From contig JAGBYM010000008.1 in assembly GCA_017628755.1 (NCBI GenBank), positions 1 to 40,195 of the forward strand: a DNA stretch of 40,195 bases, written 5' to 3'. The stretch is from Clostridia bacterium. GTDB taxonomy: Bacteria; Bacillota; Clostridia; Oscillospirales; CAG-272. The notes below the pieces were generated by a model. That model was given only the letters and a program-made list of their open reading frames with translations. It searched no databases and had not been told where the DNA came from. Shown here piece after piece: positions 1 through 40,195 of the stretch (its first letter is position 1; every line of letters starts with the position of its first letter). Position numbers and translations under genes: made by a program.

Positions 1-1445
1 AACGCCTTATCAGCCTCGCCGCTCTCCGATATTTCGGATATCTGATCCCAAGTAAGCGATGCGAAATCGTATTTTTCTATCCAGATTGCCGTATACGATG
101 CGTCGCACGTAACAGGTTCAACGGCGGGTGTCCAGCCCGTGAACGTATATCCCTCTTTTGCGGGAGCATAGCTCGGTATTGTGCCGTACGGGAGCGACTC
201 TGTTTTAAGCAGAGTATCGCCGTCGTAGTAGCTTATAGTATAACGTCTTACGCTCTCCGTATACGCGGCGTACACAGTCCTGTTCTCCGTAACCGCGCCC
301 AGCACGTTCGATGCCGCGCCGCCGTTCGTCAGCGACCAGCCGCTGTAGGTGTAGTCCGTTTGTGCGGTGCTTTCTTTTGTCGGCGTTTCGATAAAGCCCT
401 TTGCCAAAACGTCAACGCAGTCGTCACCCGTGGCAACGGGCTTGACGTAAAGCTCAACGCCGCCATTCATAAACGTTACGTATCGCACGTCATCAGACGA
501 GCCGCCGCCACCGCCTTCGTGCGTTCCGACAATACCCGCGACATTTACGTCCTTTGCGATATTTTCGGGAATGAGTGTGTCGGGCTTCGGGATTGCAACA
601 CTTGAGATCAATTCACCCTCGGAAGCGCGTGTAATGTTCATTCCCGCCACAAATTGATTGACCGCCACGGTGTGCGAGGGTGCCTCCGAGCCTACGGAGA
701 GAAATGTAATGCCTACGCCCAACCAACCAATCGCAAATGGTTCATTGTTGCCGCTAAGCCCAAAGTTTGAGCCGTTGCCGAGCATTAACGCGCCTTCCAT
801 TACCGCGCCCGCGTCTTGCGTTTCGCACTCCCACCATTCTCCGTCCCAATAAACCTTGTATTTTTCGCCCAATACCAAGTCAAAATGAGCATCGGTAACA
901 ACGGTGTGTGCTCCCCATATTTCAGAAAAAGCAAAGCCCTCTAAATTCTGCTCGGGGTATATTTCCTTTTCCACAACGTCAGTAAAATTCAATTCCGTTG
1001 TTACGCTTGTTGCCACGCCCGCGGAGAATATTTGCGTGCCGCCCTTTTTATTAATCGCGACCGTATGGCTCTCGCCCTCGTCGGTTGTCGCACACATAGT
1101 CGCTCCGCCAAGCGCGACCATAATAAACGGCTCGCCGTTGCCCGTGCCGCCAAAGTCCGCAAGGTTGCCAACACCAATAGCGCCCTCGGTCATTGCCGAA
1201 AGGTCTTGAGCTTGGCACAAGTGAATCGTTCCGTCCCAATAAACCCTATAAATTTCGCCAAGTTCAAAAGTTATTGGCGACGGTTCGACCGCAAGTATAT
1301 ATAGCCCAAACTCATCATCATAAGCAAATCCGCGAAATTCCGTTTCGGGAGCAATCGTTGCGTCCGCCTCGGGGATCTCTATCGTTTCGACTCCGCTGTA
1401 TTCAATGGGCTGTCCCACTCCGTTTTTTAGAATAATATTTGCCAT
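1..1445 (-). CDS. Tail/receptor-binding protein with repeated beta modules, 3' end cut by window edge
   Basis: The ATG at 1445 overlaps the stop of the upstream gene (TAATG), and the frame stays open to base 1, so only the first 481 codons are seen. Two copies of a beta-rich module occur in the first half. Each has a Y-x-V-Y-W-D-G strand, a Cys, a G-N-G/N-E-P-F turn and a final S-H-T-V-A-x-N. Two repeats resembling the InlB/Listeria-Bacteroides (Flg_new) family follow (G-Y-T-F-T-G-W-T-P and related). The last visible residues (LTWDQISEISESG) resemble the entry to DUF6273 domains found at the end of Clostridia phage tail proteins. Its place after holin and fibre genes fits a surface-exposed tail or receptor-binding role. 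The family assignments are from memory and the receptor is unknown. Confidence 0.75.
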   Translation of the reverse strand, partial: MANIILKNGVGQPIEYSGVETIEIPEADATIAPETEFRGFAYDDEFGLYILAVEPSPITFELGEIYRVYWDGTIHLCQAQDLSAMTEGAIGVGNLADFGGTGNGEPFIMVALGGATMCATTDEGESHTVAINKKGGTQIFSAGVATSVTTELNFTDVVEKEIYPEQNLEGFAFSEIWGAHTVVTDAHFDLVLGEKYKVYWDGEWWECETQDAGAVMEGALMLGNGSNFGLSGNNEPFAIGWLGVGITFLSVGSEAPSHTVAVNQFVAGMNITRASEGELISSVAIPKPDTLIPENIAKDVNVAGIVGTHEGGGGGSSDDVRYVTFMNGGVELYVKPVATGDDCVDVLAKGFIETPTKESTAQTDYTYSGWSLTNGGAASNVLGAVTENRTVYAAYTESVRRYTISYYDGDTLLKTESLPYGTIPSYAPAKEGYTFTGWTPAVEPVTCDASYTAIWIEKYDFASLTWDQISEISESGEADKA

Positions 1446-1612
1446 TATTCAACCTCCAATTTACTGCCGACGCACTCAGCGTTATAGGTCTGCGTTATTT
1501 TTAAATTAGTGCCGTCTTGCACAGGCATCTCAAAGCCCGACCATATAAGCCGCGCGCCTTGATATAACGCTATGACGGGCGTTGCTCCGAAATATAAAGC
1601 ATTCGCTTCCAT
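1445..1612 (-). CDS. Small conserved phage tail-region protein (55 aa)
   Basis: The start at the second ATG (1612, MEANALYF) is chosen because a GGGGTGATGTT Shine-Dalgarno lies just before it; a longer form could start at 1627. The short hydrophobic N-terminus with repeated A-L-Y and a tryptophan resembles small proteins often found next to tail-fibre genes in Bacillota phages. Its stop overlaps the start of the following tail gene by one base, so the two are probably translationally coupled. I see no catalytic motif, and the function is unknown. Confidence 0.55.
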   Translation of the reverse strand: MEANALYFGATPVIALYQGARLIWSGFEMPVQDGTNLKITQTYNAECVGSKLEVE

Positions 1613-1616
1613 AACA

Positions 1617-3017
1617 TCACCCCACAATCGCGTATAGCGTGGTGCTGTCTATCGTTCCCGCCGCAACCATAGCGTCATACTCGGCTTGTGTGCAAGTAAC
1701 GCCTTTAAGATATCCGCTGTCCGAAAGCAATTCCGAAGCCATTTGAGCGATATTTTCCTTATCCGCGTCGGTCAAGATATAATCCTCACCGTCTTTGCCG
1801 TCTTTGCCGTCCTTGCCATTTACTCCGTCCTTGCCGTTTGTTCCGTCCGCGCCCCTGAGCGAAGCGATCCATTCTGCCTTTGTTCCCCTAAAGCCTGTTT
1901 CAAGAGCAATATCGTAAGCGGATTTGCCGTCCTCGCCCTTGAGTTCTTCACGCTGTTCGGGAGTTATATCGTCGAATGTAAACGGATTGTCTTGAATTTC
2001 TTTTATTTGCGATTCAAGCTCAAGTCTGTCCTTGTCCGTCAAATACCTCGTTGCACCCGATTTGTATATGCCGACTGTGTGGGAATCTCCCTCTGCCAAC
2101 GTAAACAACGTTGCTCCGTGTTCGCCGAGCGTATTAACGCCGTATGATATTTGAAACCAATCGCTTCCACTGCTGCCGTACGGGTAATTGCTGATACCGA
2201 TTTGTTCCCCTCCCGAAGAACCGAACGTTATTGCTTCGCATTCATAGGAAACTCCGTCAAACACAACTGTGTATGTCTCTCCCTCGTAAAACGTGATCGG
2301 ACCTGCTATACTGCAAAAATTAACCATTTTTCCTGTTAGGGAATCCACAGCCCCCATAAAGTCGGTATAGCTTTGTTCTGCCGAAATCACTGCGGATACA
2401 CCAATATTGCTGTCCGCGAGCAAGTTCGCGGCACTCCGAGCGATATTTTCCTTATCCTCATTTGTTAAGATATAATCTTTGCCGTCTTTGCCGTCTTTGC
2501 CGTCAAATTCGCCGCTTTCTTTTGCTTTTGCAAGCGCCTCGTTAATTGCTTCGGGGAGTTTATTAGCGTCCAGCTTGCCGCCAATGTCTTGGTGTTCGGT
2601 CAAAAAATTTAGTTTAACATCGCCGTTTTTGTCGGGGAATTTCCCGTTCACACTTGTAACATACTTCGACTGTCTGCCTATAGCTTGCACTACACTATCC
2701 CCTCTGATATACGCCTTTTTATACTCGGTGAATCGTGTTTGAAACATCATAGCCGAGTTATTGTAGTTTCCGTACTCTCGGTTGTAGTAGTCAATCATTG
2801 ACTCAAGGTACAGCTCGTAAAGATCGTCGAATGGAGCAAGGATCATAAGCTCCGCATCCATATCCTCGGGGTAAGACAAGCTGTTTACCTCTGAGGTCTG
2901 AATAACCAAACGCTGAACCATTTCCTCAAGCTTATTTATCCAGCCGAATTTTTGCTCTTCGTTGTATGAGTTAGGTCTGATCGCGTCTACGCGTTCAATT
3001 ACTTTGTTAGCTGTCAT
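1617..3017 (-). CDS. Neck-type N-terminal domain fused to collagen-like tail/collar fibre
   Basis: This protein has 466 residues. Residues 1-110 (VIERVDAIRPNSYNEEQK, later an aromatic helix D-L-Y-E-L-Y-L-E) resemble the small head-tail connector proteins of Bacillota phages, which are normally a stand-alone gene. Two collagen-like G-K-D-G-K-D blocks follow, near residues 170-180 and 405-425. Between them is one beta module related to those in the gene ending at base 1, and a G-K-S-A-Y-D-I-A-L-E-T-G-F-R-G-T segment typical of phage fibres. It has a strong AAGGAGA ribosome binding site. The likely role is a virion appendage anchored at the neck or tail. The fusion is read directly from the open frame; the domain names are inference. 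Confidence 0.6.
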   Translation of the reverse strand: MTANKVIERVDAIRPNSYNEEQKFGWINKLEEMVQRLVIQTSEVNSLSYPEDMDAELMILAPFDDLYELYLESMIDYYNREYGNYNNSAMMFQTRFTEYKKAYIRGDSVVQAIGRQSKYVTSVNGKFPDKNGDVKLNFLTEHQDIGGKLDANKLPEAINEALAKAKESGEFDGKDGKDGKDYILTNEDKENIARSAANLLADSNIGVSAVISAEQSYTDFMGAVDSLTGKMVNFCSIAGPITFYEGETYTVVFDGVSYECEAITFGSSGGEQIGISNYPYGSSGSDWFQISYGVNTLGEHGATLFTLAEGDSHTVGIYKSGATRYLTDKDRLELESQIKEIQDNPFTFDDITPEQREELKGEDGKSAYDIALETGFRGTKAEWIASLRGADGTNGKDGVNGKDGKDGKDGEDYILTDADKENIAQMASELLSDSGYLKGVTCTQAEYDAMVAAGTIDSTTLYAIVG

Positions 3018-3073
3018 TTTTTCTCCTTAATCCCACGCACCCGTTCCAACGGGCTTTGGTGGATCTTATGTCT

Positions 3074-3436
3074 TCAGTCCTTTTTGTTTAGTTCGCTTAT
3101 GATAAAGTTTTCCGCGCGTACCGGAGAGGGTTTCTGCCCAAGCTTAGTACAAAGCTCAACGTATGCCGCCTGTATTGCTTCCTTTAGCCTGTCCTCGTCA
3201 AAGAGCTTGCCGTATTGGCTTGCCGCCAATCTGTCAAAAGCATAATTGAATTTATCCGCTCCGCTTCCGTCCGCAAACATCGTATAAGCCACGGAAACGA
3301 GAGCTTTTGCGTACTTTTCAAGCCCCTTTTCCTTTATCCACGGCACTACCCTTGATGTGATAATGCCGAGCATAACGTTGAAGAAAAGCCCGAATAATGC
3401 TATTACGATTTCTGTAAGATCAATTGAAAAATCCAT
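3074..3436 (-). CDS. LL-H family phage holin
   Basis: This 120-aa protein has one strong membrane segment near residues 10-35 (IVIALFGLFFNVMLGII), followed by a charged amphipathic tail with the K-E-K-G-L-E-K-Y-A-K-A pattern of the LL-H holin family (Phage_holin_6_1 type). Holins oligomerise in the host inner membrane and open it at the end of the lytic cycle. It has a good AAAGGGG ribosome binding site and sits directly after another small membrane protein, as is common in lysis cassettes. No endolysin follows, which is unusual. Confidence 0.7.
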   Translation of the reverse strand: MDFSIDLTEIVIALFGLFFNVMLGIITSRVVPWIKEKGLEKYAKALVSVAYTMFADGSGADKFNYAFDRLAASQYGKLFDEDRLKEAIQAAYVELCTKLGQKPSPVRAENFIISELNKKD

Positions 3437-3453
3437 AAATAAATCCCCTTTCG

Positions 3454-3738
3454 TTAATCGATTATTTCAAACTCGGGTATTTTCTCTAATACAATGGTAT
3501 CCACAAAAGAATTGCCTTTCAGCCTTTTGTAAACGTCATACGAATACGTTACGCTCTGCAGCTGAAATCTTGTTATTTGCTTTGTTTCCTTGCATCTGTC
3601 GTAGATATCCAAAATATCGTTTCTGAGGGTGCATTTAGCCGATTTTATCAACTGACTTACAAAGCCGTATATAACCCCTACCTCGCCAGCAAAAAAGGTT
3701 ATAAGCACCCAATTTTCTCTTAAAAACTCAAGTATCAT
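3454..3738 (-). CDS. Small membrane protein, second holin or antiholin candidate
   Basis: This 94-aa protein has one hydrophobic helix near residues 9-30 (WVLITFFAGEVGVIYGF) and a basic, soluble C-terminal half with K-R-L-K-G and several aromatic residues. Its ribosome binding site is GGGAGTGAAAGG. It is placed between the tail fibre and the LL-H type holin with an 18-bp gap, so a holin or antiholin partner is the natural reading. A structural anchor cannot be excluded. Confidence 0.5.
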   Translation of the reverse strand: MILEFLRENWVLITFFAGEVGVIYGFVSQLIKSAKCTLRNDILDIYDRCKETKQITRFQLQSVTYSYDVYKRLKGNSFVDTIVLEKIPEFEIID

Positions 3739-3755
3739 TGCCTTTCACTCCCTCG

Positions 3756-5567
3756 TCATCCGATAACAACGTAATTATATGTAGAGTCAGTATTAACGCT
3801 CATGGAGTTGAGATAACCGCCTGTTACACTACTGGTTATTTCTTCAAAAGTAACGGTCGAATCCGTCCAAGATGCGGTTACTTCATATAACCGAATCGAT
3901 GTGCCATCTTTTTTAAATTCACAGCACGATTCGCTCGCTCCCCTATACAAAGTACACGAAATTTGATACTGGTTTACCGAGTCATAGCGGTATATCATCA
4001 CCGCCTGCGTGGTTTTTCTGATTGGAATTGTCTTTGGCTTTGTGCCGTCGCCGTCGTATGCACCGCCCGAAACAACAAAGTCGTTTACGTTCTCCGTGTG
4101 TAGCATATAAGCGCCTTTAGAAACACCGTCCGATTCCTGAATCATCATCGCCGCGTGAGAAAATCTGCGCTCGGCGCGATTAGTGTAAATCTCGAGGGAA
4201 CGTCTCTTTGTTGCGAGCTGTTCGTCTCGCACTTCAATTCTCACTTTGTCATCGTCGGTCTCAAAAGCTCTGTAATAATCCGACGGAGTACGCATTACCA
4301 CCTGTCCCCAAGCTGTATCTTTGTCAATAACGAGCGGACCCGTCATTGTGTCGCCGCCTTTTAGCAATGCTTTGGCAAGTCCTTCTTGCAGAGTCTTAAT
4401 ATCTTCGGGCGACACCTTCATCCACTTTGATATGCCTGTTTTATTGTATCCTCGGAAAAACACATTTGTACCGCCCGAAGGCATACACAACTGTGTGCCG
4501 TACTGCTCATTGTATGCGTTTGTTATTACCATTCCGTGAGCATAATCGGTTACACCCTCGGTTTTCGGAGTGTTTAATGTTGCGCTGGTGTAATAGCACA
4601 CCGTCATTTTGCCGCCGCCCTGCTGCAATTCGATGTTTAGATCGCTTGAAAAATGGTATGCCGCGGGAATTGCACCAATCTGATCTACCGTAACGTTGTG
4701 CGGATTGCTCGTGTCCGAAAGGTGTCCGCCCTCGATAGAACACGTTAAATTGTTCAAGAGAGTTGTAAACTGTTCAATCGTGCCTTCATATCCGCTCTCT
4801 ACAGCGAGATCGTATGCACTTTTACCGTCTTTACCGATGAGCTTGGGCAGAGGAGCAAACTCTCCGCTCTCCTGTCTGATGTATAACATTCCTTCGTCTG
4901 TGATCCAAACGTCGGCATTGTCGGGAGGATTCTCGCCCATGTACACCATAGACCCAGCCTGAGCCTTTATGCCTGTGTCATAAAACTCGCCTTTAACGCC
5001 GTCCCAAGCATACCAATGTCCGTTTTCTCCGATATAACTCGTCTTGCCTACGGCATCTGCCGCTTTGTCAGCACTTTCCTTTGCGCTCGTTGCGTTTTTC
5101 TCGGATTCCCCGCGGGCTGTTTCCAAGTCTATCAACCCTTCCTTGATCGCTTCTATCTCTGCCTGCACCTGCTCCCACTCGGACGGTGTTGGGTCAAGAG
5201 GATCTAATATATCGGGAGAATCCTTCACTTCCAGCTTGCTTGTTATGCTCACTTGTTTTTTGTTGTCCAAAGAGCCCGCAATACTGAATGTAAGATGTCC
5301 CGCTCTTGCCATAGCTTCTTGAGGAATAGGCACGAGGTACACTCTTGTGTTTTTTGATATATCTTCAATTAGATCGTTTGTGAGTACAACCCTAACGGGA
5401 TTTTGTCCGTATGCGTCCCAAAAAACAACACTCTTTGCGCAATCTTCCCAATTCTCGTCAAATGTGATTCGCAAATTGGTAATATTGCCTTCGCCTTTTG
5501 TGCCGGCGATATTGCTGTCCTTTGTCAAATGGTTTCCGCATACTTTTACTTCTATGATTCTATCCAT
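3756..5567 (-). CDS. Tail fibre / baseplate-type protein with BppU-like N-terminus
   Basis: This 603-aa protein starts with a beta-sandwich-like region (D-R-I-I-E-V-K-V-C-G-N-H, then F-D-E-N-W and V-F-W-D-A-Y-G-Q-N-P) resembling the BppU/baseplate upper protein N-terminal domain, about residues 1-115. A short coiled coil with A-T-S-A-K-E-S-A-D-K-A repeats lies around 145-175. Next come G-K-D-G-K-S-A-Y-D-L-A-V-E-S-G-Y-E-G-T and the fibre signature S-D-T-S-N-P-H-N-V-T-V-D-Q-I-G-A. The C-terminal 250 residues are beta-rich and probably exposed. The ribosome binding site is AGGAGAG. Its role is likely host recognition or appendage structure. Confidence 0.7.
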   Translation of the reverse strand: MDRIIEVKVCGNHLTKDSNIAGTKGEGNITNLRITFDENWEDCAKSVVFWDAYGQNPVRVVLTNDLIEDISKNTRVYLVPIPQEAMARAGHLTFSIAGSLDNKKQVSITSKLEVKDSPDILDPLDPTPSEWEQVQAEIEAIKEGLIDLETARGESEKNATSAKESADKAADAVGKTSYIGENGHWYAWDGVKGEFYDTGIKAQAGSMVYMGENPPDNADVWITDEGMLYIRQESGEFAPLPKLIGKDGKSAYDLAVESGYEGTIEQFTTLLNNLTCSIEGGHLSDTSNPHNVTVDQIGAIPAAYHFSSDLNIELQQGGGKMTVCYYTSATLNTPKTEGVTDYAHGMVITNAYNEQYGTQLCMPSGGTNVFFRGYNKTGISKWMKVSPEDIKTLQEGLAKALLKGGDTMTGPLVIDKDTAWGQVVMRTPSDYYRAFETDDDKVRIEVRDEQLATKRRSLEIYTNRAERRFSHAAMMIQESDGVSKGAYMLHTENVNDFVVSGGAYDGDGTKPKTIPIRKTTQAVMIYRYDSVNQYQISCTLYRGASESCCEFKKDGTSIRLYEVTASWTDSTVTFEEITSSVTGGYLNSMSVNTDSTYNYVVIG

Positions 5568-5610
5568 TTGTTTTTCTCTCCTAAATCTCTCATTTACATA
5601 TACGAAAATA

Positions 5611-5634
5611 GGGACAACCTCGTAAAGTTGTCCC
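5611..5634 (-). terminator. Hairpin between head and tail-fibre genes
   Basis: An 8-bp perfect stem GGGACAAC/GTTGTCCC with an 8-nt loop lies in the gap between the head protein gene and the tail fibre. Read on the minus strand it is followed by TATTTTCG, a weak T-run. It may be a partial terminator or a processing site that lowers tail gene expression relative to capsid. Confidence 0.5.
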
Positions 5635-5676
5635 TACGCCGTGTCATAGAGTGTTCTGTTCTCGCGGAGTATTTAG

Positions 5677-6102
5677 TTAAAACTCACTCTTTGCAAACTC
5701 GTTTGACTTCTTCTCGATGAGAAGGCTTGTTTCGTAGTCCTGCATATCAGACGTATCAAGCACTTCCGCAAATTTGCGTTTAACCAATACACGCTCGCCG
5801 CGCTTAATCACGCAGTTTTCGCCGTTTACGGCTACGTATACATCGTCCTTGTACTTGTTATTGTCCTTGAACAGCTTCACCTCAACAAGCTCGTTCCAAT
5901 AAGCTTCGCGTTCATCGTTTGCTTTCTTCTGTTCTTCCGTAAGCTCACCGCTAACAGAAGCCTTAGCATCAGCTACGATCTTTGCCGCTTCAGCTTTAGC
6001 CTGTGCGAGCATTGCCTCAACCTGAGCTTTTACGTCAGCGAGGTTAATGGAATTGTCGGGCTCTTTCACGGGCTCGGTTGTCTTAGTAGTTTCCTTTGCC
6101 AT
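5677..6102 (-). CDS. Head-associated protein downstream of major capsid protein
   Basis: The start at 6102 (MAKETTKTTE) is preferred over 6129 because AAAGGAGAAACCACA precedes it, giving 141 aa. The first 70 residues are charged and helical, with an A-Q-A-K-A-E-A-A-K-I-V-A-D-A-K coiled-coil stretch. The C-terminal half (V-K-L-F-K-D-N-N-K-Y-K-D-D-V-Y-V-A-V-N-G) matches a small family I recall as following capsid genes in Bacillota phages. A capsid decoration, head-tail joining or minor head role is likely but not shown by any motif. Confidence 0.55.
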   Translation of the reverse strand: MAKETTKTTEPVKEPDNSINLADVKAQVEAMLAQAKAEAAKIVADAKASVSGELTEEQKKANDEREAYWNELVEVKLFKDNNKYKDDVYVAVNGENCVIKRGERVLVKRKFAEVLDTSDMQDYETSLLIEKKSNEFAKSEF

Positions 6103-6142
6103 TGTGGTTTCTCCTTTCACGCTCCGCAAAAACGGAGCTTAA

Positions 6143-7126
6143 TTAGTTGTTTGCAGTGGGGTTGAATGTGGAAGCAGACTCGATACGAACCATATAGTTC
6201 TCAACAAGTCTCTCCGCAACCTTTGTTGCTTTCCAACCCGCTGTTGCTCTCTGGTTGAGAGGGTCGGATGTGCCGGCAGAACCGAGCTGTTTAACGATAT
6301 GCTCAAGACCGCCGCCTGTGATTTCTGTTGTGCCGTATGCGTTGTCACCAAGAATAAGAGTGGAGTAAACCGCTCTGCTACTTGCGCCAGCCTTAGCCCA
6401 AATCTTTGCTTCCGTTGTCTCTACGAAACGAACGCCGTAAATCTTGCCGATTTCGCCTTCGTAAATGTCGGAGGGATCGGAATATGTCTTAACGTCCTTC
6501 CAAGCGGGATCGTTTGTAAGGTCGTATGCAACGTCGGGATGAATGATGCCTACCCAAGCACCGTTGATCTGCTCCGCATTCTGTGTCTTAAGGAGTCGTA
6601 CTGCTTTCTTGATATCGTCAACAGTAAGAACGGAATCAGCCGCGAGGTCTGTTCTTGCACTCTTGCCGCCAGCAAAGATAACGTTTGTACCGCCGTTAAG
6701 CACTTCGCGTGTGATTGTGTCGAGTGTTGCACCAGCCTGCGCACCGAGGAGCTTTGTAGCCTGTACAAGATTGTTGTCGATAGCTGTGAGCATAAGCACG
6801 TCGGAAAGTGTAATGTAACCGCCGTACTGACGTACTGTTGCGTCGATCGTGGACATTTCAAGGCTCTGACCGTTGGGAGTGACACCCTCTTGAATAGGTT
6901 CTGTGAGCTTGGGAAGCGGGCTGTACTTTCTAAATTCGATTGTTTTACCGCCATTCTTGGGAATGGGGTGCTTCTGACCGAACTGATCGTGTACGAGCTT
7001 CGGTACGGCGTTATCAATGAGATAATCGCTGTAAAAGACTTTCATTTCATCGGAAAGTCCATCTGCAGTTGTTACGTTTGTGTTAGGCTCAGCGAAAAGC
7101 TGAAGATTGTACTTAAAGTGTTTCAT
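6143..7126 (-). CDS. Major capsid protein, N4-gp56-like family
   Basis: This 327-aa protein forms the icosahedral shell. The order portal, protease, scaffold, capsid and the body sequence (F-R-K-Y-S-P-L-P-K-L-T-E-P-I-Q-E-G-V-T-P, then W-V-G-I-I-H-P-D-V-A-Y-D-L) match the N4-gp56 capsid family found widely in Bacillota phages. The N-terminus MKHFKYNLQLFAEPN carries an L-Q-L-F-A element like the Prp protease cleavage site known from ribosomal protein L27 and staphylococcal phage capsids, so cleavage after Ala12 is predicted. The ribosome binding site is AAAGGGG. Confidence 0.88.
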   Translation of the reverse strand: MKHFKYNLQLFAEPNTNVTTADGLSDEMKVFYSDYLIDNAVPKLVHDQFGQKHPIPKNGGKTIEFRKYSPLPKLTEPIQEGVTPNGQSLEMSTIDATVRQYGGYITLSDVLMLTAIDNNLVQATKLLGAQAGATLDTITREVLNGGTNVIFAGGKSARTDLAADSVLTVDDIKKAVRLLKTQNAEQINGAWVGIIHPDVAYDLTNDPAWKDVKTYSDPSDIYEGEIGKIYGVRFVETTEAKIWAKAGASSRAVYSTLILGDNAYGTTEITGGGLEHIVKQLGSAGTSDPLNQRATAGWKATKVAERLVENYMVRIESASTFNPTANN

Positions 7127-7160
7127 TATGTTTTTCCCCTTTCATAAACTCAGGGAGCTT

Positions 7161-8153
7161 TTAGAATTTTATGATATCTCCCCGCTGTACTCTGCGTGCT
7201 ATCTCTGCTCGTTCTGCACGAGTCAAAGAGGACGCGTCGCTTTTTACGATTGCGGCGGACTGTGAAGATGTACCATTCTCGGAAGGACGAGAAGCCTTTG
7301 CTTTGATCCTTGCCTGTGCCTGTGCATCAGCCGTCTGTGCGGCTACTCTTGCGGCATTGTTGGTCAATTCATCAAAGTGAAGCACCTTATAAGCGTGTTC
7401 AACGCTGTTTCCCGTTCTCAAAAGCTTGAGAAATTCGGGGTTCTGCGTTTCCGCTTTGAAGTCAAACGACGGGTAAAGCTCTTTTACCTTTTCCGCTTCC
7501 TTGTACCACGTATCAATCTGCTGTTGATACTGTTGCTGTCCTATCTGCCTGTCGCGGATCGCCTTAAGTGCGGCGTTTTCCTGTTCCAGCTTCTGCATAG
7601 CGTGGTACTGCTCAACCGTCATTCCTTTTTCTTCGGCTACTCTTTCCCAATACTCGGCATCTTCCGTTAAGGCTTTGTCAAGCTTTGCAACATCATCAAC
7701 GCCATATCGAGCCATAAGCTTGTCGATAATTGGCTTCTGTGCCGCTAAATCTGCTTCCATACCCTTAACTTGCTTGAAACGTCTGTCGAATACCTGTTGA
7801 AATCTCTCTTGGTCGAGATCCTTGTACTCGCCACTTATAAGATCGTTGTAGGCTTTTCTTCTCGCTTCAAGCGTGTCAGACGTTGTGGAAACGTCCGTTT
7901 TGCTCGCACCCGTGAGCTGTCCCTCGGTGGCAGGGCTTGTAGCTTCGGCAGAGGTTGTTCCTTCCTGCTTTCCGAATACTACGTTATCAAATGCACCCGA
8001 CTTTGAGCGGCGGTTGCTTCCGCTCGGCTTGGTTTCAACCTTTGGTGCGTTCTCCGTAGCTACGCCAGCGCCGCCCTCGGCACTACCTGATGCTCCGCCG
8101 TCATTGAACATCTGCAAGTCTACTTTGAACAATGCTTTTTTTGTTTCGGACAT
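7161..8153 (-). CDS. Capsid scaffolding protein
   Basis: The start at 8153 (MSETKKALF) follows AAAGGGGGACATTTTA and gives 330 aa. The protein is charged and Gln/Ala-rich, with long predicted coiled coils around residues 90-220 (A-Q-K-P-I-I-D-K-L-M, later K-L-E-Q-E-N-A-A-L-K) and a basic C-terminus (R-A-E-R-A-E-I-A-R-R-V-Q-R-G-D), as expected for a scaffold that binds the capsid shell. Its N-terminus contains F-K-V-D-L-Q-M-F-N, a variant of the Prp cleavage motif, suggesting processing by the protease gene just upstream. It sits directly before the capsid gene. Confidence 0.78.
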   Translation of the reverse strand: MSETKKALFKVDLQMFNDGGASGSAEGGAGVATENAPKVETKPSGSNRRSKSGAFDNVVFGKQEGTTSAEATSPATEGQLTGASKTDVSTTSDTLEARRKAYNDLISGEYKDLDQERFQQVFDRRFKQVKGMEADLAAQKPIIDKLMARYGVDDVAKLDKALTEDAEYWERVAEEKGMTVEQYHAMQKLEQENAALKAIRDRQIGQQQYQQQIDTWYKEAEKVKELYPSFDFKAETQNPEFLKLLRTGNSVEHAYKVLHFDELTNNAARVAAQTADAQAQARIKAKASRPSENGTSSQSAAIVKSDASSLTRAERAEIARRVQRGDIIKF

Positions 8154-8189
8154 TAAAATGTCCCCCTTTCTCATCGTCTTTCCGAAGTG

Positions 8190-8513
8190 TCAATAGGCAA
8201 GCCCTATATCTTTATCTATTTGTAAATGGTTTGGATAGCTTTCCGCTATTTGTTCCAAGCCAATATACGCCATTGAAAATACCGCTTTGACATCTTTACC
8301 GCCATAACACGAGATAATTACCTCGTTGTTGATCTCGTCCTTGCTTATGCACTCGACCTTGCAGTATGAATCGTCCACCCAGCCTATAAGAGCCTGTACC
8401 AATGCAGAGACACCGGCACACACAATGTCCTTGCCGTATTCCGCATATCTTGAATGCCCGGCAACGACTAATGTGTGTCTGTTTCCCTCGACGGTGTACT
8501 TTGCCGTAATCAT
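8190..8513 (-). CDS. prp: Prp-family cysteine protease (predicted prohead protease)
   Basis: This 107-aa protein matches the ribosomal-processing cysteine protease Prp in length and core motif: G-H-S-R-Y-A-E-Y-G-K-D-I-V-C-A-G-V-S-A-L, with predicted catalytic His20 and Cys32. Cellular Prp removes the N-terminal L-x-L-Q-x-F-A peptide of ribosomal protein L27. Here the gene overlaps the portal stop by 4 bp (ATGA) and precedes scaffold and capsid genes that both carry a similar N-terminal motif, so it most likely matures the prohead. The family call is strong; the substrate assignment is inference. Confidence 0.85.
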   Translation of the reverse strand: MITAKYTVEGNRHTLVVAGHSRYAEYGKDIVCAGVSALVQALIGWVDDSYCKVECISKDEINNEVIISCYGGKDVKAVFSMAYIGLEQIAESYPNHLQIDKDIGLAY

Positions 8514-10456
8514 TTGCTCATATCGGGCTTTGCTCTGCTTGCAAGCCTTGTCCCGTAGTCCGTCATATTCGCCGTCTGCGCTTCTTTTTGTGCCTGTCCC
8601 ATACTTCTACCGCCCGATACGTGCGGAGAGCTTGTAGCCCCCTGTACGTTCGCCGTAGGTATGTCTAAAGCGTCCTTGAGCATTGCAAGCTCCTGTGTAA
8701 GCTGATTTACCACATTCAGCAACGTCTGTCCCTGCTGTACCTTCTGTTTTACGCCCTCGATTCCGTCAAAGTCCATAAGCTCAAGTGCCGTCAATGACAT
8801 TTCAGCATACTGAGGATTGAAGAATCCGAGACTGTAAAGCTCCTTTGCCAGCTCGTTCTGTGCCAGCTTCGAATATGGCGAACGTTTCTGCGGCTTGACA
8901 ACAATATCATAGACAGGCTTACGAAATAGCTGTACGTAGCCTTCTTCAAGCTCCTGTCCCTTGTATGCGGGGGGAATAGGCTGTCCCTGCAACTGCTTGT
9001 TGCTGAACTCGATAAACTCATACGCTCCCGTCTCTCCGATAATACGGAATGAACGGCGTTCGTCATAGAACTGTCGCATAAGCTCGATAGCGAGGTAGCA
9101 TTCTCTTGTGTATGAGCGATACGATGCCCCAATCATGTCTCGGCTCTGCTTGTTTCCCGCTTCCTGTAATGCAGAAATTGCGGCGGCGGCTGTTACACCA
9201 CCACTTGTAGATCCCTGTGATACGTCGCGGTTGGACGATGTTTCCTTAAGCTCGTCTATCTTCATCTGAAGAATGTTTGTAGAGCTTGCATCCACCTTTG
9301 GCAAATCCATTGGTCTTAGGCGTTCCTCGTCGATATCACCCTCAACGAATACAATATCGTTGGTCTTGTCCCTGTACTCGTCAATATTGACACCGATATT
9401 CTTTTTAGCCCACCAACGGGGGCGAGCTATAGCCTTTTCCAAAATGCCCTGTTGGAGCTTGTCTATGTACATCTGCGGCGATTTCATTATAGCCACATAA
9501 CCAAAGCCTATAGGCGTACCTTCCTCGGGGAAAAGCACGTCGAATACAACAGGATATAAGCCGTGGTTATAGAATCCGTCGGGATATCTCTCGGGTTCGT
9601 TCTCGGAGGCAAAAAGCACCTCGTTACCGACAAACTTGCAGAAGTGCAATACTGTCTTGCCCTCGGGAGTGCGTTTCTTGTAGTACCAATCCACCACTAC
9701 CGACTTGTTTGTTACGTCAACAGTATCATCGTAAACATATTCCTTTACGTCTACGATCTTGCCGCCTGTCTTGCCCTTGAGCTGTGGGTATTCCTGTTCA
9801 AGCAGATCGTTGTCTTTCAGCGATACGATAAACAAATCACGGCTTGCCTGTATGTCCGTAATGCCCGCTTCCCAAAAGATGTTGAGCATATCAATAAACT
9901 GTGTGTCGATATCGCCCAAGCCATCATCAAGCTCGTTGTTCCAAAATACACCCTTTGCAACAACGCCGTGCTTCAGCTTGTACCACGCCGCATCGGAGAA
10001 TGTTTCCTCGTAATTGTTACGCTCATATATAACTGGAAGAATAGAGGAAAGGATCTTCGCGGACTGCTCATCCCCTCGCTCTCGCGGTAGCACGTTCGGC
10101 TCGGGATAGTTATCCATAATGTCGGCGTGCTTTGCGGAAATGGAGTTAAACAGCCACGCGGATATAGGCTCAGCTCTGTCCTGTTCCTGTCCGTCGCGTA
10201 TAACGTCCCAATGTCGGAGCTTCCACCACTGTTCTTCTTCTACGATTCTATCCTCAAGCTTTCGCTTGCCGTCCTTGTACTTCTTAAGGGTCTCTGCCGC
10301 CCTCTGAATAGCCTTTTTGTCGATTATCTGCGGAGCTTCGGCGGTTATACCTTCCGCAACTCCCTCGGGCGCTCCCATTTCCTTTAGCTTCTTTGCAGCA
10401 AAGGGGAGATAGTCTCTTATCGTCTTGCCCTTTGCGTTTGGTACGTTCAAATCCAA
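8510..10456 (-). CDS. Portal protein
   Basis: This 648-aa protein forms the ring through which DNA enters the head and to which the tail attaches. The size and motifs (W-K-L-R-H-W-D-V-I-R-D-G-Q-E-Q-D-R-A-E-P near residue 60, and a C-terminal Gln-rich tail) fit large podovirus-type portals. It lies immediately after the large terminase. The start appears to be TTG at 10456, supported by an AAAGGGGTGATAAAGAG ribosome binding site. The next in-frame ATG is 27 codons inside and has no such site. A C-terminal Q-rich segment near residues 580-640 may form the barrel. Confidence 0.85.
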   Translation of the reverse strand: MDLNVPNAKGKTIRDYLPFAAKKLKEMGAPEGVAEGITAEAPQIIDKKAIQRAAETLKKYKDGKRKLEDRIVEEEQWWKLRHWDVIRDGQEQDRAEPISAWLFNSISAKHADIMDNYPEPNVLPRERGDEQSAKILSSILPVIYERNNYEETFSDAAWYKLKHGVVAKGVFWNNELDDGLGDIDTQFIDMLNIFWEAGITDIQASRDLFIVSLKDNDLLEQEYPQLKGKTGGKIVDVKEYVYDDTVDVTNKSVVVDWYYKKRTPEGKTVLHFCKFVGNEVLFASENEPERYPDGFYNHGLYPVVFDVLFPEEGTPIGFGYVAIMKSPQMYIDKLQQGILEKAIARPRWWAKKNIGVNIDEYRDKTNDIVFVEGDIDEERLRPMDLPKVDASSTNILQMKIDELKETSSNRDVSQGSTSGGVTAAAAISALQEAGNKQSRDMIGASYRSYTRECYLAIELMRQFYDERRSFRIIGETGAYEFIEFSNKQLQGQPIPPAYKGQELEEGYVQLFRKPVYDIVVKPQKRSPYSKLAQNELAKELYSLGFFNPQYAEMSLTALELMDFDGIEGVKQKVQQGQTLLNVVNQLTQELAMLKDALDIPTANVQGATSSPHVSGGRSMGQAQKEAQTANMTDYGTRLASRAKPDMSK

Positions 10457-10471
10457 CTCTTTATCACCCCT

Positions 10472-11890
10472 TTAATACTTGCGATAGAACGCATATCTAT
10501 CTACTTTTATCTCATCAGACTCAAGCGGATTATAGACCGCCGGCTGTCTGTCCTGTGCCTTGATAGGCTTCATAGGGTTAGCCATACACAAATACCTACA
10601 TTCGTCCGCAACGTGATCCTCGAGGCTCGTCAATATGTCCTCGGGCTTGTTCGGGTCGTATGTCAGTAGCGGTATGGTCCTTATAAACGCCTTGCAGTTA
10701 GAGAATACATACATCATAGGTATGCCGTTCTCGTCAAACGTCATTCTGTAATGCACTTGCATCCAGCCCGCAAGTCGCTTGTGATCGCCTTTGTCAAAGT
10801 ACACGCCGTACTTCTCGCCTGTCTCTGCTATGCTTACGCCGTGTGATTTATCCCATATAGCGGGGTCTGCCACGCCGTTGATACGCTTATCCTTTAACCA
10901 TTCGTGTTCACGCTCTATTCGTGCGATCTCCTTGAATATCTCATCGGGACTCCAACGAACGCCCACGTCAGGCTCGTTCTTCACGCATCCGTAAAGCTCC
11001 AATATGCGGTATATACGCCCGTCATAGTCAACAGCCCACCACGCACAGCTAAAGGGTTTGGAATAGCCAAAGTCAAAGCTACGCCATATCTTCCACTCTT
11101 TAGGCGGTGTAAACGGCGGTATAACGTGCGTGTATCGTCTATCTTCGTAATGGTCGCTATCGTTGCGGAACTCCTCAAATACTTGCCCCTCATACACGTC
11201 CCAACAACCTTCAAGGTGTGCCTTTCGCTTGTGTTCGGGCAGAGCCTTGAGCATATCAATGTACTCGGGGTTTGCTTCCATAAGCACTTTGTTGTCATAT
11301 ACAGACGCTTGAATGAAAACATAATCGTCGGGGTTCTCGCCCTCTTTGAAATTCCTGTCTATGAAAATACGCTTGATGTACTCGTGTCCTACGCCACCGG
11401 GGTTTGTTGTGTAATATACCCTCGGCTTAAAGTCCGTCCTTGTGGTACGGAGCGACGTGCATATAAAGGTGATCCACTCCTCGGGAAAGTGTGTTGCTTC
11501 CTCAAAGCCTATCACTTCAAATTCGTTACCTTGAAACTGCAAGAGGTCGCCCTCGTTATCGCAATATCCAAGCTGTAAACGGCTTCCGTTGGGGAATATA
11601 AAGCACCTTTCGTCTTGCTTGTAGTAGGCATATCCGTAAAGCTCTTGTTGCAAGGGAATGATGTGGTTATTTCGTAGCTCAGGCATCGTTCTACGCAACA
11701 GAAGGCATTTAATCCCGTCATACCGCATACACAGCATTACAAACTTACGCCGCATAGCAAAGCTCTTGCCGCCACCACGTGCTCCGCCGTATCCTATATG
11801 TTTAGCATCAGCCGTGAAGAACTCCAACTGTTTGGCATTGGGTACATCTTCTCGCAAATGCTTGAAGATCAACGGCTCAGTCGCTTGCAT
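10472..11890 (-). CDS. terL: Terminase large subunit
   Basis: This 472-aa ATPase-nuclease drives DNA into the prohead and cuts the concatemer. Walker A is G-G-A-R-G-G-G-K-S at 35-43, Walker B F-E-V-I-G-F-E-E-A at 124-132, the coupling region Y-Y-T-T-N-P-G-G at about 159-166, and the RNase H-like nuclease starts at F-D-F-G (Asp273). The final residues are intact. Its Shine-Dalgarno lies inside the last codons of the upstream homing endonuclease, whose stop is 7 bp before the start codon, so translation is probably coupled. Confidence 0.93.
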   Translation of the reverse strand: MQATEPLIFKHLREDVPNAKQLEFFTADAKHIGYGGARGGGKSFAMRRKFVMLCMRYDGIKCLLLRRTMPELRNNHIIPLQQELYGYAYYKQDERCFIFPNGSRLQLGYCDNEGDLLQFQGNEFEVIGFEEATHFPEEWITFICTSLRTTRTDFKPRVYYTTNPGGVGHEYIKRIFIDRNFKEGENPDDYVFIQASVYDNKVLMEANPEYIDMLKALPEHKRKAHLEGCWDVYEGQVFEEFRNDSDHYEDRRYTHVIPPFTPPKEWKIWRSFDFGYSKPFSCAWWAVDYDGRIYRILELYGCVKNEPDVGVRWSPDEIFKEIARIEREHEWLKDKRINGVADPAIWDKSHGVSIAETGEKYGVYFDKGDHKRLAGWMQVHYRMTFDENGIPMMYVFSNCKAFIRTIPLLTYDPNKPEDILTSLEDHVADECRYLCMANPMKPIKAQDRQPAVYNPLESDEIKVDRYAFYRKY

Positions 11891-11896
11891 TCGGGC

Positions 11897-12406
11897 TCAC
11901 CCCCTCGCGTATTGCCAACGCAAAGAAGCGGCAGTTTTCCTTAGCCCTCTGCAACACTTACTTATGTTGGCGGCTTTTGCTCCTGTATCGTCCGCCGCAT
12001 CTTCCATACACGCGTAAATCTTGCCCGTATCAACACAAACGACTTGACGTGCCATTTTATGCTCGCCCCTTGCCGCGCTCCGCTTTAAGCCGTTTTTGAA
12101 GGCGTGAGCGATATTCTCGCTTCTCGTACACCATTCAAGATTGGAAGCACGATTGTCTTGCTTGTTCCCGTTGATGTGGTTTACTTCCGCCTTTCCCTCC
12201 GCATTATCTATAAACGCTTCTGCAACAAGACGATGAACGCTAACGTTCTTATCACTTATCTCTACGTACGCATAACCGCAAGTATCAAAGTATGGCTTGA
12301 GGATTATGCCGTCTTTGTGCTTCTTTTTGCTCAACACTCGCCCCATATCGCTGACATAATAAAGACCGTCCGCGTCGATTTGCTTCCATACCTCGTTATT
12401 CATCAT
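11897..12406 (-). CDS. Homing-type HNH endonuclease (NUMOD4-HNH-NUMOD1 architecture)
   Basis: Starting at ATG 12406, with GGAGG nine bases upstream, the protein has 169 aa. The N-terminus E-V-W-K-Q-I-D-A-D-G-L-Y-Y-V-S-D-M-G-R-V matches NUMOD4. The HNH core is V-H-R-L-V-A-E-A-F, then V-N-H-I-N-G-N-K-Q-D-N-R and N-L-E-W-C-T. The C-terminus with V-D-T-G-K-I-Y and N-I-S-K-C-C-R-G resembles NUMOD1 DNA-binding repeats. Such genes are selfish endonucleases that spread into related phages. It sits between the two terminase genes and overlaps the small terminase stop. No intron is visible, so it is probably free-standing. Confidence 0.85.
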   Translation of the reverse strand: MMNNEVWKQIDADGLYYVSDMGRVLSKKKHKDGIILKPYFDTCGYAYVEISDKNVSVHRLVAEAFIDNAEGKAEVNHINGNKQDNRASNLEWCTRSENIAHAFKNGLKRSAARGEHKMARQVVCVDTGKIYACMEDAADDTGAKAANISKCCRGLRKTAASLRWQYARG

Positions 12407-12699
12407 TTGCTCCATTCCTCCAAAGCTCCCTCAAACTTAATTGTAGTAGTGCCTGTGTTGTTCAATTCGCCCTCTAATGACATTGACTGCGGAGCTTTAC
12501 CATACACAGCTTCATAGAAGAACTTCTCAATATCAGCTTTTATCTTAATAGGCGTGTTGGGATCGTCAGCAATAGCACGTAGCTTTGCGGGAGCATCTTT
12601 AGCGTATTTCTCCAGCTCCACGGGCTTCTTTGGTCTGCCCGATGGATTGCCGCTATGACCCTTTACAAATCGCCCTGCTTTGTCCCTGCTCTCAGGCAT
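12403..12699 (-). CDS. DUF5681-type protein, candidate small terminase
   Basis: The start at 12699 (MPESRDKAG) is chosen for its AAAGGCGGTG ribosome binding site, giving 98 aa. The N-terminal R-F-V-K-G-H-S-G-N-P-S-G-R-P-K-K matches the DUF5681 motif common in phage proteins next to large terminase genes. The middle is helical (A-P-A-K-L-R-A-I-A-D-D-P and I-K-A-D-I-E-K-F-F). As the first gene of the late operon and upstream of terL, it most likely recognises phage DNA for packaging. A different DNA-binding role is possible since no enzymatic motif exists. Confidence 0.65.
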   Translation of the reverse strand: MPESRDKAGRFVKGHSGNPSGRPKKPVELEKYAKDAPAKLRAIADDPNTPIKIKADIEKFFYEAVYGKAPQSMSLEGELNNTGTTTIKFEGALEEWSK

Positions 12700-12750
12700 T
12701 CGCCCACCGCCTTTCATTTTTATATATAGCAATGACAGCCTATAAACCAT

Positions 12751-12933
12751 TGGAGAACATAGCTGTCCGTGTCGGCAAACAATGTTTTTGTATCAAGATC
12801 AGAAAGGAACACATATGTACGAAAAGCGGGTGAATTAACACTCACATAGCCACTTTTCCAATATAGTTATAGCAGATATCTCGACCACAATTCCCCTTTT
12901 AAGTGGAGAATGAAAAGTTTTTTCAGAAAAACA
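12751..12933. other. Early-late junction spacer, probable site of the late promoter
   Basis: This AT-rich gap between the early-operon terminator and the small terminase has no convincing ORF on either strand. A late promoter is expected here for minus-strand transcription. I see TATAAC near its right half but no matching -35 element, so I do not place the promoter. Confidence 0.3.
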
Positions 12934-12939
12934 AAAAAA

Positions 12940-12957
12940 GACGGCAATTAAGCCGCC
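12940..12957 (-). terminator. Rho-independent terminator at end of early operon
   Basis: Read on the minus strand, GGCGGC pairs with GCCGTC (one G-T pair) around a 6-nt loop and is followed by a run of seven T residues. The plus strand also shows T-runs after the stem, so it may work in both directions. It separates the early genes from the terminase operon. Confidence 0.8.
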
Positions 12958-12975
12958 TTTTTCTTTTATAGAGGT

Positions 12976-13167
12976 TTACACCCAATCGGCATCACAACCG
13001 ATATATTGCAACAACGCTTTCGCAAACTCATACCCATATAGACTGAAAGTATATACAGCTTCGTCTGCTTCGGTAGACACGACGAATATCTCATCATTAT
13101 CAACCATTATGGTATAATTCCAATCTTCTTTGCACTTTTCAATCCACAATTTGTCCTGTTCGTTCAT
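12976..13167 (-). CDS. Hypothetical acidic protein, last gene of early operon (63 aa)
   Basis: This short acidic protein (M-N-E-Q-D-K-L-W-I-E-K-C, ending G-C-D-A-D-W-V) has alternating hydrophobic strands (Y-T-I-M-V-D-N-D-E-I-F-V-V) that suggest a small alpha/beta fold. It has an AAAGGGGAAGAT ribosome binding site and ends just before the early terminator. I do not recognise the family. Small acidic phage proteins are sometimes host inhibitors, but nothing here shows that. Confidence 0.6.
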   Translation of the reverse strand: MNEQDKLWIEKCKEDWNYTIMVDNDEIFVVSTEADEAVYTFSLYGYEFAKALLQYIGCDADWV

Positions 13168-13179
13168 ATCTTCCCCTTT

Positions 13180-13491
13180 CTATCCCTCAAGCTCACACAG
13201 AAACGCTATATTACACGCTAAATGCCACAAGTGCGGCAGTCCGCTTTCCTCGTCAATGCCGTCTGGATCATCGAGGTATTTCATAAAGTGCCGAAACGCC
13301 GCATCCCTGTATCTTTCTTTCTCTACGTTCCGCCAGCTGTTCGGGTCTTTGTACTTCGCATTACCAAACTCTCGCACCCTTGCTATATCGTATATTATTT
13401 CTCTCGGCACAAGTGTAAGCCGTGGCTTTCCCGCATCAGCTTTAATTGTCTGATCGTTCATTTTGATCATTGAATCGTTCATTTTGTTCAT
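13180..13491 (-). CDS. DUF5664 / dATP-dGTP diphosphohydrolase N-terminal-type protein
   Basis: The start at 13491 is supported by AAGGAGCAATTA and by TAATG coupling to the preceding 27-aa peptide, giving 103 aa. The core A-D-A-G-K-P-R-L-T-L-V-P, F-G-N-A-K-Y-K-D-P-N-S-W-R, A-F-R-H-F-M-K-Y-L and L-P-H-L-W-H-L-A-C-N matches DUF5664, annotated as dATP/dGTP diphosphohydrolase N-terminal. It may alter deoxynucleotide pools. The N-terminal Met/Asn-rich peptide is encoded by a 21-bp tandem duplication. Confidence 0.78.
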   Translation of the reverse strand: MNKMNDSMIKMNDQTIKADAGKPRLTLVPREIIYDIARVREFGNAKYKDPNSWRNVEKERYRDAAFRHFMKYLDDPDGIDEESGLPHLWHLACNIAFLCELEG

Positions 13492-13574
13492 TAATTGCTC
13501 CTTATGCAAGAAATAATAAGATATATCACACACACCGTAGCAATCTCCGCCAACACTATCAATATTTCGCTCAT
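13491..13574 (-). CDS. 27-aa single-pass membrane peptide, translationally coupled
   Basis: This ORF encodes M-S-E-I-L-I-V-L-A-E-I-A, continues with a hydrophobic stretch containing C-V-I-Y-L-I-I-S-C and ends I-R-S-N, so it would be a single membrane helix with a positive cytoplasmic end. It has a strong AAGGAGCG ribosome binding site. Its ATG overlaps the stop of the XRE gene (ATGA), and its stop overlaps the start of the DUF5664 gene (TAATG). This close packing on both sides argues that it is translated. Its function is unknown. Confidence 0.55.
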   Translation of the reverse strand: MSEILIVLAEIATVCVIYLIISCIRSN

Positions 13575-13774
13575 TTCTCGCTCCTTCCTACAAGATAATC
13601 AACCGACACATCAAAGAAATCAGCCAACGCCATAAGAGAGTGTAGCGTTGGCTCTGCTTCTCCCCTCTCGTATCGTCTGACCGCATCAGAGGACAGTCCG
13701 CAAAGCTCGGACAACACTATTCTGCTGATTCTTTTCTTTTCTCTAAGATGTTGTAGCCTTTGTCTGAACTCCAC
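13571..13774 (-). CDS. XRE-family HTH regulator
   Basis: The GTG at 13774 is preferred because AAGGGGGAG lies six bases before it and it gives a typical 67-aa single-domain protein; an ATG at 13822 would overlap the upstream gene by 35 bp. The helix-turn-helix reads R-I-V-L-S-E-L-C-G-L-S-S-D-A-V-R-R-Y-E-R-G, followed by the usual P-T-L-H-S-L-M-A-L-A-D-F-F-D-V and V-D-Y-L-V-G. It is the third XRE protein of the genome and sits near the end of the early operon, so control of the early-to-late switch is plausible. Confidence 0.8.
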   Translation of the reverse strand: MEFRQRLQHLREKKRISRIVLSELCGLSSDAVRRYERGEAEPTLHSLMALADFFDVSVDYLVGRSEK

Positions 13775-13787
13775 GGACCGCTCCCCC

Positions 13788-14057
13788 TTATTCTTCGATG
13801 TAGAGCTTCCAGCCCTCGCCATCGGGCAAGCCCCTAACCTCTATCGCCATAGCTCCGGCAACATCCTCTTTGGTGATCGCCAGCGGATTGTCCTTCGTTG
13901 CTCCCAGCTTTCGCAGAAGAAAGCCTATGTATGCCGCGTGAAGCTTTGCGAGCTGTTCATATCCCGCTACCTTGTCGCGTTCCTCTCCTATCATTTTAAG
14001 TAACGTATCGTTCTTCGCTTTTTCATTATTCAGCATTTGCTGTTTTGTCAGTTTCAT
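13788..14057 (-). CDS. Hypothetical early protein (89 aa)
   Basis: The start at 14057 (MKLTKQQML) fits the AAGGAG site 8 bases upstream; upstream GTG and ATG codons are too close to it. The first half is a charged helix (N-N-E-K-A-K-N-D, G-E-E-R-D-K-V-A-G-Y), and the second includes a short hydrophobic helix A-A-Y-I-G-F-L-L-R-K-L-G. The gene overlaps the RusA gene by 32 bp, which supports coupled translation. I do not recognise the family. Confidence 0.6.
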   Translation of the reverse strand: MKLTKQQMLNNEKAKNDTLLKMIGEERDKVAGYEQLAKLHAAYIGFLLRKLGATKDNPLAITKEDVAGAMAIEVRGLPDGEGWKLYIEE

Positions 14058-14424
14058 TTTCATCACTCCTTATTTCGATTATTTCAATTTCCGTTCGTGG
14101 ATTGTCCTTGTCTACTGCGGCATCCAAATCAACCTTGCAACATTGCCAACAGTCATCATAAATTACGCCCTCGCAGACGAGAGGATCTAACAAAAACTTC
14201 GGTGCGTAATTATCGTATATATCCCGTCGCCTATTGTCTTTGAAATAGTACATTACCCGCACAATAGCCTTTTCAAGCGGTTTTCGGGGCTTCTGCACGT
14301 TGCACATCGCCACCTTAATCAACCAATGCCACCTCGCCTTATCGCGCCTGTACTCGTTGAAATTGTGCGAGTTGCCCATATACTTGTTGTTGCTCGGCGG
14401 TATCTCGTTTACTATTATCTTCAT
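14026..14424 (-). CDS. rusA: RusA-like Holliday junction resolvase
   Basis: This 132-aa protein matches the size of RusA. The N-terminus I-V-N-E-I-P-P-S-N-N-K-Y, the middle R-V-M-Y-Y-F-K-D-N-R-R-R-D-I-Y-D-N and the final acidic pair V-I-Y-D-D match the RusA fold, in which conserved Asp residues bind metal and cut four-way junctions. In a phage it resolves recombination intermediates and branched DNA before packaging, in line with the Rad52-like and SSB genes of the same operon. It overlaps the upstream gene by 4 bp. Confidence 0.85.
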   Translation of the reverse strand: MKIIVNEIPPSNNKYMGNSHNFNEYRRDKARWHWLIKVAMCNVQKPRKPLEKAIVRVMYYFKDNRRRDIYDNYAPKFLLDPLVCEGVIYDDCWQCCKVDLDAAVDKDNPRTEIEIIEIRSDENETDKTANAE

Positions 14425-14759
14425 ACGATGATCTCCGTCTTTCCCGCATCGTCATCGTCAAACAACGCCTCGGTCAAAGCAACAACGTCAATGCCCTTTT
14501 CCTTGAGCTTGAATTGCATCGCAAAAATCTCATCCTCGCCGTATCTTTCGTGGACGTGCTTTTGCCACTCGCCTGTCAACTTGAAATAATTTTCAATTCG
14601 CTTTTTACCCCACCCAAGCTCTTGCATTTGAACATATGCGTTTATAGTGTTCGTAACGATATTGAACCTGCGTGTATACCTATCAAGGCGTTTGTTTAGC
14701 TCTTCCTCGACGATCATTCGCTGTGCGAGCGATAGTTTATCTTTCACAAGTGATTTCAT
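14421..14759 (-). CDS. Hypothetical early protein (112 aa)
   Basis: This helical protein is rich in basic residues in its first half (L-D-R-Y-T-R-R-F-N-I-V-T-N-T-I-N-A-Y) and ends in an acidic stretch F-D-D-D-D-A-G-K-T-E. It has a strong AAAGGAAAAGGAA ribosome binding site and overlaps rusA by 4 bp. Proteins of this kind occur next to RusA in Bacillota prophages, but I know of no function. Confidence 0.6.
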   Translation of the reverse strand: MKSLVKDKLSLAQRMIVEEELNKRLDRYTRRFNIVTNTINAYVQMQELGWGKKRIENYFKLTGEWQKHVHERYGEDEIFAMQFKLKEKGIDVVALTEALFDDDDAGKTEIIV

Positions 14760-14808
14760 TTCCTTTTCCTTTCTGCCTTATTTCTGCACCGCATCGGTCG
14801 CAAGTCAT
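14737..14808 (-). CDS. Possible 23-aa zinc-finger micropeptide
   Basis: The frame reads M-T-C-D-R-C-G-A-E-I-R-Q and later T-C-E-R, giving a C-x2-C knuckle similar to the N-termini of small phage zinc-binding proteins. It overlaps the next gene start by 23 bp. No clear ribosome binding site precedes it; the start lies just after a 16-bp palindrome. It may be a real peptide or the remnant of a longer zinc-finger gene. Confidence 0.3.
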   Translation of the reverse strand: MTCDRCGAEIRQKGKGNEITCER

Positions 14809-14813
14809 TTTTT

Positions 14814-14829
14814 TGATATCATGATATCA
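14814..14829. repeat. 16-bp perfect palindrome TGATATCATGATATCA
   Basis: TGATATCATGATATCA is its own reverse complement and contains GATATC twice. It lies at the boundary of two early genes, where most other gene boundaries have a plain ribosome binding site. It could be a regulator binding site or a processing hairpin of the operon mRNA. Confidence 0.5.
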
Positions 14830-15048
14830 TCCCCTGCGCCTTTCTATCATTTGCCGGGCTTCTTCTTCGTTCCCGAATATCGTCTTTCCCCACAGCCCTC
14901 TCGCAACGCGCGCCACCACTATGCAGAGCTCCATGTCGTCGGTGAAGAACATTTGGCTCACCGCACCTTGCTTCACGGAGCGCTCACCGTTGTATCTGCG
15001 GATAGCGTAAACGATATCTCCGATCTTGCACGGAATATCAATTGTCAT
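14827..15048 (-). CDS. Conserved phage protein starting MTIDIPCKIGD (73 aa)
   Basis: The start at 15048 follows GAAGGTGCGAAGA and gives 73 aa. The sequence T-I-D-I-P-C-K-I-G-D-I-V-Y-A-I-R-R-Y-N-G-E followed by G-A-V-S-Q-M-F-F-T-D-D-M-E-L and G-K-T-I-F-G-N-E-E-E-A-R is a small beta-barrel-like protein I recall as widespread in Clostridia prophages and mobile elements. It is always annotated as hypothetical as far as I know. It overlaps the upstream 42-aa gene by 11 bp. Confidence 0.72.
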   Translation of the reverse strand: MTIDIPCKIGDIVYAIRRYNGERSVKQGAVSQMFFTDDMELCIVVARVARGLWGKTIFGNEEEARQMIERRRG

Positions 15049-15166
15049 TCTTCGCACCTTCTTTCATTTGCTCTTTGAGTTCTTTAACAATGTACTCGGC
15101 TACTTCTTTTGCGTACATCAATTCTTTCCAATCCTTGTATAAATCAAATGGTAAAACATATATCAT
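15038..15166 (-). CDS. Hypothetical 42-aa helical protein
   Basis: The frame from ATG 15166 reads M-I-Y-V-L-P-F-D-L-Y-K-D-W-K and continues as one charged helix (Y-A-K-E-V-A-E-Y-I-V-K-E-L-K-E-Q). The ribosome binding site AAGGCGGTGATTGA is the same variant seen at several neighbouring genes. The stop overlaps the next gene by 11 bp. The spacing and good ribosome binding site make translation likely. Function is unknown. Confidence 0.55.
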   Translation of the reverse strand: MIYVLPFDLYKDWKELMYAKEVAEYIVKELKEQMKEGAKNDN

Positions 15167-15170
15167 TCAA

Positions 15171-15422
15171 TCACCGCCTTAACTCAATACTCGCAATCTT
15201 GCTTATATTTTTGTATTGTGTTTGCAACCACTCGTTTTTTATTTGGTTTGCTTTCTCGATAAGCGCAGCTCGGCTAAAAGAAAGAAATAAATTTTCATTC
15301 CAATACACAACAACCTTTTCGCTATTTTCCACAAATTCTGTTTGCTTTTCCCAATGTTTTTCATTGGTGATTTTTAACTCAAATCTTTGTTCATTGTGAT
15401 ATAAAGCATATACCTTATTCAT
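15171..15422 (-). CDS. Hypothetical early protein (83 aa)
   Basis: The start at 15422 (MNKVYALYH) follows AAGGCGGTGGGCAGT. The first 45 residues form likely beta strands (R-F-E-L-K-I-T-N-E-K-H-W-E, K-V-V-V-Y-W-N-E-N) and the rest is a helix with S-F-S-R-A-A-L-I-E-K-A-N. The start overlaps the previous gene by 8 bp. I recognise no family. Confidence 0.6.
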   Translation of the reverse strand: MNKVYALYHNEQRFELKITNEKHWEKQTEFVENSEKVVVYWNENLFLSFSRAALIEKANQIKNEWLQTQYKNISKIASIELRR

Positions 15423-15906
15423 ACTGCCCACCGCCTTCCGTGTATTTCTTTTCGAGTTCGGCAAGGTCAATAATCAAGTTGTACTTGGGACGTTCATCGT
15501 GTTTACGAATGATTTTCTCAATCTCCTCAAAAATCTCCCTCACAAGATTTTCATAATGCATCTTGTAAGAATTCGCAGCACCTCGCATAGCTTTAAGTTC
15601 AACCGAAAGCCCCTCAATCTTCTGTGCGAGTTCTTCCGCAGAAAATCCGTACACTTTATCTCTTTTCCCCTGTTCATATCCTTGCAAGCGAGCTTTATCA
15701 ACCTCGCTCTGCTTTCGGTAGCCTGCGTTGTAAAGGGCTTTTGCAAACATTGTACTGATTTCACCACCTGTGAAATTAAAATTTCCTCTCCCTAAACCGT
15801 CTAATGACGATTTGATAACTTTCGCCATTTTCTCAATCTGCTGATTACTAATAACATCAGAATTATTACTCTTACCGTCATTTATCAGTAATTTCTTTAT
15901 GCTCAT
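15415..15906 (-). CDS. Hypothetical helical early protein (163 aa)
   Basis: The start at 15906 (MSIKKLLIN) is supported by AAAGGCGGTGCGAA and an ATGA overlap with the upstream stop; the longer frame to 15999 would overlap the zinc protein gene heavily. The middle and C-terminal regions have coiled-coil character (E-E-L-A-Q-K-I-E-G-L-S-V-E-L-K-A-M, later R-E-I-F-E-E-I-E-K-I-I). It resembles helical early phage proteins of unknown function. Confidence 0.6.
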   Translation of the reverse strand: MSIKKLLINDGKSNNSDVISNQQIEKMAKVIKSSLDGLGRGNFNFTGGEISTMFAKALYNAGYRKQSEVDKARLQGYEQGKRDKVYGFSAEELAQKIEGLSVELKAMRGAANSYKMHYENLVREIFEEIEKIIRKHDERPKYNLIIDLAELEKKYTEGGGQYE

Positions 15907-16118
15907 TTCGCACCGCCTTTCCTTTGTTCTTGTTTGTACTCCAAAAAACATTGGTGGCACAATACCTCGCCATTTTTGGTTTTGTGCATTTTCGCCCATT
16001 TTATTGCTTGTTGTTTGCTATGTACTTTTTCAGCCAAAGAGTCGGGGCAACATTCAGTATCGCCACACCTATCGCACTCAATCATATACTGTTTAACTCT
16101 GTATGAATATACACTCAT
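15903..16118 (-). CDS. Small zinc-binding protein (71 aa)
   Basis: Two cysteine pairs are visible: C-D-R-C-G-D-T-E-C-C-P near residue 15 and C-H-Q-C near residue 54, with a helix A-I-K-W-A-K-M-H between them. This is a treble-clef or zinc-ribbon pattern found in many small phage proteins that bind nucleic acid or RNA polymerase. It overlaps its neighbours by 4 bp on both sides. Its target is unknown. Confidence 0.7.
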   Translation of the reverse strand: MSVYSYRVKQYMIECDRCGDTECCPDSLAEKVHSKQQAIKWAKMHKTKNGEVLCHQCFLEYKQEQRKGGAK

Positions 16119-16429
16119 TCCTCGCCACCGCCTTTCTCGGTTGGGTGAATTGCGGCATAAGCTTCTTTAAGTGCCGATATTGCCTTTTCTCGTGCTTCTC
16201 TATATTCAGCTTTTTCAAAAAGATAATCGTCCTGCTCGATTCGTTCAATAATGCGATTTATACTATCTTCGTAATCGCAAGTCGGAATATATAATTCAAA
16301 AACAATTTTGTTTCCGTCCAAGCTCAATTCCAATGGGTCGCCCTCTTTTATACCGAGCATTCTCCTTGTTTCTTTTGGGATAACAATTCTCCCCAAATCG
16401 TCAATTCTTCTTATAATTCCTGTTTTCAT
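16115..16429 (-). CDS. AbrB/SpoVT-family transcriptional regulator
   Basis: This 104-aa protein opens with M-K-T-G-I-I-R-R-I-D-D-L-G-R-I-V-I-P-K-E-T-R-R, the signature of the swapped-hairpin AbrB DNA-binding domain, followed by L-G-I-K-E-G-D-P-L-E-L. The C-terminal half is an acidic helix that may mediate oligomerisation. The strong GGAAAGGAGCG site suggests good expression. It is likely a transition-state type regulator of early genes or of host genes. Confidence 0.88.
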   Translation of the reverse strand: MKTGIIRRIDDLGRIVIPKETRRMLGIKEGDPLELSLDGNKIVFELYIPTCDYEDSINRIIERIEQDDYLFEKAEYREAREKAISALKEAYAAIHPTEKGGGEE

Positions 16430-16785
16430 TTCTCGCTCCTTTCCTTTAGTGCCTGTTCTGCTTCTTCTATTGTGAGGAATATGTGTTTTCCGATGTCTTC
16501 CTCTACCATTTCAAACACCCACTTGCTACGCAAATTTGTAAATCTTATTTTAAGAGTTCCGTCCGCCTTTTGCATTATGGAAGAAACTCGGCACTCATCG
16601 GCTTTGTTCAGATAATAACAAGGCTCGAAGCAAGTCTGTCCCAATCTCACAGGCGGCGCAATCACGCCGTTGCCAAGAAGATAGTCGGCAAGTTTATCAG
16701 CATTCGAAATACGAGGACCGCTCAATCCTTCTTGCTCTATTCTCCACGGCATTTTTTTGATTAACTCTGTCAATCTATCTTTCAT
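16426..16785 (-). CDS. Hypothetical early protein (119 aa)
   Basis: The N-terminus L-T-E-L-I-K-K-M-P and A-D-K-L-A-D-Y-L-L-G-N-G-V-I-A-P-P-V resemble the first part of small proteins common in Clostridia prophages. The C-terminal I-F-L-T-I-E-E-A-E-Q-A-L-K is another recurrent element of that group. It has an AGGAGG site and 4-bp overlaps with both neighbours. It has no catalytic motif that I recognise. Confidence 0.65.
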   Translation of the reverse strand: MKDRLTELIKKMPWRIEQEGLSGPRISNADKLADYLLGNGVIAPPVRLGQTCFEPCYYLNKADECRVSSIMQKADGTLKIRFTNLRSKWVFEMVEEDIGKHIFLTIEEAEQALKERSEK

Positions 16786-17003
16786 TTATTCCTCCTGTCC
16801 CTTACTTGTTTCCTTTCTGCCGCCCTTTTCAAGCCCCTTGGAAGCGGCATTTGCTCTCTTGTCCACATATTCTTTTGCCGATTAAATTCTCTGCGTGATT
16901 CGGCAAACGCCTTGTATTCTTCGCAATACGCGTGGCAATTCGGCTCGGCGCTCCGCCTCGGGCAATCCCTGCGGCAAGGGTTGTCAACGGGAAACGCACT
17001 CAT
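16782..17003 (-). CDS. Cys-rich putative zinc-binding protein (73 aa)
   Basis: Starting at ATG 17003 with CGGAGAAACA, the protein has four clustered Cys residues (N-P-C-R-R-D-C-P, then N-C-H-A-Y-C-E-E-Y) likely to hold one zinc. A very basic C-terminus follows (L-K-R-A-A-E-R-K-Q-V-R-D-R-R). Small proteins of this kind recur in Bacillota phage early operons and probably bind nucleic acid. Confidence 0.62.
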   Translation of the reverse strand: MSAFPVDNPCRRDCPRRSAEPNCHAYCEEYKAFAESRREFNRQKNMWTREQMPLPRGLKRAAERKQVRDRRNK

Positions 17004-17190
17004 TGTTTCTCCGTTCCTCGCAAGCATTCACTATCGCCGCATACTGTTTGGCGTTGCGCTCGGATTCAAATATTGCTATGTGTGCAACAGCATCCTCACA
17101 GATGTTTCCTGTTAAAACCTCATAAGCTCCAATCCAATCACTGGGGCGCACGCTCCAGCGCCCCTTGTCCGTCCTGTTTACTACCAACAT
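16984..17190 (-). CDS. Hypothetical early protein (68 aa)
   Basis: The start at 17190 (MLVVNRTDK) is favoured by GAAAGGGGCAGAT; an ATG at 17220 would overlap SSB by 13 bp. The sequence has a beta-rich first half (K-G-R-W-S-V-R-P-S-D-W) and a helical second half (E-S-E-R-N-A-K-Q-Y-A-A-I-V-N-A-C). It overlaps the next gene by 20 bp. No family is recognised. Confidence 0.55.
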   Translation of the reverse strand: MLVVNRTDKGRWSVRPSDWIGAYEVLTGNICEDAVAHIAIFESERNAKQYAAIVNACEERRNNECVSR

Positions 17191-17207
17191 ATCTGCCCCT
17201 TTCCCCG

Positions 17208-17618
17208 TCAGAACGGGCAATCGTCATCTTCCGAATATTCCTCAAAATGCGGCTCTGCTTCTGTTGCAACGGAGATCTCCGCATTGTCGTTTTTGCCGTC
17301 AACGAACAACGCTTCGTCTACGATCACTTCCGTTGCGTAGCGTTTCTGTCCGTTCTGATCCTGCCAATCACGCACTTGGATATTGCCCACAATGCAAAGG
17401 GATGAGCCTTTTTTGAAATAGCGGCTGATAAATTCCCCAGTCTGACGCCAAGCAACGCAGTTTATAAAGTCCGCCTGCTGTTCCCTGCCTTTAATCGGCT
17501 TGCGATTCACCGCAAGAGTGAACGAACATACGGAAACACCGCTTGTTGTCTGCTTGAGTTCCGGATCAGCTATAAGTCTGCCGCCGAGTATTGTTTTGTT
17601 GATGTTGAAATTAGCCAT
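17208..17618 (-). CDS. ssb: Single-stranded DNA-binding protein
   Basis: This 136-aa protein has the OB-fold start N-K-T-I-L-G-G-R-L-I-A-D-P-E-L-K, then F-T-L-A-V-N-R, F-I-N-C-V-A-W-R-Q-T, the K-K-G-S-S-L-C-I-V-G turn and R-Y-A-T-E-V-I-V-D. It ends in the acidic tip D-D-D-C-P-F that recruits partner proteins. It protects single-stranded DNA during replication and recombination and works with the annealing protein of the same operon. Confidence 0.95.
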   Translation of the reverse strand: MANFNINKTILGGRLIADPELKQTTSGVSVCSFTLAVNRKPIKGREQQADFINCVAWRQTGEFISRYFKKGSSLCIVGNIQVRDWQDQNGQKRYATEVIVDEALFVDGKNDNAEISVATEAEPHFEEYSEDDDCPF

Positions 17619-17925
17619 AATTATTTTCTCCTTTTATGTAAATTAATTTTTCTTCGTCCCAATCGGGATATTTGCTTTGTAAATATTTTTTGAAAAACTT
17701 CCGCATCTTCGGGCGTTCCGTTGATTGGTCATATCGCAGATGGCAAGTCCAGCAAAGAGTGAGTATGTTTTCCTCAATGCCTAAACCGCCTTTGCTTCGG
17801 GGGATATAGTGTGCAACGGGATCGCCCCGCTTTGCACACCATACACACGCACATCCGTCTCGCTCCCAAACAGCTTCTTTTACCCGTGTGGGTATACTCA
17901 CCGCCTTAGTTCGCTCCGACTTCAT
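17611..17925 (-). CDS. HNH endonuclease-like protein
   Basis: The start at 17925 (MKSERTKAV) gives a 4-bp ATGA overlap with the upstream gene; ATG 17937 is an alternative. The 104-aa protein has C-V-W-C-A-K, then A-H-Y-I-P-R-S-K-G-G-L-G, N-I-L-T-L-C-W-T-C-H, the standard zinc-bound HNH layout. In an early operon beside SSB it may act in recombination or as a phage nuclease. It differs from the homing HNH at 11.9 kb. Confidence 0.8.
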   Translation of the reverse strand: MKSERTKAVSIPTRVKEAVWERDGCACVWCAKRGDPVAHYIPRSKGGLGIEENILTLCWTCHLRYDQSTERPKMRKFFKKYLQSKYPDWDEEKLIYIKGENNYG

Positions 17926-18416
17926 ACCTTGCCCCATTCTTCCAAAAGCAGAGACTTCTCACGCTCCGATATAACCTCAATATCGAGATTCTTCGCTTCG
18001 TCAATAATGCCGTCAATCAATATGCTCATTTCTTGCGTGTCATAGTTTGACGAGCCCACAAACACCCTATAATACTGTGCCTTTTCCTCGGGCGGCAAGC
18101 TCTCGTGTATCTCCCAATACTTCGTAGATCGCTCGAATTTGCTCCTATGGCTGTTCGGGATTTTACAAACGAATTGCTGTCCGTATTTGTGGAGCATATC
18201 AATATAAACCTCGTCTTTGTCTGCCCTCAATACGTTGGCTATCTCGCCAATCAAACGCCAAGCGTAAGCATTTGCATCGTTGCTCCGCTTCTTTCGCCGT
18301 CTGACTATCTCATAATCGCCAGCCTTGAAATTGTATGCCCACCTACGTATCTCGGTAAAATCCGTTGATCTTAGGCACAGCTCGTCCCCGGCAACGCGGC
18401 ATTCCGTTATTTTCAT
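17922..18416 (-). CDS. NinB-like recombination-associated protein (candidate)
   Basis: This 164-aa protein has the segment R-R-R-K-K-R-S-N-D-A-N-A-Y-A-W-R-L-I-G-E-I-A, which resembles the R-S-x-x-Q-N-x-x-W core of NinB-type proteins, and then D-E-V-Y-I-D-M-L-H-K-Y-G. In lambda-like phages NinB acts in recombination alongside SSB and annealing proteins, the same context as here. The similarity is from memory, so the name is tentative. Confidence 0.5.
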   Translation of the reverse strand: MKITECRVAGDELCLRSTDFTEIRRWAYNFKAGDYEIVRRRKKRSNDANAYAWRLIGEIANVLRADKDEVYIDMLHKYGQQFVCKIPNSHRSKFERSTKYWEIHESLPPEEKAQYYRVFVGSSNYDTQEMSILIDGIIDEAKNLDIEVISEREKSLLLEEWGKV

Positions 18417-18420
18417 ACCC

Positions 18421-18966
18421 TCACGCCTTTACGTCGAATACGCCCGCTACTTCCGATACCGCAACACCCGACACAATCTCTCCCGTGGCATCGTATATAA
18501 CGGCATCACCGACGATCTTCATATTCTTTTTTATCTGCCCCCACTCCACGCTCTGTTCCGTCTTTACGTATTCGGGAGCATTGGTCTTGCACCATTCAAG
18601 GAAAACGCCCTTGTCCTGTTCCATTTTCTGCGTGGGCTTCTTGAAAACGAGCTTGCCCGAAAGGAGCTGGTAGCTCTCCTGTGTCTTGGTTTCCTTGTGC
18701 TCTACCGTCTTGAAATACTCGCTCAGCTTAAAGAGAAGATATGACGTGTCGTTCTCATATCGCTTGTCAATATCCTCCTGTGTGCGGTCAAGGCGTTCTC
18801 TCTCCGCATCAACTAAAGCCGTAAGGCGATCTCTTTCCTTTTTAGCGGCAAGCACCTTTTTGAGCGCCCATTCTGCCGCTTCGTCTGTATCTATAGTGAA
18901 CTCTGCCGTTTCTTCGGCTCTCATTTCTTCCTCTAATTCGGCTTCAAAAATTTCGTTATCTATCAT
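18421..18966 (-). CDS. Gam-like host-nuclease inhibitor
   Basis: This 181-aa protein has an acidic start, then D-E-A-A-E-W-A-L-K-K-V-L-A-A-K-K-E-R and a long helix with several Arg residues, followed by S-Y-Q-L-L-S-G-K-L-V-F-K-K-P. This is the layout of the Mu Gam family, which binds DNA ends and blocks host exonucleases. It is next to the annealing protein, like the bet-gam grouping of recombineering operons. The ribosome binding site is AAAGGAG. Confidence 0.72.
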   Translation of the reverse strand: MIDNEIFEAELEEEMRAEETAEFTIDTDEAAEWALKKVLAAKKERDRLTALVDAERERLDRTQEDIDKRYENDTSYLLFKLSEYFKTVEHKETKTQESYQLLSGKLVFKKPTQKMEQDKGVFLEWCKTNAPEYVKTEQSVEWGQIKKNMKIVGDAVIYDATGEIVSGVAVSEVAGVFDVKA

Positions 18967-18978
18967 CGTGTTTCTCCT

Positions 18979-19557
18979 TTATCCTAAATCTGCAAGTAAA
19001 TCGATGTACACATCGTCGGTAGTGTTCTTGTCAAGGTGGTGTTTTTGGGCAAATTCCGTTGCATCAATGCCTTTTTCCTTGAGCTTTGCTATAAGTTTCT
19101 GTCTCGGTGTAAGCTCCGCAGGAACAGCCGTATATTTCGTTCTGCCGTCTTGCCAATATACATCCGCTCCCATTCCGAGAGCCTTGCAAGCAACGGATAT
19201 AGCATCGGTCAAAGCCATTTTGAAGCACTCGTCGCTTGTGTATAAGCCCGCATTTTCTTTCGCCACGAACGTGCTTCCACCCGTGCCTTGAATGGCATCG
19301 CTCCATTGTCCGTCTACCTTTACGAACAAATCTATATCAACAAAGGCACAAACAACGCCGTTTGCTCCTTCCTCTATTCGCTTGTCGGTGATCGTGTATT
19401 TCCAACCGATACCGCATATACCGAACTCCTCTGTCAGCATCTTTATACGCCACATCGGGTTTATATCTGTCATACCTTTGAGTCTGCCCGCCTTAATGTC
19501 TTTCTGTGCTTCTTTCGGCACAAGTGCGAATTTATTGTATAAAGCCAAATTACTCAT
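18979..19557 (-). CDS. Rad52-like single-strand annealing protein
   Basis: This 192-aa protein contains N-P-M-W-R-I-K-M-L-T-E-E-F-G-I-C-G-I-G-W-K-Y, G-G-S-T-F-V-A-K-E-N, and A-L-T-D-A-I-S-V-A-C-K-A-L-G-M-G-A-D-V-Y, which match the DUF1071/Sak-like annealing proteins of Bacillota phages. These pair complementary single strands during recombination and replication. Its SSB and Gam-like neighbours support the role. The exact subfamily is uncertain. Confidence 0.72.
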   Translation of the reverse strand: MSNLALYNKFALVPKEAQKDIKAGRLKGMTDINPMWRIKMLTEEFGICGIGWKYTITDKRIEEGANGVVCAFVDIDLFVKVDGQWSDAIQGTGGSTFVAKENAGLYTSDECFKMALTDAISVACKALGMGADVYWQDGRTKYTAVPAELTPRQKLIAKLKEKGIDATEFAQKHHLDKNTTDDVYIDLLADLG

Positions 19558-19571
19558 TTTTCACTCCTTAT

Positions 19572-20117
19572 TTATAATTCATTTCCCCAACAGTCCCACC
19601 CGTCCTCACGTTCGCGTGCGAACAATTCAATACGTGGAATGTTGCCCATAAGCTCTACTATTCTTTGTCTTGCGACATCTGGTTTTTTGCTGTGCTTTTC
19701 TCTTTGGATTTGAATAACCGAGGAAACTTTGTTATTCACCCTCCGAGGATAATTGCCTTTGGTGAATATCAAGCATACTTCCGCGTTGCTTCTCGTCCAA
19801 AAACCAAGCCCAAAGAATGGACTTTGATCTTTGTTGAGTTTTACCCAAGTGAAAGCGGCTGTCCTGTACTTGAAGCCCCAAGCTTTCGCAACCTTAAAAC
19901 AAGCTTCTAACTGCGGATATGTAGTCCACATAAACAAAACCGCATCGTCCGCAATTCTCTGTATCGGAAGCTTGCATATTTCTTCCGTTTTCATTGTTGG
20001 ATAGTGGTCAACCGCAAGCCCTTGAAAATTTTTATTCTTTCCACCGCCATATTTCCACGGTGGATCTGCGTAAATTATGTTGTACTTCTTATCCGTGGTA
20101 AAAATATCAACTTTCAT
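19572..20117 (-). CDS. MT-A70 family adenine DNA methyltransferase
   Basis: The start at 20117 (MKVDIFTTD) is preferred; the longer frame to 20207 runs through the 43-aa gene upstream. The catalytic D-P-P-W is at residues 18-21, followed by M-W-T-T-Y-P-Q-L, L-G-F-W-T-R-S-N-A-E-V-C-L-I-F-T-K-G and K-P-D-V-A-R-Q-R-I-V-E-L-M-G, all typical of MT-A70. With no partner restriction enzyme it is an orphan methylase, probably protecting phage DNA or marking it for regulation. Confidence 0.88.
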   Translation of the reverse strand: MKVDIFTTDKKYNIIYADPPWKYGGGKNKNFQGLAVDHYPTMKTEEICKLPIQRIADDAVLFMWTTYPQLEACFKVAKAWGFKYRTAAFTWVKLNKDQSPFFGLGFWTRSNAEVCLIFTKGNYPRRVNNKVSSVIQIQREKHSKKPDVARQRIVELMGNIPRIELFAREREDGWDCWGNEL

Positions 20118-20125
20118 TCTTACCC

Positions 20126-20257
20126 TTAGCCTTTTGGTATTTTCTTCGGTGTTTCGATTTCTTTGAGTTTCTGCTCTGCTTGCTTGAGTCGCCACTCCAA
20201 AACGCACATCTTCTCAACAAGAGCCTCGATGATCTTTTCGTATGTTTCCTTTTCCAT
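20126..20257 (-). CDS. 43-aa coiled-coil peptide
   Basis: The ATG at 20257 has an AAAGGAACGAGGAT site. The frame is one charged heptad-like helix (Y-E-K-I-I-E-A-L-V-E-K-M, L-E-W-R-L-K-Q-A-E-Q-K-L-K) ending P-K-K-I-P-K-G. It lies exactly between the helicase loader candidate and the methylase with a short gap on both sides. It may be an accessory subunit of a neighbour. Confidence 0.55.
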   Translation of the reverse strand: MEKETYEKIIEALVEKMCVLEWRLKQAEQKLKEIETPKKIPKG

Positions 20258-20280
20258 ATCCTCGTTCCTTTCTTTTGTCC

Positions 20281-20856
20281 TTATGTTAATAATTTATTGT
20301 TTGCACCACCGGGAAGAAGCTCGGCAATCTGCAAATACTCTTGCCGCTTGGCAATAATCGGGGCTGATTTCATAAACCGCGACTTTTCAAAGCTCAGGTC
20401 CGCTTCGTCGCATTCTGCCATTCTCATAAGCTCGCCCTTTGAGCCAACGTACATTTTCAGCTTTTCGTCGAGACCGTCCCAGATCGCTTGCACCTTGTCT
20501 CTCGCGTTGTCGCCCTCGCTCTTGCCGTTGCTCTGAATAGCCGTGAAGCGAAAGTAATATACCAACCGCCCCGTTTCGTGAATTGCTTTCGCAAGCTCCG
20601 CCCACAGCTCCTCGTCCGTCGGCTCGCTTGCCATGTTCAAAGCCCTCACTTGCTCCAATACGTCCGCTGGTGTCGGCGGGGTTTTGCACACTTTAAGGCT
20701 CTGCATAAACGCAACCTCTGTCACCTCGTCGGGAATATCCTTGAGCAGAAATGCCCACGTTTTCGCAAGCGTTACGCTGTCGGCATCTTTTGAATAATAA
20801 GGATAGATTGTTTTTATCGCGGCAATAATCTCCGCAATCTTCTTTGCACTTGCCAT
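20281..20856 (-). CDS. G39P-like helicase loader (candidate)
   Basis: This 191-aa protein starts with an I-A-E-I-I-A-A-I-K-T-I-Y-P-Y-Y helix, then W-A-F-L-L-K-D-I-P-D-E-V and F-M-Q-S-L-K-V-C-K-T-P-P-T-P-A-D-V-L, similar to the G39P-type loader/inhibitor of replicative helicase. The C-terminal half contains a basic region and ends A-N-N-K-L-L-T. It follows the HTH initiator gene by one base, the usual order initiator then loader. Confidence 0.62.
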   Translation of the reverse strand: MASAKKIAEIIAAIKTIYPYYSKDADSVTLAKTWAFLLKDIPDEVTEVAFMQSLKVCKTPPTPADVLEQVRALNMASEPTDEELWAELAKAIHETGRLVYYFRFTAIQSNGKSEGDNARDKVQAIWDGLDEKLKMYVGSKGELMRMAECDEADLSFEKSRFMKSAPIIAKRQEYLQIAELLPGGANNKLLT

Positions 20857-21531
20857 TTACTCACTCTCCTTTACAAACTCAGCCAAGCCACTCATAAAGC
20901 GGTCATACTCGCTCTGCGACTTTTGCTGTGTCGGTTGTGCTTGACCCGTGCCGTTCTGCTCCCAAGTACGCACCGCCGCTTTCCAATCTTTCATAGGATT
21001 TCTCCCGACTTTCCAACCAACAGCGGAGTAATGGTCGTACCACTTTTCAGCAATTACGCCCTTGTTCCGTTCTTCGCAATAGGCTCGCACTTCTTCAAGA
21101 GAGGGAGGAATAAAGCGTGTGCGTGTCGGCTTGTCCGACTTACTTACATATTCACTTGTATTATTCAATGTATTATTAAAAGATGTATTATTATCCTTAA
21201 TAATTTTGTTAATAGGGGTATTAACATTTTTGTTAATAGGGTCATAACAAATTTGTATATACCTATTATCAATTTGATTAGTACCCTCTTTATAGATAAT
21301 CTGACTCGTTATATACCCTCTGCTTACAAGTAGATTGATCCACCTTGATATTGTTATAGGCGACACATTATACAAGTCGGCAAAATATCTATTACTCGCC
21401 CAACAATACCCCTCTGCGTTACACAAGGCTGTTATCTCACCATACAAGAGCTTTGCGTTTGGCGGTAAGCTTTCGTCATACCTTATGTTCGCAGGAATCA
21501 CGGCGTAATATGATTTTTTGCTGTCCGTCAA
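20857..21531 (-). CDS. HTH replication initiator
   Basis: This 224-aa protein begins at a TTG with an AGGAGAG site. Its N-terminus (S-Y-Y-A-V-I-P-A-N-I-R-Y-D, N-A-K-L-L-Y-G-E-I-T-A-L) and winged-helix N-V-S-P-I-T-I-S-R-W-I-N-L-L-V-S-R-G-Y-I match phage replication initiator HTH domains. The C-terminus W-Y-D-H-Y-S-A-V-G-W-K-V-G-R-N-P-M-K-D-W matches DnaD-like or initiator C-terminal segments. The AT-rich Asn-rich linker carries direct repeats that may be the replication origin. Confidence 0.78.
   Translation of the reverse strand: MTDSKKSYYAVIPANIRYDESLPPNAKLLYGEITALCNAEGYCWASNRYFADLYNVSPITISRWINLLVSRGYITSQIIYKEGTNQIDNRYIQICYDPINKNVNTPINKIIKDNNTSFNNTLNNTSEYVSKSDKPTRTRFIPPSLEEVRAYCEERNKGVIAEKWYDHYSAVGWKVGRNPMKDWKAAVRTWEQNGTGQAQPTQQKSQSEYDRFMSGLAEFVKESE
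21157..21241. repeat. Candidate origin: iteron-like direct repeats in initiator gene
   Basis: TGTATTATT occurs at 21157, 21169 and 21184, and TTTTGTTAATAGGG occurs at 21204 and 21228, in a very AT-rich stretch inside the initiator gene. They encode N-N-T and P-I-N-K repeats in the protein linker. In phage lambda the origin also lies inside gene O. The repeats are seen directly; origin function is inference. Confidence 0.45.
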
Positions 21532-21628
21532 TTACACTGTCTCTCCTCTCTGCCTTGATCGTAATCTTCACTCCGTGCTTCTCGGAGAGAATTTCACTCA
21601 AGGCTTTTGTAAATCTTTCGATGTTCAT
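21476..21628 (-). CDS. 50-aa early protein starting MNIERFTKAL
   Basis: The frame from ATG 21628 with AAAAGGAGAAG upstream reads M-N-I-E-R-F-T-K-A-L-S-E-I-L-S-E-K-H-G-V-K-I-T-I-K, a pattern I recall as the start of small phage proteins in this position. The second half is basic and overlaps the initiator start by 56 bp in a different frame. It is the first gene after the Cro-like gene and is probably under the same control. Confidence 0.6.
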   Translation of the reverse strand: MNIERFTKALSEILSEKHGVKITIKAERRDSVIDGQQKIILRRDSCEHKV

Positions 21629-21651
21629 TTTTGTTTCTTCTCCTTTTCCCA

Positions 21652-21668
21652 ATTAGCTTAAAGCTAAT
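21652..21668. promoter_or_regulatory. Operator palindrome ATTAGC-N5-GCTAAT (copy downstream of Cro-like gene)
   Basis: ATTAGCTT-A-AAGCTAAT is an 8-bp perfect inverted repeat around one base. The same half-sites and spacing occur in the switch region at 21897-21913. It lies between the Cro-like gene and the first early gene, so a repressor bound here could block early transcription as a second level of control. Confidence 0.65.
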
Positions 21669-21684
21669 AAGAGTGTAAAAAAAA

Positions 21685-21879
21685 TTAGGCGAGAAAGTTT
21701 ATGAAATCATAACTCACGCCATAAACTCTGCAAATGTTTTCAATTTGCGGCTGGTCGGGGTAGGTCTTGCCCGTTTCCCAATTTGAAAGCGTTTTTTGAC
21801 TTACGCCTAATTCCTTTGCGGCTTCCTCTTGGGATAGCTTGGCATTAATTCTTATAGATTTAAGGGTCATTTTTTCCAT
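21685..21879 (-). CDS. Cro-like XRE repressor (64 aa)
   Basis: The ATG at 21879 has GGGAGGTGAG at proper distance. The HTH reads L-S-Q-E-E-A-A-K-E-L-G-V-S-Q-K-T-L-S-N-W-E-T-G-K, followed by Y-P-D-Q-P-Q-I-E-N-I-C-R-V-Y-G-V. It is a minimal single-domain repressor transcribed away from the CI-like gene, the Cro position of a lambdoid switch, and it leads the early operon. Its likely targets are the ATTAGC-N5-GCTAAT operators around it. Confidence 0.85.
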   Translation of the reverse strand: MEKMTLKSIRINAKLSQEEAAKELGVSQKTLSNWETGKTYPDQPQIENICRVYGVSYDFINFLA

Positions 21880-21896
21880 TTTCTCACCTCCCTTCA

Positions 21897-21913
21897 ATTA
21901 GCCGAAAGCTAAT
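21897..21913. promoter_or_regulatory. Operator palindrome ATTAGC-N5-GCTAAT (copy in switch region)
   Basis: ATTAGC-CGAAA-GCTAAT, extendable to AATTAGC and GCTAATT arms, lies at the predicted start of the cro transcript. It shares half-sites and spacing with the copy at 21652-21668. A further half-site GCTAAT is at 21917-21922. Confidence 0.7.
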
Positions 21914-21923
21914 TATGCTAATT

Positions 21924-21952
21924 ATTCTATCATTTCAAATTATGTTTGTCAA
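21924..21952 (-). promoter_or_regulatory. Promoter for Cro-like gene and early operon
   Basis: On the minus strand TTGACA (21952-21947), a 17-base spacer and TAGAAT (21929-21924) form a near-consensus sigma-A promoter. Transcription should begin near 21917, within the operator cluster, and read through the Cro-like gene into the early operon. Confidence 0.78.
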
Positions 21953-21967
21953 TAGCTTTTAGCAAAT
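21951..21967. promoter_or_regulatory. Degenerate operator AATAGC-N5-GCAAAT
   Basis: AATAGC-TTTTA-GCAAAT matches the operator pattern with one change in each half-site and the same spacing. It overlaps the -35 edge of the early promoter and lies between the two divergent promoters, a place where a bound repressor could act on both. Confidence 0.5.
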
Positions 21968-21982
21968 ATTTTTCTTTTTCCA

Positions 21983-22011
21983 TTGACTTTTTGGCTAATC
22001 GGGTGTAAAAT
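21983..22011 (+). promoter_or_regulatory. Promoter for CI-like repressor
   Basis: TTGACT (21983-21988), a 17-base spacer and TAAAAT (22006-22011) form a strong sigma-A promoter reading toward the repressor gene at 22043. An operator half-site GCTAAT (21994-21999) lies in its spacer, consistent with control by the Cro-like protein or by the repressor itself. Confidence 0.78.
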
Positions 22012-22042
22012 ATTTCTGAAACAGGACAAAGGAGGTGGCACA

Positions 22043-22429
22043 ATGGCAACTTGGTCGAGGTCAGTTTTTGCTAACAACTTAAAGCATTATATGGAAAGAA
22101 AAGGGGTATCCCAAAAAGAACTTTCCGAGATTATTGGCGTATCCGCTCCAACACTAAACGAATGGATAAAAGCTAAAAAATATCCTCGCATTGATAAAGT
22201 GGAAAAGCTCGCCAATTATTTCGGCTGTTTGAAAAGCGATCTGATTGAGGAAAAAACTGAGAAACAACGAGAGGTACAAAAAAAGAATGATATCCTTTCG
22301 GACATCATTCTAAAGTTAAAGGAAGATAAAGAGCTTCTTGATACAGTAGACAAGTTATCAAAGCTCGATACTGAAAAGCAAATTGCCGTTAAGAACGTGA
22401 TAGATGCTTTTTCAAAAGTCGATAAATAA
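22043..22429 (+). CDS. CI-like XRE repressor of lysogeny (128 aa)
   Basis: ATG 22043 follows a perfect AAAGGAGGTG. The N-terminal HTH reads V-S-Q-K-E-L-S-E-I-I-G-V-S-A-P-T-L-N-E-W-I-K, with K-Y-P-R-I-D-K-V-E-K-L-A-N-Y-F-G after it. The C-terminal 60 residues are charged helices (I-L-K-L-K-E-D-K-E-L-L-D-T-V-D-K-L) likely to form the dimer; no LexA-type peptidase motif is present, so induction must be indirect. It is divergent from the Cro-like gene, as expected for a lysogeny repressor. Confidence 0.85.
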   Translation: MATWSRSVFANNLKHYMERKGVSQKELSEIIGVSAPTLNEWIKAKKYPRIDKVEKLANYFGCLKSDLIEEKTEKQREVQKKNDILSDIILKLKEDKELLDTVDKLSKLDTEKQIAVKNVIDAFSKVDK

Positions 22430-22496
22430 GGTCAAGCATTTCCGCATCATTCACCCGCTTTACAAGTTTTATTATCTCTTTCTTGTAATCTTGCAT
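22389..22496 (-). CDS. 35-aa helical peptide antisense to repressor 3' end
   Basis: On the minus strand AAAAGGAGTGTGCGAG precedes an ATG. The frame reads M-Q-D-Y-K-K-E-I-I-K-L-V-K-R-V, then M-L-D-L-I-Y-R-L-L-K-K-H. This I-I-K-L-V plus L-x-L-I-Y-x-L-L pattern resembles very short proteins common beside repressors in Bacillota phages. Its end overlaps the repressor gene by 41 bp on the opposite strand, so its mRNA could pair with the repressor mRNA. No promoter was assigned. Confidence 0.5.
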   Translation of the reverse strand: MQDYKKEIIKLVKRVNDAEMLDLIYRLLKKHLSRS

Positions 22497-22588
22497 CTCG
22501 CACACTCCTTTTGTTCGGGGCGGGATATGTAAAGTATACAAAAAATCAAATATTTATGAAATAACAAAATAATGAAAAGGTTTGTGAT

Positions 22589-22981
22589 ATGAAACGCACT
22601 TTGAGAAGTATTTTCGCATCGTTATCAGGGATTTTGGTATTCTTCGTTATTGTATTACTGCTTGGAGCAGCAATATCGGTATTAACTTCTGTTTTATCAA
22701 AAATAAGAATATTAGAAGTTTTATTGTATTCTCCTATAGGTTCTTTGTGTTTACCCATGCCCAGTTTTTTTTCGGCATTTTTTGGTGCAAATTACGTAAT
22801 TGAGAAAATCGAAAAAGATAATTACTTACCGTATCTCATTGTTGGAATCGTACTTTTGGTGGTTTATATTCCGTCTGGAATAATCACCCTTTTGGCAAAC
22901 TCCCCATCTTTAGCCGACCTGTTTGGCATCGGTGCTGGTGTGCTTTTCATAAAATTCGCATATGACCTGAAAAACCAATAG
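22589..22981 (+). CDS. Small multi-pass membrane protein, candidate superinfection exclusion factor
   Basis: This 130-aa protein has hydrophobic segments near residues 10-35 (L-V-F-F-V-I-V-L-L-L-G-A-A-I-S-V), about 45-65, about 80-105 (L-I-V-G-I-V-L-L-V-V-Y-I) and a weaker one near the end, so three or four membrane passes. It lies between repressor and integrase on the same strand and would be expressed in the lysogen. Lysogenic membrane proteins in this place often exclude other phages, but no specific family is recognised. Its ribosome binding site is weak. Confidence 0.6.
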   Translation: MKRTLRSIFASLSGILVFFVIVLLLGAAISVLTSVLSKIRILEVLLYSPIGSLCLPMPSFFSAFFGANYVIEKIEKDNYLPYLIVGIVLLVVYIPSGIITLLANSPSLADLFGIGAGVLFIKFAYDLKNQ

Positions 22982-23010
22982 TCTTTAGAATCTTGAAAGG
23001 AGTGATGTAT

Positions 23011-23022
23011 ATGAGCAAATAA
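23011..23022 (+). other. Three-codon mini-ORF with strong ribosome binding site in integrase leader
   Basis: AAAGGAGTGATGTAT precedes ATG-AGC-AAA-TAA, a Met-Ser-Lys-stop frame. It lies just before a hairpin. It may be a leader peptide or the remnant of a deleted gene start. Confidence 0.35.
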
Positions 23023-23025
23023 AAA

Positions 23026-23056
23026 GCCCCTTATGTGAAGCGATCACATAAAGGGC
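23026..23056 (-). terminator. Strong hairpin upstream of integrase, terminator on minus strand
   Basis: TTATGTGA pairs with TCACATAA around a 5-base AGCGA loop. The stem extends through one mismatch into GCCC/GGGC. On the minus strand the stem is followed by TTTTTATTT, a proper T-run, so it likely stops transcription entering from the right. On the plus strand it is a leader hairpin without a T-run. Confidence 0.6.
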
Positions 23057-23128
23057 GGTGCAGTTTCCCCAAAATCGCAAAAGGAAGAACTTGCCTTCCT
23101 ATTATAACAAAAAAGGAAGTGATTGTCA

Positions 23129-24484
23129 ATGGATAACATTCTAAGAGTGGGTTTGATGTGTCGTGTGTCAACCGAGGAGCAAGCACTACACGGCGATTCT
23201 ATGCAAGCGCAAGAGGATTCCCTTGTCGCCTATGCAGCCGAACACCAAATGAAAATAGTCAATATCTACCGCGACGAGGGTTTTTCCGCACGAAAGCCCG
23301 TGCTTAAACGCCCAGCAATGCTTGAGCTTATCGAAGATGTAAAAGCCGGGAAAATTGATATCATCATTTTTACAAAGCTTGACAGATGGTTTAGAAATTT
23401 GGAACAGTATTATTCCGTTCAAAAGATCCTCGATAAACACGGCGTGGTATGGAAAGCCATATTAGAGGATTATAGCACCGCTTCAGCCGACGGAAGATTA
23501 AAGGTGAACATAATGCTTTCTGTTGCCGAGAACGAGGCGGACCGCACCTCAGAGCGTATCAAATTCGTATTCCAATCTAAAGTAATGCGTAAGGAAGCGA
23601 TCTTCGCAAACCACAGCACTCCCTTCGGTTACAAGGTGATTGAGATTGACGGAATAAATAGAGTTGTTAAAAACGAAGAACACAGAGAAGCCGTAGAATT
23701 CTTTTTCTCCAATGCATCGATATCATCAATAAGACAAGCCACGCTTATGACAAATGAAAAGTTCAATCTAAAACGAGATTATAAAGATTATCTGAAAATG
23801 TGCTATAACGATTTTTATACAGGAACATATAAAGGCGTTGAAAATTACTGCGAACCGTACCTAACGCCCCAGCAGTTTCAAGAGCTAAGCAAACCGAAAA
23901 CAGCAAGACAGCCACAGGGCAATAGAGTGTATCTGTTTTCCGGTCTTATCACTTGCCCCAAATGTGGTCGCAATATGGTAGCAAAGTCTAATAATCACCA
24001 TAGCAACAAAGAAATAGAATATCATTCCTATCGTTGCCCAAATTCTATCTCTAAACTTTGCAATACATCGGGTATAAGCGAGAAGCGTGTTGAAAAATAT
24101 GTTCTCGAAAACACAAGCAAGGAGCTTGAAAAATTCATCTTGAGCCACGAGGTGGCACAGTCAAAACCCAAGCAAAGATCCGACGTTGCAAAGCTTAAAG
24201 AACAGCTCCGCCGAGTGAACGTGTCATATCACGCTGGGAATATGGAAGATGCGGAATACCTTGCGGAAACAAAGCGCATTAAGACTATGATAGAGAAAGC
24301 GACCAAATTGGAAAATGCTGACTCCCCTGTTGATATCGAAGCGTTAAAAGATTTTCTCAACTCAGGCTTTGAAAAGATTTACGACTCGCTTGGCAAAGAA
24401 GAGCAGCAAAGGCTGTGGCGGTCAATCATTGACGAGCTGATTTATGACGGACACGATATTGTAGGAATCAAATTTAGAACTTAA
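23129..24484 (+). CDS. int: Large serine recombinase (phage integrase)
   Basis: ATG 23129 is preferred to TTG 23123 because GGAAGTGA is 6 bases before it, giving 451 aa. The catalytic domain starts L-R-V-G-L-M-C-R-V-S-T-E-E-Q, with nucleophile Ser14, and continues D-E-G-F-S-A-R and F-T-K-L-D-R-W-F-R-N. The recombinase domain carries a zinc ribbon (C-P-K-C-G-R-N, later C-P-N and C-N-T-S-G) and a coiled coil near residues 340-400. It would insert the phage genome into the host at a specific site and, with a directionality factor, excise it. No such factor was identified here. Confidence 0.93.
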   Translation: MDNILRVGLMCRVSTEEQALHGDSMQAQEDSLVAYAAEHQMKIVNIYRDEGFSARKPVLKRPAMLELIEDVKAGKIDIIIFTKLDRWFRNLEQYYSVQKILDKHGVVWKAILEDYSTASADGRLKVNIMLSVAENEADRTSERIKFVFQSKVMRKEAIFANHSTPFGYKVIEIDGINRVVKNEEHREAVEFFFSNASISSIRQATLMTNEKFNLKRDYKDYLKMCYNDFYTGTYKGVENYCEPYLTPQQFQELSKPKTARQPQGNRVYLFSGLITCPKCGRNMVAKSNNHHSNKEIEYHSYRCPNSISKLCNTSGISEKRVEKYVLENTSKELEKFILSHEVAQSKPKQRSDVAKLKEQLRRVNVSYHAGNMEDAEYLAETKRIKTMIEKATKLENADSPVDIEALKDFLNSGFEKIYDSLGKEEQQRLWRSIIDELIYDGHDIVGIKFRT

Positions 24485-24506
24485 TTTTTTTTGCTCATTA
24501 TGGGTA

Positions 24507-24528
24507 CTAACGAGGGGTAACCCGTTAG
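24507..24528. other. attP: Candidate attP dyad next to integrase
   Basis: CTAACG (24507-24512) and CGTTAG (24523-24528) form an inverted repeat in the short gap between the integrase stop and the giant gene stop. Large serine integrases usually keep attP beside their own gene, and attP sites have imperfect dyad symmetry. The leader region 22982-23128 is an alternative place. Confidence 0.28.
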
Positions 24529-24554
24529 ACACACCCCACATTAATACCAACAGT

Positions 24555-24580
24555 AAAGCCCCCTAATTAAAGGGGGCTTT
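24555..24580 (+). terminator. Rho-independent terminator between convergent integrase and giant gene
   Basis: AAAGCCCCCT and AGGGGGCTTT form a perfect 10-bp stem with a 6-base AATTAA loop. On the plus strand TTGTTTT follows, as for a normal terminator of the integrase transcript. It may also act weakly on the late transcript arriving from the other side. Confidence 0.88.
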
Positions 24581-24584
24581 TGTT

Positions 24585-27500
24585 TTACTTGCCGAAATAG
24601 GCAATATAATCGGGATCGTCTTTCACGCTCTCGTATTCTATGCCAAGCAAGAATAAATATTCCTTGTAGCTATTGCACACAGAATTGAGATATCTTTCTA
24701 TTTTCTCTCTGCGTGAGCCGTTAATCGATTTTCCGTCTTGGTCTTTGTCAGCTTTGATATTATCCATTTCGACCGTTGCCGTTATATACAGCTTCGTATT
24801 GATGCCGAACTGTTCAGCTTCAATAGAATCCTCGTCCTCGTAGGTCGGAGCGCCTATACGCTGTAACGTGCGTTCAAGCGCTCTTTCCCTTGCGACGTTT
24901 TTAGCCGCCGTCAATATCTCAGCCTTGTCATCCGTTGACATATTGCTCGACATTGTTTCCTCTACTATTTCCCAATAGAGTCTTAAATAGTCGGTCTGAT
25001 ACTCAACGTACTGCACGTCTGAAAGATCGTGTTTTTCGCCTTTGCCGTCTTTTACTTCGCCTTGCATTACAGAAGGTAGATACTCCGTACTGCCCGTTTC
25101 AATACAAACGGCTTCAACGGCTTTCTGCCACTCCGTCTTGTACTCTCCGTCAATGCCCTTTTGATACTCTCGTATCATATCCAGCACGAGCTGGCGTGTA
25201 CCCCTTGCCGCAGTAGACTTGGAATCTTCTTTAGCCTTGCCGTAATACGTTCCGTAGAACTCGGTCATAAAGCTGTCCCATTTTGCCGCTATCGCCTTTT
25301 CCGTGTTATTGGGGTCGCTGTTCTTTGCCCGTTCGGTCGTATCCGCACGGTCATAAAGCCAATTCACGAGATCGGTGGAGTATTGGTTGTCTTTTACGTA
25401 GGTGTTGCCAACACCGAGAGTCCAATCTCGATTTTTCTCGCCGACGGGGAATAATGCTTTTTGAGTTTTTTGGAAACCACCAAACCACTGTTGAAGGACG
25501 TAGTCAACCTTTTCAGGACTCCAACCGAACGCTTGACCGAGCCAATACGCGATTTTGCTTGTTCGGTCTGTGTATTGGAATTTCGACTCAAGGTTTTGCA
25601 AGCCGCTCGCCACAATCGGTCTACCCAAGAAGTCGCGGTTAGCCGCAAGAGCAACAAAAGCCCCGAGCAAAGCCACGCTACTTGGTATATTATTTCCAAT
25701 TGCTACATCTGCGCCCAGCATAGGTATTTGTGCCAAATCGTTAATGATCGGAGGGAGGAAGTTTTCCGATGCATAGGTGTAAAACTCGTCAAATGCGTGA
25801 TCGTTTTCACCGATTACATATTCCAAACAACGTTCAAAGAATGAACTTAATACGCCTATTTCTCTCGGCTTAGGTGTGGCAAAATATTTGCCATCACCAA
25901 TAGGAAATACCCAATAACTATTTTTTGTGTAGGTCGAAAGCTGTTCGTAATCTTCTTCTTTTTCATCGTCGCTATAGTTAATAACGTGATGTATTATGGC
26001 GAGTGCGGCATTAACCGCCACATAAGATATTACACGCCCTCTGATCGCTTTTTTGCGTTCGGGTTTTCCCGCAAGCTCCTCCACGGTTATCCAACGACGG
26101 AACTTGTCAAGTCCCTGCACGCTTGCGTTGAAGAAAGGCACACCCATATTTACAAATTGGGACAATTCGCCACCTCTGCGGAAGTTGGTCGTTACATCCA
26201 TAGCTTCATAAAAAGCTTCTTGCGGCGTCATACCCGCTTCTCGCATCATCTTGTAAGTCGCAAATCTCGGTCCCGCTTCTATCAAGTCGGAGGCATAGCC
26301 GAGTAATTCAATGGGATTGGCATACTTTGCGGCTTTTTTCAGCTTCTTATCGCTCATTTGGCGAGCCAATTCCTTACGCATATCCCTTGTAAGTTTACGG
26401 TCTGCGGTGTATGCTGACGTTTTACCGCCGCCCATCGCAAGGAACTCCTTGTATAAGGGACTGGCACTATCGACTTTGAATTTGTTTAGATATGCCGAGC
26501 CTACGCCCTTTGCCATATGGATAACGTTTTTGTCCTTTGAGTAAGTGTAGAACGTGGCAAAGTCGCGAGGAAGGTTTGAGAATAGCGACCAACCGAGGTT
26601 TAGTCCTGTGGCGGTAGCCGTTACAAATCGCGTTGCAACAGCAAAAGCATACAAAACAGCATTCATTGTTTTAGGCGAAAGGCTCGTCAAGCTCTTAAAC
26701 AACTGAGGGTCGTTAATCTTCCAAGCCTGCGGCGTGCCGTTTTTCAATACCGTAATAACGGTATCTTTCGCGTGTCCTCTGCCGTACTGGAACAAGATAT
26801 CGTCAAGGTTGTTTACAACGCCCTCGGCTTTCTCCTTGCTCTTTTCGTCGAGGTCGCTTTCTTCGAGCCAATTGGTCAACTGATCTTTAACGCCTGTCAT
26901 ATCCATTTTTGCAACGGACAAAGGCATAGGCACTTTTTCAAGGATCGTGGCATCTGCACCGAGCTTTTCCGCGCTGTCGGCAATGGCAAGCATTACGTTG
27001 TTTCTCACGCCCGCATTTACCATTTTAACGATATTGTCTATAAGGTTATCTACGGGGTTGTAAATATCCTGTCCACCGCCCTTTGCCTTTTTAACGGTGC
27101 TGTTTTGGTTTGCAAAACCTCTCTTTGCTCCGTAATTGTTCTTGCCTTTTTCAACCGCACGATTGAACGGAACGTAGTATTCCCAGCGCTTTCCCCAGCT
27201 TTCAAGCATCGATGCAGAGATCAGTCCCGTATTGACGCCCCACGTCTTATAGAATTTCTTAATAAAGTCGTAAAGCCTTTCCGACACTTCCGCAAACTGA
27301 GGATACTGCGTTTCAAGCTCTGCTTGTCGGCGCTCCATAAATGCCGTGCTGTTCTTCCTATCGTCCGCGAATACTCGCATACCCTCTTTGAGTCGTTCGG
27401 GACCGTGCTTTACCACAAGGTATTCACCGAACAAACGATATTCTTCTTTATTGTTCAGATCTATGCCGTGTAGAACGGTTTTCAGTCCGGCAGAAACATA

Positions 27501-30500
27501 TTGTCCGTTTTTGTCGGTCAAATCGCCTGTGATAATCTGTCCCGCCATTGCATCGGAATACGCCGCGTTGCTCGCAAGCATATAGGCGTTGCTTCCCGTA
27601 GCTCTGTCAAAGAGTCTGATAGAGTGAATGCGATCAACCGTTGTCTGATATATGGCGCTTGCCGTGTCCTCCAGCTTTTCCACGGGAGTACGCAGGTCAA
27701 TACCGCCCTCCTCGCGGAGTCTGATAGAGCTTGTCGCTGTGTCCGCATCAAGAGAATAGTATGCATTCACATCGTCTGCGAGCTGTTCAAATCTTGCAAG
27801 GTCTTTAGCTGTGAAGCATTTGAGGAAGAAGTCAGTAAACAACGGATAGTCAATAGCTGCCGTCTCGCGGTTTTGCAAGAAACGTCTGATATACTCCGCT
27901 ACACCCTCGCGTATCAACTGCTCGTCGCTGTATTTCTCCGTAGCTACTGCCTCAAGGTGAGACTTAAGCTCCGTTGTCATTTCTTCGGTCAACTGCTCCT
28001 TAATGCCGAATGTTCTCTCAAAGTGATGTCCCAACTCGTGAGAAACAACGGGAAGGTTGTTAGCGATCTTCGTCTTTATGCCGCCGCTCTTAACGTCATA
28101 CTGACCGAGAACGCCCTTTCCGCGAATATGACCCGTAGTAATGTTGATACCGAAGTCGTGTTCGATTTCCGCAATGATCATGGACAAGCTCTTAGGCTTC
28201 TTGTTTTCGCCCACGCGAGACGTTGACCACATAGAATCGGGTTCAGCTTCGCCCTCGATAAAGGAGTCTGTATCATCATCCTCCTCGCCCACAACAACCT
28301 CACTCATATCAACCTCGGAAACGTTAATGCCGAGCTGTGTGTCGATATCGTTCAGTTTTGTCTGCAATTCGTCAAGCGCTTTTGCTTGCGGAAATTCTGC
28401 TTCAACTTCCTTTTTCAAGGTTTCGATTTCGGACTTGTAATTCTTTGCTGAAGCTTTTGCCGTTTCAAGTCCGCTCGGTATCTTTTCTACAGCATTGATA
28501 ATTCTCGTAATGTTACCAAGTGAGCTTTCGCCGCCGTCAACGACGTATTCTCTTGCGCCCTTGATAATATACTGTGTGCCTTTGGCTATGGTAGAGCTAT
28601 AGTACAGATCAAGCCCTTTATAACTACCCACCAACACTCTTGAGCCGTTTCGGGGAGCTTTGCTGATTGCTTTTTCAAGAGCTTTTGCAGCCTCTGCCCT
28701 CTCGGTAAACTTTGTTTTTCCGAAAGTTATTTCAAAGTCCTTTGTTTCGTTGGCAGAGATAGTTTTAATATCGGCTTCCGTGTCTGCGATTGTCTGCTCG
28801 ATCTTGCTTATTGTAGCGGGCAAGCGAGCCAATCTGTCTTTCATATCAAGCTTATCGGTATTGAATTTGTTACGGAGTGATTTGAGCTTATTCAGCTTAT
28901 CTTCAATCTCTATCTTTTCAAGCAATAAGGGGTTGCCCGATGCGATCGCTTTTGCTTCTCTCGCTGTAAGCTGGAAGTCGCTCATTTCTTCAAGCTCCTC
29001 AACCGTACCGCCCGACAACGCTTGATTGATAAACGCCGCTTTTCTCTCCTGCATCTGCCATTGATAGCTGTCGTAGGATTTTTCCTGTATGTAACGATAA
29101 ATGCGAATGTCTTTGTTCTCGTTGCCAAAACGGATAATTCTACCTTCTCGCTGTTCAATGTCTGACGGTCTGTAAGGTACGGTCATATGGTGCAACGCAA
29201 CAGCCTTGTTCTGTGCGTTCATACCCTCGCCCATTACAGCCGTAGAGCCTATAAGCACTCTTATTTCGCCCGTGTTTACTCTCGCGCTCAGCTCGGCTTT
29301 GTCCTCAAAGTCCTGTGCTACCGCGATTTCCTCTCTCGGAATACCGCCCGCAACAAGTCTATTGATCAAATCGCCGTAAACGTGGAGATTATATTTTTTG
29401 CCCGGATCTTCTCTTACACCTACGTCGCAGAATACAAACTGTGTGCCTTTTCGGTCATTGCTGTCGTTGTACTCCTTAATAACCTTTTCCGCAACTCGCA
29501 CTATTCTGCTGTTGGGTAAATTCAGCTCGTCTCTTGTGTACTTGCCGCCGAAATAAGACTCAACAAAGCGGAGATCCACCGCCGCCATTTGTCCCGCCGT
29601 CGTTACCTCAAGCATATTGTGCTGTGCGTTCTGCCCGCTACGTCTGATTTCGTCAATCATTTCATCAACAATATCAAGGAACTCCTCTTGAATATCGTTC
29701 GATTCGTTGATAACGTCAATTCTTTCGGCTTTCGGCAACTCTTGAATAACGTCGCCTGTCTTGAGAATGTCAGCCATTCGTCTGAACTGCTCAACCATTT
29801 GGGCAACGTTCTTGAATTTGGAGAATCGCTCTTTCATTCTAAACTTTCTGCCCGACGGGTCTACCTCTGCTTGGTTGACAATAGAGCCAAACATAGAAGC
29901 CCACGCATCAAACGATGCTATTCCCGAATCTGCCAATATGTCGGGTCTTAAGAACCTTATCATATTGTAGATTTCTGACATCGAGTTTGTAATAGGCGTT
30001 GCTGTGCCGAATGTAATTCTGCCGTTATTTCTGTTCAGATAGTCGGTTATCATAAACATATTTTCGGCGCGGCTTGCTCTCGTTTTGTTGTTGCTCTGAT
30101 TTACGGAAACGCCCGCAACTCTACTGAGCTTTGAATAGAACGGCAAGTTTTTGAAATTGTGAGCTTCATCGACAAACAAGCTGTCAACGCCAAGCTCCTC
30201 AAAAGTGTTGCCTATGTCCTTTGCGGACTCGGTGATCGCCTTTAGCTTTTCTTCAAGGCGTTTCTTTTGTGTTTCAAGCTGTCGGATAAATCTGCTGTCA
30301 ACGTTCTTTCCGCTGTCTTGCTGTGCCATTATCATAACTTCCTCAAGCTCTGCAAGCTGATTGGTTACAAACGCTGTCTTTGTGTCGTCCGACACGTCAA
30401 GCATACCGAAAGAAGAATGAGGAATAACAACTATATCAAAGTCATTCGCCGCAACTTGAGCATAGAAACGCTGTCTCTGAGAAGCGTTCGCGCCCTTTTC

Positions 30501-33500
30501 AAGCATAATAACCTTTGCCGAAGGATACATTTTCAGAATGTCGTTTCTGAAGTCAGCAACCTTGTGGTTAGGAACAACCATCATATTTTTCTTGGCTATT
30601 CCCATTCGCTTAAGCTCCATAGCTATAGCGATCATTTCAGCGGTTTTACCCGTACCAACGCCGTGAGCGAGGAGAGTATTGCCGTTGAATATAGCTCTTG
30701 CTACTGCTCGCTTTTGGTAGTCTCGGAGCTTGAATGTGTCTGTAAGTCCGTCAAAAGTAAGATATTTTGAAAGCTCGGAAAAGTCCATATTTCTATGAGA
30801 GTTAAATTTCTCATTGAAAGTGGTTACCAATTCCTGTCTGCGTTTAGCATCCTTAAAGCACCATTCCTCAAACGCCGCCTTAATGTCCTCCGCTTTCTGC
30901 TGCGCGGCTCTTGTCTCGCCAACAAGCACAACGCCTTCGCTATCCTTAACGACGATTTTACGCATATTAAGAGCTTTTTCGGCAAGCTTTATAGCATCTA
31001 TATACTTTGTGCCGTATTTGTGGGTCATAAGGGTAGTATCGCCCCACGTATCGCCCGATATGGTCCAAGTACCCGTCGTTGGGTCGTAGCTTACTGTAGG
31101 CTTGCGGTAGAGGTGGAGTGTTTCCGACAAGAAGTCAGCAACGTAGTTAGACGAGATCCACGGAGAGCCAAACTGCGGTGTGATGTTCTTCGCGGGAATA
31201 TCCTCGGGCATAACGTCTTTGAGCATCTGCTCGTTTTTCTCAAAGCCTTTTTTGCCCTTAACCGCTTCGTATTTTTCGCGGACGTTGCCCGATAAATAAA
31301 CCTCGTTAAGCTCGTACGTTCCGTCGGGAGTAAATACGATCCTGTCCTCTAACTGCTTGATTACCTCAGGAGCGGACAAGCCTGTAAGTTCGGATATTCG
31401 TCCTATGCTCACACCGCCCGATTCACCGATTGAAATACTCAAAGCATCGAGTGCGCTGTCAGCCTTTTTCGGCTTTCTCTTGCCGAGTGTGTCCTTTGTG
31501 AACATTTCGGACTTGATGATTGATTTTGTCTTGGTGTCGTACACTTCAAGTCCCGACAGCTTAACAAAATCGTTGTCAGCAGAAAGAACCTTTTTGTTCT
31601 TCTCCAAAGTGCCGTACTTCTTAACAAAGCCGTCGTAGCGAGTGTTAAGCTCTTTTCTGCGGCTCTCAATCACATCTACCCCTGCATCTGCCAAAGTGCT
31701 GTCAATAAGAGCTTGGTATGCCGTATTAAGCTGGATATATGCCTTTGCAACGTCGGCACTTTTGCCACTCAACTGCTTTACGTCGCCCGTCTGTGCGTCG
31801 ATGTACTCAACTGTTCCGTTTTCCTTTACAGTAAAGGTCTGCACAGCCGCAGTATTCTCCGTAACGTCAACACTTCCAACCGTCTGCGCTCCACTTAATA
31901 AGCCTTTGGGGAGCTTCTTTATCGCTTTGGCAAGCTGTTCAGCTACATCTCCTGTCGCTTTTACGTCAAGATCGTACTTTTTACTGAGGTAATTCCACTT
32001 CTCCGTAAGCTGTCCGATAATGTTTTCGGGGTGATTTACAAAGTATTCGTTGATAGAAAAGTCCTCGCCCCTAACATCCACGGTACCCAAGTTTGTAAAT
32101 CTTTCACCGCCCGGGGTTGTAGACTTCTGCATAATGATAAGGTCGGTCACAACGTTTGCACTCGCACTCTTGGTAAATACGCTTGAAGGCAAACGATAAG
32201 CCGCTATGAGTTTGCCTTGTCTTGCAAGCTCTGCCCTCGTTCTTTGGTCAATCTTGTCAAGCGTTCCGCGTGATGTTAAGAACACCATTACGCCGCCGTC
32301 GTTCAGCTTGTCCATAGCTTTAACGAAGAAATAGTCGTGTATCAAGTATTTGTTGTTCTTGTACTTATACTTAACCTCGCCAAAGGGAACGTTACCGATA
32401 ATAAGATCAAACGCACCGTCCTTGTATGCCACGTCTTGGAATGGCGATATTTCGATTTTCGCACTCGGGTACAAATGTTGTGCAATTCTTCCCGATATGG
32501 TGTCTATCTCTACGCCAAACAAAGAGGAATTGCCCTTGATTGACTTTGGCATTCTTCCGAAGAAGTTACCAACACCCATTGACGGCTCAAGAATATTGCC
32601 GCCCTCAAAGCCCAAATGTTCAAGCGCTTTATACACTCCGTCAATAATGTTTGTCGGTGTAAAATAAGCGTCGTTTACTGTGCTCTGTGCGGCAGAGATT
32701 TCCTCTGCGGTCATTATCTCTTTGAGCTGATCTCTATAACGCCAAAATGCGTTTGCAAGACCGCCCCAGCCCTTAAACCTTGCGAGTATACCCTGCTGTG
32801 CTTTCGTGGGCGCTTTGCCGCTTTTTTCAAGCTCCTGTAATACTTTAATAGCGGCAAGGTTGTCGTCAATGCTCGGTGCTTTGGTGTCAAGCTCCTCGGC
32901 TACCGCCTTTGTGATAGAAAAGTCTTTCGCTTTTAACTCATCGACATTATCATTTCCACGAGTTCCGACTCCGCTATCTCCATTGCCGTTGTCTGATTCT
33001 CGTACTCCGTTGTCGTTACTTCCGCTGTTGTCTGATCTTTCGGCAGACGATCCCGCTTCAGAACTTTGTACATTCCTTCCATTCTCGCCAGTGCCATTTT
33101 CGCCAAGCTGTCTATCCTCTGCTCCAACGTTCCGTTCTTCTTCAGCTTTCGGTACAGACTCGGATTGTCGTACTTCATTATCGTTGTTGCTTTCTCCGCC
33201 CAATATTCCTTTGTGAACATCGTTTATTTCTCCTTTGTTTGAAAAGTTCTTACGTTCTGCCTTAAACTGCTCGTGTATGGCTGAAAGCTCTTTGATATAC
33301 TCGTCAAAGTTATTAAAAGCATCAGGAATCCAGCCGTAATCATATTCAGCACTTTCGATAATTCCGCCTTTCCAAAGACCGTACACAAAAGCATTAAGTT
33401 CATCCAAGTACTTGATACTCTGTTCCTCGTCCAAACTCCCCAAGTCTAAAAGATTAATTTTTGTGTGTTCGTAGAGTTTATCATCAAGGCGTGCAGCTTC

Positions 33501-36368
33501 ATTACTGCGAAAGTTTAGTTTGTTCAAAGTATCGTCAATAAAGTCCACATAAAGTCGGAAATTATGCTGCTTCATTGCGTGAGTTGCTTCGTGTGGAAGA
33601 AGCGTAGGCACGGTATCCTCGTGAATGCTTTCGGAAACATACACTTCTCCGTTATAGGTGGTTGCGGGGGCTTTACGTTTCCAAGCATCAGCCTTGATAA
33701 TATGACATTTAATGCCATACTCCTTGAAGAAGGCTTGCTGTGCATTGTACAGTTCAGAGCCTTCAACAGGAGCGATACGATTCGCCTTGTCGGTGAGCCA
33801 CGAAGTACCACTTACTTCTCGTTGTTCTCCAATGTCTCTCCTATCAATGCTGTGAAGTTGTCGGCTTTCATTCGCTTCTTCCACAGTTTCCTGTACGCTG
33901 GATCCGTCGCCATTCTCTGATTGATTCTCTCCCTCGTTTCCAGATATGCTTGCTTCTGTTCCTCTGTGAGTATTAATTTCTTCTGCTCCGACATTAGTGT
34001 TCTCCTCCTTTGTATCGTTTCTGCCGTTACGCTTGTCTATTTCTGCCCATATAGCAGTAGCTTTTTCAACGGCTTCTTCTTCAGTTATTCCCGTTCTTTC
34101 TTGTATAACCTTTGCCGCTTTTTCCACTCTTTCGTCGGTTTCAGCGGTTTTACTTGCTGGTAACTTGCTGGTAACTTGCACACCGTACTCGCCCGTATTT
34201 ACGAGATCGCGTAGGTGTTCGTCAACCTCACTCCACGAGAATACACGAACATTGCCCTTGTAATTGTCTATCTTAAGCCCCTTTGCATCGTGTGAGGTGT
34301 AACCTCTCGTGCCGTCGGCAAGGGTGATAGTCTGCCCGCCAATTCCATATTCTTTCTTAAGGAACTCTATCGCTTCGGCTTTGCTCGGGTTTCCGCTGTA
34401 GAACTCGGCAACACGCTGTTTGCCGTCCACAAATCCCGTACCCAATTTAAGCACGTTGTCAAATTCGGTCTCGGGTGTGGGTTTGACGCTCGCCTGTTCA
34501 CTTACATTATATTGCTTTTCTACCGCGTTTTCGTTAACATTTTGTAAATTTTTCTCGGAGGGCATATTTTTTATATGCTCCATACGACCCGCGGTGTATG
34601 CTTCTTCCTGTGCTTCGGTTGTAAGGTTTACTTGTTCTCTCGGCACGTTCTGTCTGCCCGCATCAAACGCCGCCTTGTTCGCGTTCTCGTCGGCAATTGC
34701 CTTTTCCCTCGCGGTTTCCTCTAAAACGCTCTGCAATTCCGTATCGCTCATATAGGGATTTTCGGGCGTTTTAAGCGTTGTTTCCTCAATGGCGGGTGTT
34801 TGTTCGTCGTCGCTCTCAAATGTTACTTGTGGCTCGGTTTTGCTCGTCTGCGTGCCGTTTCTCTCGTTCACAACGTCCATAGCCGCCTTTTCAAGCGTGT
34901 CGGGTTCGGCTTGGGTCTGTTTGTTCTGATTTTCAACCACTATCGTCGTTACAGCCTTGCCAATTTCAACGTCGCTGATTTTCTCGCCCGCTTCTTGCTT
35001 TTCCTGTAACTGTGTTGCGATCTTGTGTGATTCGCTTTCGGGAGCAGATTCAAGCCCCGCCTTGATAACCTCGTCAACCTTAGAGGAGAATGCCGTGCCG
35101 ATTTCTTTATAGTTTTTGTTATTAACGGCATTTTGGAGTTTTCTGTTCGCAATGCTGGTCGTGATATTGTATGTTGCAGAAGGTACGTTCATTGCACCGA
35201 ACGAAAGTGTAGAAGACAGTGCAGTTTCGCCAAGTCTCTTGCCGATCTCCCCGGCATTGTACGCCCATTCGCCTTTGTCAAATCGACTTGCAAGCGATGT
35301 TCCGCCAATGGTAACAAGTTCCTGCACCAATTCCTGTCCCGTTTCCTTCGCTACGCTGATACCTCTCTTAGCCAATTCCTTTAGGATAGTTTTCAGCACG
35401 GTATCGGACGCACCGCTTTTGTTGAGTATTTTGAAGCCTTTTACCAATTCGTCAACCTGCATCACCTCAAGCGCCGCATTAACTCCACCAACGCCAAGCG
35501 CAATTGCTTTGGCAGTAGGCTCGGAAACGCCAAGTTCAAGCATTTCGTTATAGGCGTGTCCAGCTTCAATTTCAAGTGCATTTGCCGCCGCAGATGATGT
35601 ATAACCAGCTCCCAAGCCAACCAACGCCGCCGCGGGAAGCGTAACCACTTCCTCTGGCAATGCTACTTGCGGTCCCGCCTGTCCAGCCGCACCAGCGGCA
35701 AGCATCGCCGTACCAGCTCCCGCCACCATCATTTTGGCAGTGTCGGGATCTCTTAACGTATACCACTGCTGACCAAGCTGTTCCATAGCTCCCGAAATGG
35801 CTTTTTCATACCATTTGTCAGTTTCAAACTGATACTTGTCTTGAGCCAATGTTTCCTTGATCGCATCTGCCGAGTTTGCTTCTCCAAACATACTTTTGTA
35901 TGTTTCCACGCCATAGAGTGAGTTTTGATAGCCACGGGAAAACGAATTTGCAAATAAATCTTTCCAAGTAGCATCACGCAGAGGAAGCGAGCCGTTCTCC
36001 AAAAAATAACTATAATCGTCGGGTGTTTCAAACTGATTCCAAAACTCTCCCGCCGACTCAAACGTGGAAATGCTGTCGTTAAGCGATTTATATGTTTCCT
36101 CGTCTAACGTGTTGCGGTTTGTCTCAGTCCACGCCTTAATTGATTTCGCTCTTGAGCTTAAATCTTTCCAAGTATTATAGCCGTTTTCATCGGCTTTTGT
36201 GTTGCTGAGAAAGTTGCCCGCGTCTGCAAAGAAGGTGTTGATATACTCGCCGTTTACGTTCAGTCCTCTTTCCTGTTCGTAACGATCTCGGAAGCTACTG
36301 CTCGAAGAAACAGGGGTGTTGCCCTGTTTCTCCTTTTCGTTGTTGTATCTATCCTTAAATACGCCCAT
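24585..36368 (-). CDS. Giant polyvalent protein: zincins, DNA methylase-like, SNF2-like helicase, LPD38-like C-terminus (3927 aa)
   Basis: An AAGGAGG site precedes ATG 36368. In order I see: a Gly/Ala-rich hydrophobic stretch at about 209-306; an ICE-type domain near 642-723 (F-L-K-K-E-Y-G-I-G-G-Q); a first zincin with H-E-A-T-H at 926-930; a methylase-like domain with motif I E-P-S-M-G-V-G-N at 1261-1268 and N-V-P-F at 1326-1329 in place of N-P-P-Y; an SNF2-type helicase with G-V-G-T-G-K-T at 1903-1909, D-E-A-H at 2067-2070, T-A-T-P near 2120 and Q-R-E-G-R at 2406-2410; coiled coils; a second zincin H-E-L-G-H-H at 2777; and an LPD38-like region near 3230-3560. Such large polyvalent proteins are thought to be injected with DNA to counter host defences. 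Its virion-block location supports packaging in the particle. Confidence 0.85.
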   Translation of the reverse strand: MGVFKDRYNNEKEKQGNTPVSSSSSFRDRYEQERGLNVNGEYINTFFADAGNFLSNTKADENGYNTWKDLSSRAKSIKAWTETNRNTLDEETYKSLNDSISTFESAGEFWNQFETPDDYSYFLENGSLPLRDATWKDLFANSFSRGYQNSLYGVETYKSMFGEANSADAIKETLAQDKYQFETDKWYEKAISGAMEQLGQQWYTLRDPDTAKMMVAGAGTAMLAAGAAGQAGPQVALPEEVVTLPAAALVGLGAGYTSSAAANALEIEAGHAYNEMLELGVSEPTAKAIALGVGGVNAALEVMQVDELVKGFKILNKSGASDTVLKTILKELAKRGISVAKETGQELVQELVTIGGTSLASRFDKGEWAYNAGEIGKRLGETALSSTLSFGAMNVPSATYNITTSIANRKLQNAVNNKNYKEIGTAFSSKVDEVIKAGLESAPESESHKIATQLQEKQEAGEKISDVEIGKAVTTIVVENQNKQTQAEPDTLEKAAMDVVNERNGTQTSKTEPQVTFESDDEQTPAIEETTLKTPENPYMSDTELQSVLEETAREKAIADENANKAAFDAGRQNVPREQVNLTTEAQEEAYTAGRMEHIKNMPSEKNLQNVNENAVEKQYNVSEQASVKPTPETEFDNVLKLGTGFVDGKQRVAEFYSGNPSKAEAIEFLKKEYGIGGQTITLADGTRGYTSHDAKGLKIDNYKGNVRVFSWSEVDEHLRDLVNTGEYGVQVTSKLPASKTAETDERVEKAAKVIQERTGITEEEAVEKATAIWAEIDKRNGRNDTKEENTNVGAEEINTHRGTEASISGNEGENQSENGDGSSVQETVEEANESRQLHSIDRRDIGEQREVSGTSWLTDKANRIAPVEGSELYNAQQAFFKEYGIKCHIIKADAWKRKAPATTYNGEVYVSESIHEDTVPTLLPHEATHAMKQHNFRLYVDFIDDTLNKLNFRSNEAARLDDKLYEHTKINLLDLGSLDEEQSIKYLDELNAFVYGLWKGGIIESAEYDYGWIPDAFNNFDEYIKELSAIHEQFKAERKNFSNKGEINDVHKGILGGESNNDNEVRQSESVPKAEEERNVGAEDRQLGENGTGENGRNVQSSEAGSSAERSDNSGSNDNGVRESDNGNGDSGVGTRGNDNVDELKAKDFSITKAVAEELDTKAPSIDDNLAAIKVLQELEKSGKAPTKAQQGILARFKGWGGLANAFWRYRDQLKEIMTAEEISAAQSTVNDAYFTPTNIIDGVYKALEHLGFEGGNILEPSMGVGNFFGRMPKSIKGNSSLFGVEIDTISGRIAQHLYPSAKIEISPFQDVAYKDGAFDLIIGNVPFGEVKYKYKNNKYLIHDYFFVKAMDKLNDGGVMVFLTSRGTLDKIDQRTRAELARQGKLIAAYRLPSSVFTKSASANVVTDLIIMQKSTTPGGERFTNLGTVDVRGEDFSINEYFVNHPENIIGQLTEKWNYLSKKYDLDVKATGDVAEQLAKAIKKLPKGLLSGAQTVGSVDVTENTAAVQTFTVKENGTVEYIDAQTGDVKQLSGKSADVAKAYIQLNTAYQALIDSTLADAGVDVIESRRKELNTRYDGFVKKYGTLEKNKKVLSADNDFVKLSGLEVYDTKTKSIIKSEMFTKDTLGKRKPKKADSALDALSISIGESGGVSIGRISELTGLSAPEVIKQLEDRIVFTPDGTYELNEVYLSGNVREKYEAVKGKKGFEKNEQMLKDVMPEDIPAKNITPQFGSPWISSNYVADFLSETLHLYRKPTVSYDPTTGTWTISGDTWGDTTLMTHKYGTKYIDAIKLAEKALNMRKIVVKDSEGVVLVGETRAAQQKAEDIKAAFEEWCFKDAKRRQELVTTFNEKFNSHRNMDFSELSKYLTFDGLTDTFKLRDYQKRAVARAIFNGNTLLAHGVGTGKTAEMIAIAMELKRMGIAKKNMMVVPNHKVADFRNDILKMYPSAKVIMLEKGANASQRQRFYAQVAANDFDIVVIPHSSFGMLDVSDDTKTAFVTNQLAELEEVMIMAQQDSGKNVDSRFIRQLETQKKRLEEKLKAITESAKDIGNTFEELGVDSLFVDEAHNFKNLPFYSKLSRVAGVSVNQSNNKTRASRAENMFMITDYLNRNNGRITFGTATPITNSMSEIYNMIRFLRPDILADSGIASFDAWASMFGSIVNQAEVDPSGRKFRMKERFSKFKNVAQMVEQFRRMADILKTGDVIQELPKAERIDVINESNDIQEEFLDIVDEMIDEIRRSGQNAQHNMLEVTTAGQMAAVDLRFVESYFGGKYTRDELNLPNSRIVRVAEKVIKEYNDSNDRKGTQFVFCDVGVREDPGKKYNLHVYGDLINRLVAGGIPREEIAVAQDFEDKAELSARVNTGEIRVLIGSTAVMGEGMNAQNKAVALHHMTVPYRPSDIEQREGRIIRFGNENKDIRIYRYIQEKSYDSYQWQMQERKAAFINQALSGGTVEELEEMSDFQLTAREAKAIASGNPLLLEKIEIEDKLNKLKSLRNKFNTDKLDMKDRLARLPATISKIEQTIADTEADIKTISANETKDFEITFGKTKFTERAEAAKALEKAISKAPRNGSRVLVGSYKGLDLYYSSTIAKGTQYIIKGAREYVVDGGESSLGNITRIINAVEKIPSGLETAKASAKNYKSEIETLKKEVEAEFPQAKALDELQTKLNDIDTQLGINVSEVDMSEVVVGEEDDDTDSFIEGEAEPDSMWSTSRVGENKKPKSLSMIIAEIEHDFGINITTGHIRGKGVLGQYDVKSGGIKTKIANNLPVVSHELGHHFERTFGIKEQLTEEMTTELKSHLEAVATEKYSDEQLIREGVAEYIRRFLQNRETAAIDYPLFTDFFLKCFTAKDLARFEQLADDVNAYYSLDADTATSSIRLREEGGIDLRTPVEKLEDTASAIYQTTVDRIHSIRLFDRATGSNAYMLASNAAYSDAMAGQIITGDLTDKNGQYVSAGLKTVLHGIDLNNKEEYRLFGEYLVVKHGPERLKEGMRVFADDRKNSTAFMERRQAELETQYPQFAEVSERLYDFIKKFYKTWGVNTGLISASMLESWGKRWEYYVPFNRAVEKGKNNYGAKRGFANQNSTVKKAKGGGQDIYNPVDNLIDNIVKMVNAGVRNNVMLAIADSAEKLGADATILEKVPMPLSVAKMDMTGVKDQLTNWLEESDLDEKSKEKAEGVVNNLDDILFQYGRGHAKDTVITVLKNGTPQAWKINDPQLFKSLTSLSPKTMNAVLYAFAVATRFVTATATGLNLGWSLFSNLPRDFATFYTYSKDKNVIHMAKGVGSAYLNKFKVDSASPLYKEFLAMGGGKTSAYTADRKLTRDMRKELARQMSDKKLKKAAKYANPIELLGYASDLIEAGPRFATYKMMREAGMTPQEAFYEAMDVTTNFRRGGELSQFVNMGVPFFNASVQGLDKFRRWITVEELAGKPERKKAIRGRVISYVAVNAALAIIHHVINYSDDEKEEDYEQLSTYTKNSYWVFPIGDGKYFATPKPREIGVLSSFFERCLEYVIGENDHAFDEFYTYASENFLPPIINDLAQIPMLGADVAIGNNIPSSVALLGAFVALAANRDFLGRPIVASGLQNLESKFQYTDRTSKIAYWLGQAFGWSPEKVDYVLQQWFGGFQKTQKALFPVGEKNRDWTLGVGNTYVKDNQYSTDLVNWLYDRADTTERAKNSDPNNTEKAIAAKWDSFMTEFYGTYYGKAKEDSKSTAARGTRQLVLDMIREYQKGIDGEYKTEWQKAVEAVCIETGSTEYLPSVMQGEVKDGKGEKHDLSDVQYVEYQTDYLRLYWEIVEETMSSNMSTDDKAEILTAAKNVARERALERTLQRIGAPTYEDEDSIEAEQFGINTKLYITATVEMDNIKADKDQDGKSINGSRREKIERYLNSVCNSYKEYLFLLGIEYESVKDDPDYIAYFGK
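32933..33220 (-). CDS. Nested +1-frame ORF inside giant gene (95 aa)
   Basis: The ORF lies wholly inside the giant gene, one base out of frame, over its low-complexity Asn/Gly/Ser/Glu linker (giant residues about 1050-1146) between the first zincin and the methylase-like domain. AGGAG lies nine bases before its ATG. The product looks like a real protein: M-F-T-K-E-Y-W-A-E-K-A, then P-S-L-Y-R-K-L-K-K-N-G-T-L-E-Q-R-I and an acidic helical end M-E-I-A-E-S-E-L-V. It loosely resembles TnpV-type proteins of mobile elements; that likeness is weak. Confidence 0.6.
   Translation of the reverse strand: MFTKEYWAEKATTIMKYDNPSLYRKLKKNGTLEQRIDSLAKMALARMEGMYKVLKRDRLPKDQTTAEVTTTEYENQTTAMEIAESELVEMIMSMS
33812..33994 (-). 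CDS. Nested +1-frame ORF inside giant gene (60 aa)
   Basis: The ORF is in the same +1 frame as the 95-aa ORF and covers giant residues about 792-853, a polar linker before the first zincin domain. AGGAGG lies nine bases before its ATG, close to the ideal ribosome binding site. The product is a balanced, charged helical protein: T-E-E-Q-K-Q-A-Y-L-E-T-R-E-R-I-N-Q-R-M, then D-P-A-Y-R-K-L-W-K-K-R-M-K-A. It does not look like a chance shadow frame. Function is unknown. Confidence 0.6.
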   Translation of the reverse strand: MSEQKKLILTEEQKQAYLETRERINQRMATDPAYRKLWKKRMKADNFTALIGETLENNEK

Positions 36369-36380
36369 AATTAAGCCTCC

Positions 36381-37892
36381 TTACCATCCAAAGAGTGTCC
36401 CATTTGCAATACCAAGCTTTTGCTGCAATTCCTGAATAAGATTTGTCGCTTCAGATTTTTTCATATTTTCTGCAACCAATTTATTTCTGAGTTCGTTAAG
36501 CGTCATACTTTCACCGTTTGGAGCTATTACAACTGCGTTTCTGTCAATTCCAAACAGATTTCCGCCGCCTGTGCCGCCTTTGATGGCGTCAGTATCAACT
36601 TCCCAGCCTTTAGTGCTCTTTACCATTTCGCTGTATGTATCCTTCTCGTTGTAGTCCACATAGTTAGAATACAATTTGTCGCCTTCGTCAACTCCTATCT
36701 CGCCAGAATCAACAAGACCGGCAATATAAGAGAAAAGCTCGTTGTTGTTTGTAATCGAAGCGGCTTTGTTCTTGATCTCATCGGTAATGCCCTTATAGCC
36801 GTTATTGTCATTATCGTCAAAATCGTATTTCGGAGTGCTGTTATCTTCGTCTTTAGCTGCAGACTGTTCGTTTGCGTCCCATTCCTTGTTCGTCCAATAA
36901 TCTTTATAGGCGAAATCTCGATCGTCTACGGCTTTGTTATAATTGAACGATGTTTCCCAATTGCCCTGATTTACCGCATCCGTGAACGCTCCGTAAGCAA
37001 AGTCCTTGTCTGCTCTCCAGTCGTTCATCGTGTCTCGGAATCGGTCGTACTGCCGATCGTCCATGCCCGTGAGAATACCCAAGTCCTCCACCTTGCTTTC
37101 CTTGTCCTGTAAATACATTTCATAGGCAAGCTGATACAGTTCGGGAATCCTGTCGTTGAGCTGTGAAGCGTAATAGTTCCTCGCTTGCTGTGCCGCCGCT
37201 ATAGCGTATGTGTTCATACCGCCAGCGCCCGCCGCCGCTTCCGCGAGTGTTTCTCTCATAGCTCTGTCGCCCTCTCGGTTGTACATTGTCTTGAATTGAG
37301 CGTACAACGGGTCGTTCTCGGCGTTATAGGAGAAGTCCTCGCGTGTCAGTATCTCGTTGAGCAAGGCGTCAATCTGAGGATCGTATTTGCCAGTGTAGGT
37401 GGGCTGTTCGTTGTTTTTGTTGTAGTTTTCATCCCACGAGAGAATGTCATTTGCGCTAAGTCCCGTGGAGGCAGAAGTCGGCGCTACTTCGGAATATGCA
37501 TTCATTAAAGCTTCTATCTGTGCTAACGCTTCTGCGGACAAGCCCGCATCGTCAGAAGTGCCAAGCGGAGTATATGTGTTTTCTGTTACGGCTGACGTAC
37601 TTGTCGGTGTGCTCGTGGCAGATGTGCCGTTGTTGATAATGCCCATTTGGTTGTTCTTCAACGGCGCTCTTATGTTTCCGATATCTCCGTCGGCTGTAGC
37701 CTGATACATATTGTCGTTCAGCGCGTTTTTCGTAGGTATAGCTGTGCCAGCACCGCCATACGACGCCTTAGCTTGAGCGAGTGTCTGCAATTGATTTTTC
37801 GCCCATGTCTGCTCGCCCGCGTTGCCTGTCTTGATTAGATTATTAAGGTGTTTTTCTTTGTCGTCCCAATCTGTATTTTTGTTGTAAGACAT
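36381..37892 (-). CDS. Virion structural or ejection protein candidate (503 aa)
   Basis: The internal ATG at 37892 (MSYNKNTDW) is preferred because an A/G-rich run including eight G residues precedes it, while ATG 37916 overlaps the upstream stop. The N-terminal third is polar and Thr/Ser-rich. The middle has helices with A-L-A-E-A-A-A-G-A-G-G-M-N-T-Y and A-I-A-A-A-Q-Q-A-R-N-Y-Y, and the end resembles a linker to a helical hairpin. It lies directly before the giant gene, so it may be an internal protein ejected with it. Confidence 0.55.
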   Translation of the reverse strand: MSYNKNTDWDDKEKHLNNLIKTGNAGEQTWAKNQLQTLAQAKASYGGAGTAIPTKNALNDNMYQATADGDIGNIRAPLKNNQMGIINNGTSATSTPTSTSAVTENTYTPLGTSDDAGLSAEALAQIEALMNAYSEVAPTSASTGLSANDILSWDENYNKNNEQPTYTGKYDPQIDALLNEILTREDFSYNAENDPLYAQFKTMYNREGDRAMRETLAEAAAGAGGMNTYAIAAAQQARNYYASQLNDRIPELYQLAYEMYLQDKESKVEDLGILTGMDDRQYDRFRDTMNDWRADKDFAYGAFTDAVNQGNWETSFNYNKAVDDRDFAYKDYWTNKEWDANEQSAAKDEDNSTPKYDFDDNDNNGYKGITDEIKNKAASITNNNELFSYIAGLVDSGEIGVDEGDKLYSNYVDYNEKDTYSEMVKSTKGWEVDTDAIKGGTGGGNLFGIDRNAVVIAPNGESMTLNELRNKLVAENMKKSEATNLIQELQQKLGIANGTLFGW

Positions 37893-37915
37893 AATTAAAT
37901 CCCCCCCCTTTACCA

Positions 37916-38287
37916 TTACTCACCGCCATTGGTGAGATGTGAATGCTCGGTGATTACTAACTCTCCCGAGTCGTTTAGATATAACATTGGTTTGCCTTCC
38001 GCGCCCTTGAGAGTGAACTCAAATTTTTTGTCCGAGTTTGTGCCTACGGAGAACACTTCGCCCTTTGCTCCTGTCAGCTTCATATAAGAGCCTATGACTG
38101 CGTTTCCCGAAGCAGACGAAATAACCGTATGGTCCGTGTCGATCTCGTCTATGTTTCGGCTGTCAAGGTGGAGCAGAACGTATTCCAATTGCTCTTGGAG
38201 ATACCGAACGTGGTTGCACAGTTTGTTTATTGCTTCTTGCGGATTTGCTGGATCAATCTTCGGCAACGAATTTGAGAATATAGCCAT
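37916..38287 (-). CDS. Small structural protein with coiled coil and beta tail (123 aa)
   Basis: The first 50 residues form a coiled coil (A-I-N-K-L-C-N-H-V-R-Y-L-Q-E-Q-L-E-Y-V), and the second half is beta-rich (Y-M-K-L-T-G-A-K-G-E-V-F, Y-L-N-D-S-G-E-L-V-I-T). This layout suits a trimeric tail needle or connector appendage. The gene is coupled to both neighbours by overlapping start and stop codons. Confidence 0.55.
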   Translation of the reverse strand: MAIFSNSLPKIDPANPQEAINKLCNHVRYLQEQLEYVLLHLDSRNIDEIDTDHTVISSASGNAVIGSYMKLTGAKGEVFSVGTNSDKKFEFTLKGAEGKPMLYLNDSGELVITEHSHLTNGGE

Positions 38288-39819
38288 TAAACATCACTCC
38301 CTACTGTAAATTCACGGCTGAATGACTTGATTGTGCATTCGCCCCCGCCGCGTAGCCGTATATCAATGCTGTCGCACCTCGTCGGCATTATCGGTATGCT
38401 GACCGTCTTTGCCTTTTCGTTGTGCGTTGTGTAAACCTGTCGCCACTGCGGATCGTTATCCGTCTTTATGTCAAGCGCAAGCCACGCCCCCGCTGACAAG
38501 TCCATACGCAAGTGGAATTTTGAATATCCTTTGCGTTCGTTAATTGTTTCGTGCATCGTGGCAAACGTAGCACCCCACTCAATATCCGTGCGATCTGCAG
38601 TTTTATCTATGTAGTATAAGCCGCCCTCGGAATCAACGTAGTGTACGCTTCCGTCATAGAATGCCATATCAACGGCGTGGGTATCGTCCTCGCGTAGCCA
38701 AATGTTTTTTGCCACGTCATAAGCAAACAGGCTGTAGTTGTCCCCCTGCTTCATTGATATGTAGTAGGTTTCGCCGTCGCAACACGCCACAGCATCCGAA
38801 TATCGCTTGTTGCCAAGCTTTTCGCTGAGAAGCTCGGGTACACCGCCCGTATAAGAATAAATGCCGCCTACGCCCTTATATAAGAGCTGTTCGTTTACGA
38901 TGTGCATACTTCTTTCGCTTCCCTTCTGTACTCCGTAAACGTTCGCGGTGTGGATTTGGAAATTGCTCGGCTTTGTTCCGTACAGCTTGTGTACCGTGTT
39001 CTCCTTGAAAAAGCAAATGTGTGAGGAGTATGGAATACAGCCAGTAAATTCGCCCTCGCTACCAACCTCTATCTCGTAGCTGTTGTCTGCCAAGCCGTCA
39101 AGCACTGCAAAATTGAGAGGATCAGAAAACTTACTGCCGTAAATCTTGTTTCCGTGCGTTCCCCAAAGTCTATAATTGCTCTCGCAAATAAAGTCAAGGT
39201 CGGGAATCTCACGCTTGATCGTTACCTCTCCGCTTTCCGTTCCTGCCGCAAATGAGTTTTCGTAAAACGTAAGCGCCTTGCCGGAAACGCTATCGATGAT
39301 TATGGTTTGGTTGTTTTCCGCTTTGGAACACCCCGTGATCTTTACCGCATCGCCCTCTCGGAATTTGAAATCATCGCCCGTTGTGGTGATAGTCGAATCG
39401 GTAAACACAAGCCCCGTAGCCGTGTATGTTTCTTCCATACTGCCAAATTCGCCGTCAGAATCATCGTCTGTCGGCACTTTGTAATACTTCTTGTCGGGGA
39501 ATATTACAATATAATTGCCTATTGTGGCGGTCTGTTTCTTGCCCGCCTTTACTGTTCCTACCTCTTTGTTGCCGTATAATACCTTTGTTTCGTCTATGAG
39601 GAGCAATTTACCCTTAGCGTGCAAGGTGGAAGGGGCTGTATATTGCCCCTTCTTTATTCTTGCCGCCCTCTGCGTTATACAAGGATATTTATCCGTGGAA
39701 AGATTGTGTGTATCGGCAAATTCGCCGTCTTGCGCTCCCTCTCCGTAGTTGATACCACGAAAGGAAACGTTGTATTTTTTTGAGGTGTTCTGCACCTCTG
39801 AAAGAAAAGGTAGCATCAT
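38287..39819 (-). CDS. Tail hub/nozzle beta-propeller-like protein (510 aa)
   Basis: ATG 39819 has AAGGAGGT. The protein is almost all beta strand with repeated Y/W-rich blades (N-Y-R-L-W-G-T-H-G-N-K-I-Y, H-I-C-F-F-K-E-N-T-V-H-K-L-Y-G, G-G-I-Y-S-Y-T-G-G, G-G-L-Y-Y-I-D-K). This is the character of P22 gp10-type stabilisation or nozzle proteins in short tails. Its start (F-R-G-I-N-Y-G-E-G-A-Q-D-G-E-F) resembles conserved phage proteins of that type. Its position before the ejection candidates supports a tail-tube closing role. Confidence 0.58.
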   Translation of the reverse strand: MMLPFLSEVQNTSKKYNVSFRGINYGEGAQDGEFADTHNLSTDKYPCITQRAARIKKGQYTAPSTLHAKGKLLLIDETKVLYGNKEVGTVKAGKKQTATIGNYIVIFPDKKYYKVPTDDDSDGEFGSMEETYTATGLVFTDSTITTTGDDFKFREGDAVKITGCSKAENNQTIIIDSVSGKALTFYENSFAAGTESGEVTIKREIPDLDFICESNYRLWGTHGNKIYGSKFSDPLNFAVLDGLADNSYEIEVGSEGEFTGCIPYSSHICFFKENTVHKLYGTKPSNFQIHTANVYGVQKGSERSMHIVNEQLLYKGVGGIYSYTGGVPELLSEKLGNKRYSDAVACCDGETYYISMKQGDNYSLFAYDVAKNIWLREDDTHAVDMAFYDGSVHYVDSEGGLYYIDKTADRTDIEWGATFATMHETINERKGYSKFHLRMDLSAGAWLALDIKTDNDPQWRQVYTTHNEKAKTVSIPIMPTRCDSIDIRLRGGGECTIKSFSREFTVGSDV

Positions 39820-39834
39820 AGCGTTACCTCCTTG

Positions 39835-39903
39835 TTAGAGAATATAAATGTTGCCGTTTTCGTCTATGTATTGATAAAGACCGTCTTTTTCAATAACTGC
39901 CAT
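39835..39903 (-). CDS. 22-aa micro-ORF with strong ribosome binding site
   Basis: AAGGAGTGAAGAT precedes an ATG whose frame reads M-A-V-I-E-K-D-G-L-Y-Q-Y-I-D-E-N-G-N, ending in I-Y-I-L. It occupies the short gap before the hub gene with its own good ribosome binding site. It may be a real structural micropeptide or a translation enhancer for the next gene. Confidence 0.42.
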   Translation of the reverse strand: MAVIEKDGLYQYIDENGNIYIL

Positions 39904-39926
39904 ATCTTCACTCCTTTTTATTCGTA

Positions 39927-40195
39927 TTAAATGCAGGTGTAATAAACACGCGCGTATTTGCCCGATATTGCCTGGTCTATGCTTGCGGATGCGCCCGCTG
40001 TGCTAATAGTGTAGAAATGATAATTGCCGCTCTTGGTGCGCGTCCAGTATCCTCTCGCTGTTTCCGCATTGTTTTTGCTTATAAGCTCGGGGTACGCTGC
40101 GCCGAGCACCTTGTTCTTCGTTGCGAAAAGCTCGTACGCCTCACCCTCGGGATTAGCCATGTTATATCCGAGCTCTGTCATTGAGGGCAGGAAGA
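39927..40195 (-). CDS. C-terminal end of DUF6273-like tail protein, 5' part beyond window
   Basis: The frame is open to the window edge and ends A-R-V-Y-Y-T-C-I. The segment T-E-L-G-Y-N-M-A-N-P-E-G-E-A-Y-E-L-F, then Y-W-T-R-T-K-S-G-N-Y-H-F-Y-T and S-A-S-I-D-Q-A-I-S-G-K-Y-A-R-V resembles the end of the DUF6273 lectin-like domains of Clostridia phage tails. The frame continues upstream of the internal ATG at 40181 (F-L-P-S-M), so 40181 is not the real start. It may be the end of the same gene whose beginning is at 1445-1. Confidence 0.65.
   Translation of the reverse strand, partial: FLPSMTELGYNMANPEGEAYELFATKNKVLGAAYPELISKNNAETARGYWTRTKSGNYHFYTISTAGASASIDQAISGKYARVYYTCI

What the first reader, a model, noticed from the sequence alone, without database searches (positions are those of the whole stretch)
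24585..36368. 3927-aa polyvalent virion protein with two zincins, a methylase-like and a helicase domain
One uninterrupted frame joins two HExxH sites (926 and 2777), a methylase motif I with an altered N-V-P-F catalytic motif, a complete SNF2-type helicase and an LPD38-like end. The family (polyvalent proteins of phages and conjugative elements) is known, but this domain order in a 40-kb short-tailed phage is extreme: the gene is almost 30 percent of the genome. The altered methylase motif suggests DNA binding without methylation, or an unusual target.
Basis: partly seen in the sequence, partly recalled or inferred. Interest (0 to 1): 0.85.

Follow-up and report, generated by a model that had tools for sequence, protein, structure and literature searches.

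The report
Giant DarB-like phage polyvalent protein
A short-tailed-type phage carries one enormous gene for a multi-tool protein of a known kind that is probably packed into the virus particle and injected with the DNA to shield it from bacterial defences; its supposedly broken methylase motif is normal for the family.

Summary
The 3927-aa frame is real (minus strand, 36368 to 24585) and holds what was described: HExxH sites at 926 and 2777, a TaqI-like N6-adenine methylase core, an SNF2 ATPase and an LPD38 domain. It is a DarB-like polyvalent protein, last gene of the late operon of a temperate, podovirus-like phage.

It is not extreme. Vibrio podophage VvAW1 has the order methylase-SNF2-zincin-LPD38 in a 3640-aa gene filling 28% of 38.7 kb, and 57 of 79 IMG/VR relatives have frames of at least 3000 aa. 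The podophage relative JC1 gp69 was found in virions (published).

The 'altered' N-V-P-F is ordinary: P1 DarB, the archetype, has it, and all 163 sequences compared keep N-x-P-F (x = V 115, P 38, W 5, I 5). It does not argue for loss of methylation. Packaging, cleavage and methylation of this protein are untested.

Less expected: from about residue 1100 on the protein is close to its two nearest relatives, while the first ~1000 residues, including the first zincin, are largely exchanged between them, with the change at a low-complexity linker. Verdict: new member of a known kind.

The parts
24585..36368 (-). the 3927-aa DarB-like polyvalent protein gene
34509..36368 (-). residues 1-620, N-terminal part; one hydrophobic 19-mer at 235-253; pieces 215-322 and 411-501 resemble parts of other large phage proteins (phrog_28077 3.6e-7, phrog_22978 2.6e-8)
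   Evidence: near background against the relative L003
34176..34472 (-). residues 633-731, small domain with EYGIGG (phrog_38613), matched in 54 of 80 bacterial-genome and 10 of 79 viral DarB-like frames
33234..33806 (-). residues 855-1045, first zincin-like cassette; HEATH 926-930, likely third ligand in DELN 989-992
   Evidence: motif support only
32949..33233 (-). residues 1046-1140, acidic low-complexity linker; boundary between variable N-part and constant part
32733..32921 (-). residues 1150-1212, LPD36-like region with GWGG (GxGU motif) at 1200-1203
   Evidence: definition from PMC5512222
31923..32732 (-). residues 1213-1482, N6-adenine MTase core; YFTPT 1235-1239, motif I 1261-1270, NVPF 1326-1329
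28929..30821 (-). residues 1850-2480, SNF2-type ATPase
27729..28301 (-). residues 2690-2880, second zincin; HELGH 2777-2781 and EGVAEY 2821-2826
25419..27731 (-). residues 2880-3650, 'mid' region plus LPD38 (Pfam 3471-3639), phage-type tail
24555..24580 (.). terminator-like hairpin between the convergent polyvalent and integrase genes
   Evidence: 3 terminator-like sites in 24200-24900, all at this hairpin; 0.6 expected
36381..37916 (-). 511-aa gene directly upstream, relative in the same place in IMG/VR contig G225
37916..38287 (-). 123-aa gene, relative in the same place in G225
38287..39819 (-). phrog_511 'internal virion protein'
6143..11890 (-). major head protein, phrog_13908 protein, portal and large terminase, beginning of the late block
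23123..24484 (+). serine integrase, convergent with the polyvalent gene

Best explanation
It is a DarB-like polyvalent protein of a temperate, short-tailed-type phage. Proposed working: it is made late, packed in the head or ejection apparatus, and enters the next cell with the DNA. There the methylase-SNF2 unit holds the entering double-stranded DNA, moves along it using ATP, and protects it in cis from type I-like restriction, most likely by methylating adenines. The two zincin domains cut the chain into working pieces at assembly or after entry; the low-complexity linker at 1046-1140 is the likeliest cut site. The C-terminal LPD38 part ties it to the virion. Shown here: gene, domains, family, conserved motifs, late-operon position. 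From published relatives: packaging and restriction protection. Inferred only: methylation, translocation, cleavage, and that this protein itself is packaged.
For: Homology: PHROG 'DarB-like antirestriction' over 846-2698; P1 DarB aligns to the MTase (2e-26) and SNF2 segments; VvAW1 gp01 aligns over 1133-3649, BcepIL02 gp70 over 1058-2679 and 3201-3632. Late operon: terminase, portal, phrog_13908 protein, MCP, tail-type genes, phrog_511, 123-aa, 511-aa, then this gene last, in the same order in IMG/VR G225; N4's 3500-aa virion RNA polymerase lies at the same end of its late genes. LPD38 and zincin 2 occur in 29 and 22 of 79 viral and 0 of 80 bacterial-genome DarB-like frames; Iyer et al. list LPD38 as phage-type only (PMC5512222 passages). 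JC1 gp69 was detected in virions by 51 unique peptides (PMC9144972 passages); P1 DarB is packaged by an N-terminal signal (PMC9024508 passages). Catalytic residues: 163 of 163 keep N-x-P-F; 25 of 25 zincin-2 relatives (a few are copies of one contig or phage) keep HExxH and ExxAE. Selection: pN 0.066-0.069 for the ATPase and 0.11-0.153 for the MTase against pS 0.54-0.79. Type I HsdR over the family cut-off is in 5 of 39 genomes searched, one of the host's genus.
Against: No direct evidence of packaging, cleavage, methylation or protection for this protein. BLAST found no match to P1 DarB residues 1-68, where its packaging signal lies. P1's mechanism is unsettled: a 2025 review gives physical obstruction as a hypothesis and says the exact mechanism is unclear (PMC12707154 passages), and a plasmid-borne darB effect on EcoKI did not need the protein (PMC11109961 passages). 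The host draft genome's own HsdR matches are all below the cut-off. HHalign of zincin 2 with the N4 zincin gave only 5.5% probability. The T-P motif named by Iyer et al. is present here but only in 43 of 159 relatives.
Confidence: 0.6

Rival explanations
1. Roadblock without methylation: the MTase fold binds entering DNA but does not methylate; the SNF2 motor and bound protein physically keep restriction complexes off.
For: A review gives physical obstruction as a hypothesis for P1 Dar and notes its cis-only action (PMC12707154 passages). Pfam shows no target-recognition domain between methylase and ATPase.
Against: N, P and F of motif IV are kept in 163 of 163, motif I is well kept, and the MTase segment is under purifying selection. 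NVPF also occurs in rRNA methyltransferases (PMC6787224 passage).
Confidence: 0.25
2. Genome-internalisation motor: the protein is chiefly an ejection protein whose SNF2 ATPase helps draw the DNA into the cell; protection from restriction is secondary.
For: Last gene of the late block, with a phrog_511 'internal virion protein' close by; N4 encodes a giant virion enzyme at the same position.
Against: The same MTase-SNF2 unit is common outside this phage type: 345 plasmid records hold a place covering at least 80% of residues 850-2700 (some may be phage-plasmids), and none of the 80 bacterial-genome frames has LPD38.
Confidence: 0.1
3. Not a virion protein: an ordinary non-packaged late protein acting in the producing cell.
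For: No proteomics was found or run for this phage.
Against: Packaged relatives JC1 gp69 and P1 DarB; phage-type LPD38 tail.
Confidence: 0.05

Closest known systems
Vibrio podophage VvAW1 gp01 (YP_007518343, 3640 aa)
   Same: Methylase, SNF2, zincin (HEMAH), LPD38 in the same order; end of a colinear late gene block; 28% of a 38.7-kb genome; short-tailed particle.
   Different: 29% identity; NPPF instead of NVPF; only one HExxH; no BLAST match to residues 1-1132 of the window protein; no integrase identified by its authors.
Bcep22-like podophage DarB proteins (BcepIL02 gp70 4667 aa, JC1 gp69 4515 aa)
   Same: BcepIL02: methylase-SNF2 unit, LPD38, and one HExxH between ATPase and LPD38. JC1's protein is in virions.
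   Different: BcepIL02: 30% identity, NPPF, larger; the zincin-2 profile did not match it. JC1's sequence was not aligned on its own.
Phage P1 DarB (2255 aa)
   Same: Methylase with the identical NVPF, then SNF2 ATPase; packaged.
   Different: No HExxH, no LPD38 match; 23-34% identity; a myophage with five other Dar proteins.
IMG/VR contigs L002 and L003 (uncultured phages)
   Same: 73% (774-3844) and 68% (1044-3908) identity, including zincin 2 and LPD38; L003's contig has the same late gene order.
   Different: First ~1000 residues largely unlike; L002 carries a different HExxH domain (HEAFH) in the slot, L003 has none there.
Clostridium clostridioforme LM41 prophages phi1 and phi4
   Same: Podovirus-like 41-kb prophages with an 8-kb ORF at the 3' end, almost 20% of the genome, likened by the authors to large polyvalent proteins (PMC11318856 passages).
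   Different: Not aligned here; smaller.
Phage N4 virion RNA polymerase (3500 aa)
   Same: Giant gene at the end of the late genes; published as packaged and as containing a zincin.
   Different: RNA polymerase instead of methylase-ATPase; alike in manner at most, not a member.

Membership tests
Polyvalent proteins (Iyer et al. 2017) | Two or more biochemically unrelated domains in one polypeptide | tested here: met
   Methylase, SNF2, LPD38 by profile; zincins by motif
Polyvalent proteins (Iyer et al. 2017) | Encoded among late/packaging genes of a phage or transfer genes of an element | tested here: met
Polyvalent proteins (Iyer et al. 2017) | Transferred into the recipient with the DNA | not testable with these tools
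   needs virion proteomics or an injection assay
DarB-like methylase-helicase dyad | LPD36 with GxGU (U = G, A, S) N-terminal to the methylase | tested here: met
   GWGG at 1200-1203; 157 of 159 relatives fit GxG[GAS]
DarB-like methylase-helicase dyad | T-P motif before the methylase core | tested here: met
   YFTPT at 1235-1239; but T-P is in only 43 of 159 relatives, T-S in 96
DarB-like methylase-helicase dyad | Motif IV written as NPP(Y/F) in the founding paper | tested here: not met
   NVPF here; the archetype P1 DarB also has NVPF and 115 of 163 rows have V, so this wording is a description that the archetype itself fails and is not taken as defining
DarB-like methylase-helicase dyad | SNF2-clade ATPase fused C-terminal to the methylase | tested here: met
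DarB-like methylase-helicase dyad | Protects own DNA in cis from type I restriction | not testable with these tools
   reported for P1
Zincin (MPTase) domain, second site | HExxH plus downstream Glu helix | tested here: met
   25 of 25 relatives, copies included; profile matches a solved zincin (2l0r) at 5.7e-4; Pfam gave nothing convincing
Zincin (MPTase) domain, first site | HExxH plus downstream Glu in a zincin fold | tested here: inconclusive
   HE[AG]TH and DE[LI]N in all 5 sequences that span them, 4 of them distinct; no zincin among PDB matches, Pfam M48 only 0.031
N4-like virion RNA polymerase | T7-like RNA polymerase module | tested here: not met
   no such Pfam or PHROG match

The most novel reading that the evidence does not exclude
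The DarB-type methylases with N-[V/I]-P-F are not degenerate N6-monomethylases but make another product, N6,N6-dimethyladenine, in the entering phage DNA. A published passage (PMC6787224) gives (A/S/N)(L/I/V)P(Y/F) as motif IV of dimethylating RNA or DNA N6 enzymes and (N/D)PP(Y/F/W) as that of monomethylating ones; both states occur in this one family (V 115, I 5, P 38, W 5). Such a mark would be a new phage DNA modification and a new way round restriction. Against it, from the same passage: PikR1, reported as monomethylating, also has NVPF, and the named enzymes act on RNA.
Probability: 0.04. Interest if true: 0.85.

Novelty: new member of a known kind. Interest (0 to 1): 0.3.

Why it matters
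It removes a false lead (a 'dead' methylase) and leaves a testable point: the archetypal anti-restriction protein DarB and most relatives compared here carry N-V-P-F, not the NPP(Y/F) written in the founding paper, and how DarB protects DNA is still unsettled in print. The comparison with L002 and L003 also shows a constant DNA-handling part with an exchangeable N-terminal part, which makes the modular idea of polyvalent proteins visible between close relatives.

Tried and rejected
Rejected: (a) that size or share of the genome is extraordinary; (b) that NVPF marks loss of activity; (c) that a HExxH on both sides of the methylase-ATPase is unique: L012 (same contig as L002) has HEAFH before and HELGH after, L064 HEAGH and HELGH, L059 two before and one after; L019 (HEIEH) and L043 (HENPH) also have one before, which may be chance; (d) an N4-type RNA polymerase.

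Led nowhere: HHalign of zincin 2 against the N4 zincin (5.5%) and against zincin 1 (0.2%); solved-structure search with zincin 1 (one irrelevant hit); PHROGs and Pfam on the 511-aa and 123-aa neighbours.

Limits: the genome-contig scan used a pattern with N[VP]P, so its V/P ratio is biased, and whether its loci are prophages or other elements was not determined; the viral scan did not use motif IV. L012 and L013 are the same contigs as L002 and L003. The tree has 163 rows (79 viral, 80 genome, window, P1 DarB, VvAW1, BcepIL02), 158 different; P1 DarB has a very long branch, so its place is unsure. Frames cut by locus ends lower the counts. Contig lengths were typed for 37 of the 79 viral loci. 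In the phages collection only residues 850-2700 and 3000-3927 were searched. PHROGs was run on 27 window proteins; some small ORFs (3454-3738, 8190-8513 and others) were left out. Whether the constant/variable split is already in print was not searched for.

Full report
Observation. The window is contig C131 (40,195 bases, whole) of a 2.43-Mb, 170-contig draft genome, 72.7% complete. The gene lies on the minus strand, 36368 to 24585, ATG start behind AAGGAGG, 3927 codons, no stop. Chance would give a longest run of about 250 codons.

Domains. Pfam: LPD38 (2.7e-33), SNF2-rel_dom (2.7e-11), ResIII (1.5e-6), Eco57I methylase (3.1e-5, 24.6 bits against a cut-off of 25.3), Helicase_C (0.0004, below its cut-off). 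PHROGs: DarB-like antirestriction over 846-2698. Against solved structures the methylase segment best matches M.TaqI (single sequence 3.5e-6, profile 1.6e-9), with NVPF on TaqI's NPPY. The ATPase best matches ISWI and other SNF2 remodellers. The second HExxH domain best matches a zincin (2l0r, 5.7e-4); Iyer et al. tied the N4 zincin to the same superfamily (passage). The first HExxH domain has no zincin among its PDB matches; in the 5 sequences that span it, 4 of them distinct, HE[AG]TH and DE[LI]N are kept.

Methylase motif. P1 DarB, translated from NC_005856.1, reads VVGNVPFGG around residue 180. All 163 sequences compared (79 viral, 80 genome, 4 references with the window) keep N-x-P-F: V 115, P 38, W 5, I 5. 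On a quick maximum-likelihood tree, with that position masked, the states need 10 changes against a mean of 44 in 200 shuffles, so the state is inherited in blocks. Among the 79 viral rows, whose scan did not use this motif, V is in 37, P in 35, W in 5, I in 2. The host's own KsgA has NLPY. A library search for 'NVPF' with 'methyltransferase' gave one paper; in its passages PikR1 and PikR2 carry NVPF, and (A/S/N)(L/I/V)P(Y/F) is given as the motif of dimethylating RNA or DNA N6 enzymes, although PikR1 was reported as monomethylating (PMC6787224). Iyer et al. write the family motif as NPP(Y/F) (PMC5512222, section 14 read whole); the archetype does not fit that wording. The motif is no evidence of lost activity; whether these proteins methylate remains untested.

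Size and order. VvAW1 gp01 is 3640 aa in 38,682 bases and aligns over 1133-3649; its paper calls it a DNA methylase and describes a short, non-contractile tail (PMC3558961 passages). In the viral set 57 of 79 frames have at least 3000 aa and 43 at least 3900. A HExxH on both sides of the dyad recurs in L012, L064 and L059. A Clostridium clostridioforme study reports 41-kb podovirus-like prophages whose 8-kb 3' ORF is likened to large polyvalent proteins (PMC11318856 passages).

Context. On the minus strand the late genes run large terminase, portal, phrog_13908 protein, major head protein, tail-type genes, then across the contig ends the phrog_511 protein, a 123-aa and a 511-aa gene, and last the polyvalent gene; the late genes that have relatives in IMG/VR contig G225 stand in the same order there. 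A terminator-like hairpin at 24555-24580 lies between it and a convergent serine integrase; a Cro/C1-type regulator gene is at 21983-22429. Among the 27 proteins scanned no tape-measure match appeared; the one match to a family labelled tail sheath (phrog_15433, 1.4e-7) lies in the collagen-like part of 1617-3017 and stands among tail-fibre families, so I do not read it as a sheath. 'Podovirus-like' rests on this and on the relatives. Because phage genes continue on both sides of the integrase and the contig ends fall within late genes, the sequence looks like the unintegrated, circularly permuted form (inference).

Constant and variable parts. Against L002 and L003 identity per 100 residues is 63-95% from 1101 to 2700 and 51-85% from 2701 to 3800; from 3801 it falls to 37% and 48%. 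Over residues 1-1000 it is 28.4% for L002 (shuffled mean 19.7) and 17.7% for L003 (shuffled mean 14.9, highest 16.7); L002 shares about 401-730. The slot before the linker holds HEATH here, a different HEAFH domain in L002 and no HExxH in L003. The same first zincin stands before a methylase and SNF2 unit in IMG/VR record G226 (L171, L173; no LPD38 match in that record), before a methylase in L172 (identical zincin; the stretch held ends before any ATPase match), and in a frame of the host's own genus without a methylase match in the stretch held (L009). So zincin 1 looks like a travelling cassette with the linker at 1046-1140 as the seam.

Phage-type and other relatives. Zincin 2 is in 22 and LPD38 in 29 of 79 viral frames and in 0 of 80 bacterial-genome frames; the EYGIGG domain goes the other way, 10 of 79 and 54 of 80. 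The window protein joins a domain commonest in the bacterial-genome loci to a phage-type tail.

Function. Packaging is published for JC1 gp69 (51 unique peptides) and P1 DarB (passages). P1 Dar acts in cis and its mechanism is called unclear in a 2025 review (passages); a plasmid darB effect on EcoKI was due to DNA sites, not protein (passages). Type I HsdR over the cut-off is in 5 of 39 genomes (own genome included, where matches stay below it), one of the host's genus. Purifying selection is strong on ATPase and methylase in both pairwise comparisons, though synonymous sites are near saturation. I favour injected, cis-acting DNA protection with an active methylase, at 0.6.

Verdict. Confirmed observation, correct family, two over-readings removed; new member of a known kind.

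Noticed in passing
window 3-1445 (-) and 39927-40193 (-): Both contig ends cut a gene: weak InlB-type repeat matches near the 3' side of the first, a C-terminal part of DUF6273 (2.6e-6) in the second. They may be one fibre- or adhesin-like gene split by the assembly, so the genome may be circular and only slightly incomplete.
   Followed up: partly
window 19572-20207 (-): Separate MT-A70 type adenine methylase (Pfam 2.3e-27) with intact DPPW in the early genes.
   Followed up: partly
window 18421-18966 (-): Mu Gam-like end-protection protein (phrog_2205), between exonuclease and NinB-type genes.
   Followed up: no
window 1617-3017 (-): Tail-type protein whose first 105 residues have relatives directly before the phrog_511 gene in two IMG/VR contigs; collagen-like matches further on.
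   Followed up: partly
L009: A genome of the host's genus has a 2754-aa frame sharing the first zincin (51-53% identity) with no methylase match in the 3690 bases held.
   Followed up: partly
phage hits H26, H27 and plasmid hit H51: Records annotate a retron-type or group II intron reverse transcriptase under the joined DarB-like match, so these genes may carry an inserted intron.
   Followed up: no
L171 and L173: The polyvalent frame of IMG/VR contig 3300022661_002141 runs off one contig end and is taken up at the other, with a shared stretch of the zincin on both, suggesting a circular 45.7-kb phage.
   Followed up: partly
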